Assembly: GCA_038049695.1 (NCBI GenBank)
Contig: CP142451.1
Location: 68,898,001 to 68,962,000 of the forward strand
DNA from: Cinnamomum chago
Lineage: Eukaryota; Streptophyta; Magnoliopsida; Laurales; Lauraceae
Direction: 5' to 3'
DNA: 64,000 bases
In this document: piece by piece, positions 1 to 64,000 of the stretch
Layout of the letters: each line of letters starts with the position of its first letter
Numbering within the stretch: the first letter of the stretch is position 1
Notes under the pieces: model-generated
Database searches by the model: none
Told to the model about the DNA's origin: nothing
Seen by the model: only the letters and a program-made list of their open reading frames with translations
Translations under genes and position numbers: made by a program

Positions 1-449
1 ACAACCGAGACCGAAATAGAGATGTTGCCGAAGTGAGACAGCTGGTTCTTACCGATATCAGCAAAAATGGATGCCGAAACCGAAGTGGTGCAGGAACGAG
101 CTCGTCGGTCGATCCGTGTCCGTAGCCGAGACCCCGGTTGGCGCTCTTGCCGAAATCAAGCTAAGCTTCTGTATTACAGGACGGTTCCCACACAATCATC
201 TTCTTCATCTTTTCCATGAGTTAATCAGATATTTTTTCACATGTTGTCTCATTCACTTATATTGAGTCCACTGAGCGATGGCTCTTCCACTTAATTTCAT
301 GGCCACTAATCTCACCTTCTTTGATTGTGAACTTTTCCTTACACTAAAAATTGTTTCACCTTTTTCCAACCATTCTAAAAATTGTTCACCACTCATACCA
401 CCATTAAAATATGGAATCTCAATTTAAGGAATTAAGATCTTCATCCCTG
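1..449. other. unassigned flank
   Basis: No coding feature is recognised. The first 180 bases are GC-richer and repeat 'ccgagaccg/gccgaa' words, reminiscent in style of the Tat-like LTR at 30752-31431, but I cannot align the two. The remainder is AT-rich and featureless. Confidence 0.3.
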
Positions 450-725
450 TTATACCTCTTTCCTATTTTTGTTGAGACCATCTATTAGACAATTGTAGAA
501 TGGATTATGAAAGTTTTTACCAGATTTTTGATCCTTCACTAGAATGGGATAATTGGGTTCTACTTGTTTTAATCGTCGAGTCAAAGCTACAGCTTGTTTA
601 GGCATGTTCTGGATTTCAAGGTCTCGAGGGTCTGGTTGGTTTTCTTTCTTCTCTATATTGCATGGCGTAACCCAGATCCTTGATCGGAAAATAGACTGAT
701 CTCCCAAGGGAATGATCGAATCCAA
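450..725 (-). pseudogene. possible 91-codon frame next to the chromovirus LTR
   Basis: An open frame of 91 codons lies just beyond the probable LTR of a chromovirus fragment. It has basic and proline-rich stretches but no motif I recognise. It may be a relic of an internal region or chance. I would not treat it as a gene. Confidence 0.15.
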
Positions 726-1395
726 AGATGGGTACCAGCACTAGGTCACACTCAAAATCACAATACACACAATAATTGAAGAAAATTCAAATAAATCTTC
801 GATTAATTAAAAATAGCATAAGCTACAACAATGGGGACTCACCTATATATAGAGGAGTAGGATTGTTTCTTAGCAAACAAAGCTTTCTAAATAAAATAGG
901 AAACTATCTATTCCTAATCAAACAAGAAGATTGAATTTAGAAATATTCTTCTAATCAAACTAGGAATGAAAAAAAAAAGGATGCTAGAGTAATCTCCCGG
1001 TGGATTGTTTCTTACCAAGCAAGGCTTTCTAAATAAAGTAGAAAACTATCTAAGCCTAATCAAACAAGAAGATTGAATTTAGAAATATTCTTCTAATCAA
1101 ACTAGGAATGAAAAAAAAAAAGGATGCTAGAGTAATCTCCCGGTGGATTGTTTCTTACCAACCAAGGCTTTCTAAATAAAGTAGAAAACTATCTAATCCT
1201 AATCAAACAAGAAGATTGAATTTAGAAATATTCTTCTAATCAAACTAGGAATGAAAATAGAAACGATGCTTAGAGTAATCTCCCGAATAGATTGGGCCTG
1301 TGGGCTGAACCCAATGGATCGGGTCAAGCAATGGTCAATGGTATGGCCCAGATTACTTCTTGTGCCTAATCTCGGTCAGTATTGCATCAACTCTC
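726..1395 (-). mobile_element. probable 3' LTR of a degraded chromovirus
   Basis: On the minus strand this directly follows the chromodomain coding end. It contains three tandem repeats followed by a TATA-like tract (tatatata, 845-852), the order expected for a U3 promoter. Exact LTR ends are not certain because no second copy is in the window. Confidence 0.45.
860..1285 (-). repeat. three tandem ~142-bp repeats in the putative U3
   Basis: Units begin at about 860, 1002 and 1145, each starting with 'ggattgtttctta' and containing an A-rich tract followed by 'ggatgctagagtaatctccc'. The three are nearly identical except for indels in the A tract. They sit immediately upstream, on the minus strand, of the TATA-like sequence at 845-852, so they may be U3 enhancer repeats. 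Confidence 0.7.
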
Positions 1396-1970
1396 CCCGG
1401 CTTGGAAGAACCTAACTCCGGCGAGTTAATAGCTTGATAATATTCATAGAGATCCGGATTAAGGTGCTGGAAGTCGGTAACAGTAATCCATGTAACATCA
1501 GAGATTGAACGGTTTTGCCAACGGACAAGGAACTTCTGGAATCCTCCTTGACGAGTAAAAACAAGCAGATCATTGAGAACATCAATGATTTTATTTGCAG
1601 GTGGAGCAGCTGGTCAGGCAATGACTTGTTCTTTAGATTCTTCATCATTGTCATGCCCATGGTAGAGTGTGAGGCCTGCAACATTCAATGTTGGACTGAT
1701 GCCAAGATCTGATGGTAACTCCAATGTATAGGCATTTAAGCTAAGCTTCTTCAAGAATTTGAATGGACCCACATTATGTGGATGTAACTTATTATCTCCT
1801 GGTGGTAACCGTTCCGGACGAATACGCATTACAACCATATCTCCTTTAGAAAACTCGAGGAAACGACGATGCTTGTCGTCATTAATCTTGTAATTGTCAT
1901 TACTAACAATCAATGATGAAAATAGCGGTAGCGGCGGGTGGTGAGTCTCTTCGGCGTCGTTGATAACCAC
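1396..1970 (-). pseudogene. chromovirus integrase C-terminus plus chromodomain, fragment
   Basis: The minus-strand frame 1970-1614 shows the GPY/F-type end of a Ty3/gypsy integrase: a 'KGDMVVMRIRPERLPPG' block, then 'GPFKFLKKLSLNAYTLELP' and 'FNVAGL'-like text ('LNVAGLTLYHG'). After a frameshift near 1614-1650 the reading continues as a chromodomain, with 'FLVRWQNRS', 'DVTWI' and 'LNPDLYEYY' between about 1600 and 1400. This is the C-terminal targeting module of a chromovirus (Reina/Galadriel-like by eye). Everything upstream (gag, protease, RT, integrase core) is missing: at about 1980 the sequence changes to the hAT relic. The frameshift and truncation make it non-functional. Confidence 0.75.
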
Positions 1971-1979
1971 GGCTTAGAT

Positions 1980-4575
1980 CAAATCTTCCAGATGGAGGTA
2001 ATTCTTGTACTTCCTCTACAGGAATGACATCATCTTCATCATGTTGATAGTATTCACTAGTACCACTTGTCACACTGTCTCCTCCTCCATCTCATCCACC
2101 ATGGCTACTCGAATAGATGGTAGTGGAACTAGCTTTCTCAGAAGATCCAATATGAGCAGGCTCTTTCCCACTCCTCCTAGATCCTACTGGTACCTTCTCC
2201 CTGAGGAGGCTGACACTCTGCATGTGCCTCACTCATATCCTCATCTATAAACTCTTGAATTGTTTCCTGAAACCCCGTATCTAAATCTAGCAGTGGATCC
2301 TCTATCTCGGCTAGCCATGGGAGTAAGGGATCGTCCTCTCTGAATATGTGATCCAAATTAATAGGACAATAAGCAGGATCATCCCTTGCCCTTCTCTCCC
2401 TAGTTCTGTTTCTCAACTTCAGATTGTAACGACAGTATACAAGCTTGTTGAGTTTTTGCATCGTAAGCTGATTTCTGGCCTTCGTGTGGATAAAAAAGAA
2501 AGTGCTCCAATTTCTCTCACAGTTGGAAGATGATGTAGTTTGACTACGGATGCGAACAACCGCTCTCCTTAGATGTGGAGCACTCTCTCCAAAATTCATC
2601 CACCAATCAACTGAAATGCAAAAAAAATAAAAATAAAATTAGATATTCGTAATCCTCAAGTCCTTCTACTCAATTAAGATAAATGGATCAAGATTCAAGA
2701 TTATTGGGTGGGGTCTTTTGTTCACAGTCATACCAGGTGGCATCCTCCCAATTGATCGTATCACAAGAGGGTCAGCAAAGGTTCCTCTCCTTTGTGTATA
2801 CATAGATATCTACAATGTGAAAATTAGAAATAAGTCAGTAAACCCTTACAACATGTTTAGCAATTGGCACTTGGTAGCATAATTAAATTCTCTTATGTAA
2901 CCACCTACTCACCTCTTGTATGCCATCAATTTGATCATTTGGATTTAACAATCTCTTCAATACCTCCCGTAATCCTACCCGCAAGTCCGTATCTATTGCT
3001 TCGGTGTGTAGTTCGACATTGTGGTAAAAGAATTCGGGATTAAAAAAATAACCTACATTATAAATATGTAGAATGTACTGTGAGCAAACAAGATAATAAA
3101 TTCATTAGTTAGGAAAACAAAAGACTATCAAATTCAAAGATATATATTAATTACCTGCAGCATGCAATGGATGGTGCAACTGATCATTCCAATGGGCATC
3201 AATAATGTTTATATATTTACCATGATATCTAACATTTTCCATAATGGCTTGCTTTGCCCGATCCATTGCTTCATATATAAAGCCCATTGTCGGCTTGTCA
3301 TCACCATCTACAAGCCGCAACACTTTAACTAAAGGCTCAGAAACCTTTAATACCTTCCTCACTTTCTTCCAAAATTTATTGTCCCTCACCAGGTTAGGGA
3401 CTTCAAACTCCAGACCACTAGTTACATTGCCCCATTTTGAACGAAGTCATTCTTCTAATGAAAGTATCTAAATGAGCTCTGTTCTAAACCTTACAAGGCT
3501 TTCTATAGCCAGAAAATGGGTTGCAAACCTACTTAATCCTGGACGCAATAAGGTATGGTTATTTGTGTATCTTTTCATCAAGCTTAACACCCATGAATGA
3601 TCATATATAAATCTTGTAATTCCTCTACATGCCTTGATCAATGAAGCCGCTTTTGTCTTCCTTCCAATCTCTTCCAAGATGAGAACTATTTAGTGTGATG
3701 CACATGGGGTCCAGAATAAATGGGTCCTCTTCTCCATTAACTTCAAACCCGCTGCCTTGAAATTGGCGCCATTATCTGTAACAATCTGTACAATATGCTC
3801 CTCTCCCACACTCTCTACAACTTTATCCATAAGAGTGTATATATATGTGGTTGTCCGTCTATGATTAGTTGCATCAATGGACTTCACAAAGACGTTCCCA
3901 GCGACTGAATACACCAAAAAAGTTTATTAATTGTGTTTGGGTGCCGTTGGTCCACCCGTCAAACATGATGGTAACACCATTCTGTTGCCACATGGGCCTA
4001 AACTTTTCCACCCAAACCTTTATTTATGTATATTCTTCTTCAAGATATTTAATGCCCACATCATATACGAAGGGCGCCTGTATACTCCGCCCCAGCTTCG
4101 GCGGTAACATCAAGAGTAGTCTGGAAATATGGAGAATCTTCTGTTGTAGGTGGTATGTTCTTTTGAATTAGTCATTTTGCTGTAACTTTGGCTAATCTAT
4201 CTCTTGCAGCCTTCATAACCCCTTTCACAACACTAGATATTTTTGGTTATTTTCTGTGCTAGATGATCAACAGGGGGAGGAACTGCTTTTCTAGTAGAGA
4301 TAATTTCTACATCAATATCCCGATCCCGGGTGATAAATGCCCTACGCATGGACCCCGTAATGCCCTTACCCCTGCTTGGCACAATAAAAGATGAGCCCCG
4401 TGCATCATAATATTTGCTTCCAGCAAATGCACGACATTCATGTTTTTCTTGTTGAATCATGATGGACTTTTGGTGTCCAACCTCCATCTGTGCATCTTCC
4501 TTCTCATCAAAGTATTCATCCCCAAATACATCATAACGGGCAGCATCAACATCTTGCCGCCTCTTTTCTTTTATC
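1980..4575 (-). pseudogene. hAT-superfamily transposase relic (DUF659 + hAT C-terminal)
   Basis: Reading leftwards from 4575 there is a charged leader (4575-4233). A DUF659-type catalytic region follows in broken pieces (about 3990-3690, with 'QIVTDNGANFKAAG' and 'TPCASH'; 3677-3468; 3430-3147). A short exon-like piece comes next (about 3040-2930, 'REVLKRLLNPND'), then the C-terminal hAT dimerisation domain (2599-2400, 'SQTTSSSNCERNWS', 'IHTKARNQL'). The tail 2400-2000 is acidic. DUF659/hAT proteins are cut-and-paste transposases that dimerise through the C-terminal domain. Several frameshifts and in-frame stops interrupt the frame, and the intervals 3146-3040 and 2930-2780 look like introns. 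No N-terminal BED finger is present: the gene is cut at 4575 by the solo LTR. No terminal inverted repeats were found. Confidence 0.75.
4571..4575. repeat. possible left TSD 'ttatc' of the solo LTR
   Basis: The five bases before the LTR start at 4576 are ttatc. The two bases after its end at 15832 are 'tt', then another element begins. This fits a TSD interrupted after two bases, but cannot be confirmed in the window. Confidence 0.35.
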
Positions 4576-5784
4576 TGTTAGACCCCGACCCAGACCAAGT
4601 CGATTAGTGTGCGATTAGTATGTGTTTAGTCCTAAGTGAGTTTAGTTGTCGTTGGGCTAGAAGTAATTAGCTTTAGTCTTGGACATAGCTTTGGGAATTT
4701 TGAGAACGTTTAGTATTAGTCTGACACACTCAGAAATGCCTGAGTGCCCGTGTAAGCTTGGGAAGATCGTATCGGTTTCCGTGTGATTGTGATCTTGATT
4801 TCATTTGAATGATTTTTCTATGTGTTACAACTTTCGTCTTAAGCTCATTCATGTTTGAAGCCCAAAAACCCATGTTTTGGCCCAAAAAGGGTAAAATTGT
4901 CTTTTATGCACAAACCTGGACACAATTTTCAAGATCCTAAAACCATGTCAAAAATATACTTTTTGGAAACTAGATATTTCGATGATCGTTTTATCCTTCT
5001 TCGTCGAAGTCATCCGAGGCCCACAATATCATATTTTGGCCATTTCAAGGTTTAAGCTAATTGGGGCCCATTAGCATCACTTAAGCCCCATCTCCCTCTC
5101 TTTTCATTCACTTTACCAAATCTCTGCAATTTCTTGACCTAGGGCTGAAATCCCTCTTGTTCCCTTCCATCTTCCTCACCTTGCATGATCTAGCTAGAGG
5201 ACTCCAAAGAAAATTCTAAGGACATCATCTTCTTCATCTCCTTGCAAGCTTTCTATTGGTATAAGTTTCTTGGAACTTCTTGTGGGAGAAGCTCTTCATT
5301 TCCTTCCTTCCCTCTTGTTTGACCATTTCTAGGTAAGAGCTCTAACCCATATTTTTCATAGAGTTATTTTGGTTCCTTAAGATCTTGTTTTTCATTTGAA
5401 AACCCTTTTTGTGAAAATGGGTTTCTTGTTTTCAAGATTAAGTGAGTTTTGAATGGTTTTCTCTTGGGTTCTTGTAGTGTTGGAATAGCTTGGGTGAAGT
5501 GCTTGAAAGGAGTATTTAGCATTGGTCAAGGCAAGTAATCTTTCTAGGAAATAATGCATGTGTATTTTGATTTCATTGTATTTTAGAAATTGTGCATTAA
5601 ATTTGTTTACAAGCTTCATGGTTATGTTTTATTTGATTTGGATGTGTGAAATGGTGATAAATGAACCCTTGGTGAGCATGAAGGCTCAAGGGATTGTATG
5701 TGATTGATGGATGAGAAGAAGGAGAAAAATGTAGTGAAGGTTGTACAAGAGAAAGGCAGTTTCTGCACTTTGCAAGCTCAGGCA

Positions 5785-6025
5785 GAAGCCGGTCCGCTCA
5801 AGCGACCCTTGGGTCCGCTCGAGCGACCAAGCCTCTGTTTGGTCCGAGCGCAGACAGAGAGTTGTCCGCTCGAGCGACCCCATTGTTCGCTCGAGCGAAC
5901 TGCCCTCTGTATAATCTGGAGCAAGACAGAGAGTTGTCAGTTCGAGCACACCTTATATCCGCTCGAGCGAACTGTCTCCCTCGAGCGAAGTGTCATCACC
6001 TTATAAAGTTCGCTCGAGCGAACCT
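5785..6025 (+). repeat. CGCTCGAGCG palindrome array in the solo LTR
   Basis: At least five full or near copies of 'cGCTCGAGCg' occur here. Two are perfect 16-bp palindromes GTTCGCTCGAGCGAAC at 5885-5900 and 6008-6023. They lie in a loose ~75-bp duplication containing 'cctctgt...agacagagagttgt'. A TATA-like 'ttataaa' is at 6001. The array is about 1.2 kb from the LTR 5' end, the same offset as the different palindrome arrays in the two related LTRs. Confidence 0.85.
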
Positions 6026-6926
6026 GCCAGATTCAGGAAGAAGAATTATTTCATTTCTGTATGTTCTCGAAGGTTAAAAACTAGACTATGTTAAGGGTTT
6101 TGACTTGACATTGTGTAAATGGAACTTCGAAATGCAACCCAACTTCGGGGACACCAATTCTTGTATATTCCGACATTTGGGGTCCCAATTACACAAAGGT
6201 TAATTAGCAGCCTTAACACATGCTTGCCAGATTTCGTGTTCGAATTCCATTTTTGGTACGATAAGTACCATCGTGTACTAGTTTTGGATTTCAAGTATAA
6301 GCTTGTTTTGAAGAATTGATTCAAGAAAAAGGGGATCACTTCCTAAGCGTGTTATGCATATTAATTATGCCTTGCTAGTCGTGTTCATCGTGTTGTGATA
6401 AGTGATTTCCCCCTTTTTATCTCGACAAGTTTTGATAGTATTTCGTGTGTTTTGTGCATTCATGAATTTAGTAAACACCACTGAGCTTGGACTGCCCTTT
6501 CAGTTTGATCCACTGTCTGGGGGTCCTTAAACATGTGGACTGTCTGCAGACTGGTCGTGTATTTATTACACATCGTGCGTGTCCGGTTCCGCGGCCGGAA
6601 TTCCCGTCTTTGTGGGAAATCGTGTCGTGATTATATTATGTATATCGTGCTTGTCGTGCGTGCTTGCTCTTTTCATTATGTAAATGATAGAGAAAGGATG
6701 TGCTCTTGTGGATGATGACTATTCATGATATATTATGTACTCATGCTAGTTTGTTTTAGTATCTCGGCTTGATTAAATACTTCTGCAAATGTATCTCAGT
6801 CATTATAGTATTTCAAATCAAAGATTTGCTTTTATGTTTTCTTAAACGTTATTGGTTCATTCATGCACCTAAATTGATTACCTGCCAAACCGTTGTGTTT
6901 GACCCTTGTTTGTTGGTGCCCAGGTG

Positions 6927-6931
6927 CAGGA
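6927..6931. repeat. left target-site duplication of the copia element (cagga)
   Basis: The five bases before the copia 5' LTR are cagga and the five after its 3' LTR (15361-15365) are tagga, one mismatch. The uninterrupted site 'caggtgcaggagacg' is seen in the sister LTR on the minus strand near 46000, confirming the insertion point. Confidence 0.8.
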
Positions 6932-7318
6932 TGTTAGAGTTTTTGTTTTGTTGCAATTTGATAGGATGCATTCACTTTCATAAGCTTGTCCTCTCATTCA
7001 TTCATGGTTTTATTAATAGGATCATCATGCATATTTCTTCTTCTTGAATCTTTGTTTTTATCATTTGATATGCATGGTTTTCATTTCAGATTTATCTCTT
7101 AGATCATGGAGTTTTTGATTTCAAAATCCATCCAAGCTTTCCAATGTTTCTATCTTTAAAATCATTATTTTGATTTGGAGGTTTCATGGTTTTAAAATCT
7201 CAGTTTTCATCTTCTTTCAGTCATGATTTAATGCTTGGATATGTGTCTCAAAGTCCCCCTTGAAGGTGCCCTCAAAAATTCAAGTTTCTAAAATCTGGGC
7301 TGTTTTTGCCAGTGTCGC

Positions 7319-7493
7319 CGGTCGACCGAGACCAGCTTCCCGGTCGACCGGGAACACTGTCGGGCGAGTCAGCAGTTTTTGAACTGTATCTTGCCAACGG
7401 TCAGAAATATGACCGTTGTGCTTTCTCGGTCGACCGAGACCCCTTTGCCGGTCGACCGAGGACTAGCCGTTGGCAACTTTTTCTTTATAAAAA
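7319..7493 (+). promoter_or_regulatory. LTR core promoter: four palindromes, MSA-like sites, TATA
   Basis: Four copies of CGGTCGACCG lie at 7319-7328, 7341-7350 (inside an 18-bp perfect palindrome, 7337-7354), 7427-7436 and 7449-7458. Between them is an inverted repeat CAACGGTCA (7395-7403) / TGACCGTTG (7410-7418), then TAGCCGTTGGC (7464-7474) and TATAAAAA (7486-7493). AACGG is the core of the mitosis-specific activator (MSA) element bound by MYB3R factors; regulation by them is inferred. The 3' LTR carries the same block with one change in the second arm. Confidence 0.6.
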
Positions 7494-8139
7494 GTGACTT
7501 TTTGGTTGAAGAAAGTTGCTGATCTTGGAGGGATTTTTGAGGCCAATTGTTTGCAACTTCTCAAGAGCATTTCTAAGGGGATTATGAAGCCATTCCATTA
7601 AACCAACCTTTGATCTTCAAATGGGTGTGCTTTCTTTAATCCTAGTCTTTTTGAAATCATGTTTTGTTTCAAATCTTTGATCTCTTTCTAAACATGATTA
7701 ACAAGTTGCTTTTCTTTTAGAATGTTGTCTTTCATAACATGCCTAATATCTTAGATATCTCATATGCTATGAATACAACATGTTGTCAATGTTTCACATG
7801 AAGTTGGTTTCTTGTTTCAATATAAACATGTTAGACTTAAATTTGTTTTCTTTGAAATCAAGTTAGTTTACCTTGTTAAATTCATGTGTTAGACAAATCA
7901 CTCTTTCTCAAACTTGTGTTTATCATCTTTGAATCATTTAAGATTGTATCTTTTCAAAAAGAGAAAGAGTAACTTCTAGAAAATGCATTTTACATAAACC
8001 TTGTCATTCACATGCATTTTTCTAGAACTTGACATTTTCACTTTCTATTGAGCCTATTTAGAGGCACTCTTTTGCAATCATATAGTTCTCTTAATCCATG
8101 CATTCTTAGGCATATTTCTTAAGAGAAAAATTCCTTGTT

Positions 8140-8212
8140 GTAAAGGTTCATGCTTAGCCCTGAAAAGCATATGTTGTAAAGGTTTATGCTTAGCCTTGAA
8201 AAGCATAGTGTT
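8140..8212 (+). repeat. two AGCCT-loop hairpin units in R-U5
   Basis: Two consecutive units of about 34 bp read 'atgctt-agccctgaa-aagcat' and 'atgctt-agccttgaa-aagcat', each preceded by 'ttgtaaaggtt'. Equivalent arrays with other stems are in the LTRs of elements 2 and 4. Confidence 0.75.
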
Positions 8213-8497
8213 GATTGTAAGGTTTGAGGTGATCCTAAACCTTAATTGAAGTTAGTGAATACCGGTAGGTGTACCGGGAGTGGATGTAGGCAATTTGGCC
8301 GAACCACTATATGTGCTTGTGTTATGGTGATTGTCTTTATGCTTTCTTTTTATGGATTATGCTCTCTTGGTTGATTTCATTATTCGTCTTCAAAGCATAA
8401 GAGACTTAAAAGCTAAAAGAATTAAAATTGGTCTAGGACTTTGAGCTCACCCTATTCACCCCCCCCCCCCTCTAGGATTCGATCTTGGACTTTCAAT

Positions 8498-8509
8498 TGG
8501 TATCAGAGC
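8498..8509 (+). promoter_or_regulatory. primer-binding site (tRNA-iMet type)
   Basis: TGGTATCAGAGC starts two bases after the LTR end and is complementary to the 3' end of plant initiator tRNA-Met, the usual primer for copia minus-strand synthesis. Confidence 0.95.
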
Positions 8510-8582
8510 CTAGGTGCTCTTGCTTAGGTCTAACCACCTAGAGTTAGAATCCTTAGAGTGAGTTTTTGCTTTTTTAGTCACC

Positions 8583-11500
8583 ATGCAATCCCAATTAGGA
8601 GAAGGTCATGCTACTAATAGACCACCTTTGTTTAATGGATCGCATTACCGGTATTGGAAGATTAGGATGCAAGTCTTCCTAGAATCTCAAAGTCTAGATG
8701 TTTGGAGTATCATTGAAGAAGGGTATCATGAACCCATTCTCACGGAAAAAGATTCGGAAGGACATGTCATAGCTATCAAGGATAAGCCTAAGAAAGATTG
8801 GACTCAAGGAGAGAAAGAAAGGGCAATTCTAAATGCTAAAGCTAAAAATTCCTTATTTTGTGCCTTGTCCCAAGAAGAGTTCAATAGGGTAGTAAATTAT
8901 ACTACTGCTAAGGAAGTGTGGGATACCTTAGAGACCACTCATGAAGGGACCAATCAAGTCAAAGTAGCTAAAATCCAAATGTTGTCAACTAAGTATGAAG
9001 AACTCAAAATGCAAGAGGAAGAAACCTTTGACGAGTTCTATACTAAATTCATGGAGATTGTTAATTCCCTCATAGGTCTAGGAGAGAAGATGGATGAGTC
9101 CAAAGCTGTTAGAAAAATATTAAGATCTCTCCCCAAAAGGTTCAAACCTAAGATAGTAGCTATAACTGAAAGCAAAGATGTTGACAAGATCAAAATAGAA
9201 GAACTTAGAGGAAATCTTCTCACTTATGAATTAGATTTTGAAGTCCCTAGCAAGAAGAAAGGTGTAGCTCTTAGCTCCCAACATAAGGAAAATGACAATG
9301 AAAGTGAGAGTGATGATGAAAACACTATTTTGCTTGCTAAGAAGTTCAAGAATTTCCTTAAGAACAAAAAGAACTATAAATATTCTGAAGATTCTAAAAA
9401 TGAAAAATTTCAAAGAAACTCAAGGGGATCTTTTACCAAAAGGGATGTGCAATGTTACAACTGTAAAGGCTTTGGTCACATCGCTCAAAATTGTCCCTCC
9501 CCTAAAGAATCTGAAAAGAAAGATAAGAAAGGAAAGAAAGTCTTGAACATAACTTGGGATGATGATGAAGATGAAAGTAGTGACAATAATGAACCTCAAA
9601 ATGATGAAGATAATGATAATTCCACTTCTTGGCTTCTCTTCACTCCCATTGAAGAAAACAATGATCATAATGTGTTAATAGAAGAAGAAAATGAAGAAAA
9701 TAGTGACAATGATATTCATCAAGCCTATGAGGAACTATATGAACTATGTGAAGTCATAACCAAGAAAAATAAAAGTTTAAAAAGTGAATCTAAAAGGCTT
9801 GTGAATAATCTAAATGCTTTAAAAGATCAATTAATCTTGAAAGACAATGAGATAAAAAATGTTCAATCTGAGTTGACTACCTCTAATGACAATCTGGCTA
9901 AAGCTGATAAAGAAATTCATAAATTACAATGTCTGCTAGAATCTAGTCAACAAGAATCAGAATCTCTTCAAATGAAACTTGAAAAGGGAAAACATGTTGT
10001 TGAAAAATTTACCTTAGGCAATGACAAATTCTATCAAATGTTAGGCTTGAATAAAGTCTTTGGTAACAAGAATGGTATAGGTTTTGAATGCTCCTCTAGT
10101 AGCAAGAAGAATAGCTTTCATCATAATACTAGGACTCATCTCAAACCTCTAGGTAAAATCTTCTTTTCCTCTAGATGGACTTGTCATTTTTGCAATCAAA
10201 TAGGTCATCTAGTTCCTAACTGTCCTTTTAAGTTTAGGATGTCTCAAAATATTAGTTCTAGAGCTCATTTCAAGTTTGTTCCCAAGACTTCTACCTCTAC
10301 CTTCATTAAGGCTACTTGGATTGAAAAAGAGAAAAGTGTCAAGAATTTTTTTGCTCAAACAGCTCTTAAAGTTAAAGAAAACTCTAGATGGTTTTTGGAC
10401 AGTGGTTGCTCCAAGCATATGACTGGAGTCCGTTCTAGATTTATCACTCTTGAGGACTATGATGGAGGTAATGTGTCTTTTGGAGATAATCGGAAAGCTC
10501 AGATTATAGGAAAAGGCTGTGTTGGAGGAGATCAAATGCCTACATTAAAAGATGTTTTCCTTGTGGATGGTTTAAAGCATAATCTCTTGAGCATAAGTCA
10601 GTTGTGTGACAAAGGAAACAAAGTTGTTTTTGATAGCAAATCTTGCAAAGTTCTGGATGAGAAATCTCACAAAGTACTACTCACTGGATTACGTACTAAA
10701 GATAACATCTACACCATAGAAGAATGTTGTGAGAATGAATCCATGTGTTTAATGTCTAAAGCTCAAGAAAATCATTTGTGGCATCAAAGAATGGGACATA
10801 TAAATTACAAACTGATGAGGATCTTATCAAAGAAAGAAATTGTTAGAGGAATACCCAAATTAGATGATTACAAATCTGAATTGTGCAAGGCTTGTCAAAT
10901 GGGTAAACAGATCAAGAAAAGTTTTAAAGGTATAAAAGATATATCCTCTGCTCGTCCCCTTGAACTCATTCATATGGACCTCATTGGACCTGCACCTGTT
11001 CAGAGTATTGGTGGGAGAAAGTATATCCTAGTGATGGTTGATGATTATTCGAGATTTGGATGGGTAGCCTTTCTTCATGCAAAATCAGATGCAGTAGATA
11101 ATATCATAAGGATTTGCAAGAAAATTCAAGTTGAGAAGGACTGCAAAATTAAGAAGATAAGAAGTGATCATGGAGGCGAATTTGAAAATGAAAGACTTGC
11201 AGACTTCTGTGAAAGCCATGGGATCAGTCATCAATTCTCTGCTCCAAAAACTCCCCAGCAAAATGGAGTAGCTGAAAGAAGAAACAGAGTTATTCAAGAA
11301 ATGGCCAGAACCCTTCTTAATGAGAAAAATCTCCCGCGCAACTTATGGGCAGAAGCTATCAATACGGCATGCTACCTTATTAACCGTGTTTATTTGACAA
11401 AGAACACTAACAAAACCCCTTATGAGCTGTATTTTGGAAGAAAACCAAATCTGGGTTATCTTAAAGTGTTTGGTAGCAAGTGCTATATTTTAAGAGATAG

Positions 11501-13391
11501 AGAGCAGCTTGAAAAGTTCGATTCCAAATCTGATGAAGGGATCTTCTTAGGATATTCTGATAAAAGCAAGGCTTATAGAGTGTTCAACCTCAGATCAATG
11601 GCTGTCATGGAATCAGCTCATGTTGTCTTTGATGAGACTAATCAAATTAAGAAAGCTCCTCATGATGAAGAAGAGACCTCAGTTGAGCAGCCTATTTCAT
11701 TTGAAATTGAAGAAGAGATTCCCTCAATCCCTACCATGCCCACAAAGTTATTAAGAAATCACAACTTGGATAATGTCATTGGAGATATCTCAAAAGGAGT
11801 CATGACAAGAAGACAGGTTCATAATCTGTGTGCTCACTATTCCTTTGTTTCACAAATTGAGCCCAAGAACTTCTCTGAAGTAGAAACCAAGTCTGAATGG
11901 ATTGATGCCATGCAAGATGAATTAAATCAGTTTAGAAAGAATGATGTGTGGGATCTTGTACCTCTTCCTGAAGGCAAAAGCCAAATTGGCACCAAATGGA
12001 TTTTCAAGAACAAGCTGGATGAATCAGGAAATGTTATAAGGAACAAAGCTAGACTTGTAGCCAAAGGGTATGCTCAAGTTGAAGGAATTGATTTTGAGGA
12101 AACCTTTGCCCCAGTAGCTCGATTGGAGTCTATTCGAATACTATTAGCTTATGCCAGCAGCATGAAGATTAAACTGTTTCAAATGGATGTGAAGAGTGCC
12201 TTTTTAAATGGTGAAATTGAGGAAGATGTGTATGTTACTCAACCTCAAGGCTTCGAGGATCCTCATCACCCAGAATATGTTTTTAAGTTGAAAAAGGCTC
12301 TTTATGGATTGAAACAAGCCCCAAGAGCCTGGTATGAAAAGCTGACAAGTCACTTACTTGAAAATGGATATGAGTGTGGGAATGTGGACAAGACTCTATT
12401 CATTAAAAAGGTTGATAAAGATATTCTCATTGCTCAGATATATGTTGACGACATTGTTTTTGGATCAAGATCTGATCATCTTGCTCAAGGATTTTCTAAG
12501 TTAATGAGCTCCACTTTTGAAATGAGTTTGGTAGGACCCCTTCAGTTCTTTCTAGGATTACAAGTTAGTCAGACTGATCAAGGTATCTTTCTTAGTCAAT
12601 CCAAGTTTGCTCTAGAAATAGTGAAAAAGTTTGGCTTAGGAGAATCTAAGACTAGTTGCAATCCTATGGGATCCACTACTAAAATCTCTAGTGACCTTCA
12701 GGGTAAGAAAGCTGACCAAAAACTTTATAGGAGCATGATAGGAAGCCTTCTCTACCTCACAGCTAGCCGCCCTGATATCTCTTTTAGCGTTGGAATATGT
12801 GCTAGATATCAATCTGATCCCCGAGAGTCTCACATTAAAGCTGTTAAACGTATCATAAAATATATTAATGGGACTTCTCATTATGGTATCCGGTATCCTC
12901 ATGACTCAACTCTGCAATTAATTGGATATAGTGATGCAGATTGGGCAGGATCAATAGATGATAGGAAAAGCACTAGTGGCTGCTGCTATTTCTTAGGGAA
13001 CTGCTTAGTAGCCTGGCATAGCAAAAAGCAAAATTCTGTATCCTTTTCTACTGTAGAAGTTGAATATATTGCTGCAGGTAGCTGCTGTGCCCAGCTGTTG
13101 TGGATGAAACAAACGTTATTAGATTATAATGTTCTACAACAATGCATGCCTATCATGTGTGATAACTCTAGTGCCATCAGTATCTCAAAAAATCCTGTTC
13201 AGCACTCACGCACCAAGCACATTGACATTCGCTATCATTTCTTGCGTGATCATGCTGACCAAGGCACTATTGAGCTATTGTTTGTTCCTACAAATACCCA
13301 ATTGGCTGATTTGTTCACTAAACCCCTTGGAAATGATCGTTTCATTAAATTGAGACATCAATTGGGCATTGGCCCTTGCCCTGAATTCTAA
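8583..13391 (+). CDS. Gag-Pol polyprotein, 1602 aa, uninterrupted
   Basis: This single frame encodes the virus-like-particle protein and the enzymes for copying and integrating the element. In order: UBN2-type Gag (about residues 10-230), zinc knuckle CX2CX4HX4C at 291-304, acidic linker, coiled coil (about 375-490), second knuckle at 534-547, aspartic protease with D606-S-G, HHCC pre-integrase domain from about H734, integrase catalytic triad D799/D862/E898 (35-residue spacing between the last two), copia reverse transcriptase with YVDD at 1287-1290, and RNase H from about 1449. The ATG at 8583 lies 88 bp after the LTR and is the first of a continuous frame. All catalytic residues I can name are present, so it could be autonomous and may supply proteins in trans to elements 2 and 4, which share its LTR design. 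No frameshift separates gag and pol. Confidence 0.93.
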
Positions 13392-13442
13392 CTTCTTGTT
13401 GGCTTCTCACTTGTTCCTTATCTTATTTTTATATCTCTTATA

Positions 13443-13795
13443 AACAGGTGCTACTAACAAGGTTATGTGTTTTATCTTTGATGGGCAGGCTCCTTTGCAA
13501 TTAGATGTCAAAGGGGGAGAGAGTTCTCCAATTGAGGGGGAGAAGATTCAAGGGTTGCTTATGTTGAGGGGGAGTAGCTTTGGCTAGAGTGTTAGCTTCT
13601 CGGTTGGTCGTCCTTTGTCGTCGCTCCCACAAGGAAAATCCAAAGCTCTAAAAGATCCAAATGCTCCCAAATATCCAAAGCTCCTTAATTATCCAAAGCT
13701 CCTTAATATCCAAAGTTGTGGCTGTTCCAGATTTAAAGGAGATTGAAAGAGAGTTCAAGCTTCAAGAGTTGCCATCAAATTGCAAAGGGGGAGAT
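13443..13795 (+). promoter_or_regulatory. conserved 3' block and polypurine tracts
   Basis: The block opens with 'aacaggtgctactaa' (13443-13457), also found at the same place in elements 2 and 4. A 'gggcaggctcctttgcaa...caaagggggaga' segment (about 13485-13520) follows, then further G-rich tracts and the final tract 'aaagggggagat' just before the 3' LTR at 13796. The last is the expected plus-strand primer; the internal ones may be secondary primers. No open frame of useful length occurs. Confidence 0.65.
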
Positions 13796-15360
13796 TGTTA
13801 GAGTTTTTGTTTTGTTGCAATTTGATAGGATGCATTCACTTTCATAAGCTTGTCCTCTCATTCATTCATGGTTTTATTAATAGGATCATCATGCATATTT
13901 CTTCTTCTTGAATCTTTGTTTTTATCATTTGATATGCATGGTTTTCATTTCAGATTTATCTCTTAGATCATGGAGTTTTTTATTTCAAAATCCATCCAAG
14001 CTTTCCAATGTTTCTATCTTTAAAATCATTATTTTGATTTGGAGGTTTCATGGTTTTAAAATCTCAGTTTTCATCTTCTTTCAGTCATGATTTAATGCTT
14101 GGATATGTGTCTCAAAGTCCCCCTTGAAGGTGCCCTCAAAAATTCAAGTTTCTAAAATCTGGGCTGTTTTTGCCAGTGTCGCCGGTCGACCGAGACCAGC
14201 TTCCCGGTCGACCGGGAACACTGTCGGGCGAGTCAGCAGTTTTTGAACTGTATCTTGCCAACGGTCAGAAATATGACCATTGTGCTTTCTCGGTCGACCG
14301 AGACCCCTTTGCCGGTCGACCGAGGACTAGCCGTTGGCAACTTTTTCTTTATAAAAATTGATGTTTTGGTTGAAGAAAGTTGCTGATCTTGGAGGGATTT
14401 TTTAGGCCAATTGTTTGCAACTTCTCAAGAGCATTTCTAAGGGGATTATGAAGCCATTCCATTAAACCAACCTTTGATCTTCAAATGGGTGTGCTTTCTT
14501 TAATCCTAGTCTTTTTGAAATCATGTTTTGTTTCAAATCTTTGATCTCTTTCTAAACATGATTAACAAGTTGCTTTTCTTTTAGAATGCTGTCTTTCATA
14601 ACATGCCTAATATCTTAGATATCTCATATGCTATGAATACAACATGTTGTCAATGTTTCACATGAAGTTGGTTTCTTGTTTCAATATAAACATGTTAGAC
14701 TTAAATTTGTTTTCTTTGAAATCAAGTTAGTTTACCTTGTTAAATTCATGTGTTAGACAAATCACTCTTTCTCAAACTTGTGTTTATCATCTTTGAATTA
14801 TTTAAGATTGTATCTTTTCAAAAAGAGAAAGAGTAACTTCTAGAAAATGCATTTTACATAAACCTTGTCATTCACATGCATTTTTCTAGAACTTGACATT
14901 TTCACTTTCTATTGAGCCTATTTAGAGGCACTCTTTTGCAATCATATAGTTCTCTTAATCCATGCATTCTTAGGCATATTTCTTAAGAGAAAAATTCCTT
15001 GTTGTAAAGGTTCATGCTTAGCCTTGAAAAGCATATGTTGTAAAGGTTTATGCTTAGCCTTGAAAAGCATAGTATTGATTGTAAGGTTTGAGGTGATCCT
15101 AAACCTTAATTGAAGTTAGTGAATACCGGTAGGTGTACCGGGAGTGGATGTAGGCAATTTGGCCGAACCACTATATGTGCTTGTGTTATGGTGATTGTCT
15201 TTATGCTTTCTTTTTATGGATTATGCTCTCTTGGTTGATTTCATTATTCGTCTTCAAAGCATAAGAGACTTAAAAGCTAAAAGAATTAAAATTGGTCTAG
15301 GACTTTGAGCTCACCCTATTCACCCCCCCCCCCCCTCTAGGATTCGATCTTGGACTTTCA
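13796..15360 (+). mobile_element. 3' LTR of the copia element
   Basis: It is a copy of 6932-8495 with about ten differences by eye, including an altered second MSA-like arm (gaccattg instead of gaccgttg, near 14276) and 13 instead of 12 C in the U5 tract (15323-15335). Confidence 0.92.
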
Positions 15361-15832
15361 TAGGAGACGTTGCCTTTGAGGAGGAGCGTCAGGAGGAGGC
15401 TTGTGAGCCAACCCCTGTGAGAGAGTGGCAGCCCGACGATGTCATTTAGACGTCGGGCGGGCTTGAGTCTCATCACCTTTTTGGCTTGGGGTTCCTTTAT
15501 TATTTTGAGAAGTGTATTGGCCTCTATTGGCCTCTTATGGGTTGTAACAAAACTTAACTTACTTTCGTGTTAGTCTTATAACTTGAACTATGTTGGGAAT
15601 GTCATTTTAACTTCTTCCTTTGATACTATGCCTTGTTATTATTTGTCGGAGCACTTAGAAATTTATTGGTGCTCATCTTGATGTGTTTTACTACACGCTT
15701 CCGCAAACTTGATCGTGTGAGCTAGATTCCACGTGCCTTTGGGAATCCTCACTGCGGGAACCTGTGGGAAAATATATCTCCGATGTACACAACGCACGTC
15801 GCGGGCCCGGGATCCGTTCCGGGGTCGCGACA
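15361..15832 (+). mobile_element. Tekay/Del-like solo LTR, right part
   Basis: It resumes the LTR of 4576-6931 after the copia insertion (first five bases are the TSD) and ends GGGGTCGCGACA. It matches the reverse complement of about 45514-46000 of the sister element. What follows (tt, then a new LTR at 15835) is not internal retroelement sequence. Confidence 0.85.
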
Positions 15833-16392
15833 TTTGTTAGGGATTTTGTATTTGCAATTTGATGGATGCATTAACATATTCACATCATTTGAATTTACAC
15901 TCATGCATTGTTTTAGAAAACCTTGAAATCTGGTTTTATACATGCATTGCTTTTAAGATTTGTAAAAGTATTGTTTTATGCATGTTTTGTTTCTAAACTT
16001 GGATGCATTGATTTTAGAATTCAAACTCTTTTGAAAACCTAATTCTTTGTGCATTACTTTTGTGAAATCATATTGAGAATTTAAGTTTGTGCCTTGCATG
16101 CATTCATCTCTTTCAGAATCATCTTTGTATGCATTTTTATGTGAAAAGAGTTTTTAGAAATCAAGCTAGCATTTGGATTTAAAGTTTCGAATCATTTTAG
16201 GCTCTTTGTGTTTCATGTTTTTAATCATCTTAGATTGATCTAAAACATGTTATTCAAGCTTGATTTAGTGGCCAAAAGTCCCCCCAAGAAATACTTTGAA
16301 AAGTTGCATTTTTGGGAAAACAGGACTTTTACCGGCGGACAAAACCACTTTTACCGGCGGTCTCTGTGTCCGCCGCTAAAAGTAGTTTTTCA

Positions 16393-16488
16393 AACGGTCA
16401 TTTTTTTTACCGTTGTGTGTTCATGGTCCACCGAGGCCTCTTTGCAGGTCGACCGAGGACTAGCCGTTAGGCACTTTTTGGCTATAAA
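16393..16488 (+). promoter_or_regulatory. element 2 LTR promoter with MSA-like sites and TATA
   Basis: aacggtca (16393-16400), accgttg (about 16409-16415), one decayed and one intact palindrome (ggtccaccga, then ggtcgaccga near 16448), and TAGCCGTTAGG (16461-16471), whose reverse complement CCTAACGGCTA fits the MSA consensus YCYAACGGYYA at every position. TATAAA is at 16483-16488. Confidence 0.55.
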
Positions 16489-17122
16489 GTCCATTCATTT
16501 CCAACCTTTTTCAAGGCTTGATACATGAACTTTTGAGACCATTTTGGAGCCAAGGAAAGGGGAAGAAGTTGGAAAGGCTAGAGGGCTATTTGGAAATCAA
16601 ATGCTTGAGTTTTAAAAAGGTACATCTTACTTATCATTTTGATTTCCATTAAAAGTAGAATCAATGCATGTTTAAATCTTTGTGTTTTCATTTATGCATG
16701 ATTTCTAGCTTTTAAAGAGTTGTTTTGCAAACTCATTATCTTCACTGGTATATTAGAATGGTTTGCAATCACTCTTATCCTAATCACATGTGTTCTTAGA
16801 CTTTAACATTCATACAACTTGTTTGTTTCATTTCTTCAAAGTTGTTTGAATCTTTTATGTGATTAGTTTTTATCTTCAATCATCATTTTATAAGCTTTGA
16901 TTTTAAAATGCATCATGCATTCATTTAAGAGCTTCATTGTAGAAATTGATTGAAGAAAATCATTCATACACTTGTGCACACACTTTAACTTGTTTTAGTG
17001 TATGTTTGTAATTTGAATTAAACTTTCATATTAGCCTATTTAAGAGGCAACTTCATTGAGCTTAATTTGTATCTCTTAGAGTGATCTTTTGTGAAGACAC
17101 TTTCTTAGAGAAATCTTTATTT

Positions 17123-17295
17123 GTAAAGGTTATTGCTTAGCCTAAGAAAAGCATCTTGTAAGGTTATTGCTTAGCCTAAGAAAAGCATCTTGTAAAGGTT
17201 ATTGCTTAGCCTAGAAAAGCACATTGAGAGGTTGTTGTTTAGCCTAGAAAAACAACATTGTAAGGGTTATTGCTTAGCCTAGTAAAAAGCATAAA
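17123..17295 (+). repeat. five AGCCT-loop hairpin units in R-U5 of element 2
   Basis: Units of 34-40 bp share the loop agcct(a)gaa. Most have TGCTT/AAGCA stems. The fourth has GTTGTTT (17234-17240) / AAACAAC (17250-17256) around the loop 17241-17249, a paired change relative to its neighbours. The 3' LTR has the same array at about 25655-25830. Confidence 0.8.
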
Positions 17296-17552
17296 TAGTG
17301 GAAATCTGGTGGGGTGATTAGATCACAAGCCGGTAGTGGATGTAGGCATTGAGGCCGAACCACTATAAACCTTGGTGTTGTGGTGTATGCTTGTGGTGAT
17401 TCTTTTATTAGCTTCCGCATCTTATTTGATTAATATCATCACATGTGACTAGTTATGTTAAGAAGTTAAAATTGGTTTAAATTGGTCATAATTGTAGCTC
17501 ACCCTATTCACCCCCCCCCCCCCTCTAGGGTTAGGATCCCAGGACTTTCAAT

Positions 17553-17564
17553 TGGTATCAGAGC
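17553..17564 (+). promoter_or_regulatory. primer-binding site of element 2
   Basis: TGGTATCAGAGC two bases after the LTR end; tRNA-iMet type, identical to that of the copia element. Confidence 0.92.
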
Positions 17565-17650
17565 CTCGTGCTCTAGCTTTTAGGATCAAGTGTTTGGAAC
17601 TCTGGATTAGGTGTAAAAACCTAGAGTTAAAACCCTAGAGTTGTGTTTTT

Positions 17651-19039
17651 ATGAAAATCATTAGAATGGACTCCACTATGCTAGACTTTGTAGATTCTTC
17701 TAGACCCCTCATTCTTCCATCTTATGGAGATTCAAATATTAAAATTAAAGAATCTCAACTTGAATTAAAAGAAGAAGAATTTGATGAATATGAAGCCTAT
17801 GAGGAATTGTACACATGGTCCTTAGAGGTTTCCAAGAAAAATAAAAGATTAAAAGAAGAATCTAAAAGGCTAAACCAAGAATTAGTCTCTTCTAAAAATG
17901 AACTTAGAGAAAAAGATGAATTCATAAATTGTGTAGAATCTAAGTTCATGATCTCTTTGGATAACCTTCATAATATTAAAGATGAACTAAAAGAATTAAA
18001 GATGGATTATGATAATGTCAATAAGGAAAATTTAAATCTAAGAGATCAAATAAAAAGGCAAGATGAAGACACTGACGATTTAGAATCCAAATTGATTAAA
18101 AGTAAGTTAAAAACTCAAGAACTTGGATCTAATGCCATCAATGAACTTAAACTTGAATTAAAACTTGCCAATGAAGAGCTAAACATTTTTAAGGGAATTG
18201 AAAATGAACTAACAAAAGTTAAAAATGAGAATTCAACCCTTAAAAACCAAGTCACTCAACTTGAAACCTATAAACAAAAGTATGAGTGCAAATTTACCCA
18301 AAGTGATGAGAAATTTGTAAAATTATTTAAATTGGGTAAATCTCAAAGAGATAGGACGGGTCTTGGATTTGATAGGAATATTTCACATGACCCTAAGTTC
18401 ACCAACACATTTGTGAAAGGTGAGTCCTCATTCTCTAGCACTCACACTTCTTTGCCCATGTCTAAATGTAATTATTGTGGCATTGAATGACACTTTAGGT
18501 TTGAGTGCAAACTAAGAAGAAGCAATGTGTCTAATCCCATCTTTGAACCAAAGAAAGTAAAATCAAATTTGAAGGGTAAGACACTAAAAACCAAGGAAGA
18601 CTCCATAAAGCTTAAACAAGTTAAACCAATTAACAAGGAGTCTCCTAAGATAGATTCTAAAAAGCTTAAACAAGTTAAACCAAAAATAAAACAATCTATT
18701 AACAAAAAGCTTCTCAACCTACCTCCCTTAAGTCAAAACATGAAAGAACTTTTGAAGAAAATTACAAAGTTAAATCTAAAATTCGAAAGTCAAAGAAAGG
18801 GAGAAAATAAGAAGAATAGAAAACAATCCCCTAAGAAGAAGAATCACCAACCTCAAAAGACTAATCACCAATCTAAGATTACATTAGTAAAATCTAAATA
18901 TAATGGTGATAAGTCTTAATTAAAAATTTATCAAGTCAAATCTCCAAAAGTTGGTGAGAATTCTAAGATAGACCTCAAAGATCAACCATCACAAGACCTT
19001 AGGTGGATTCCCAAAGTTTTATACTTAGACAAACCTTAA
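17651..19039 (+). pseudogene. Gag-derived coiled-coil frame with broken zinc knuckle
   Basis: One frame runs from ATG 17651 to TAA 19037-19039 with two internal stops (TGA 18488-18490, TAA 18917-18919). The first 279 codons are a lysine/glutamate-rich coiled coil that lines up with residues about 375-500 of the copia Gag-Pol (shared 'AYEELY', 'KKNK', 'ESKRL'). The TGA falls inside a CX2CX4HX4C knuckle (CNYCGIE, stop, HFRFEC), at the position normally glycine. A lysine-rich segment follows to 18916, then 'DLRWIPKVLYLDK' before the final stop. The usual Gag N-terminal domain and all enzymes are missing. By family knowledge the segment would mediate Gag assembly or RNA contact; whether the 279-aa product is made is unknown. 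The intact length of the coil suggests loss of function was late. Confidence 0.7.
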
Positions 19040-19049
19040 GGCCTTGGAC

Positions 19050-20830
19050 CTCATTGACCAACCTATGCTTTATAAGTTAAACCTTTTGTTGGTCATGTTG
19101 CTTTGCATTTTGTTCTTTCTTAGTTACATCTATTAAAATGCATTGTTTCTTTATGATCAATTGATTTTGTTTTCATGCACCATTCTAAGTTACATATCAT
19201 GGTTTTCAAAATCTTTTGATTATAATTTCATCATGTTTGATTTGCTTTTTGCACACATATGTCTTGCATTGCATTTCTTTACATGATTAATTGATTGTGT
19301 TTTTAAAAGCTTTCATAGCTAATTTATTCATGATCAATTGTTGTTGAATCATTTGTGTAGATGTCATAGTAAGATTTTTTTTTAACAAATGATTTGAATC
19401 AATTCAAGTTTTTCCATGGATTTCTAAGTTATACTTTTATATGGAAAATCATTGTTTTGAAAAATCAACTTGTATGTGTTTCATTTAAGTTATATCTTTT
19501 AAAATACAATGTTGAAAATTGATCTTCAAATTCATTCTTTTATGCTCATTGTTGGATTTTGTTTATTGAAATTATTTGAAGATTGTATGAATGGAAATGC
19601 TCTAAAACATCATTAGTTATTATCATCTAAGCATGTTCCATGTTCTCATTTCCTTTTCTTTTGGTTTCATTATCTTAGAATTGGAAATGAATGTCATTTG
19701 CATCTTTGCTTATTTAGTCATTCTTTTTATATGCAAATGTCAATTGTTCTATGTATGGTTGTTATCTTAGTTACATTTGTAGAAACCATACTAGAACTAA
19801 AATCCATCCTCTATGCACTCTAGTCATATCTTTTTGGATGGTTGTGATGTTGAATCATGTGAATTCTCTTGGTGTCATCCTTATACATGTTTCAACTTCA
19901 TAGTAGTGTTCTTAATCATATGAAACTCTTTGAAATCTATTCCTCATATTTTTATATGTTTGATGGATATCTTAGTTGTTGATTTCATATGATTTTGACA
20001 CTTTGGAAATTGCATGCTTTACCAAGTCATATTCTTTTGCATTGCAATTTACCTTGTTCATCACTATGCTTATTAGTTATATCTTTAAAAGTGATGAATA
20101 TGCATTTATGATGCTTGATGGAATTTTCTGTTTGTCACATCCTTGATCTTTTTCATGTTGTCAAATTCAATTGGTTTCATTTGGTATAATTTAAGATTGA
20201 TTTGATTTCCTATGAATGTGATAGACCTTGTGTGCATTGGATTAAACTTGATAGTAATATATTTGGTCCATGTCACACACCATTAGCATCATAATGTTCA
20301 TGTTTGCCACCTCTCTTGCTCTTATAGGTATATCTCATGACCACCATGTTTATGTGTTCATAATATGGGTTGGTTATTAGTTGAGGTTGGCTTCATGCTT
20401 GAATTTCATTTCACTCATCTTGCACATGATAAGTCATATTTATTGATTGAATGAAATGATTTTCAAAACCTTCATAGCATATGCTTTCCATAGTTAGATT
20501 ATTTGATGCTATGATTAATAAACCCCATTGCTTCATGGATAGCTCTAATTTGGATTTTTCCTAATAGTCATACTTTTAAATCCATTTTAGAGTGATTGAT
20601 TTAATAGTCATATCCTTAAATCTCAATTGGTATTCTTTGTTTTTCCAATTGGTATCCATGATTGCTTTTCCCATTAGACCTAGCTCTCTTTTGGTAATTT
20701 GATCATATTGAGCTTTATAGTTAAATGAATCTAATCCTTCTCTTGAAGTTGACCCTCAATTGGTTAAACCATCTTCTTCTTGCACCTAATAGTTAAATCT
20801 TTGTCAAAAGTTTGACAAAAGGAGATAATG
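19050..20830 (+). repeat. serial hairpin array with common loop motif (element 2)
   Basis: About 20 consecutive inverted repeats with different arms. Examples: TGACCAAC 19055-19062 / 19088-19095; TGCATTTT 19104-19111 / 19135-19142; AATCATTTGT 19347-19356 / 19385-19394; TTTTCCAT 19410-19417 / 19441-19448; ATCTTCAAAT 19522-19531 / 19574-19583; CATTTGCAT 19695-19703 / 19731-19739; GTTCTATGTATGGTT 19746-19760 / 19784-19797; AATCATATGAAA 19914-19925 / 19983-19994; TTCATCACT 20057-20065 / 20090-20098; TCATAGCAT 20472-20480 / 20506-20514. Most loops contain a motif close to TAGTYAYATCTTT. No reading frame is present. The function is unknown; a structured RNA is the natural reading. Confidence 0.75.
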
Positions 20831-20965
20831 GATTGAGGGGGAGTGTAAACCTTCATAGGAAGTATTAGTTTTGATCAAATTGACCCTTGGATTGCCTTTG
20901 AGCCCTTAGAGATAACTTCCATACATGTTAGCCTGTTATGATTATCATTTTCGATTTCTTTTGTT

Positions 20966-21411
20966 AACAGGTGCTACTAAAGGTATTTTCCTTATTTCAT
21001 GTGTGTAGGTACCTTTGCAATTTAATGTCAAAGGGGGAGAGAGAGTTCAAGTACTCAAAGATCTCCTACTCTTCAAAGGGGGAGAAAGCATTCAAGTTCT
21101 CAAGAGGGGAAGAGAGAATGCATATCTTGCCAAAGGGTGAGAGAGGCATGGTCAAAGGGGAAGAGCTTATAGAAGAAAGAAAGCTTGGAGCTAAAGAAGA
21201 TGCTTGGCCAAAGAAAGGAAGATGAATAGAAAGCTTGAAGATTGATCAAGCACCAAGCATCAAGAAGATTGAAGAAGAGAGCCCAAGAGCCCAAGCTAAG
21301 AGGAGGAGCATCTAAGAAGATTTCAAGACTTGTCCAGCTTAGGGGGAGCTGAAGACTTGTTGTGTTAATTCAATGATAAGTAAGTTGCCATCAAATTGCA
21401 AAGGGGGAGAT
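20966..21411 (+). promoter_or_regulatory. conserved 3' block and multiple polypurine tracts, element 2
   Basis: Opens with 'aacaggtgctactaa' (20966-20980), then 'gtgtgtaggtacctttgcaa' and repeated 'caaagggggaga' tracts at about 21030, 21075 and 21400. The last adjoins the 3' LTR at 21412. Short frames here (for example 20971-21225) are low-complexity and not credible genes. Confidence 0.6.
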
Positions 21412-22004
21412 TGTTAGGGATTTTGTATTTGCAATTTGATGGATGCATTAACATATTCACATCATTTGAATTTACACTCATGCATTGTTTTAGAAAACCT
21501 TGAAATCTGGTTTTATACATGCATTGCTTTTAAGATTTGTAAAAGTATTGTTTTATGCATGTTTTGTTTCTAAACTTGGATGCATTGATTTTAGAATTCA
21601 AACTCTTTTGAAAACCTAATTCTTTGTGCATTACTTTTGTGAAATCATATTGAGAATTTAGGTTTGTGCCTTGCATGCATTCATCTCTTTCAGAATCATC
21701 TTTGTATGCATTTTTATGTGAAAAGAGTTTTTAGAAATCAAGCTAGCCTTTGGATTTAAAGTTTCGAATCATTTTAGGCTCTTTGTGTTTCATGTTTTTA
21801 ATCATCTTAGATTGATCTAAAACATGTTATTCAAGCTTGATTTAGTGGCCAAAAGTTCCCCCAAGAAATACTTTGAAAAGTTGCATTTTTGGGAAAACAG
21901 GACTTTTACCGGCGGACAAAACCACTTTTACCGGCGGTCTCTGTGTCCGCCGCTAAAAGTAGTTTTTCAAACGGTCAATTTTTTTACCGTTGTGTGTTCA
22001 TGGT
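21412..22004 (+). mobile_element. 3' LTR of element 2, first segment
   Basis: Matches 15835-16430 with scattered substitutions, up to the insertion point of the solo LTR. The last five bases (atggt, 22000-22004) are the target site. Confidence 0.9.
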
Positions 22005-24955
22005 TGTCGCGACCCCGGACCGGGAATCCCAATCCGGGATCGGGACATTAGTGTGTGATGATTATTCAAGAGGATTATCTACATCCACAATACACAATTT
22101 ATTAAATTTCCCACAGGTGTCCGCGGTGAGGATTTCACAACCTTGCATGAATATTTCTTTTTAGTGCGGAAGCATGTAGCAAATCAAATAGTCAGACTAT
22201 CTCTAGTCATGCAAGCATTAATATCAAATGTCAAAACTGTATCAGAAAGAGCAATGATCTATAGCATGTTTCCCAAAGGTTGTTAAAGTTAGACAAAATA
22301 TCATTTAGTTACATCCCCCAAAATTAGAGGCCAACAAAGGCCAATATTACAAAATAATAACCCAAAGAATAGTTAACAAGTCCTTCCCAAAATGTTACGC
22401 CTCTTGGCAACCCGATGTCTACATGACATCGTCAGCACGCCACTCAACTAGAGGCTGCAGCTCACCTACCGCCTCCTCCGGCTCCTCCTCAAGGAAACCG
22501 GCAACGGGACCTGAGTACCAAAGCAAAGGATCAGACACGACGGTCTGGCAAGAGAGTGGGAAGATACAACAACATAAAATAGATGAAATATCTCGAAAAG
22601 CAAGGAAATCTGTTAAAGCAAGAACTCTCATAAAATAGATAAATCATTTGCTAGAAACATGTAAACAAGATAAAACATATGAGGTAACCAAGGGAATCGG
22701 GAATAACAAGGTGGCAATCACATAAAGCTAAGTCCTCTGTCACTAAAGTGACAACAGTATCACGGGACGTTGATCTCAGTCACACAAGGTGAGGAGAAGC
22801 AACGTAAACATATATACAGTATAAATATACGGGAACGGGACCACGGTAGCGAACCGGGTATCGGGACGGGACCACGGTAATGACCGGGTATCGGGATCCA
22901 AACTGCAGCTGGCGGGACGGGAGAGGGATTTCCAAGTCGGTGGATCAAACCGACAAGGTATCCAAGCTTAGTGATGCCGACTCATAGGATAAATAACACA
23001 TCGAGACATATGCAAGTAAATAAAGTGCAAGTAAATCAATGAACGGGCAAGAATATTCAATATATAACTTTCATTTCTTATCGGGCAATACTCTTCGGGA
23101 CGAGTCCATGTTACTAGTGTAACCATCAAGCTTTCGGGAAAACAGATTATGTAAAGTAAATCTTGGAAAAGAAGAAATAAAATGAATTATTACAATTCCG
23201 GGAAAATATTGATTTCAAGATCTATTTAAGTGAATAGGGGTCCCGTATGTCAACTATTGAAATAATTTGGTACTCCTTGAGTTTGAAGACATTCCGGGCT
23301 CCTTATGCACTTTTACTATTTTTAAAACTTAATATGAGCTTATGGATAGTACTAGATGCTATGATAGAAGAATCAAGACCATAACGGTCCATCCTAAGTA
23401 TGATGTCAACCCGGAACCATCGAGCAACCTACTCAGTCACCGAAAGGAATTGAATTCGCGATACCAAAGGAAATAGACTTTGCATTTAGGTATGAAGAAG
23501 GTATCGTGTCGTTCCATCCCGTTCAAGATTGAAATAGATTGAACTTCGATGCATTCCGAACCAACCATGAAGAGCATCGGCTCAAGACGCTCTCACATAT
23601 GGTCAAGTGAGTCCAAGGAGGGTAGCCAAGGTCCACAAAAAAAAAAAAATTCTCAAAACCCACTGTTCGGACCGAAGGTCCGATCGATCGGCCCAAAAAG
23701 CCTTACAGTTAAAAGTCAGACCGATCGATCGGCACTGGGCGTGAAGCATGCCCGGGAACTGGATTTTTCTCCTTTTTGTTTCCTTTCCTTCCAACACCTC
23801 AACAACCACAAATAACTATGAACAAGGTGACTTAAACACATGATTCCAAGACATTAAATGAGGTTATCAAGATGTGTAAAGATCATTTATTTCAACCATG
23901 GAAAAATCAATGAAAATAATCAATGAAAGCATGAAAACCATAAATACTTCACCAAACCATTTCAAACTTAAAAACATCCGAACATTCACTTGCCTCAAGT
24001 CCAAGCTAGCCAAAAACAAGCCTCTACTCACTTCTTAAGCTTACTTCCAAGCTACAATCAAAAACCCCAAAAACAACCCTAAAATGGGTTACACAAGGAA
24101 TGAAAATGAAATAACTTCCAATAATGCAAATGTAGCTTCCCTAAGGCTAGAAGATCACTAATCTAGGAGATGAATAAGATCACTTACTTGCAAGGTCCCC
24201 TAATGGACAATGTAAGCTCAAGGGAAGTCTCAAAGTTGATGGATTCTTCTAAAAAATAGTATCAAGAGGAAGCTTGTGAGATGAGGAAGAGATTGGTAAT
24301 CTCCATTTCTTGATTGATGAGCTCTTGGTGAGACTTGGAGATGGAGAAGCAAGAAGAAGGAAAGAAAAGCAAGGAAGAACCCTAGACTCAATAGTTGTGC
24401 TGGAACATGAAAATGGAGAAGGAAGGGAAGGGTTCCTCTTTGTTAACACTTGGGTGGTTGGGTCCCACAACTTAAAGAACTACGTTGGCTGAAATCATCT
24501 CTCTCGGGTCCTCGGATGAATTCGACGAAGAAGGAAGAAATGTTCGTCGAAATATCTAGTTTCCAAAAAGTGTATGTTTCGCGAGTTTCGAGAATATTAA
24601 GTTTTGGGAACAGATTTGGTGTGAAATGACTGTTTTACCCTCAAGGCTATGAAATCAGGTTTCGGGGCCTCGAATGGACACGGGATCAACATGAAAGTTG
24701 TAAGAATCCACAAGATGAATGCAACGGGCCAAAAACACAATTTAAAACACGTCGGGAAAATTTCATAAGAAAATGCAAAGCCGAAAAAAAAAGGGAACCC
24801 CCAAAGGGCCCCACAAGCTATCAATCACTCCAAAAGGCCCAAAACTAGAATCAAGGCTATTCCAAACCCAACTAGACCAAAAACACTAATCAAGCTTAGC
24901 ACTAACACGCCACTTAATTAGCACTAAACGGGTTCACTCGGGTCGGGGTCTTACA
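22005..24955 (-). mobile_element. solo LTR, Tekay/Del-related, with perfect TSD
   Basis: 2951 bp. On the minus strand it starts TGTAAGACCCCGACCC and ends GGTCGCGACA, matching the ends of the Tekay-like LTR family in this window, but it is divergent in between. It is flanked by atggt at 22000-22004 and 24956-24960. No internal sequence or second LTR, so it is the product of LTR-LTR recombination. Contains two CCGATCGATCGG palindromes. Short frames inside (for example 23549-23815) are not supported as genes. Confidence 0.92.
23680..23732 (-). repeat. pair of CCGATCGATCGG palindromes
   Basis: Perfect 12-bp palindromes at 23680-23691 and 23721-23732, about 1.2-1.3 kb from the LTR 5' end. This is the same offset as the CGCTCGAGCG and CGGTTAACCG arrays in the two sister LTRs. 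Confidence 0.85.
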
Positions 24956-24960
24956 ATGGT

Positions 24961-26038
24961 CGACCGAGGCCTCTTTACAGGTCGACCGAGGACTAGCCGT
25001 TGGGCACTTTTTGGCTATAAAGTCCATTCATTCAGACCTTTTTCAAGGCTTGATACATGAACTTTTGAGACCATTTTGGAGCCAAGGAAAGGGGAAGAAG
25101 TTGGAAAGGCTAGAGGGCTATTTGGAAATCAAATGCTTGAGTTTTAAAAAGGTACATCTTACTTATCATTTTGATTTCCATTAAAAGTAGAATCAATGCA
25201 TGTTTAAATCTTTGTGTTTTCATTTATGCATGATTTCTAGCTTTTAAAGAGTTGTTTTGCAAACTCATTATCTTCATTGGTATATTAGAATGGTTTGCAA
25301 TCACTCTTATCCTAATCACATGTGTTCTTAGACTTTAACATTCATACAACTTGTTTGTTTCATTTCTTCAAAGTTGTTTGAATCTTTTATGTGATTAGTT
25401 TTTATCTTCAATCATCATTTTATAAGCTTTGATTTTAAAATGCATCATGCATTCATTTAAGAGCTTCATTGTAGAAATTGATTGAAGAAAAGCATTCATA
25501 CACTTGTGCACACACTTTAACTTGTTTTAGTGTATGTTTGTAATTTGAATTAAACTTTCATATTAGCCTATTTAAGAGGCAACTTCATTGAGCTTAATTT
25601 GTATCTCTTAGAGTGATCTTTTGTGAAGACACTTTCTTAGAGAAATCTTTATTTGTAAAGGTTATTGCTTAGCCTAAGAAAAGCATCTTGTAAGGTTATT
25701 GCTTAGCCTAAGAAAAGCATCTTGTAAAGGTTATTGCTTAGCCTAGAAAAGCACATTGAGAGGTTGTTGTTTAGCCTAGAAAAATAACATTGTAAGGGTT
25801 ATTGCTTAGCCTAGTAAAAAGCATAAATAGTGGAAATCCGGTGGGGTGATTAGATCACAAGCCGGTAGTGGATGTAGGCATTGAGGTCGAACCACTATAA
25901 ACCTTGGTGTTGTAGTGTATGCTTGTGGTGATTCTTTTATTAGCTTCCGCATCTTAATTGATTAATATCATCACATGTGACTAGTTTATGTTAAGAAGTT
26001 AAAATTGGTTTAAATTGGTCATAATTGTAGCTCACCCT
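24961..26038 (+). mobile_element. 3' LTR of element 2, second segment, truncated
   Basis: Continues from the TSD atggt with 'cgaccgaggcc', a perfect MSA-type site (reverse of CCCAACGGCTA), TATA and the AGCCT hairpin array, then stops at 'gctcaccct', before the C-tract and LTR end present in the 5' copy. A CACTA terminus starts at the next base. Confidence 0.88.
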
Positions 26039-26925
26039 CACTACAAGAAACTTGACATTTAGCGGCGACTTTTTTTACCGCGGTCTAATTTTCGCCACTA
26101 AAAACCCATATTTAGTGGCAAATATTTGATGTTGCCACTGAAGACATTATAATGCCCACATTTAGTGGCAACTTATATGTTGTAGCTAAATTTCGCCACT
26201 AATTCCTTGGCAGGAATTTTTGGCGCCATGGGATTTTGGAGGGAAAGAGATTTAGTGGCAAATCTTAATTTATCGCCACTAATGGTGTACGGTTTTAGTG
26301 ACAACTTTTTATGATCGCCACTAATTTCTTAGATTCTTACATTTAGCCGTAGTATATTTTTTGTCACTGTATGTTCTATTTTTTGTGGCTAGTTTATATT
26401 GCCACTAAAGATATATCACAGGAAAGTTGACTTTTAATGGCAACACTTTTTGCTATAATTTAATTTTCGCCACTAAAAACTCACCTTTAGCGGCGAAGCT
26501 GGATGTTGATACTAAAAGTATTATGTGATCACATTTAATGACAACTTATATGTTGTAGCTAAAGGTCATTTTGAAGGGAAAGGAGATTTAGTGGCGAGTT
26601 TTCTTTTTGTGCCACTAATGGTCTAGGAGTTTAGTGGTAACTTTTTATTTTCGTGGCTAAATGCTTAGTTGTCGTGATTTCGCCACCTTTTGCGGCGACT
26701 TTCTATTGCCACTAAAAATATATTATATGAAAGCCAGCTTTTAGTGGCGACACTTCTAGCCACAAAGTTATTTTTGCCACAAAACACTCACTTTAGTGAA
26801 GGTATTATAGTGATTACATTTAGTGGCAACTTATATGTTGTGGCTAAAGGTCATTTTGGAGGGGAAAGAGAATTAGTGGCGAGTTTTAATCTTTTACCGC
26901 TAATGTGGTCCCAAAGCTAAATCAA
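26039..26925 (+). mobile_element. CACTA (En/Spm-type) transposon terminus with subterminal repeats
   Basis: Begins CACTACAAGAAAC, the hallmark CACTA terminal inverted repeat. The next ~880 bp contain over a dozen copies, in both orientations, of ttTAGTGGCaa / ttGCCACTAaa and variants. Such subterminal arrays are where CACTA transposases bind. The other terminus is not in the window. If it lies beyond 64000, the intervening host-like sequence and the two gypsy elements are inside it. The 3-bp TSD would be cct. Confidence 0.8.
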
Positions 26926-28200
26926 CTGAGACAGTATCAAGAACAAGATATTCAAATGGAATTAATGCAAAAGTGGATAGAAAAACAGGTTTCAAAAGAA
27001 ACACCTCAAGCATTTTCTTTCAAAAATATTGTCCTACTAGTCTAATACATTTTCTTCTATAAACAATGATTTTGAAGAACCCATTTTAAATCTACACCAT
27101 TAATCTATCATCTCATGGCCCTATAACAAAATAATAGTAATGCAAAACTCATTGCCAAAGTTACTTTGCCCTGGACCTCATAAAGCATTGTCTCCAATCA
27201 GGATGCCATAATAAAAGGCCTAACAGCAAGGTCCTAAAGTACCTAAATAAAAACAGAGCACATGATTGCAGAGCATAATTTACAAAAATTTCTCAGCACC
27301 GACAGTTTTCAAAGATTGAATTTTATGGGCTATGGAGGTTTTGTGGGGTCCACCTCAACTCACAACAATTAAATCGGAAATGTTTCATTGTGTGTATAAG
27401 ATTATGGTAACCATGTTATCAATTATACACTCAATCTTATGGTGGAACCATCTTCTACCGAAATAAAGTATGAGGATAAATCACTGGAGGGGATGACATT
27501 CATTTTTAACGGTTTAGATTATCAATAGGTATGGCCAATGGTAGAGTTGGACACGTGCCACATTCCAATAAGCAGAAGGGTGTGGCCTGTGGGAGAATTT
27601 GTTATGACATTGAACCCATCTCCTATATATAGGAATAAAATCTATTCGAGGCCTTATTATGGAGGAATTTGTTATGAGTGGTTTATTTATTTTTTTGTAA
27701 GTGGTTTCTAATACAGGTGTGTAGGTCATGAAAAAATTTTGATACCCGATGGGATTTTCATTAGATTGACTACTATAAAGCATTTGAATTTTATCTTTTA
27801 TATTTTTAATTTAGGTTACTTAATAAGTGACAAATCGGATGGGCTCAATTTTAGTTGGATTAAAATTATTGAGGACCCACATCAAGGGAGGCATTTATTT
27901 TCAATGGCTTATATTTTTATAAGTAGGCTCACTATAAAATCTTTCAATTAAAAAAATAACTTGGGTCCATTAGATAAAAGAGGGGGATTCTCCAAGGACT
28001 TGGTTCTACCTTCATATATATTTTTTATTCAAATGGCTTAAAAGTAACAAATTTGATGGACCCAATTTTAGTTTGATTAAAATTTGTTTATGGCCAATAT
28101 TAAGAGGAGGCATTTATTTTTAATGAATCATGTTTTTATGAATAGGCCAACAGGGTAAAGTATTTGGATTAACAAAAATAACTTTGGTTCACTTAATTAA
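26926..28200. other. unassigned interior sequence
   Basis: AT-rich, no convincing frame. Short words such as 'catttatttt(c/t)aatg' and 'gggcccaattttagtt(g/t)gat' recur near 27840-27960 and 28050-28150, suggesting an old local duplication. Confidence 0.35.
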
Positions 28201-28206
28201 ATAAGG

Positions 28207-28530
28207 GTGAATTCTAAGACTTTGGTCTCCAACTCCTCCCATGCTTTCATTACTCAATTAGTAAGTCCTACGTGCCCATTCCTTCCAATTAGTAAGTCCC
28301 GCGCCCTCATCCCATTCCTTCCCGCCATCAAATTGCATTCTCTAATAGTAGAAAGAGAGCCCTCTCGGTCTCTGTCTCTCTCACCATTCCAAAACGCAGA
28401 AGGGGGAAAACTCTCTCCGTCTCGGTCTCGATCTCGATCTCGGTCTCTGTCTCTCTCTCTCCGATCTAAAGCTGCGGTGCTCGGGTATCCTCCCCAGCAG
28501 ATCCGAACCCTCTCTTTATCTCGGTAACCC
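28207..28530 (+). promoter_or_regulatory. CT-rich leader resembling a plant 5' UTR with first intron donor
   Basis: Pyrimidine-rich tract of 'ctctcggtctc' and 'tcgatctcgatctcggtctc' repeats (28370-28460), then 'gatctaaagctgcggtg...ctctttatctcg' followed by 'gtaacccc', which could be a splice donor at about 28525. Plant 5' UTRs often look like this. I see no downstream coding exon on this strand before 30752, so it may be a captured promoter or leader piece. Confidence 0.35.
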
Positions 28531-30519
28531 CCTCTCTGTATTACTCTTTTTTTGTTTTTGTAAACCCCTCTCTATCTTAGTAACCCTCTCTCCCTTTCTC
28601 TTTGAGTTTGGATTCTCTCCAACAACACATAAGAATTGGGGATCTGCTTAAAAAATTGTAACATATTTATTGTTCTATTTGTGAGGGTTTCGGGTTTGTT
28701 TGTTAGAGGTTTTCTCACTTTGGGATTTACACTTGTTTGGGTTTTTCTCTTTAATGGGGTTTGATATGGAACTGGGAATTACGATTTGAGTTGCTGTAGT
28801 TCTTTTTTGTTTCATATTGTTGTGATGTGACTGTTTCTTGCTTATATGATTTGCATTCGTTGTTCAAGAATTGCATTCGTTGTTCAATAACAATTGATCT
28901 TTCTGGTGCTGCAATTCACGAACTGGGGCTTAGTTTCAGTTATAATGTATAAGTTAGAATTGGCTAATTGTTTGATTCAAAGGTGAATATCTAACACTAA
29001 AATATTTTAATATCGCATTACAGAGATTGATATTGAATCTTGTAATACCTAGTGCCTTTGCGATTGGATTGTTACTGATAGTGTATAATATTTATATATT
29101 GAGAATCTATAATATTAATACTATCCAGTGAATCCAAAACCTATAGAAAGATTGAATTTTTCTTGTTCTAGTCCTCTTTATATAATTATACCATGTATCA
29201 ATTTTACATATATCCTATAAAAAATATATGTTGTTGCCCTATCTTTTTGGATTGGTTCTCATGCTGTTGTCCTGTTAAACCAATTCATGTTTCACTGCTA
29301 ATACAAATCCATTAGTCGCATTCAATCCATTTAAACATTTTTAAACTTCCAAGCCTAAATCCTAGAAAAAGGAAAATCTTGGTGGTTTTCCTTTGCTGAG
29401 ATTTTCTAATGAAGTCTGTATTTTGTTAGAAATAAAAGAAACCTTACTTTTCATTATTTCAATAGCTACTTCATGTTAAGTGCTTGTCATGTACTCAAAT
29501 AACATAGTGCTTTGTTGTCATAGTGTAGCAAGGATCATAGTGCTTGTCATGTACTCAACAAAGCACTATGAGAACTTCCTTTGTTTGAGTACTTTAATTG
29601 AGAACATAGTGCTTGTCATGTACTTTTCATTGAAGTGCATAGTGGACCATATATGAAAATTGAAGTGCCTGGGAACTTTTCATTCTCAGCACGTTGTTTT
29701 CTCTTGGCATTGCATTGGTGTGCAGAAGGTTTCTATTTTCCTCAAAAGCAAAGATAAAATTTTCTAAAAGGGATGTCAGACTTGCAGGGGGTACATTGCA
29801 TTGGTGGTTGATGCTAACATGGTTACTTGAATTCCTTCCCAAACCAATCCAATGCTTACATTGCATGCCATGAATGTAATTTGGGTAGAGAAAAGCATAT
29901 CTTTTAGTTGCACCCATATGGGTTCTTCTAGGTAACTCTTCAAGAGGAAAACAAAGAAGAAAGAATTGAAAAGAAAGGATAACATCTAGATATTCAAAAT
30001 GGTCTCATATTGTGTCTTTCAGATGACTATGGAGACTGGTGCATCTGAAATATTAAAAAAAAAACAGGAACCCTTTTTGATAAGTGTCTCATGATTTGTG
30101 TTGAAGAATATATTTTAAAACTTGTATGTATGTCTCAATTTGTAAGTATATTATTCATCTCTTACACTCCATGTTACTTGTAAGTATACCCTTACAAGTA
30201 AATGGAAAACAATGTAAGTGTATTTGGCTGAGATCTTGACAGATAATTTTCCCTATCCTTAAAACAGGACAGCCTGGGAAACCACTACCATGAGTCCATG
30301 ACCAGGAGCATTTAGGATCCAATGAATAATGTTATTGATGTATGTGGGATATTATGTTTCTTAAATAACAGAGTGCTAGTCACCTGCAAACATGGTTGAA
30401 ATAATGGCCCGGTATGCATTGTGTGCTGGCCATAGCCAATATGATAGTTTGATGTGCATTGGCCACATAAAAAATGTACCTGCCAACCAAAACATTGTAT
30501 CTATTTGTTCTGTATAAAC
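28531..30519. other. unassigned, intron-like AT-rich sequence
   Basis: No coding exon recognised. Contains three near-identical 'agtgcttgtcatgtact' repeats at 29479, 29539 and 29608, and an inverted repeat CATAGTGCTTTG (29503-29514) / CAAAGCACTATG (29559-29570). On the minus strand 30519 downward would be the intron following the SART1-like exon. Confidence 0.4.
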
Positions 30520-30751
30520 TTTAGATGCCTCTTGTGCCTTTGCGTAAGCTGCCTGATATGCTTCAGTCCTCATATCTGCCTCCACTCTCTCTTCCTCTGC
30601 TTTGGCAGACTGTCTCCTCTCTTCATTCCTAGAACCAAGATCCCCTGCGCCCAATCCAGCTGAGATGGCTTCTGCCTCGAGAGCATCCAAATCCAACTTT
30701 TCTCTCTTCCTCAATGATTTCTTCTTCTTAGTAGGCTTTTTAAATTGGACC
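30520..30751 (-). pseudogene. SART1/DOT2-like exon, 3' half
   Basis: The minus strand encodes 'QFKKPTKKKKSLRKREKLD', then 'LEAEAISAGLGAGDLGSRN', then 'EAYQAAYAKAQEASK', ending at a possible donor (gtttat) at 30519. This is the conserved core of SART1-family proteins (DOT2/MDF in Arabidopsis), components of the U4/U6.U5 tri-snRNP in pre-mRNA splicing. The exon's 5' half lies at 42166-42268, on the other side of the inserted Tat-like element, and the frame is continuous across the ggacc target site. No other SART1 exon is recognised nearby, and NUA-like exons lie on the opposite strand 3 kb away, so this is probably a captured or isolated gene fragment. An intact gene interrupted by the insertion cannot be excluded. 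Confidence 0.75.
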
Positions 30752-31431
30752 TGTAAGTGCCTAAAAATTACGGACTTAGTTAATGGAGGATTAAGCTCCT
30801 GATGCAAGGTTTTGAGGGAGGTAAGGGGAATGGATCGAGCCTCCAATGACCTGAAAGGAAAAGAACAACGGTCAGAGACCCTGGCTGTGGGTAGCCGAAG
30901 GCCCTCCGACGGTTAAGTTAGTGCAGGGACTGAGAGAATGGAGAGAAAGAGTTCTGGGAGGGAGAGATTATGCGTGTGCGTACCTTTCATGGATTCTCTC
31001 ATGCAATATATAGGTGGAGAAGTCATCATTGGACTGTCTTCCTGAGGAGACGGGAGTCCCATCTGAGCGTACTCTCATCTCCTGAGTGGGGGTAGGTAAA
31101 AAGGGGACGTCCCATCGGACCAGCCCTCCTCGCCTATGGATATGACTGTAGATATGGCGTGCTCCTTGCGTAGGTCCGGAGCCCATTCTGTTGTCAGACC
31201 GCCGATCCTGTTTTGGCAGTGCATTAATGGCGGCATTTATGATTGAATGAAAGGAGGCCGAGCTCGGTCGAGGCTGAGACCGAAGTTGGGACTCGTGACG
31301 TAATCACTGGGGCCCGCTCCATAATTGCCCGAGACGGCGATGCAGCCGAACTTGGCAGCACCGAGATCACGGGTTACCGAGACTGGGTGGTGGCCCCGTT
31401 TAATTCCATGATCACGGAATGACCCCACACA
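30752..31431 (-). mobile_element. 3' LTR of the Tat-like element
   Basis: 680 bp, TG...CA. Compared with 41486-42165 it differs only at gtagCcg/gtagTcg and ggcAgca/ggcGgca. A minus-strand TATA-like tatata is near 31010. Confidence 0.95.
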
Positions 31432-31445
31432 ATTGCCCCCTAGCT
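31432..31445 (-). promoter_or_regulatory. polypurine tract of the Tat-like element
   Basis: The minus strand reads 'agctagggggcaat' immediately before the 3' LTR; it is the plus-strand DNA primer site. Confidence 0.7.
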
Positions 31446-31753
31446 CCCTGACCTCGGGCTTTCTCCGAGGTAGGGAGCTAAGACTTGGATGTGACGGGGC
31501 TGTCTTTTCGTATCCCGCCTTAGGAATATCCTCATTATGGCGCCTCTTCACCTGCCCTAGGCAATAAATAGGGCGTCATGATTGCCCTGCCACAGCGGAT
31601 ACGGAGAGCGCCGTTTCGCATACCCGAGGCGATTAATGTCGTACCAGAGGCATGGCGGAATACTTATCGTCTCTGCCACGTGGAGCCTTCTGTCTGTTAG
31701 GACACCGAAGTCGAAGCGACGCGACATGCGGTAATCAAGAGGGGGCGCTCCTT

Positions 31754-31760
31754 TATAAAA
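31754..31760 (+). promoter_or_regulatory. TATA box of the opposite-strand gene
   Basis: TATAAAA, preceded by GC-rich sequence and followed about 300 bp later by the ATG at 32060. It lies outside the LTR and points towards the three-exon gene, so that gene probably has its own promoter. Confidence 0.55.
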
Positions 31761-32059
31761 AGGGGCCCGCTCCTCTTTCTTCCTCTTTTACCCTAGCTGT
31801 TAGTTTGAAGGAGACTCTGCTGCAACTTTGTTCAACCCAGAAGATTGCCGAACTCGGAGACTCTTCGCCCTCTGCTTCCCGTTCCTTGCCCTTCCGTCTT
31901 CTGCAGTCCTCTTTGCTTTTTCTGTGAGTTATGCTTCTTGCCTTCATCTCCTCTCTGTATTTCTCCTTCTTCTGCGATTTCTGAGATTCCTAATCCCTTA
32001 GGCCCTCCCAGCCTTCGTTCCCTTTCTTCTATTTTTTCCTTCTCTTCTGTTTCAAGAAA

Positions 32060-34527
32060 ATGGGAATATACAGCCACTGGGTAGAGGGCCCTGCAGCCCT
32101 AGAGGCTTTTAGGGAGAACTTTAGGATCCCAGAGGATGTCCTGGTGAAACCCTTTGTCTTCCAGGGCTCCGTCAAGGGTTTCGTCACCTATAAGGAATGG
32201 ATGCCCTTCCCTTTGCTGGCTGTGTGCGAAGGGGGGGTAAGATTCCCCATCCACCCACTCCTCCGGTCCTGTCTCCACGCGTGGAACCTCTGCCCCTTCC
32301 AGCTAATGCCGAACGGCTTCAAAATAATAATGGGCGTGGCCCAGCTGAACTGGATCTTGGACATCGGTCTCGGCGTACATGATTTAGAAGATGTCTACGA
32401 TATCTGCAAGGCCGCGGGGGTCGAGGACGCTTACTACCTTCGGGTCAAGGCCAGGCGCCGTCCCTTGGTGAATGCCCTGGAGGACTCCACCAAATACGCC
32501 GGAGATGACCGCTTTTTGATCTCGGGAAACTGGGAGTTCAGGGGGACCGAGACCAAGGAGGACCGGAGGATCCAGGTCCCACGAAAACTTGGGACACCCC
32601 CTAGTAAATGCCCACCCTTCTAGGTTCAAGCTTATCTTGCCTTTGCCTGCTATTATGCCGAACTGATGTCCTTGCCCATTTTTCCGTGTAGGCATTCAGA
32701 AGAGGAGGAGAGAGGCCGGTTTCGACAAGTGGAAGCGCAACGACGCGTGGCTAGAGAGGATTGAGCGCTACCACGGTCATTACGACCGAGCCGCCTTCTC
32801 CTTGCTGGGGTACAAACCTCGGTATCAGTCTTACACCAGGAAGGCTGCCGAGATTCCTCTTGCTCCACCGGGGGAAGTCGGACCCGACCCTGCCGAGACA
32901 GACGGTCAAGCCACGGATCCTCGGGACCCGATAGTCATCGGCGACAGTCCTCCCCGAGACCGAGGAGAAGCAGAGGAAGAGGAAATGGAGAGGCCGCGCC
33001 CACCCTTGAAGAACCTGGGGGCCCTGATTTTTGGAGGTATGGCCCCGGAAGCCCTCAAGAACGTCCCCAGCGGTGCAGGTGCCGCCCAGGGATCCGCCCC
33101 CGCCGCCTTTTCTAGCTCGTCGGGCGCGGTAGGCGCTTCTTCGGCCAAGCCTTCGAAGGGGAAGTCGGGGGAGTCTTCCGTGGCCGCTCGGCAGACGAAG
33201 GACCCTCGTCCGCTCCGAGAAAGCAGGCCGCGGGTGGTGGACCCCGGGAAGGAGACTCCGCCTCCTCCGCCGCAGAATGAAGCCCGGCCTCGGTCTGCCG
33301 CTGCCGGAAAGGAGGGCGAGAGGCCCCCTCCCGAGAAGAGGCCCCGTCTGTCGAGCGCGGAGGGGAGGCATCCGTCGGCGGAACCGCAGTCCCAGCAGTC
33401 CACGCCCGCTCCTTGGAGGCCCAACTTCGACCTCAACCCCAACGAGCCGATGACGGTGGGGGTGCAGCTGGGGACGAGCTGGGAGTCGGTCATGGCTCTC
33501 GCCCGGGGATGCGCCCTCCCCCAGGATATGGAGAAGCACAGGAAAATCCGGTCTCCGAACTTAATCCATCATACCTTGAGGGCGTCACTCGAGGTAGCTT
33601 TTCTCCCCTATTTCTAAAATTTTCACTTCTTAGTCACCCGATCCAACCTACTCACCGTTTCTATTCTTTTCACAGAACGCGCAGAGGCTCCAAGTACTGA
33701 TGGAGAGGGAGGCGGAAAGAGCTGCCCAGATTGATGGGCTAGAGAAGGAGAAGAGGAAGCTGGGGAGTGCGCTGGAGGCCAGCGCGGCCAAACTCAAGAA
33801 GGTGGGGGAGAAAATCGCCCAACACGCAACGGATCAGCAAGCAGCGAAGGCAGAGATCATTAAGTTGCGGGGCGAGAACAACAACCTGAGGAGCGCCGCG
33901 GACGAGAAGGCGAGGAGGGCGTCCCGGCTGGAGGTTGAGCTCGTCGAGAGGGGGGCCGAGCTCGCGAAGAAAGATGCCGAGGTTGCCGAGAAGCAAGGCG
34001 AGCTGGCCAAGAAAGAGGCTGAGCTTGAGGCCTCCAAGAAGGAGAGATCCGAGGCCGAATCCATCCTGCGAGATCAGGCTACAAAGGCTTACCAGGACGG
34101 GGTGGATTGGGCCTCGGAGGATTACGCGTCTCAGATCACAAATCTGAGCTCAGTGCTGTACGAGATGGGGTGCAAGGCGGCCCTGCTCAAATATGGGGTC
34201 CCTGAGGACCATCCCATCTTCTCGGATCTTCCTCAGTTCCGACCTGCAGCAGTGGGTTCAGAGCCAGAGCCAGGCTCCAACCCTTCCGAGGCTCCGGCCG
34301 ATGCCCCCATCGCTCCTCCTCCGCCCCCGACCTCTGCCGAAGTCCAAGGCACTCCTCTTCCTCCTCTGACCCCGGCTGAAGCTGAAGGCGCTCCTCTTCT
34401 TTCTCCGACTCCTGCCGTCGTCCCGGTGGCCGAGACTCTTGCTGCAGCTCCTTCATCTGCTTGTGATCCCCCCATTTCCTCTGCACCTCCAGAGTCGGAG
34501 ACCCATAAGGAGGTGTCCAAGGAGTAG
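32060..34527 (+). CDS. three-exon opposite-strand gene of the Tat-like element, 765 aa
   Basis: Exons 32060-32603, 32692-33593 and 33676-34527 give 2298 nt, a continuous 765-aa frame. Intron 1 is gtaaat...gtgtag (phase 1, 88 bp); intron 2 is gtagct...cacag (phase 0, 82 bp). Exon 1 encodes a domain resembling Transposase_28 (putative gypsy-type transposon, PF04195), with 'FPIHPLLRSCL' and 'QLMPNGFKIIMG'. Exon 2 starts 'IQKRRREAGFDKW' and becomes a basic, proline/glycine-rich disordered region. Exon 3 is a ~160-residue coiled coil (repeated 'KKEAELE'-like heptads), then a Pro/Ala/Glu tail. Extra genes on the opposite strand are known in Tat/Retand elements; their role is not established. The splice sites are my reading, chosen because they join the frames exactly. 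It is convergent with pol. Confidence 0.75.
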
Positions 34528-34994
34528 ACTTTTTTTTTAGGAATTTTCTCTATTCTTCGATGTAATTTTTCTTCTTTAAGTGCACAGAGATCATGTAATC
34601 GTACTTCCTGATTAATGAAAAGAAGTTCTTTTTCAATCTTGCTGTTTCTCTTCTTTGCTTCTTCTTTTGCAACGGTCTGTGGATGCTCTGATGTGAGGTG
34701 ATGTCCAAAGTGGATGAGGTCGGTAGGAGGGGCCTGCCTCGGGCAGACCTTTTCCAGTCTCGGAAGACTAGGTTGTCCCTTTCCTACTTTTGAATTTCAG
34801 CGAGTAAGCGAGTCATGCTGTCGTTTGACCGAGGGTTAGGCCTTAATGGCATATCTTTGAGGGGGAGGTTCCCAGGGTGAAATGGTGGCGAGCCCCCGAC
34901 TTACATGCCGGGGTTCAGCTGAGGCCGTGCTCCCACGGTCTAGGTGAGACCCTAGGGTAGGCCGAGTTCCGCGGTCAGACGCCGCAGAGGACGC
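34528..34994. other. 3' flank of the opposite-strand gene
   Basis: Noncoding on both strands. T-rich 'gacttttttttta' follows the stop codon, and 'taattttt'/'attaatgaaaag' may serve as a polyadenylation region near 34560-34620. No canonical AATAAA. Confidence 0.4.
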
Positions 34995-35445
34995 CTCTTG
35001 GTCAGTTGGCCCTGCAACCGAACTCGAGGAGGGTGGCGCGAGGGCCGGAGCCTTGCGGAGTTGGTCCTAAGACCGAACTCAAAGAGGATGGCGCGAGGAC
35101 CGGATCCTTGCGGAGTTGGTCCTACGACCGAACTCAAAGAGGATGGCGCGAGGGCCGGATCCTTGCGGAGTTGGTCCTACGACCGAACCCAAAGAGGATG
35201 GCGCGAGGGCCGGATCCTTGCGGAGTTGGTCCTACGACCGAACTCAAAGAGGATGGCGCGAGGGCCGGATCCTTGCGGAGTTGGTCCTACGACCGAACTC
35301 AAAGAGGATGGCGCGAGGGCCGGATCCTTGCGGAGTTGGTCCTACGACCGAACTCAAAGAGGATGGTGCGAGGGCCGGATCCTTGCGGAGTTGGTCCTAC
35401 GACCGAACTCAAAGAGGATGGCGCGAGGGCCGGATCCTTGCGGGG
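34995..35445. repeat. 55-bp minisatellite, about eight units
   Basis: The word gcgcgag or a one-base variant recurs at 35036, 35091, 35146, 35201, 35256, 35311, 35366 and 35421, exactly 55 bp apart. The unit contains 'ggccggatccttgcggagtt' and 'ggtcctacgaccgaactc'. Inner units are almost identical. Because 55 is one more than a multiple of three and no unit frame has a stop on the plus strand, overlapping frames of 133-178 codons stay open in all three phases. It lies between the convergent ends of the two coding units. Tat 3' regions are known as hot spots for new tandem repeats. Confidence 0.92.
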
Positions 35446-35513
35446 ATCGAAGAAATTCAAGGCAAATCTGTGTCAAAAGGTTCTTCTTTATTGATCAAAC
35501 ATCTCGAATACAG

Positions 35514-38500
35514 CTAGAAATAATATTTCTTTAAGTGGGCAGCGTTCCATGGCCGGGGCAATTCCTTGCCGTCCATCCCTTCAAGTCTGTATGCCGACCT
35601 GCCCGAGATGGAGACTACTTTGTAGGGGCCGAGCCAGTTTGGTGCCAGCTTGCCATCATTGGGATCTCTATCCGCGGGGAGCGCTTTTTTCAGGACCAGT
35701 TCTCCAACCGAGAACCTCCTCTCTTTGACCTTTTGATTATACCCTCGGGAAAGCTGCTGCTGATAGGCGGCCAGACGTACGGATGCTGCTTCCCTTCGTT
35801 CCTCGGCGAGGTCGAGTTCTCTGGCGAGGTTCATCTCGTTCTGCCCTTGATCGAAGAGATTTGTTCTTAAGGTCGGGAGGCCGACTTCAAGGGGAATGAC
35901 TGCTTCCATCCCATAGGCCAACGAAAAAGGGGTGGCCGAAGTGGATCGTCTCGGCGTGGTTCTGTATGCCCAGAGGACACTTGGCAATTCCTCTGTCCAT
36001 CTGCCTTTAGCTTTATCAAGCCTTTTCTTCAGCCCCTCCAGAACTACTTTGTTCGAGATCTCTGCTTGCCCATTGCTCTGCGGATAGGCCGGAGTCGCAT
36101 AGAGGTTTCTGATGCCGAGCTCCTGACAAAAGCTTTTGAAGAATTTTGAATCGAATTGGGTTCCGTTGTCCGAGACCAGAGCTCTGGGGATCCCAAACCG
36201 TGTGACGATGTTTTTCCATACAAAATTCTTTGTGTCAAGCTCGGTGATGGAGGATAAGGCCTCTGCCTCAATCCATTTTGTGAAGTAATCGGTGCCCACC
36301 ATTAGCCATCTTTTGTTTCCCGGGGTTCGGTGGAGAGGTCCGACGATGTCCAGCCCCCATTGAGCAAAGGGCCATGGACTGGAGATTGGGCTCAGGTCCT
36401 GAGCTGGCTGGTGGAGGGAATGGGAAAACTTTTGGCATTTCTCACATTTTCTGGCGTAGATCTGGGCATCCTTCTGCATGTAGGGCCACCAGTAGCCCTG
36501 GCTAATAGCTCTGTAGGCCAGCGATCTTCCACCGATGTGGCTACCGCAGATCCCTTCATGAATTTCAAATAGAAAATCCTCTACCTTGCTCGGATGGACG
36601 CATTGGAGATATGGTCCAGAGTAGGATTTCCTATAAAGCTTTTCATCTGGAGATAGCCAGAAGTGAGCTGCTTTTACTCTGACCTTGTGGGCTTCGCTCT
36701 TGTCTTCTAGGAGCTTGTCCTCTTTCAGGAACGCCATGATCGGATCCATCCAGCTTGGACCGAGGTCAGTGCACAGAACCTGCCGAACTGGGAGGAGCTC
36801 TATGCTCGGTTTTTCCAGCGTCCCTACATCGACTGTTCTTCTTTTTCCAGCTTCTACAGCCGAGGCCAAGCTTGCCAGGGCGTCTGCATGGCGATTGGAC
36901 TCCCTACCAACTTGCCTGACTTCAACTTTTTCAAACTGGGAGAGGAGCTGCCTGGTATGGGCTAGATAGGCCACCATTCTTTCGTCTCTGGCTTGGTAGT
37001 CCCCGCTCAGCTGGCTCGTCACCAACTGGGAGTCGCTGAAGACCACCACCCTCCGTGCCCCCAGTACTCTCGCATTGCCGAGGCCAGCGATCGGTGCTTC
37101 ATATTCTGCTTCATTGTTTGATGCTTTGAAGTTGAGGGTTAGTGCTTGCTCTATGACTAACCCTTCTGGGATTGGAGGACGACGCCGGCGCCTGCCCTCT
37201 TGGATGTAGACGATCCGTCAACGAAGATTTTCCAGGCTGACTCCAGAAATTTTTCCCAGGATTGGTCTTCCTCAGTCTTGGCGTTACCTTCATTGCTGCC
37301 CTTGGAGTCCCCCAGTTCGGTATCGAGCGAGGTCGGTGCCGAACTAGGAGAGGTGAATTCGACGACGAAGTCCGCCAGGACCTGTGCCTTGATTGCCGTT
37401 CTGGGCTGATACTGGATGTCGAACTGACCCAATTCCACGGCCCACTTGGAGATTCGGCCAGAAAAGTCCGCCTTGCGGAAGAGGGACTTGAGCGGGAATT
37501 CCGTGATGACTACCACCGTGTGAGTCTGGAAGTAATGGGAGAGCTTGCGAGAGGCGCTGAGCAGTGCTAGTGCTAGCTTTTCAAGAGGTAGATATCTGGT
37601 CTCGGCATCGAGCAGGGTTTTGCTGGTGTAATAGATGGGGTACTGTTGCTTGTCGCTTTCTCGAACCAGCACCGAGCTCACCGCATGGTCCGAGACTGCA
37701 AGATAGAGATAGAGAAAATCGTCTTGCGACGGAGTGGACAGTAGAGGTGGTGAGGAGAGGTACCTTTTGAGCGTCTCTAGTGCCAAATCGCATTCTGGAG
37801 TCCATTGGAACTTGGAACTCTTCTTCAGTAGCTGAAAGAATGGACGGCACTTGTCTGAGGCGCGGCTGATGAAGCGATTGAGTGCAGCGGCCATCCCCGT
37901 CAGTCTCTGGACCTGCTTGGCCGAGGTGGGGCTTTGGATAGCCTGTATGGCCGCGATCTGCTCCGGATTGGCCTCAATCCCTCTCCGTGTCACCAGGCTC
38001 CCCAGGAATTTGCCGGAGCCGACGCCAAATGCACACTTCGAGGCATTGAGTTTGAGCTGGAACTTTCGGAGGATGGCAAATGTTTGGCGCAGGTCTGTCA
38101 GGTGGCTCTGCGACTCCCTGGACTTGACTACCATGTCGTCAATATAGACCTCCATCGTCTTTCCGAGCTGGTCTCGGAACATCCTAGTGACCAGCCTCTG
38201 ATATGTCGCTCCGGCGTTCTTCAGCCCGAAGGGCATCACCTTGTAACAGTAGATGCCCCGAGGTGTGATAAACGCAGTTTTTTCCTCATCAGATCTGTGC
38301 AGGGGGATCTGATGGTAACCTCGGTAGGCGTCCAAGAAGCTCATTCTGTCATGCCCCGAGGTGGCGTCGATCATCTGGTCGATCTTTGGGAGCGGGAAGC
38401 TATCTTTGGGGCAAGCTTTGTTAAGGTCGGTGAAGTCTACACAGACCCTCCACTTGCCGCTCTTCTTCTTTACAACCACTGTGTTGGCTAGCCACTGGGG

Positions 38501-39853
38501 ATAGTGCACCTCGCGGATTGCCCCAGCCTCGAGGAGCTTCTCCACCTCCTCTATAATCGCCTCTGTCTGTGGGATCCCCGTTCTGCGAGCCTTCTGCACT
38601 ACGGGCTTGTGTCCGGGGTCCACATTTAGCTTGTGACAAATGACCTCGGGGTCAATCCCGGGCATCTCGTAAGGAGTCCACGCGAAGATATCTTTGTTTA
38701 GGAGTAGGAAGTCCAGCAATTCGGCCTTTTCAGCGTCAGGGAGCTGGCTACCCAGCAGGAAGTAGCGCTCCGGATTTTCAGGATTGATCCTGACCTCGGT
38801 GAGATCTTCTATGCTTTTCTGCCCTGCTGTCCGCCCGACATCCTCGATCTCGGCTTCGAGCTCGGCCATGTGCACTCCTCTCGGTTCCTGTTCTCCAGGT
38901 GCTACGACCACGAGACATTCTCGGGCCATCTGTTGGTTTCCGCACACAGTCACTATTTCGACCGTTCCTCCAGGCTTCTCCAATGGAAACTTGAGTTTTT
39001 GATGAAGGGTGGATGGCACTGCCTCCATGGCGTGCAGCCAACTTCGTCCCAATATCACATTGTAGGGGGACGGCGCGTCTATCACCATAAAGTCTGCTAC
39101 CTTTGCTGCGCCTCCGATCCGGACTTCAAGTGAGATCCTGCCTTTGGGGTACACTGGCTGGGCACTAAACCCTATCAAGGGGACGTGGGCCTCCCGCAGG
39201 GCGGATTCGGGCAGGCCGAGCTGTTTGAAACAGCTATAGTATACAATCTCGGTGGAGCTCCCTGGGTCCACAAGGACGCGCTTGGTAGTGTAATTGTTCA
39301 GCCGCAGGGTGAGGATGAGGGCGTCATTGTGGGGGAGCTCGACTTCCTTCAGATCCTCATCCGAGAACCAAATCTTGGGCTTTTCTCTCTTACGCCTCTT
39401 CGAGGCGCTTTCCCACTCTGCCGACATCACCTGCTTGCCATGGGCAGCTCTCCTGGCGTCTGACCGAGCCTGGGCGCTTCCCCTGCCTGGGGCGGGTGCT
39501 AGGTGGATGACATTGATGGTACCCGCCGGCTCATCGCTCTCATGGTCATCACTGGGTCGAGTGCGCTGCTGTGCTCGGTGGACCCTTTCTTCCTGTTTGA
39601 TATACTCCTGGAGGTGTCCGTCATGGACGAGCTTTTCGAGATGGGACTTCAACGCAAAGCAGTCTTCGGTCATGTGCCCGTGCTGCTTGTGATAGGAGCA
39701 GCGCTTGTTCTGGTCTCGGATGGATGGGTCGCCTGTCATCGGCCGAGGCCACTGGAAGTATGGCTCTGCCTTGATTTTGTTCAGGAGTCTATAAATAGGC
39801 TCCTTAAACACAACACTGATAGCCCTGTAAGGATCGTTGGCAGGCTTGGCGGA
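35514..39853 (-). pseudogene. Tat-like pol: protease, RT, RNase H, integrase, one frameshift
   Basis: In frame with gag after its TAG stop. First block (39853-37157): zinc knuckle-like CSYHKQHGHMTEDC, aspartic protease with 'LVDPGSSTEIVYY', reverse transcriptase with 'FPLPKIDQMIDA', 'DAYRGYHQI' and YIDD, then gypsy RNase H, and the start of a second RNase H ('FVDGSSTSKRAGAGVVL'). Near 37165 a one-base loss breaks the frame. It resumes (37163 downward) with 'NNEAEYEA' and 'VVFSDSQL', then integrase: HHCC finger, core 'WGLDIVGPL', 'VSDNGTQF' and 'NGQAEISN', a C-terminal region without chromodomain, stop at 35514. A duplicated RNase H is typical of Tat. Despite near-identical LTRs this copy cannot make full Pol without recoding. 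Confidence 0.88.
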
Positions 39854-41434
39854 CTATGACCTCGGCCTCTTGCTGCTGTCCGAGGCGATCGAGAAAGAGC
39901 GGGCGGGCTTCCTTTTATCCGACCTCGGTCGGGGGAATGTTTCTTCCTTGGTGGAGGCCTGGTGTTTCTTCGGGAATCCGAACCGCTCTGTGCCATGGGC
40001 CTCGTCTTCTTCCTGCTCAATGTACTGTTTTACCCTTGCCATCAGTGCTTTCATCGTGGCCACGGGGTTTCGGACTAGATCTCTGCGGAGTTCATTTCCT
40101 GGGAGTAACCCCTCCCTGAAGCACATGATGGCGACTTCGTCATTGGCGTCGGTAATCTGGCTGTATATCGTCCAGAATCTTCTGGTGAAGGCAGTGATAC
40201 CCTCACCGTCTTTCATCCGGATCGCCATGAGATTGCTACCTGTCTTCGGGATGACGCGGTGCGCTTGAAACTTTTCAAGGAAAGAGCTCCGGAGTTGCCG
40301 CCAGCTTGAGACCGACCCGGGAGGGAGTGCGCAGAACCACCGGAGAGGGAGGTCTCCCAGACTGGATGAGAAAACCCTGCAGTTTAAAAGACCGACGTCC
40401 CCCCAGACCGACATCCGCTGAGTGAAGTGCCGCAGATGCGCCTCTGGGTCTGAGGCCCCGTCGTAAAGTACGAACCTTGGGACGTTAAATCTCTCGGGGA
40501 GAGAGAAAATTTTAATTTCCTGCGAAAAGGGGGACATGCCCTGGTCGTCCCCTTCATGCTCATCAGTCTGGTCTCGGGCGAGACCGATCTCGGCCAAACG
40601 GGCCTGGACCTCCTGCTTGATATAGTGGTCCAACTGCGCCTTGAGGTCCGTCTGGTCATCGAGTCTCGGGGATTCCGGCTCACGCCGTGCTCCCCCGAGA
40701 CCACTAGGCAGATGACTGCTGCTCGAGCCTTCCTCCTCGCGGTGAGACCTCCTTCTGTGGTTGAGGGCATGCCTCAGATCTTGGTTACCCGGGTGGGTCC
40801 TCTTCCGCCGGGGAGGCGGACCACGAGACTTCCTCTCATTCATCTCGAGTCGCTCCTCTAGACGACGAATCACCTCGTCTTTATCTTGGAGAGCCTGGTC
40901 CTGGGCATCGAGCTCTTTAAGCAGGGGGTCGTCATTTCTCGTTTCACGGATATGATGGAGAGATTGGCCGTCGTCGCGAGAGTGACGGTGGGACTGATGG
41001 GACGCCGCCCTGATAGGGGTTTTGCCCCTTCGCCGAAGATCCGACGTGGGGGCGTTCTGCTCCGGACCCCTTTGTGATCGACCATCAGGATGGAGAGGGA
41101 CCCCTCGACGGTCATCGTGGTGGGGGCGCGCAGTCGTGGGCCGAGACGAAGAGGCCGATTGGACTATGCCCTCCACGCACGCGGCTCCCGACCTCCCCCC
41201 AGACCTCCTCTGGCGCGGGGCCTCTGGTTCCTCCTGCCTGACGGGAGGAGCCGCAATCGGCCCCGGAGGGGGAAGAAGAGCGGAACGAAAGTCGGGGGGT
41301 GGTTCCGGAACAACCGACTGGGCTGGTTGCGACGGCAAGAATGGTGGGAACGCAGGTTCCTCCCGTAGCGGGAAGGACGATGCTTTTTTAGACGTCGATG
41401 GTCCTCCGCCACCGTTTCTGGTTTTTGGAGGCAT
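39854..41434 (-). CDS. Tat-like Gag, 526 aa
   Basis: Starts 51 bp after the 5' LTR. The N-terminal half is proline- and arginine-rich with a coiled segment ('DEVIRRLEERLEMNERKSRG', about residues 180-200). The Retrotrans_gag domain spans about residues 310-450 ('DGASDPEAHLRHF', 'RWFCALPPGSVSSW', 'FLEKFQAHRV', 'FREGLLPGNELRRDL'). The tail is basic. The TAG at 39854-39856 is in frame with the downstream zinc knuckle and protease, so the separation of gag from pol here is either a nonsense change or a readthrough point. It does not match the well-known CAR-YYA readthrough context. Confidence 0.88.
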   Translation of the reverse strand: MPPKTRNGGGGPSTSKKASSFPLREEPAFPPFLPSQPAQSVVPEPPPDFRSALLPPPGPIAAPPVRQEEPEAPRQRRSGGRSGAACVEGIVQSASSSRPTTARPHHDDRRGVPLHPDGRSQRGPEQNAPTSDLRRRGKTPIRAASHQSHRHSRDDGQSLHHIRETRNDDPLLKELDAQDQALQDKDEVIRRLEERLEMNERKSRGPPPRRKRTHPGNQDLRHALNHRRRSHREEEGSSSSHLPSGLGGARREPESPRLDDQTDLKAQLDHYIKQEVQARLAEIGLARDQTDEHEGDDQGMSPFSQEIKIFSLPERFNVPRFVLYDGASDPEAHLRHFTQRMSVWGDVGLLNCRVFSSSLGDLPLRWFCALPPGSVSSWRQLRSSFLEKFQAHRVIPKTGSNLMAIRMKDGEGITAFTRRFWTIYSQITDANDEVAIMCFREGLLPGNELRRDLVRNPVATMKALMARVKQYIEQEEDEAHGTERFGFPKKHQASTKEETFPRPRSDKRKPARSFSIASDSSKRPRS

Positions 41435-41462
41435 GGCTTCTGTAGAGGCTTTGGCACAGATC

Positions 41463-41485
41463 CTATTCCCACAGACGGCGCCAAC
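41463..41485 (-). promoter_or_regulatory. primer-binding site of the Tat-like element
   Basis: The minus strand reads TTGGCGCCGTCTGTGGGAAT directly after the 5' LTR end, a primer site seen in Tat/Retand-type elements and different from the tRNA-iMet sites elsewhere in this window. Confidence 0.85.
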
Positions 41486-42165
41486 TGTAAGTGCCTAAAA
41501 ATTACGGACTTAGTTAATGGAGGATTAAGCTCCTGATGCAAGGTTTTGAGGGAGGTAAGGGGAATGGATCGAGCCTCCAATGACCTGAAAGGAAAAGAAC
41601 AACGGTCAGAGACCCTGGCTGTGGGTAGTCGAAGGCCCTCCGACGGTTAAGTTAGTGCAGGGACTGAGAGAATGGAGAGAAAGAGTTCTGGGAGGGAGAG
41701 ATTATGCGTGTGCGTACCTTTCATGGATTCTCTCATGCAATATATAGGTGGAGAAGTCATCATTGGACTGTCTTCCTGAGGAGACGGGAGTCCCATCTGA
41801 GCGTACTCTCATCTCCTGAGTGGGGGTAGGTAAAAAGGGGACGTCCCATCGGACCAGCCCTCCTCGCCTATGGATATGACTGTAGATATGGCGTGCTCCT
41901 TGCGTAGGTCCGGAGCCCATTCTGTTGTCAGACCGCCGATCCTGTTTTGGCAGTGCATTAATGGCGGCATTTATGATTGAATGAAAGGAGGCCGAGCTCG
42001 GTCGAGGCTGAGACCGAAGTTGGGACTCGTGACGTAATCACTGGGGCCCGCTCCATAATTGCCCGAGACGGCGATGCAGCCGAACTTGGCGGCACCGAGA
42101 TCACGGGTTACCGAGACTGGGTGGTGGCCCCGTTTAATTCCATGATCACGGAATGACCCCACACA
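41486..42165 (-). mobile_element. 5' LTR of the Tat-like element
   Basis: 680 bp, two differences from the 3' copy; TATA-like tatata on the minus strand near 41742. Confidence 0.95.
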
Positions 42166-42268
42166 GGACCATTTCTTCATGGGTATAGTAATCGGATGAT
42201 AACTTTCCAGTAGTAGTTAGGTCCTGAAATTGATTGCTCACCGGAGCACCTTGTATCCTTCTACGAAG
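42166..42268 (-). pseudogene. SART1/DOT2-like exon, 5' half
   Basis: After a splice-acceptor-like 'tgctgccag' the minus strand encodes 'LRRRIQGAPVSNQFQ' and 'TTGKLSSDYYTHEEMV'. It joins at the ggacc target site to the 'QFKKPTKKKK' of 30751. The 'SDYYTHEEMVQFKKP' junction is what SART1-family proteins show, confirming that both halves were one exon before the Tat-like insertion. Confidence 0.72.
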
Positions 42269-44272
42269 CTGGCAGCAAATAGTAGTTTGCATGAGAATAT
42301 GAGGGAGAGAAAGAGATGCTTGTTGCAATGTGGACAGTGAACAACTAGAAGAACCAATTTTCATCTTTAAATTACAGATGGCAAGATGAAAGAATAAAAG
42401 AAAACAAACAAGTGCATGACGTAAAATATTTTCTACGGGCAGTCTTTGCTCCAGATTATGAAATAAATTTCTGATTTGAGAACTAAATAGGAAGCAATCA
42501 TGCAATAGTTCCAGCCCTGTTCAGAGCTCCATTTTCTATGTGGTGGTTTGGTTTTCCTCTAGTAGAGTCTTGCTGTGAGCAGCGCCTGCAATGCCTTGAA
42601 TGCAGTTTGTTTGGTGGTGGCTCTCTTCTTTTTGCTGAGTTGCTCTTAGTTGCTGTTGTGCTGGATTTTGTAGTGCAGTTTCAGGTTTTTCTTGGGTTGT
42701 GATCCGGATCTTTTCCTCTTTGTTCTGGGCAAAGAGATAGCTCTTTTCCTCCCATTTCAGACTTTCTGTTTCTTCCTGTGCTCAGCTCTCAGCCTTCATT
42801 TTTTTGTTCTGTGCTGCTCCGGGTGCTCTGTTCAGCAAGGGCACTATCTCTGTCCTGATAGTGAATTGCTACAGCAAGTCACAGTTGCTTCCGTAGAGCT
42901 TCAAGTTGATTAGTATTTTTGTTTTTTCTTTTTGTTGCTTGGTTTCCTATTCATCTTTGGTCTTAGTTCCTGCTGTTTTGCTCACTGCTCTGTCCATCCT
43001 TTATTTAGAGGTGGCCTTTTTGTATTGCTTGCTGCCATATGGTTGTATTTTTATTCTCCTTCTCCTGGGGGCTTTGCCCCTCTTTCCCTTCTAATACACA
43101 TTTACCATTTAGCAAAAAACAAAGTTGTTGTAAAAGAATACAACAAAGATAAAAACAACAGAAAGCCATGATGGGTGTTGGACTTCCAACAGACGTCATT
43201 TAGCATCCTCATAGAATGAATGATGCAATTGAATTTTATGGAACAAATCTTCCTGCGATAGAGACTGGTCTCAGAATGGAGGAAAGAGCACAAAGATCCA
43301 ATTACGGATAAAATTAGTGATGTGAAGACAAGTGGAGAGCAGTAGAAGTAGAAACAAAACTTTCTTAGGATCCAAAGCATTTAGGAATCATGATATTCCA
43401 AAAAGAAACAGTACAGAAAATTAAATTATGACAAATGAAGGAAGCTTAAGCAAAAGCAGATGAGCATCTTTCCACGATTATGGAAAATAAAGAACATGTA
43501 TACTTCCTAACATTCAAATGCCAATTAGGTTTAAATGATGATTTTCCACAGAACTTCACCAATTTTTACTGCTGGTCCAAAGCCCAAATAAAGCAGGGTA
43601 TAGAAGACAAAGATAAGTGTAAAAAATGGAGTAGGTATAGTAGTAGAAAAGGATTTGAAAGAAAAAAATATATTTGTGGAGGTAAAGAGGTTGGGTGACA
43701 GACTTGTAGCAATTAAACAAGTGTTAAAAGGTGAAGCATCGGATATGATACGACACGATACGTTGCCCATTTTGAAGTATCCGTGCATCATAACCCATGA
43801 GTGCAGGATCAAATGTATTGGTTTTTGACATTGACACTGTTTCATGGCATGTGTACTTGATGTTATAATCTTGCAAGTTTCAAAGACAGACATACTACAA
43901 TAGGAAATGAGAAAGAGCAGTTCTAGTTCCAATTTCTAAACGAAAAGAAACAGCAATTGAACAAAAAAGAATTTAATATACAAAGTATCAAGTATATAAA
44001 AGAGTACAGCAGAAAATCAAGAAACTTACACCTTATTGAAGAGATAAGCCTTCCCATGCCTGCAATGAAACGACTGAATAAAAGAACACCAGAACACAGA
44101 AAATACCTCTTTATCAGAATGCTTTCTTTTCACATTATCCTGACTTAAAAAAATAACACTATAACTTCAAAAAGAACTCCAGTACAAATTTTCCTCCAAC
44201 ATGCACATATTTTTATCTGGTTTATAACTTTCCATAAGGCATATCTTGCTAAGCATCTGGAAATAAAGACAA
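42269..44272. other. unassigned interior sequence
   Basis: No coding exon recognised. The stretch 42690-43110 is pyrimidine-rich and ends 'gggggctttgcccctctttccc', a style seen at 3' ends of plant LINEs, but no LINE coding sequence or long poly(A) follows, so I do not call one. Short frames at 43480-43932 are unconvincing. Confidence 0.35.
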
Positions 44273-44350
44273 GAGCCTACGACACAATGGAAGGTGCTTA
44301 CTGTTGCGCCCTTTGGGTTGTGGGTTCAAGTCATATTTGTTACACATATT
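44273..44350 (+). mobile_element. possible tRNA-derived SINE head (Au-like)
   Basis: 'gagcctacgacacaatgg', then 'aaggtgcttac', then 'gttgtgggttcaagtca' resembles the A-box/B-box head of plant Au SINEs, with the B box as ggttcaagtc. The rest of the SINE body is missing and an A-rich tract follows. Confidence 0.4.
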
Positions 44351-45247
44351 TGTTACAATAAAAAAATAAAGAAAAAAAGAAAGGAAGGAAACCACAATAA
44401 ACACTCGTAGCTTGCTAGTTGAAAATGAGACTTTCCATTCACACTGATGACACGAATGGTGTTGGTTTAAAATATCACAAACAATCTTACGATAGAAATT
44501 AGAAATTGGGATTCATCCTCGATATGTCAAATAAAACTTAAAAACCTAGTTAAACTACCCAGACTAACATGAGATTGCTTAAATGTCTACATGAGAAATG
44601 TTTTGTGTTGTTTATATGTTTTTTTTTTTTTGAGTAGGAAGTCCACATGACCATTTCTTCTTTTGCTCCAGCTTCTGCTTTGAAATCATGCTAGTGCTTT
44701 CAGTCCCAAGATGCTCATATTTCTGCATTTTTTGGGGCCTTTGCATTGCTGTACTTGCATTCTAGCTTCTAATCATGGAACAATGCTCAAATCTGGTTTT
44801 CTGCCTATTTTGTAGTCATCCTATTTTCATTGCAGTAGATGTTGTTTTCCCTTCTTTTTCTGCTTTTATGAACCATTTTAATGATGACTTGCTGCTATCA
44901 AAGTTGGAGCTGAAATCACATATATCTTCCAGCTTATGCTGCCGATAGGAGTGAGATCCTTCCAGAAATTAAGATGGATTTGTTTCATGGAAGATACCTT
45001 GTTTTCAATTGATGGTTTTGACTTTCCCAAAGGAAATCAAGATTATATGAACTGATATTGACCCAGATAGGGAATAGAGATGATAATTACAATGTTTTTA
45101 TAAAAAATTAAATATAGAAGTAATTTGATGTTTTCAGGAAATTCGTGGGATGAGCCTCTTTTGACTTTTTTTTATTGATTGTTGTGAGATTTTTAATGGC
45201 CCCCAAATCATTGTTATTGTACTTAGATTAAATCTACGGACTTTCAG
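44351..45247. other. unassigned, probably intronic
   Basis: AT-rich with a T15 run near 44616. No exon recognised. On the plus strand it leads into a splice acceptor (ctttcag) at 45241-45247. Confidence 0.4.
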
Positions 45248-45361
45248 GAGAATTTTGAAGAAGAGCTCCAAAAGCATAAAGATGAGGCTGCTTCCAAAGT
45301 TGAAGCTGTTTTGAAGAGGTTGGAAGAACAGGGATGCATGATTGAGTCACTTCACAGCTCT
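45248..45361 (+). pseudogene. NUA/TPR-like exon
   Basis: A 114-bp exon (38 codons, both ends in phase 0) flanked by ctttcag and gtaagt encodes 'ENFEEELQKHKDEAASK' and 'VEAVLKRLEEQGCMIESL', a coiled-coil segment like that of NUA, the plant homologue of the nuclear-pore basket protein TPR/Mlp. The next exon at 45499 continues in phase. Only these two exons are visible. The frame is intact, so the fragment is recent or was recently functional. Confidence 0.75.
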
Positions 45362-45498
45362 GTAAGTCCTATTGTGGGATTGACTTTCTTTTGCAATCCG
45401 TAGCATTTTTAAATATCTGACCATCTGTTTTTACATTTGTGATGATACCGTTGGTAGTATAATGGTGCCTTCATAACAGTACTAACTTTGTTTCACAG

Positions 45499-45513
45499 GT
45501 TGCTATGTACAAG
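45499..45513 (+). pseudogene. NUA/TPR-like exon, interrupted after five codons
   Basis: After the acceptor 'tttcacag' the bases encode VAMYK, matching the continuation expected for NUA after the preceding exon. The exon is broken at 45513 by the Tekay-like LTR. The target site would be acaag; the other side is outside the window. Confidence 0.75.
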
Positions 45514-48506
45514 TGTAGCGACCCCGGAACGGATCCCCGGGCCCGCGACGTTGGTTTGGTGATGATTACTACTATTGAAGATTTTGTTTTCCCACAGGTT
45601 CCCGCAGTGAGGATTCCCAAAGACACGGGATCTGACTCACACGTACACGATTGCAGAAGCGTGTAGCAAAACACACCAATATAAGCACCAATAAAATATT
45701 TAAGTGCTATCACAATAATAAACAAGACAAAGCATCAAAGAAAAGAGTTACCATGGCATTCCCAAACATAGTTCAAGTTATAAGTTTAACATGAAAGTGA
45801 ATAAGTTTAGTACAACCCATAAGAGACCGATAAAGGTCAATACAATCTCAAAATAACCAAAAGAAACCCCAAGACTAAAGGTGACGAAACTCGAGGACCA
45901 GTCCGACATCTAAATGACATCGTCGGGCTGCCACTCTCTCACGGGAGTTGGCTCACAAGCCTCCTCCTGACGCTCCTCCTCAAAGGCAACGTCTCCTGCA
46001 CCTGGGCACCAACAAACAAGGGTCAAACACGACGGTTTGGCAGGTAATCAGTGTAGGCATGAACATGAACAATAACATTTAGAGAAAACATGTGAGCAAA
46101 TCTTTGGTATGAAGTACTATCAAAACTGAGATACATTTTCAAGAATACGAACAAAGCTGAGATACAAAATAAACTAGCATGAGTACATAATATATCATGA
46201 ATAGTTACAATCCACAAAGAGCCCATCCTTTCTCTATCATTTATATAATGAAAAGAGCAAGCACGCACGACAAGCACGATATACATAATATAAGCACGAC
46301 ACGATTTCCCACAAAGACGGGAATTCCGGCCGCGGAACCGGACACGCACGATGTGTAATAAATACACGACCAGTCTGCAGACAGTCCACATGTTTAAAGA
46401 CCCCCAGACAGTGGATCAAACTGAAAGGGCAGTCTAAGCTCAGTGGTGTTTACTTAATTCATGAATGCACAATACACGCGAAGCACGATCAAAGCACGTC
46501 GAGATAGAAAGGGGGAAATCACTTATCAAATCACGACGAGCACGACTAGCACGGGCATAATAATTATGCATAACACGCTTAGGAAGAGATCCCCTTTTCT
46601 CTTGAAACAAAACTCCCAAAACAAGCTTGTACTAACACTTCAAAACAAGTTCACGATGATATTCATTTTATCAAAACTAAAGCACGAACACAAGGCTTAT
46701 CAAGCACACGTAATGACCTTTGGATGGTCGTTGTGAAATCGAAGCCCCGATGTTGGAAATTAAATAAAATTGGTGCCCCAGAAGTTTAAAGACATCTTGG
46801 GTTTCGAGTGCACAATATCAAGCTAAAGGTCACTTAACATGTTCTAGTTTTTCATTCTTGCAAAACTCTTCAAAAAACACAAACAGTGAATTTCGGTCAC
46901 CTCGCGGTCAGGTGTCGGCTAGCCGAACTGGGACATGGCGGCTAGCCGTAAGGTGACCGCCAGGCTGACCGCTGGAGAGCAAATCGAACTTAGCTCTCGG
47001 GAAAAGGAACCGTATTTGCGCGGTTGGCTTGCGGTTAACCGCGAGTGGGACTGGCGGTTAGCCGTGATCTGACCGCGGAGCTGACCGTGAACCACAATCG
47101 AAATGCCAGCTTCTGGAGAAGAAACCGCAGTCCACGGTTGGCTTGCGGTTAACCGCGAGCGAGACTAGCGGTTAGTCGTGAGCTGACCGTGGTGCTGACC
47201 GCTGATCCCAGATGAAAATGCTAGCTTCTGGAAAAGTAACCGCTGAGTTCGGTCAGCCTGCGGTTAGCCGCAGTGGACACAGACGGCTAGCCGCGAGCTG
47301 ACCGTGGAGCTGACCGCCAATGCACGGGTGTGCGGTTCAGTGCAGATTTTCACATTTTTCCTTCATCATTTCCATTCATTCTCATTCCTCTTGTATTCCC
47401 TGAGCATATAGGCTCTTCAAGGGTAGAATACACATCCAAAACCAACAAAACACAATCATGAAGCTTGTAAACACATTCATATGCAAAGTTTCCAAAACAA
47501 CAATGTAGCTTAAAATAACATGCACAATGATCCTATAGAGATTACTTGCCTTGCCCAAATGCTAAACACTCCTCCTCAAGCACTTCACACAAGCCTATCC
47601 CACACTACAAGCAAAAACCAAGAAAACACACAAAACTCACTCAAAAATGGAAACAAAGAACCCATTTTAACAAAAGGGTTTGTGAACAAGAAAAACACAA
47701 TCTTAAGGAGCTAACAAGACTTTATGGAAAACATGGCTTGAAGCTCTTACATAGAGAAACTCAAACAAGAGAGATGGAAGAGAATGGAGAGCTTTCCCAA
47801 CTTGAAACCTTAAGGAAATTGTACCAATAGAAAGTTTAGGGCAAGAGGAAGAATTTGGTAGTCTTGAAATCTTCTTTGGAGTTCTCTAGCTAGATCAAGC
47901 AAGGTGGGGAAGATGGAGAGAAAAAGAGACTCTTCCTTGCCCTAGGTAAGAAATTGCAGAGATTTGGTAAAGTGAGTGGAAGAAGAGGGAGAGGGAGGCT
48001 TAAGTGATGACTCATGGGCCCCATTTGGCTTGAACTTGAAATGACTAAAACATGGTCTTGTGGGCCTCGGATGACTTCGACGAAGAAGGATAAAACGATC
48101 GTCGAAATATCTACTTTCCAAAAAGTATAATTTTGACATGGTTTTGAGATTTCGAAAATTGTGTCCAGATTTATGCATAAAGGACAATTTTACCCTCTTT
48201 GGGCCAAAACATGGGTTTTTGGGCTTCAAACAAGAATGTGCTTAAAACGAAAGTTGCAACATGTCGAAACATCATTCAAATGAAATCAAAATCATACTCA
48301 CACGGAAATCGATACGATCTTCCCAAGCTTACACGTGCACTCAGGCCTTCCTGAGTGTGTCTGACTAATACTAGACGTTCTCAAAATTCCCAAAGCTATG
48401 CCCAAAACTAACTAATCACTTCAAACCCAACAACAACTAAACCCACTTAGAACTAAACACATACTAATCGCACACTAATCGACTTGGTCTGGGTCGGGGT
48501 CTAACA
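45514..48506 (-). mobile_element. 3' LTR of the Tekay-like element
   Basis: 2993 bp; minus strand TGTTAGACCCCGACCC...GGGTCGCTACA. The last bases read tgtagcg on the plus strand where the other copies read tgtcgcg, a terminal substitution. Short frames inside (46023-46391, 47546-47830) are not genes. Confidence 0.92.
46890..47335 (-). repeat. CGGTTAACCG/CGGCTAGCCG palindrome array, ~118-bp period
   Basis: Four loose tandem units each carry one or two palindromes: TCGGCTAGCCGA at 46915-46926, CGGCTAGCCG at 46939-46948, GCGGTTAACCGC at 47031-47042 and 47145-47156, plus near copies and many 'tgaccg' words. It occupies the position where the sister LTR at 4576 has CGCTCGAGCG palindromes. Confidence 0.85.
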
Positions 48507-48520
48507 TCCTCCACCCCTTA
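48507..48520 (-). promoter_or_regulatory. polypurine tract of the Tekay-like element
   Basis: The minus strand reads 'taaggggtggagga' immediately before the 3' LTR. Confidence 0.8.
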
Positions 48521-48543
48521 GGATATTTGGTCCACCAAATAAA

Positions 48544-51500
48544 TCAAACAATTACCTCTGGTAAAAGCTGTGGATACTTCCTCTGCACTTGCTCTTTCAA
48601 TTCCCAGGTGGCTTCCTCTGGTTCGTGATTTTCCCAAAGTACCTTGACCCAATGAATAGTCCGGTTTCTCAATTCTTGCTCTTTGGTGTCAATGATCTTG
48701 ATCGGTTTTTCCACATACGAGGCATCTTCCCGAATCTCTAAAGGCTCATGTTGTAGAATGTGTGCAGGACTAGAGACATACTTCTTGAGCATAGAAACAT
48801 GAAAAACATTGTGTACCCCGGAGAATTCCGGCGGTAACGCAAGTCTATAAGCGACATCTCCAATCTTGCTCAAAATCTCATACGGACCAATAAATCTCCT
48901 GGACAACTTGCCCTTCTGTCCAAACCTCAAGGTTCCCCTAGTTGGTGAGACTTTCAAAAACACCTTGTCACCCACCTGAAATTGCAATTCTCTTCGGCGA
49001 GTATCTGCATAACTCTTCTGCCTACTTCGGGCGATCTTCAACCGTTCCTGAATCAGCTTGACCTTGTCACTTGTCTCTCCAACTATCGTTGGTCCATGGA
49101 AACTACGCTCACCGACTTCTTCCCAGCAAACCGGAGTTCTGCATCTTCTACCATAAAGTGCCTCGAAAGGTGTCATACCAATGCTCGAGTGGTAACTATT
49201 GTTATAAGCAAATTCACAAAGAGGTAAGCACTCATCCCACTGAATCTTGAAATCCAATACACAAGCACGCAACATGTCTTCGAGAGTCTGTATCGTCCTT
49301 TCTGACTGACCATCGGTCTGAGGATGATAAGCTGTGCTGAATTGGAGCTTGGTACCCATCGACTCATGAAGAGTTTTCCAAAACTTTGAAACAAATCTAC
49401 TGTCTCTATCTGAAGTAATGGAGACGGGTTGACCATGCTTACTAACAATCTCATCAACAAATAACTTCGCAAGTGGTGCCATATGCATCATATTCCCGGT
49501 CTTCATCGGAATGAAGTGAGCAGACTTTGTCAGACGATCTACAATGATCCAAATTGCATTATTTCCCTTCTTAGTATTAGGCAAACCGGAGACGAAATCC
49601 ATGGTAATGTGCTCCCATTTCCACTCCGGAATTTCCAAAGGCTGTAACAAACCTGGAGGCTTCTGATGTTCTGCCTTGATCAACTGACAAGTTAGACAAC
49701 GAGACACAAAAGCTGCTATCTCTCTCTTCATGTTGTTCCACCAAAATCTATTCTTCAAGTTGTGGTACATCTTCGTGCTACCCGGATGCATAGAATATCT
49801 CGTGCTGTGAGCCTCATTCATTATCTCATTCTTCAAATCATCCACATTTGGCACACACAACCGGTCACGGAAATACAAGATTCCATTCACCATTTTGAAA
49901 TCGGGGCGTTCTGCAATAACATCTACTATCTTGGCCAAGTCTGGATCTTGCAACTGATTTTCCTTAATCTTCTGGATGAAGGTAGGTTCTGAAACTGTCA
50001 TATTCGCTAACATTGCACCCAATCTCATGGTTTGTACCTCTACACCCAACTCTTCGAACTGTTGTAAGACACTCATTCCTCTCAAATTAGCCATGACTAC
50101 TGATTTTCTGCTCAACGCATCTGCTACCACATTCACTTTGCCTGGATGATACTTGATTGGAAAGTCATAATCTTTGATATACTCCATCCACCTTCTTTGC
50201 CTCATATTCAAATCCTTCTGCGAGAACAAATATTGCAAACTTCGATGATCTGAGTGGACCTCAAATTTCTCTCCGTAGAGATAGTGTCTCCACATCTTCA
50301 ATGCGAAAACAACTGCTGCCAACTCCAAGTCGTGAGTCGCATAATTCTTCTCATGGTCCTTCAGCTGTCTCGAGCCATAAGCAATCACCTTGCCATCTTG
50401 CATCAATACACAACCTAGTCCCACATTCGACGCATCTGTATAAACAATAAATCCGCCGTTGCTCGAGGGTAATGTAAGAATTGGGGCTGTGGTTAACCTT
50501 CCTTTCAACTCTTGGAAACTGGTTTCACACTGATCGGTCCACACAAATGGAACATTCTTCCTAGTCAATTTTGTCAAAGGGGCTGCGATGGACGAAAAAC
50601 CTTGGACAAATCTTCTGTAGTAGCCTGCTAACCCCAAAAAGCTTCTAATTTCTGTCACACTGCTTGGCCTCACCCAACTAACAACTGCCTCTATCTTCGC
50701 TGGATCAACTGCTAAACCTTCTCTGGAGATGATGTGGCCTAGAAAAGCAACTTGTTCTAACCAGAATTCACACTTACTGAGTTTCGCATATAACTGGTTG
50801 TCTCTCAAGAGCTGCAACGCTGTCCTCAAATGTTCTTCATGCTCCTTCTTACTCTTAGAATATACCAGGACATCATCAAAAAATACTACCGTAGAGTGAT
50901 CCAAATATGGTGCAAAGACCTTGATCATCAAAGCCATAAAGACTGCGGGTGCATTTGTCAAACCAAAGGGCATCACTAAGAACTCATAGTGCCCATATCT
51001 TGTTCTAAAGGCTGTTTTCTGAACATCTGAGTCTCTAACTCTCAACTGATGGTACCCTGACCTCAAGTCTATCTTGGAAAAATAGGTTGCTCCTTGCAAT
51101 TGATCAAACAATTCATCTATCCTTGGCAAAGGGTACTTGTTCTTCACAGTCACATGATTCAACTTCCTATAGTCAATGCACATTCTCAAACTTCCATCCT
51201 TCTTTTTCACAAACAACACCGGTGCTCCCCACGGTGAAACACTTGGCCTAATGAAACCTTTGCTCAACAATTCCTGCAATTGGAGCTTTAGCTCACCCAT
51301 TTCTGCTGGAGCCATCCTGTATGGTGCAATCGAGATCGGAGCTGTCCCTGGAAGGAGTTCAATTGTAAACTCAACTTCTCTAATTGGTGGTAAACCCGGG
51401 ATTTCTTTTGGAAAAACGTCCGGAAATTCACACACAATGGGGATATCGTCCACCCCTTGGGACTGTTTATCCTCCGTGATAAACGCTATAAATGCCTGAC

Positions 51501-51939
51501 ACCCACTCTGCACTAATCTGCTTGCCTTCAACACTGAAATAAACCATGCCTGAGATTTCCTCCTGTTCCCCTGAAATATCAACTCTGCCTATGGTCCTTG
51601 GAATCTGAATGTGATGGTCTTACTAAAACAATCCATAGTGGTATGATATGCTTCTAACCAATCCATGCCTAAAATGACATCAAAATCATGCATGTCCAAA
51701 ACTATGAGGTTGGCCGGTAGATTAACATCTCCTAATAACACTGTACAACTAGGGTAATGGTATCTACACACAACTTGTTTCCCTACTGGAGTGGTCACTA
51801 CTAGAATGTAATCCAATTCACTACATGGTGCATCAATCAACTTAGCAAAACTAGGGGAAGAAAAAGAGTGAGTGGATCCGGGATCAAACAAAATCTGGGC
51901 TTCTACCCCACAAACAAGAAGTTTACCTTCTACCACGTC
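48544..51939 (-). pseudogene. Tekay-like pol: protease, RT, RNase H, integrase, chromodomain
   Basis: It continues the gag frame after a TGA (51940-51942) and is itself broken by one in-frame TAG (51589-51591) between protease and RT. Protease: 'LFDPGSTHSFSS' and 'VILGMDWL'. RT: '[20 protein letters not shown]', '[13 protein letters not shown]' and FFDD in place of YxDD/FxDD. RNase H: '[15 protein letters not shown]'. Integrase: HHCC finger ending 'CLTCQLIK', core '[10 protein letters not shown]', 'ITSDRDSRF' and '[13 protein letters not shown]'. C-terminal chromodomain: '[20 protein letters not shown]' followed by ATWE, which in chromoviruses targets insertion to marked chromatin. Both stops could have come from single transitions, as expected for methylated, silenced copies. 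Apart from these the 1.1-kilocodon frame is intact. Confidence 0.88.
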
Positions 51940-53226
51940 TCATGCAGCTTCAGCATCTGCACGGTTGAGATAGTACAAACGTCCATGCATCTGTAGTCTG
52001 TTCGGTACTTGGTTCTGCCTTCCTTGGCCTTGTCTGTTCTGTTGTGGAGGACGAACATTCTGATTCTGTCCTGGTTGCCTAGCCTGCTGCTGCTGAGGTG
52101 GTCTCATCTGATTCTGAACTGGTGCTTGATTCTGAGGAGCTACTTGTCTCTGCTGCTGGTTCTTGTTCCCTTGATTCTGAAGTAGTGGGCAATCCTTGAT
52201 TGAATGATTCATAGCCCCACACTTGAAACAGGCACCCATGGCCTTCCTACATTCGTGAGTTTCATGATTCTTGCCACAATGTCCACAACCCTGCCTCACA
52301 TGACCTTGCTCTTGCCTTGGCTTCTTGCCCTGTTGTTGCCTCTGATTTTGCTGCTGATATTGCTGCTTCTTATCCTGAACAATCATATTGTTAATATCCT
52401 CAAAAGTATAAGCCCGCTTGACTGCCTCATCATAGGTAGCTGGAGGCACTACTCCTATGACATCCCTCATAATGATGGGGTTCAACCCTTCCAAGAACTT
52501 AGTGATCTTCTTCCTTTCCGTGTCAATCAACTCGGTGGCATACCTCGCCAATCTCTCAAATTTGGTGACATAATCCAACACTGTCATGCTACCTTGCTTG
52601 AGTTGCTGAAACTCAATAGCCTTCTGCCTCTTGACATGAGAGGGAATGTACTTGTCTTGAAACTGTATCTTGAATGCTGCCCATGCCTCATCATCTGCCA
52701 TCACTGCATAAGGATCCTTGACTGTTTGCCACCACCTATCTGCGAGCCCATAAAATAATGAAGCTGTGAGGTTGACCTTCTGTATACCCGTGCACATGAA
52801 GACATCAAAGATCTTCTCCGTATTGACTAGCCAGTCATCTGCCACTAGTGGGTCCTCATTGCCCGAAAATTCTTTGGGTGCTCTCTTCCTAAACTTCTCA
52901 AATAGAGCATTAGGGTCAGGATCCCTATTCTGAATAACAATCTGTGGACCTGCGGGTGGTGCTACATTCCTGTTCTGAAGGACTTCCAATAACTGCCTTT
53001 GAACTTGTGCCATCTCATCATCCTTCTTAGCCAACTGCTCTTGAAACCTTGCTTGGTTCTCATTAGCCTGCCTTTGCTGTGCTATCATGGCTTGCATAAG
53101 TTCCTGAAACTGTGTGGCTGTCGGTGTCTCAGATGCATCTGACTCATTCTGGTTACTGCCTGAAGCATGATGATTTGGAGCTTTTCTTGGAGGCATATTG
53201 CTGTAGAACAAAGAGTTAGAAAACAA
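51940..53226 (-). CDS. Tekay-like Gag, 428 aa
   Basis: Frame from 53226 (MFSNSLF; the more conventional start is the MPPRKAP methionine ten codons later). Retrotrans_gag domain at about residues 110-260 ('DWLVNTEKIFDVF', 'LFYGLADRWW', 'FLEGLNPIIMRDV'), then a glutamine-rich stretch, two cysteine clusters (CGHCGKNHETHEC and CFKCGAMNHSIKDC, the second a canonical CCHC knuckle), and a Q/N/P-rich tail. It ends at a TGA in frame with the protease. Confidence 0.88.
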   Translation of the reverse strand: MFSNSLFYSNMPPRKAPNHHASGSNQNESDASETPTATQFQELMQAMIAQQRQANENQARFQEQLAKKDDEMAQVQRQLLEVLQNRNVAPPAGPQIVIQNRDPDPNALFEKFRKRAPKEFSGNEDPLVADDWLVNTEKIFDVFMCTGIQKVNLTASLFYGLADRWWQTVKDPYAVMADDEAWAAFKIQFQDKYIPSHVKRQKAIEFQQLKQGSMTVLDYVTKFERLARYATELIDTERKKITKFLEGLNPIIMRDVIGVVPPATYDEAVKRAYTFEDINNMIVQDKKQQYQQQNQRQQQGKKPRQEQGHVRQGCGHCGKNHETHECRKAMGACFKCGAMNHSIKDCPLLQNQGNKNQQQRQVAPQNQAPVQNQMRPPQQQQARQPGQNQNVRPPQQNRQGQGRQNQVPNRLQMHGRLYYLNRADAEAA

Positions 53227-53340
53227 TAATCATGGTACAAGGGTTTCTAAGATCCTATACGAACGAATCTATCGAACTCACGAATCCTCGCCACGTTCCT
53301 AAGATCTTTCTAGTTTCTTTTAAGTGCCTGAAACATGTCT

Positions 53341-53357
53341 CGCTCTGATACCAGTCC
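53341..53357 (-). promoter_or_regulatory. primer-binding site of the Tekay-like element
   Basis: The minus strand reads GGACTGGTATCAGAGCG after the 5' LTR; tRNA-iMet complementary. Confidence 0.92.
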
Positions 53358-53428
53358 TGTCGCGACCCCGGAACGGATCCCCGGGCCCGCGACGTTGGTT
53401 TGGTGATGATTACTACTATTGAAGATTT
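53358..53428 (-). mobile_element. remnant of the 5' LTR of the Tekay-like element
   Basis: 71 bp matching 45514-45584 of the 3' LTR with one difference, ending at the element 4 insertion (possible TSD gattt, 53424-53428). Confidence 0.88.
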
Positions 53429-53820
53429 TGTTAGGAATTTTGTAGATTGCAATTTGATGGATGCATTTCATTCAAGCATCATTTGATTTACACACTTGCA
53501 TTGGTTTTAGAAAACTTGAAATCTTGTTTTATTCATGCATTGGTTTTAAGATTTGTAAAAGTATTGATTTATGCATGATTTGTTTTTTCATCTTGGATGC
53601 ATTTGATTTAGAAAAGAGTTTTCAAGAAATCAAGCAAGCCTTTGTTTTAAAAGTTTTGAATCTTTTTAGGCTTTTTATGTCATGTTTTAAAAACCATTAG
53701 AATCTTTAAAACATGTTTTCCAAGCTTGATTTAGTGGCCAAAAGGTCCCCCAAAGAAATAACTTTGAAATGACAAAAGTTGGATTTTTTGTCAAAAGGGG
53801 GGTTGTCCCGGCAGTGTCGT

Positions 53821-53983
53821 CGGTCGACCGAGAGGCAGGTCTCGGTCGACCGAGACAACTGCAGGCAAAAATTGCCTGGGAGCACCAACGGTCAGAAATA
53901 TGACCGTTGTGTGTTCTCGGTCGACCGAGGCCTGTTTCTCGGTCGACCGAGAACTAGCCGTTGGCCACTTTTTCCTATAAATA
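53821..53983 (+). promoter_or_regulatory. element 4 LTR core promoter
   Basis: CGGTCGACCG at 53821-53830, 53843-53852, 53918-53927 and 53940-53949. The second and fourth sit in 18-bp perfect palindromes (53839-53856 and 53936-53953). Inverted repeat CAACGGTCA 53886-53894 / TGACCGTTG 53901-53909; TAGCCGTTGGCC 53955-53966; TATAAATA 53976-53983. Repeated at +5256. MYB3R control is inferred. Confidence 0.6.
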
Positions 53984-55247
53984 TGAGTTCTTTCCCTTGC
54001 CAAAAGTTGGGAATTTTTAACCCCTCCTTGAGAGGATTTGAGGCATATCAAAAGGGAAAAGAACCAAGGGATGAAGGGGATGATTAGGAAAGCTAAAGCT
54101 TGGATTAATGAAGTTAAACTACCAAGTAGGCTCTTCCTTTCTTAATCATATGTTTGCATGCTCTTGTTTTATTTTTGGTAAATCATTTCTAGCATGTTAA
54201 ACTATGTTTGTGTTGTGTCCTTAACATATTTTATGTTTTGAGTTGATTTATTGTTTTGGATATAACATCACATGATTCAATCCAAGTAGTACTTGAATTG
54301 GTAAATCAAAGTAGATCATGTTAATGAAAGAACTTTGGTAAATCATATGTAACATGATCCATATACTTGGTTGAATCTTTGGTTGTTGTTTTCCATCATA
54401 AGAACATCTCTCTCAAAACTAACTTATGTTTTGGATTCAACTTCTTTACAAATCATATGTTTTCATGTTTTGTTTTATCATTGGTAAATCTTTGTAACAT
54501 GTTAATCTATGATTTGTTGTATCCTTAGCATATTCTATATTTTGAATAGATCTATTGTTTTGGATACATCACCATTGATTCATCAAAGTAGTACTTAACT
54601 TTGGAAAATCTAAGTAGATCATGTTAATGAAATATGTAACATGATTCATATACTTTGTTGAATCTTTGGATGTTGTTCTTCCATCATAAGAAAATCTTTT
54701 TCAAATGTATCTTATGTTTTGGATTCAACATGTTTACAAATCATATGTGTATTATTGTTTTAATGCTTCACAACTTGCCTTACTTTGATTGGTAAATCTT
54801 TTTCAAGTTGTCTTTATAATTACATATGATTTGTCCCCTAATTTCAATCAAATCTATTTTTATGTTTTGAGCTTCATTGGTGATTTGATTGACATCCCTA
54901 TGCATCACATGTTTAGAGCTAATCCATTTCATACAACTTGTGTAACTTTGATATCATTAACAAGTTGTTACTTTTAACATGTGATTGCATCATATCCTCA
55001 ATCATAAATGTGTTATGAGCTAAAACTTTCAAAAGCCTTAGGCTTACATTTATGAGCTTTCATTTTCAAAATGATTGAGGACCACACACACACACTTCAT
55101 TTGTTTTCATCTTTGCATTCATAGTGTGAGTGTGTATTTGTATTTCACTTCCATATCCGCCTATTTTAGAGGCATTGTAATGAGCTTAATAGAATCTCCA
55201 TCAAGTGTATTATAGACACTAATTTAGAGAGATAACCAACCATGTGG

Positions 55248-55415
55248 TTGAAGAGGTTATTGCTTAGCCTATAAAAGCATAGTGTATAGGTTGATGTTAA
55301 GCCTTGAAAAACATCATTGTAAGGTTATTGCTAAGCCTTGGAAAGCATATTGTAAAGGTTATTGCTAAGCCTTGGAAAGCATATTGTAAAGGTTATTGCT
55401 TAGCCTATTGAAAAG
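55248..55415 (+). repeat. AGCCT-loop hairpin array in R-U5 of element 4
   Basis: Five units; stems include TGCTT/AAGCA types and GATGTT 55293-55298 / AACATC 55310-55315 around an aagccttgaaa loop. Repeated at +5256. Confidence 0.78.
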
Positions 55416-55673
55416 CATAAATAGTGGAAATCCGGTGGGGTGTTGGATCACAAGCCGGTAGTGGATGTAGGCATTGAGGCCGAACCACTATAAATCCTTG
55501 TGTGATGGTGCTTGCTTTGTGGTGATTGTTTATATTAGCTTCCGCATATTGTTTGATAATCATCACTTGTGACTAGTTTGTTTTAAAGAAGTTAAAATTG
55601 TTAAAATTGGTCATAAAAGAAGCTCACCCTATTCACCCCCCCTCTAGGGTTCGGATCCCCATGGACTTACAAG

Positions 55674-55685
55674 TGGTATCAGAGC
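55674..55685 (+). promoter_or_regulatory. primer-binding site of element 4
   Basis: TGGTATCAGAGC two bases after the LTR end; the second copy is at 60930-60941. Confidence 0.92.
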
Positions 55686-55829
55686 GGGTTACTCCATTTT
55701 AGGGCTTAACAACCCGGAGTTGATCCTTGCTAGATTTGAACCCTAGTGTTGTGTTTATTGCATATCTTTGTTAAAAGATTTCCACTATGTTTGAAAATAA
55801 TTTCCCTAGCCTCATTGCACCACTCTAAG

Positions 55830-58100
55830 ACTTTCTCAAGTTATATCTTCTAGAGTTGGTGAGTCCTCAAAGTGTTCTCTCTTGGACAACCTTTTCAAGA
55901 CCTTAGGTGAATTTTCAAAGGTAGACTATTTGAGTAACCTTAAGGCCTTGATCCCACTAGACCGACCTATTCTTTTTAGTTATATCCTTTTGTTGGTCAT
56001 GTTACATTTGCATTTTGTTTCTTTATAGTCACATCTTTTAAAATGCAATGTTTCTTTGTGATCATTTGATTTTGTCTTCATGAACTTTTATAGTTATATC
56101 TCATGGTTTTCAAAATCCTTTGATTGCAACCTTTTCATGATGGATTTGCATTTTGATCATATAGTTATATTTCTTGTAGTGCATATCTATTCATGATCAA
56201 TTGATTGTGATTACAAATGCTTTCATAGCTAGTTTTTCATGATCAATTGATGTTGTAAAATCATTTGATGTTTGTCATAGTTACATCCTTTTTGTAAATC
56301 AAATGATTTGAAGCTATTTTAGTTTTCCATTGAGTTTTCAAAGTTATATCTCTTGGTATGGAAACTTAGTAAGTGTCTATTGTTTTATAATTTGAAAACT
56401 TTACAATAGTACACTTCTTGTTTTTCAAAATCACTTGCTCTTAATTCTATAAATGATTCTTTGTTGGAATTTCATAAATTGTAGTGATTTGAGAAACTTT
56501 GGAAAATGTTCTAAGCCTTATTGGTTGTATTTATAGAAGCATTTTCCTTGAATTTATTTCCTTGTGCTTAAATATGATTTTATCATTTGAAAGGAAATAA
56601 TGTTTACAAACAATTTGCATCTTTGCTCATTGAGTTACATTCTTTATGCAAATTGATTTTGATGTCTTACATTGCATGGTTGGATATGGTTTCATTAATT
56701 TGCATGTTTGTGCCTAACTTGGTATATTCTCATTAATGCATTTTGATGATTGGTTATGTGCTTTATAGTAAAATCTTGTTTTTGAGCTTTTTAAGTACAT
56801 ATGTGATTTTATGTGCTAAGTTCATTTGGTATAGACCTCATATCCTTTTCCATTGCATTGTAAGCTTAGGACATTTGCTAAGAGTGGAGATGTTGCATGA
56901 TAGATTGATCCTTTTATCTTCATACCTTCTTGTGCTAAAATAGTTATATTCTTTTTAATGATATGGTATGAGTTAGATCTTGAATGTTGATTAATCCTCT
57001 CTATGCAAATGTCAAATCGTTCTATGTATGGTAGTGGTATTGATTACATTTGTAGAAACCATACTAGAACTAAAATCCATCCTCTATGCCTTTTAGTCAT
57101 TTCTATTTGGATGGTTATGATGTTGATTCATGTGTATTTTCTAAGTGATTTCATTCTTATACATGTTTCAACTTCATAGTAGTGATCTTGATCATATGGA
57201 ACTCTTTGAAATCCATTCCTCATATTTCTATATGTTTGATGGACATCTTAGATGTTGAATTCATATGATTTAGTCACTTTATAAATTGCATGCATTACAA
57301 AGTAATATCCTTTTGCATTGCAATTTACCTTGTTCATCACTATGCTCTATAGTTATATCTTTAAAAGTGATGAATATGCATTTATGATGCTTGATGGAAT
57401 TTTGTCACATTCTTGCTCTTTATCATGTTATCAAATTCAATTGGATTCAATTGGTATAATGTTTGATTGATTTGATTTCTTGTGAATGTGATAAATCTTG
57501 TGTGCATTGGATTGAACTTGATAAGTAATATGGTTGTTCCATGTCACACACCATTAGCATCATTATGCTCATGTTGCCACCTCTCTTTGCTCATATAGGT
57601 ATATCTCATGACCACCATGTTTATGTGTTCATAATATTGGTTGGTTATTAGTTGAGGTTGGCTTCATGTTTGAATTTCATTTCACTCTTTCATGCACCTT
57701 AATAAGTCATATTTATTGATTGAATGAAATGATTTTCAAAATCTTACATAGCATATGATTTTCTTAAGTAATATTGATTGATGCTATGTTTGAGTAAACC
57801 CCATATCATGGATAGCTCTAATTTGGATTTTTCCTAATAGGTATATTTTTAAATCCATTTTAGAGTGATTGATTTAAATAGTCATATCCTAAATCTCAAT
57901 TGGTATTCTTTGTCTTTCCAATTGATATCCATGATGGCTTTTCCCATAGACCTTGCTTTCTTTTGGCAATTTGATCATATGAGCTTGATAGTTAAATGAA
58001 TCTAATCCTTTCTTTGAAGTTGACCCTCACTTGGTTAAACCATCTTCTTCTTGTACCTAATAGTTAAATCTTTGTCAAAAGTTTGACAAAAGAAGAGAAT
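55830..58100 (+). repeat. serial hairpin array with common loop motif (element 4, first copy)
   Basis: Same design as 19050-20830. Examples: AAATCATTTGAT 56258-56269 / ATCAAATGATTT 56298-56309; AAGTGTCTATTGT 56371-56383 / 56403-56416 (one bulge); AAATCACT 56428-56435 / 56483-56490; TTATTTCCTT 56554-56563 / 56591-56600; CAATTTGCAT 56611-56620 / 56646-56655; GTTCTATGTATGGT 57019-57032 / 57058-57070 (one bulge). Loops often contain AGTYAYATC. No credible reading frame. Confidence 0.75.
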
Positions 58101-58236
58101 GGATTGAGGGGGAGTGTAAACCTTCATAGGAAGTATTAGTTGTGATCAAATTGACCCTAGGATTGCCTTTGAACCCTTAGAGACTACTACCTCACATGAT
58201 AGCCTGTTATGGATTTCATCTTCGATTTCATTTGTT

Positions 58237-58684
58237 AACAGGTGCTACTAATGGTATTTTCCTTGTTTCATGTGTGTAGGTACCTTTGCAATTTAATGGC
58301 AAAGGGGGAGAAATTATGCAAGTTCTCAATAGGGTGAAGAGAATGTCCAAGCTTCCTAAGGGGAGAGTTGTGTATGATCTTCTACAAAGGGAGAGAATGC
58401 ATAGCTTGCCAAAGGGAGAAAGAGGCATGGTCAAAGGGGGAGAGCTAATAGAAGAAAGAAGCTTGGAAGCTAAAGAAGATGCTTGGATAAAGAAAGAAAG
58501 AAGAAAGAAAGCTTGAAGAGTGATCAAGCTCCAAGCATCATGAAGATTGAAGCCCAAGAGCCCAAGCAATGAGAAGGAGCATCCAAGAAGATTTCAAGCC
58601 TTGTCCAGCTGAGGGGGAGCTGAAGACTTAGTGTGTAATGTTCAGTGGTGAGTGAGTTTGCCATCAAATTGCAAAGGGGGAGAT
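58237..58684 (+). promoter_or_regulatory. conserved 3' block and polypurine tract, element 4
   Basis: 'aacaggtgctactaa' at 58237-58251, 'gtgtgtaggtacctttgcaa' at about 58271, repeated G-rich tracts, then 'aaagggggagat' (58673-58684) before the next LTR. The second copy is at 63493-63940. Confidence 0.6.
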
Positions 58685-60927
58685 TGTTAGGAATTTTGTA
58701 GATTGCAATTTGATGGATGCATTTCATTCAAGCATCATTTGATTTACACACTTGCATTGGTTTTAGAAAACTTGAAATCTTGTTTTATTCATGCATTGGT
58801 TTTAAGATTTGTAAAAGTATTGATTTATGCATGATTTGTTTTTTCATCTTGGATGCATTTGATTTAGAAAAGAGTTTTCAAGAAATCAAGCAAGCCTTTG
58901 TTTTAAGAGTTTTGAATCTTTTTAGGCTTTTTATGTCATGTTTTAAAAACCATTAGAATCTTTAAAACATGTTTTCCAAGCTTGATTTAGTGGCCAAAAG
59001 GTCCCCCAAAGAAATAACTTTGAAATGACAAAAGTTGGATTTTTTGTCAAAAGGGGGGTTGTCCCGGCAGTGTCGTCGGTCGACCGAGAGGCAGGTCTCG
59101 GTCGACCGAGACAACTGCAGGCAAAAATTGCCTGGGAGCACCAACGGTCAGAAATATGACCGTTGTGTGTTCTCGGTCGACCGAGGCCTGTTTCTCGGTC
59201 GACCGAGAACTAGCCGTTGGCCACTTTTTCCTATAAATATGAGTTCTTTCCCTTGCCAAAAGTTGGGAATTTTTAACCCCTCCTTGAGAGGATTTGAGGC
59301 ATATCAAAAGGGAAAAGAACCAAGGGATGAAGGGGATGATTAGGAAAGCTAAAGCTTGGATTAATGAAGTTAAACTACCAAGTAGGCTCTTCCTTTCTTA
59401 ATCATATGTTTGCATGCTCTTGTTTTATTTTTGGTAAATCATTTCTAGCATGTTAAACTATGTTTGTGTTGTGTCCTTAACATATTTTATGTTTTGAGTT
59501 GATTTATTGTTTTGGATATAACATCACATGATTCAATCCAAGTAGTACTTGAATTGGTAAATCAAAGTAGATCATGTTAATGAAAGAACTTTGGTAAATC
59601 ATATGTAACATGATCCATATACTTGGTTGAATCTTTGGTTGTTGTTTTCCATCATAAGAACATCTCTCTCAAAACTAACTTATGTTTTGGATTCAACTTC
59701 TTTACAAATCATATGTTTTCATGTTTTGTTTTATCATTGGTAAATCTTTGTAACATGTTAATCTATGATTTGTTGTATCCTTAGCATATTCTATATTTTG
59801 AATAGATCTATTGTTTTGGATACATCACCATTGATTCATCAAAGTAGTACTTAACTTTGGAAAATCTAAGTAGATCATGTTAATGAAATATGTAACATGA
59901 TTCATATACTTTGTTGAATCTTTGGATGTTGTTCTTCCATCATAAGAAAATCTTTTTCAAATGTATCTTATGTTTTGGATTCAACATGTTTACAAATCAT
60001 ATGTGTATTATTGTTTTAATGCTTCACAACTTGCCTTACTTTGATTGGTAAATCTTTTTCAAGTTGTCTTTATAATTACATATGATTTGTCCCCTAATTT
60101 CAATCAAATCTATTTTTATGTTTTGAGCTTCATTGGTGATTTGATTGACATCCCTATGCATCACATGTTTAGAGCTAATCCATTTCATACAACTTGTGTA
60201 ACTTTGATATCATTAACAAGTTGTTACTTTTAACATGTGATTGCATCATATCCTCAATCATAAATGTGTTATGAGCTAAAACTTTCAAAAGCCTTAGGCT
60301 TACATTTATGAGCTTTCATTTTCAAAATGATTGAGGACCACACACACACACTTCATTTGTTTTCATCTTTGCATTCATAGTGTGAGTGTGTATTTGTATT
60401 TCACTTCCATATCCGCCTATTTTAGAGGCATTGTAATGAGCTTAATAGAATCTCCATCAAGTGTATTATAGACACTAATTTAGAGAGATAACCAACCATG
60501 TGGTTGAAGAGGTTATTGCTTAGCCTATAAAAGCATAGTGTATAGGTTGATGTTAAGCCTTGAAAAACATCATTGTAAGGTTATTGCTAAGCCTTGGAAA
60601 GCATATTGTAAAGGTTATTGCTAAGCCTTGGAAAGCATATTGTAAAGGTTATTGCTTAGCCTATTGAAAAGCATAAATAGTGGAAATCCGGTGGGGTGTT
60701 GGATCACAAGCCGGTAGTGGATGTAGGCATTGAGGCCGAACCACTATAAATCCTTGTGTGATGGTGCTTGCTTTGTGGTGATTGTTTATATTAGCTTCCG
60801 CATATTGTTTGATAATCATCACTTGTGACTAGTTTGTTTTAAAGAAGTTAAAATTGTTAAAATTGGTCATAAAAGAAGCTCACCCTATTCACCCCCCCTC
60901 TAGGGTTCGGATCCCCATGGACTTACA
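58685..60927 (+). mobile_element. element 4 LTR, second copy (shared middle LTR)
   Basis: Copy of 53429-55671; it serves as 3' LTR of the first internal region and 5' LTR of the second. Preceded by a polypurine tract and followed by a primer site. Confidence 0.92.
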
Positions 60928-61085
60928 AGTGGTATCAGAGCGGGTTACTCCATTTTAGGGCTTAACAACCCGGAGTTGATCCTTGCTAGATTTGAACCCT
61001 AGTGTTGTGTTTATTGCATATCTTTGTTAAAAGATTTCCACTATGTTTGAAAATAATTTCCCTAGCCTCATTGCACCACTCTAAG

Positions 61086-63356
61086 ACTTTCTCAAGTTAT
61101 ATCTTCTAGAGTTGGTGAGTCCTCAAAGTGTTCTCTCTTGGACAACCTTTTCAAGACCTTAGGTGAATTTTCAAAGGTAGACTATTTGAGTAACCTTAAG
61201 GCCTTGATCCCACTAGACCGACCTATTCTTTTTAGTTATATCCTTTTGTTGGTCATGTTACATTTGCATTTTGTTTCTTTATAGTCACATCTTTTAAAAT
61301 GCAATGTTTCTTTGTGATCATTTGATTTTGTCTTCATGAACTTTTATAGTTATATCTCATGGTTTTCAAAATCCTTTGATTGCAACCTTTTCATGATGGA
61401 TTTGCATTTTGATCATATAGTTATATTTCTTGTAGTGCATATCTATTCATGATCAATTGATTGTGATTACAAATGCTTTCATAGCTAGTTTTTCATGATC
61501 AATTGATGTTGTAAAATCATTTGATGTTTGTCATAGTTACATCCTTTTTGTAAATCAAATGATTTGAAGCTATTTTAGTTTTCCATTGAGTTTTCAAAGT
61601 TATATCTCTTGGTATGGAAACTTAGTAAGTGTCTATTGTTTTATAATTTGAAAACTTTACAATAGTACACTTCTTGTTTTTCAAAATCACTTGCTCTTAA
61701 TTCTATAAATGATTCTTTGTTGGAATTTCATAAATTGTAGTGATTTGAGAAACTTTGGAAAATGTTCTAAGCCTTATTGGTTGTATTTATAGAAGCATTT
61801 TCCTTGAATTTATTTCCTTGTGCTTAAATATGATTTTATCATTTGAAAGGAAATAATGTTTACAAACAATTTGCATCTTTGCTCATTGAGTTACATTCTT
61901 TATGCAAATTGATTTTGATGTCTTACATTGCATGGTTGGATATGGTTTCATTAATTTGCATGTTTGTGCCTAACTTGGTATATTCTCATTAATGCATTTT
62001 GATGATTGGTTATGTGCTTTATAGTAAAATCTTGTTTTTGAGCTTTTTAAGTACATATGTGATTTTATGTGCTAAGTTCATTTGGTATAGACCTCATATC
62101 CTTTTCCATTGCATTGTAAGCTTAGGACATTTGCTAAGAGTGGAGATGTTGCATGATAGATTGATCCTTTTATCTTCATACCTTCTTGTGCTAAAATAGT
62201 TATATTCTTTTTAATGATATGGTATGAGTTAGATCTTGAATGTTGATTAATCCTCTCTATGCAAATGTCAAATCGTTCTATGTATGGTAGTGGTATTGAT
62301 TACATTTGTAGAAACCATACTAGAACTAAAATCCATCCTCTATGCCTTTTAGTCATTTCTATTTGGATGGTTATGATGTTGATTCATGTGTATTTTCTAA
62401 GTGATTTCATTCTTATACATGTTTCAACTTCATAGTAGTGATCTTGATCATATGGAACTCTTTGAAATCCATTCCTCATATTTCTATATGTTTGATGGAC
62501 ATCTTAGATGTTGAATTCATATGATTTAGTCACTTTATAAATTGCATGCATTACAAAGTAATATCCTTTTGCATTGCAATTTACCTTGTTCATCACTATG
62601 CTCTATAGTTATATCTTTAAAAGTGATGAATATGCATTTATGATGCTTGATGGAATTTTGTCACATTCTTGCTCTTTATCATGTTATCAAATTCAATTGG
62701 ATTCAATTGGTATAATGTTTGATTGATTTGATTTCTTGTGAATGTGATAAATCTTGTGTGCATTGGATTGAACTTGATAAGTAATATGGTTGTTCCATGT
62801 CACACACCATTAGCATCATTATGCTCATGTTGCCACCTCTCTTTGCTCATATAGGTATATCTCATGACCACCATGTTTATGTGTTCATAATATTGGTTGG
62901 TTATTAGTTGAGGTTGGCTTCATGTTTGAATTTCATTTCACTCTTTCATGCACCTTAATAAGTCATATTTATTGATTGAATGAAATGATTTTCAAAATCT
63001 TACATAGCATATGATTTTCTTAAGTAATATTGATTGATGCTATGTTTGAGTAAACCCCATATCATGGATAGCTCTAATTTGGATTTTTCCTAATAGGTAT
63101 ATTTTTAAATCCATTTTAGAGTGATTGATTTAAATAGTCATATCCTAAATCTCAATTGGTATTCTTTGTCTTTCCAATTGATATCCATGATGGCTTTTCC
63201 CATAGACCTTGCTTTCTTTTGGCAATTTGATCATATGAGCTTGATAGTTAAATGAATCTAATCCTTTCTTTGAAGTTGACCCTCACTTGGTTAAACCATC
63301 TTCTTCTTGTACCTAATAGTTAAATCTTTGTCAAAAGTTTGACAAAAGAAGAGAAT
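61086..63356 (+). repeat. serial hairpin array (element 4, second copy)
   Basis: Repeat of 55830-58100 at +5256, with the same stems; I saw no stem change between the two copies. Confidence 0.75.
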
Positions 63357-63940
63357 GGATTGAGGGGGAGTGTAAACCTTCATAGGAAGTATTAGTTGTG
63401 ATCAAATTGACCCTAGGATTGCCTTTGAACCCTTAGAGACTACTACCTCACATGATAGCCTGTTATGGATTTCATCTTCGATTTCATTTGTTAACAGGTG
63501 CTACTAATGGTATTTTCCTTGTTTCATGTGTGTAGGTACCTTTGCAATTTAATGGCAAAGGGGGAGAAATTATGCAAGTTCTCAATAGGGTGAAGAGAAT
63601 GTCCAAGCTTCCTAAGGGGAGAGTTGTGTATGATCTTCTACAAAGGGAGAGAATGCATAGCTTGCCAAAGGGAGAAAGAGGCATGGTCAAAGGGGGAGAG
63701 CTAATAGAAGAAAGAAGCTTGGAAGCTAAAGAAGATGCTTGGATAAAGAAAGAAAGAAGAAAGAAAGCTTGAAGAGTGATCAAGCTCCAAGCATCATGAA
63801 GATTGAAGCCCAAGAGCCCAAGCAATGAGAAGGAGCATCCAAGAAGATTTCAAGCCTTGTCCAGCTGAGGGGGAGCTGAAGACTTAGTGTGTAATGTTCA
63901 GTGGTGAGTGAGTTTGCCATCAAATTGCAAAGGGGGAGAT

Positions 63941-64000
63941 TGTTAGGAATTTTGTAGATTGCAATTTGATGGATGCATTTCATTCAAGCATCATTTGATT
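63941..64000 (+). mobile_element. element 4 LTR, third copy, partial
   Basis: The first 60 bases of the LTR follow the polypurine tract; it continues beyond the window. Confidence 0.9.

Follow-up and report, generated by a model that had tools for sequence, protein, structure and literature searches.

A conserved row of stem-loops with a recurrent loop motif in the linker of a non-autonomous Sirevirus group of Cinnamomum chago

It has yet to be explained how non-autonomous LTR elements load their RNA into particles encoded elsewhere; the element considered here is from Cinnamomum chago. All coordinates are positions in the window, that is, the whole analysed stretch of 64,000 nucleotides (CP142451.1, 68,898,001–68,962,000, forward strand). 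In the internal region of element 2 the first-pass annotation had noticed a train of inverted repeats with changing stems and one loop motif, and proposed a structured RNA. The hairpins do exist, the motif has a nearly fixed place in the loop, and the stems are protected, chiefly against variants common to several copies. The reading that we prefer, at a probability of roughly 0.45, is that the row of stem-loops in the sense RNA would be a multivalent docking (packaging) platform for a Gag-type protein.

Element 2 belongs to a large non-autonomous group of Sireviruses (Ty1/copia), and the array is its linker. The 5′ LTR (15835..17550) begins with TG, ends with CA and contains a polyC run (17511–17523) near its 3′ end. 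It is followed by the primer-binding site TGGTATCAGAGC (17553..17564), the frame of a gag-derived ORF with a coiled coil, a CCHC zinc knuckle and a Lys-rich tail (17639..19039), the array of 24 consensus stem-loops (19055..20592), lying downstream of this frame in the Sirevirus linker position, and polypurine tracts (PPTs) AGGGGGAG at 20836, 21032, 21077, 21341 and 21402 (range 20836..21409). The 3′ LTR (21412..26038) carries a nested insertion (22005–24955) and is cut at 26038, the last 45 bp being missing. All these features are on the plus strand. The LTR copies are 99.3% identical between 15834–16427 and 21411–22004, and 98.7% between 16423–17505 and 24956–26038. The tract at 21402–21409 is placed exactly 10 bp before the 3′ LTR, with AT at 21410–21411 and TG at 21412, and a perfect 15 bp inverted repeat (21388–21402/21428–21442, plus strand) flanks the terminal PPT and the LTR start. 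Elements 2 and 3 each have a cluster of five identical PPT octamers near the 3′ LTR.

The available part of the Sirevirus description (Bousios et al. 2010, PMC2829016) has the same traits: a PPT 10 bp from the 3′ LTR, the AT/TG attachment site, five PPTs in the linker, an inverted repeat at the PPT/3′ LTR junction, a polyC run close to where the LTR ends, and a coiled coil with CCHC in the Gag-type protein. Unlike the Sireviruses described there, element 2 has no pol, its ORF corresponds to the second half of Gag, and a hairpin array makes up its linker. Such an array is not among the conserved motifs given in that part (the PPT cluster, the PPT inverted repeat, CGG-CCG boxes, TATA, the junction and the integrase signal; PMC2829016).

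Two in-frame stop codons, at 18488 and 18917, break the gag-derived frame of element 2; the ORF is intact, with 470–528 aa, in four related copies (L032, L033, L034, L035). The internal region of element 2 has a single ORF of at least 150 aa, without a Pfam domain. At the protein level the ORF matches part of the Gag of element 1, with 44% identity over 73 aa of the coiled coil. Of the large Gag of Sireviruses, which has a central CCHC and a coiled coil downstream of it, the ORF corresponds only to the half with the coiled coil and the second knuckle. Among the four intact copies dN/dS is 0.29–0.54 (NG86) or 0.46–0.69 (YN00), and the intact ORF with its zinc knuckle evolves under purifying selection. 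A protein database search yielded four relatives, and no DNA relatives were found in viral_contigs and genome_contigs. As for pol, tblastn with the Gag-Pol of element 1 had no hit in any of 12 copies over the 2.4 kb past the ORF. The second ORF of the L046-type copies was considered as env-like and rejected, as Pfam assigns the two proteins submitted to PF20167, 'Putative plant transposon protein'.

TR-GAGs are non-autonomous elements with one gag-related ORF, which has a Gag domain, and no pol. The group resembles them in being non-autonomous and in having a single gag-related ORF without pol, and differs in that Pfam finds the zinc knuckle alone, the capsid-type gag domain being detected in none of the five proteins submitted, and in that an array follows the ORF. 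LARDs and TRIMs are likewise non-autonomous LTR elements, and a LARD is defined by an internal region without coding capacity. This definition fits element 3 alone. The initial view of a LARD whose RNA replaces coding sequence is not supported for element 2, which retains the broken gag-derived frame, intact in four copies. Nor does anything mark element 1 as a helper, contrary to the suggested parasitism on a copia element: as DNA, elements 1 and 2 are alike only around the end of the LTR and the primer site (70–72%) and in a 125 nt stretch of the LTRs (65%), and no site in element 1 matches the loop motif with at most two mismatches.

Within 19050–20830 there are 15 perfect inverted repeats of at least 8 bp with loops of 5–75 nt, where dinucleotide shuffles give 4.15 ± 1.73 (as many in 0 of 60), and the local folding energy (span 120) is −393.7 against −289.8 ± 12.5 (z −8.3, 0 of 60). 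The train is thus beyond chance. The repeats reported at 19055/19088, 19347/19385, 19914/19983, 20057/20090 and 20472/20506 are exact; the one at 19746/19784 is present, but its perfect core is 19753–19760/19784–19791. Local structure as such is specific neither to the array nor to the strand, because folding energies lower than in shuffles are also seen for the ORF, for the LTRs of elements 1 and 2 and for the opposite strand of 19050–20830 (z −8.6). Inverted repeats exceed shuffles in the LTRs of element 1 (15 against 2.75) and element 2 (14 against 3.5) but not in the pol gene of element 1 (5 against 6.0 expected), and neither this gene nor the PPT region has excess folding energy. The consensus-folding z (alignment shuffle) goes down to −9.2, but it was dropped as array-specific evidence, since the ORF region scores alike under the same null (mean −4.8, array −4.4). 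The hairpins tile the array end to end, covering 90% of 19055–20592; this was not counted as evidence, because any locally folded sequence partly tiles.

Out of 29 top-level consensus hairpins we describe 24, omitting five beyond 20592; all are on the plus strand, and stem divergence is below loop divergence in 20 of the 24. Hairpin 1 (19055..19095; TGACCAAC/GTTGGTCA, loop 25 nt) begins 15 nt past the final stop in the frame of the ORF. Its stem GACCAAC/GTTGGTC is exact in 52 of 57 fetched loci and has one G-U pair in L054; the stem pair was not found in four of the 57, all from one tandem array (L014–L016, L034). Element 3 also has one G-U pair in this hairpin. Combined with an AGTYAYAT loop, hairpin 1 occurs in 2,191 exact copies in the genome, the reversed pattern in none. 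The loop of element 2 itself, AGTTAAAC, falls outside these copies.

Hairpin 2 (19104..19142) has the stem TGCATTTT/AAAATGCA and the loop TAGTTACATCT (flanking-stem p=0.002, this test being meant by p below). Hairpin 3 (19151..19225) comprises 21 bp with internal loops and the apical AGTTACATATC, with divergence of 1.1% in the stem and 4.9% in the loop. Hairpins 4 (19230..19287) and 5 (19289..19339) lack the motif, the latter having 0.5% divergence in the stem and 10.3% in the loop. Hairpin 6 (19347..19394) is formed by AATCATTTGT/ACAAATGATT (p=0.001), and hairpin 7 (19399..19460) has the inner stem TTTTCCAT/ATGGAAAA (p=0.009). Hairpin 8 (19465..19515; loop AAGTTATATCTTT) is weak, its stem being no more conserved than the loop (p=0.17). 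The motif is absent from hairpin 9 (19522..19583; ATCTTCAAAT/ATTTGAAGAT, long loop) and hairpin 11 (19647..19689; CATTTCC/GGAAATG), and hairpin 10 (19591..19641) has no AGTNANA in element 2. Hairpins 12 (19695..19740; CATTTGCAT/ATGCAAATG, loop TAGTCATTC, p=0.001) and 13 (19745..19798; GTATGGTT/AACCATAC, loop TAGTTACATTT, p=0.002) are followed by hairpin 14 (19801..19844; CCATCC/GGATGG, loop TAGTCATATCTTT, p=0.010), where the stem is no more conserved than the loop, and by hairpin 15 (19843..19902), without the motif.

Hairpin 16 (19905..20002) has the outer stem AATCATATGAAA/TTTCATATGATT and a long, branched loop; the 19914/19983 repeat encloses 57 nt with a poor motif match. Hairpin 17 (20005..20053) consists of AAATTGCA/TGCAATTT with the loop AAGTCATATTCTT (p=0.003), and hairpin 18 (20057..20098) of TTCATCACT/AGTGATGAA with the loop TAGTTATATCTTT (p=0.001; divergence 0.5% in the stem, 5.5% in the loop). 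Hairpin 19 (20135..20221), without the motif, is in a weak region (consensus-folding z −1.6 at 20141–20340), hairpin 20 (20229..20279) is weak, with the stem no more conserved than the loop, and hairpin 21 (20299..20397) is large, branched and devoid of the motif. The last three are hairpins 22 (20398..20467; TTGAATTTCATTTCA/TGAAATGATTTTCAA), 23 (20468..20519; TCATAGCAT/ATGCTATGA, loop TAGTTAGATTATT, p=0.001, stem no more conserved than the loop) and 24 (20543..20592; CTCTAATTTGGATTT/AAATCCATTTTAGAG, loop TAGTCATACTTTT, p=0.011).

The recurrent motif is close to TTAGTYAYATCTTT and is situated 8–12 nt into a loop of 23–28 nt, on stems of differing sequence. Selecting hairpins by the stem alone (at least 8 bp, loop 19–31 nt) is a fairer test than starting from the motif. 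Among the element 2 loops so selected, 8 of 10 contain AGT[ACT]ANA, 8–12 nt in, the expectation being 0.29 for shuffled loops and 1.8 for random segments of the region (0 of 300 reach 8). The stricter AGTYAYA is seen in 5 of the 10, and 0 of 300 random segments have as many. Two sub-groups show no excess of AGTYAYA over random segments: L051 (2 of 8 hairpins, 42/300) and L057 (1 of 7, 146/300). Of the 24 hairpins of element 2 described above, only 14 contain AGT[ACT]ANA. Variable stems with a recurrent loop motif, as first noticed, are supported. At motif matches with up to three mismatches, the flanking stem beats flank shuffles (p<0.05) in 11 of 20 cases in element 2 (Fisher 7e-14) and in 12 of 26 in element 3 (Fisher 2e-12); in the control, two stretches outside the elements, 2 of 8 matches with at most two mismatches also have p<0.05. 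Within the arrays, matches with at most two mismatches are found on the plus strand only. The alignment of motif-picked units (A1) was left unused, its invariant columns being circular.

Element 3 lacks the ORF, of which a decayed end persists, and retains the array. Its primer-binding site (55674..55685, second copy at 60930), array (55958..58100, second copy 61214–63356; folding z −12.3) and PPT cluster (58107..58682, octamers at 58107, 58303, 58435, 58612 and 58675) are all on the plus strand. Its hairpins are somewhat more numerous, judging by 18 strict inverted repeats against 16 in element 2. Since this element without the ORF keeps the array and has at least 40 copies in the genome, the array probably acts in cis. 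The number of hairpins differs among sub-groups. Just the first six or seven are kept in the mini-element L058, and in 6 of 12 ORF-bearing relatives the ORF is followed by no more than a short stretch (the third layout); as these carry reduced versions, the full array is not indispensable.

Copies were fetched from 30 of 40-odd places, from 10 of 40 element 3 places and from 12 of 85 scored loci. In 29 copies of the element 2 family (the tandem duplicates L015 and L016 excluded) divergence is 1.90% in stems and 5.19% outside them; circularly shifted stem masks give 3.93 ± 0.29, with 0 of 390 shifts as low. In 11 copies of the element 3 family the values are 1.11% and 3.34% (0 of 441 shifts as low). 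The stem/nonstem ratio of variant density is 0.61 for singletons, and for variants in at least three copies it is 0.33 in the element 2 family and 0.18 in the element 3 family. By region, in the same copies, the shared-variant ratio is 0.30 in the array, 0.67 in the ORF and 0.93 in the PPT region. The stems of the ORF, too, are somewhat depleted of shared variants.

Among six copies (L031–L035 and element 2) the array K is 0.056–0.101 with 0–1% gaps, below the LTR K (0.069–0.356) in 15 of 15 pairs. It is also below the synonymous divergence of the ORF (NG86 dS 0.087–0.276) in 6 of 6 intact-ORF pairs, the closest being 0.070 against 0.087; the whole-ORF K, 0.051–0.109, is similar to that of the array. 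The initial proposal of a selected, structured RNA in a non-autonomous element of copia type is supported, and neither of the two outcomes named at first pass as speaking against it was seen: inverted-repeat density and folding energy depart from those of shuffles, and double changes are in excess over ten sub-groups.

In ten sub-groups, with helices of at least 3 bp, the observed-to-expected ratios are 0.63 for G-U-type changes, 0.31 for A-C-type changes and 0.42 for transversions, and the 49 G-U-type changes exceed the 28 A-C-type ones (p=0.0019). Greater tolerance of the G-U type points to the sense RNA, less clearly so with stricter helices (p=0.050 for at least 4 bp, 0.077 for at least 5, 0.32 for at least 6). 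Within the two families the asymmetry is unclear (31 against 21 for events in at least two copies, 37 against 43 for singletons). Genome-wide, hairpin 1 has 83 extra copies with 5′-arm transitions (G-U type) and 25 with 3′-arm ones (A-C type), the count including related and tandem copies.

Over ten sub-groups the excess of double changes amounts to 20 cells against 10.4 ± 2.2 (0 of 500 re-deals of letters) and 13 pairs against 6.95 ± 1.6 (1 of 500), whereas elements 2 and 3 alone yield no compensatory pair in strict stems. The paired fraction is 0.95, against 0.34–0.42 in slid controls, for which only the paired fractions are meaningful and double changes are not, as the slid reference pairs are not Watson–Crick. 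Double changes that keep pairing prove little by themselves, because they are no rarer in the more divergent LTR alignment (26 events, 12 in the array).

The protected stems with their common loop motif suggest a repeated docking signal for a borrowed protein shell. In the sense RNA the array would serve as a series of stem-loops, many of them presenting the recurrent motif; the partner could be Gag supplied by an autonomous Sirevirus helper, or else the protein with coiled coil and CCHC that ORF-bearing members make, and many weak loop contacts might compact the RNA and help it into particles that the element does not encode. The same selected hairpins could instead serve in dimerisation, in nuclear export or retention, in stabilising the RNA, in control of ORF translation or in evasion of silencing, which we hold to be a tentative but serious alternative. 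All evidence of selection on RNA pairing fits it equally, and the closeness of hairpin 1 to the last stop of the ORF frame suits it. However, a recurrent word at a near-fixed loop position suggests a recognised site, many times repeated, over mere compactness, and translation control leaves the array of the ORF-less element 3 unexplained.

A function at the DNA level, with cruciforms or hairpins of single-stranded cDNA in recombination, integration or chromatin, is improbable. It would agree with the richness of the LTRs in inverted repeats, the better folding than in shuffles on both array strands, the frequent recombination in tandem LTR-internal arrays such as those of element 3, and the LTR alignment, where stems are slightly spared (variable sites 0.44 against 0.52, p=0.0018) and the 26 double changes occur. 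The G-U/A-C asymmetry of the array is nevertheless absent from the LTR (63 against 67). With the sparing only slight and the asymmetry lacking, the numerous LTR hairpins were not accepted as part of the same system.

Snap-back copying, that is, template switching in reverse transcription that generates functionless hairpins, is still less credible. Every stem is a different word, and part of the array differs between element 2 (19450–19730) and element 3 (56365–57010), as it would have it; yet it predicts neutral decay of stems, which change about 0.3–0.6 times as fast as the region's unpaired sites, and no common loop, while many loops carry one motif. Snap-back, offered at first pass as the alternative, is thus not supported as the sole cause, although it may supply the raw material for hairpins. 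Finally, an old tandem repeat in AT-rich sequence, which forms many weak hairpins and, like any local fold, tiles, has against it the comparison with dinucleotide shuffles, the shifted stem masks, the frequency classes of variants and the lack of excess folding in the pol gene of element 1 and in the PPT region; unless these controls have a flaw in common, a folding artefact is very unlikely.

STNV is a satellite dependent on a helper. Docking of the proposed kind has a precedent there, as the STNV coat protein prefers an ACAA loop irrespective of the stem sequence (PMC3593212). The array is similar to the packaging signals dispersed in small RNA viruses in having many stem-loops, a common loop motif and free stems; unlike them, it resides in an LTR retrotransposon, in one non-coding block, and its protein partner is putative (PMC3593212, PMC6281560). 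Tandem LTR-internal arrays of element 3, a non-autonomous LTR element, recall the Cassandra TRIM, which forms tandem arrays (PMC7215508). The group departs from LARDs and TRIMs in that some members bear an ORF and the internal region is a constrained train of hairpins with a recurrent loop. Rfam, including the hammerhead retrozyme, gave no match at the gathering score in the 64 kb, and two sub-threshold ones in 15800–26100 (best 27.3 bits, cut-off 50). No description of such an array in an LTR retrotransposon is among the literature matches listed, as far as their available text goes.

A bolder and tentative extension of the packaging reading is a satellite-like lineage, in which the non-coding linker would have turned into an array of packaging hairpins outbidding the helper RNA for Gag, with fitness coming from loop specificity and hairpin number and not from coding sequence. 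If true, this would be the first multivalent packaging array described in an LTR retrotransposon. Natural variants of length are at hand: six or seven hairpins in L058, 24 in element 2, somewhat more in element 3 and the short stretch of the third layout. Together with selection at the level of stems and the loop word, they allow the packaging reading to be tested in vitro with a single protein and short RNAs. The array is also a warning that internal regions labelled 'non-coding' or 'LARD' can be constrained RNA.

The internal region of element 2, an LTR retrotransposon, carries a train of 24 consensus hairpins (19055..20592), here called the array. Fifteen perfect inverted repeats of at least 8 bp are present at 19050-20830, compared with 4.15 ± 1.73 expected. 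The first-pass annotation had taken this region to be structured, and the comparison with dinucleotide-shuffled controls that it proposed bore this out: local folding is 104 kcal/mol below the shuffles (z = -8.3, 0/60 shuffles; opposite strand, z = -8.6). The array of element 3 yields z = -12.3, and those of three other sub-groups range from -8.6 to -9.6; the controls, the pol gene of element 1 and the polypurine tract (PPT) region, yield +0.9 and -0.2, respectively. However, the open reading frame (ORF) region upstream of the array (17551-18920) has z = -5.7 and the two LTRs tested have -6.0 and -8.4, hence folding by itself is not specific to the array.

The loop word is more discriminating. 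Hairpins were picked by stem alone in five arrays, which are homologous and thus not independent. The looser motif AGT[ACT]ANA is in the loop in 8/10 hairpins of element 2, 6/9 of element 3, and 7/8, 4/7 and 6/10 of the genomic copies L051, L057 and L052, respectively, its distance from the 5' arm being 8–12 nt in 29 of 31 cases. The stricter AGTYAYA is found in 5/10, 4/9, 2/8, 1/7 and 3/10 loops of the same arrays, with no excess over random segments in L051 and L057. Within the arrays, every motif match with at most two mismatches is on the plus strand. The LTRs at 6932-8495, 15835-17550 and 53428-55640 are likewise rich in hairpins of 40–80 nt; in the element 3 LTR, the loops of those at 54314, 54448 and 54770 contain the GGTAAATC word, and the hairpin-bearing stretches 54144-54477 and 54451-54762 are direct duplicates (81%).

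Stems were defined by the Watson-Crick-only fold of the column majority, and divergence as difference from that majority. In 29 element 2-type copies, divergence is 1.90% at stem sites and 5.19% elsewhere; when the stem mask is shifted along the alignment, the masked sites average 3.93 ± 0.29, with 0/390 shifts as low. Taken one by one, 20 of the 24 hairpins of the element 2 array have a stem that diverges less than its loop. In 11 element 3-type copies the values are 1.11% and 3.34% (0/441 shifts as low). If selection acts during replication, shared variants are expected to be the most depleted. In the element 2 family, the stem/nonstem ratio falls from 0.61 for singletons through 0.53 for variants in two copies to 0.33 for those in at least three; the corresponding ratios of the element 3 family are 0.61, 0.59 and 0.18. 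A parallel run put the ratio for at least three copies at 0.30 in the array, 0.67 in the ORF and 0.93 in the PPT region, the singleton ratios being 0.58, 1.04 and 0.81. The depletion of singletons in array stems is expected under selection only if some of them are older than the insertion; as the LTR pairs of three copies are 97.7–99.0% identical, singletons from before and after insertion are both likely present, although a lower mutation rate in stems may contribute.

Among six copies (L031-L035 and element 2), K of the array is 0.056–0.101, with gaps of 0–1%. K of the LTRs (0.069–0.356) exceeds it in 15/15 pairs, and synonymous sites of the ORF (NG86, 0.087–0.276 in the four intact-ORF copies) are above it in 6/6 pairs. 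K of the whole ORF (0.051–0.109) is similar to that of the array, and K of the PPT region (0.048–0.168 in the six copies) overlaps it. Exchange of LTRs between sub-families could account for part of the LTR rate difference, but it leaves the stem/loop contrast unexplained.

When a transition hits a Watson-Crick pair, the sense RNA acquires either a G-U or an A-C pair, and the two types should be equally frequent if mutation is strand-symmetric. In ten sub-group sequences, helices of at least 3 bp have 49 changes of the G-U type versus 28 of the A-C type, with observed/expected ratios of 0.63 and 0.31 relative to unpaired-site rates (p=0.0019). The difference weakens in stricter helices (p=0.050, 0.077 and 0.32 for at least 4, 5 and 6 bp), and the counts within the element 2 and element 3 families are not decisive. 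The LTR alignment of eight sequences has 63 and 67. Hairpin 1 (19055..19095) with the loop motif has 2,191 exact occurrences genome-wide (reversed-pattern control, 0); permitting 3'-arm transitions (A-C type) adds 25 (control, 4), and permitting the mirror-image 5'-arm transitions (G-U type) adds 83 (control, 3), these copies not being independent, with at least four of the 83 in one tandem array. Pairing-preserving double changes occur in 20 cells versus 10.4 ± 2.2 for re-dealt letters (0/500), or 13 versus 6.95 ± 1.6 when counted by pair (1/500). Since re-dealing ignores relatedness and the LTR alignment has 26 such events, they are supporting evidence only.

The window occupies G000:C1:68898001-68962000 of a 1.06 Gb genome. 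The 5' LTR of element 2 (15835-17550) is followed by the primer site TGGTATCAGAGC at 17553. The 3' LTR starts at 21412 and is cut off at 26038; the last of five AGGGGGAG octamers begins 10 bp upstream of it, and a 15-bp inverted repeat spans its AT/TG junction. The primer site, PPT octamers, AT/TG and junction inverted repeat are marks described for Sireviruses (PMC2829016). No pol was found in element 2. The 2.95-kb insert interrupting the 3' LTR (22005-24955) is an LTR-type insertion, starting with TG, ending with CA and bordered by the 5-bp duplicate ATGGT. At 26039 the LTR stops at a sequence starting CACTACAAGAAA, which we take to resemble a CACTA transposon end. A GC-rich element at about 31–42 kb, apparently gypsy-type from the reading of its ORFs, contains a 55-bp tandem repeat (34942-35491).

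The gag-derived ORF frame (17639-19039), between the primer site and the array, has in-frame stops at 18488 and 18917 in element 2 and is intact in L032 (471 aa), L033 (470), L034 (478) and L035 (528). Its coiled coil shares 44% identity over 73 aa with the one in the Gag of element 1, and a Lys-rich tail and a CX2CX4HX4C knuckle are also present. Pfam matches the knuckle in four of five proteins, only the related protein P0002 exceeding the curated cut-off; P0002 as a query yields at least 85 scored loci in the genome. The dN/dS ratio in the six pairs of intact copies is 0.29–0.54 (NG86) or 0.46–0.69 (YN00). The ORF region folds below shuffles and its stems are mildly avoided by shared variants; the coding RNA may be structured as well.

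Element 3 (53428-58683, repeated at 58684-64000) has no ORF apart from a decayed end, and retains the array and the PPT cluster. The whole of 53428-64000 is a tandem LTR-internal-LTR-internal arrangement with copies 99.98% identical. In its family, 22 of 40 scored places are in tandem sets of 2–4 units 5.20–5.35 kb apart, and ORF-type copies and a 3.4-kb mini-element are likewise in tandem. Cassandra elements are known for such arrangements (PMC7215508).

Of 12 divergent ORF-bearing copies examined with their downstream stretch, six carry the array. The remaining six (L046-L049, L054, L056) represent a second non-autonomous layout, in which the coiled-coil/CCHC ORF is followed by roughly 450 bp of array-like sequence, then by sequence of higher GC content, with a further ORF. 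Both second ORFs tested (L047, L054) contain Pfam PF20167 ('Putative plant transposon protein'), the 2.4 kb after the first ORF gave no pol match, and CGG/GTCGAC-type boxes were read by eye in L046 and L054. The hairpin 1 stem pair is exact in 52 of 57 fetched loci; a single G-U pair occurs in it in L054 and in the window's element 3, and no such stem pair was found in L014-L016 and L034, which form one tandem array. The arrays partly differ between 19450-19730 of element 2 and 56365-57010 of element 3, and L058, a 3.4-kb tandem element, retains six or seven hairpins from the start of the array, followed by the PPT region. Hence hairpin 1 is near-constant, while the other hairpins vary in number.

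Rfam gave no match at its cut-offs, and among the papers listed by the literature searches none describes an LTR retrotransposon with an array of constant loops on variable stems, which is weak evidence of absence. The closest working model is STNV, whose coat protein favours a particular loop sequence whatever the stem (PMC3593212). The array also resembles the general packaging-signal model (PMC6281560) in anatomy and is a candidate member of that class. Its hairpins share a recurrent word in many of their loops, its stems are constrained, its changes lean to the sense strand, and it persists without the ORF in element 3; the loop would be recognised by a protein. As the element has to rely on a borrowed particle, and its relatives encode a Gag-derived coiled-coil/zinc-knuckle protein, the putative loop-binding protein is likeliest to be of the Gag type, and the likeliest use of the array is multivalent packaging.
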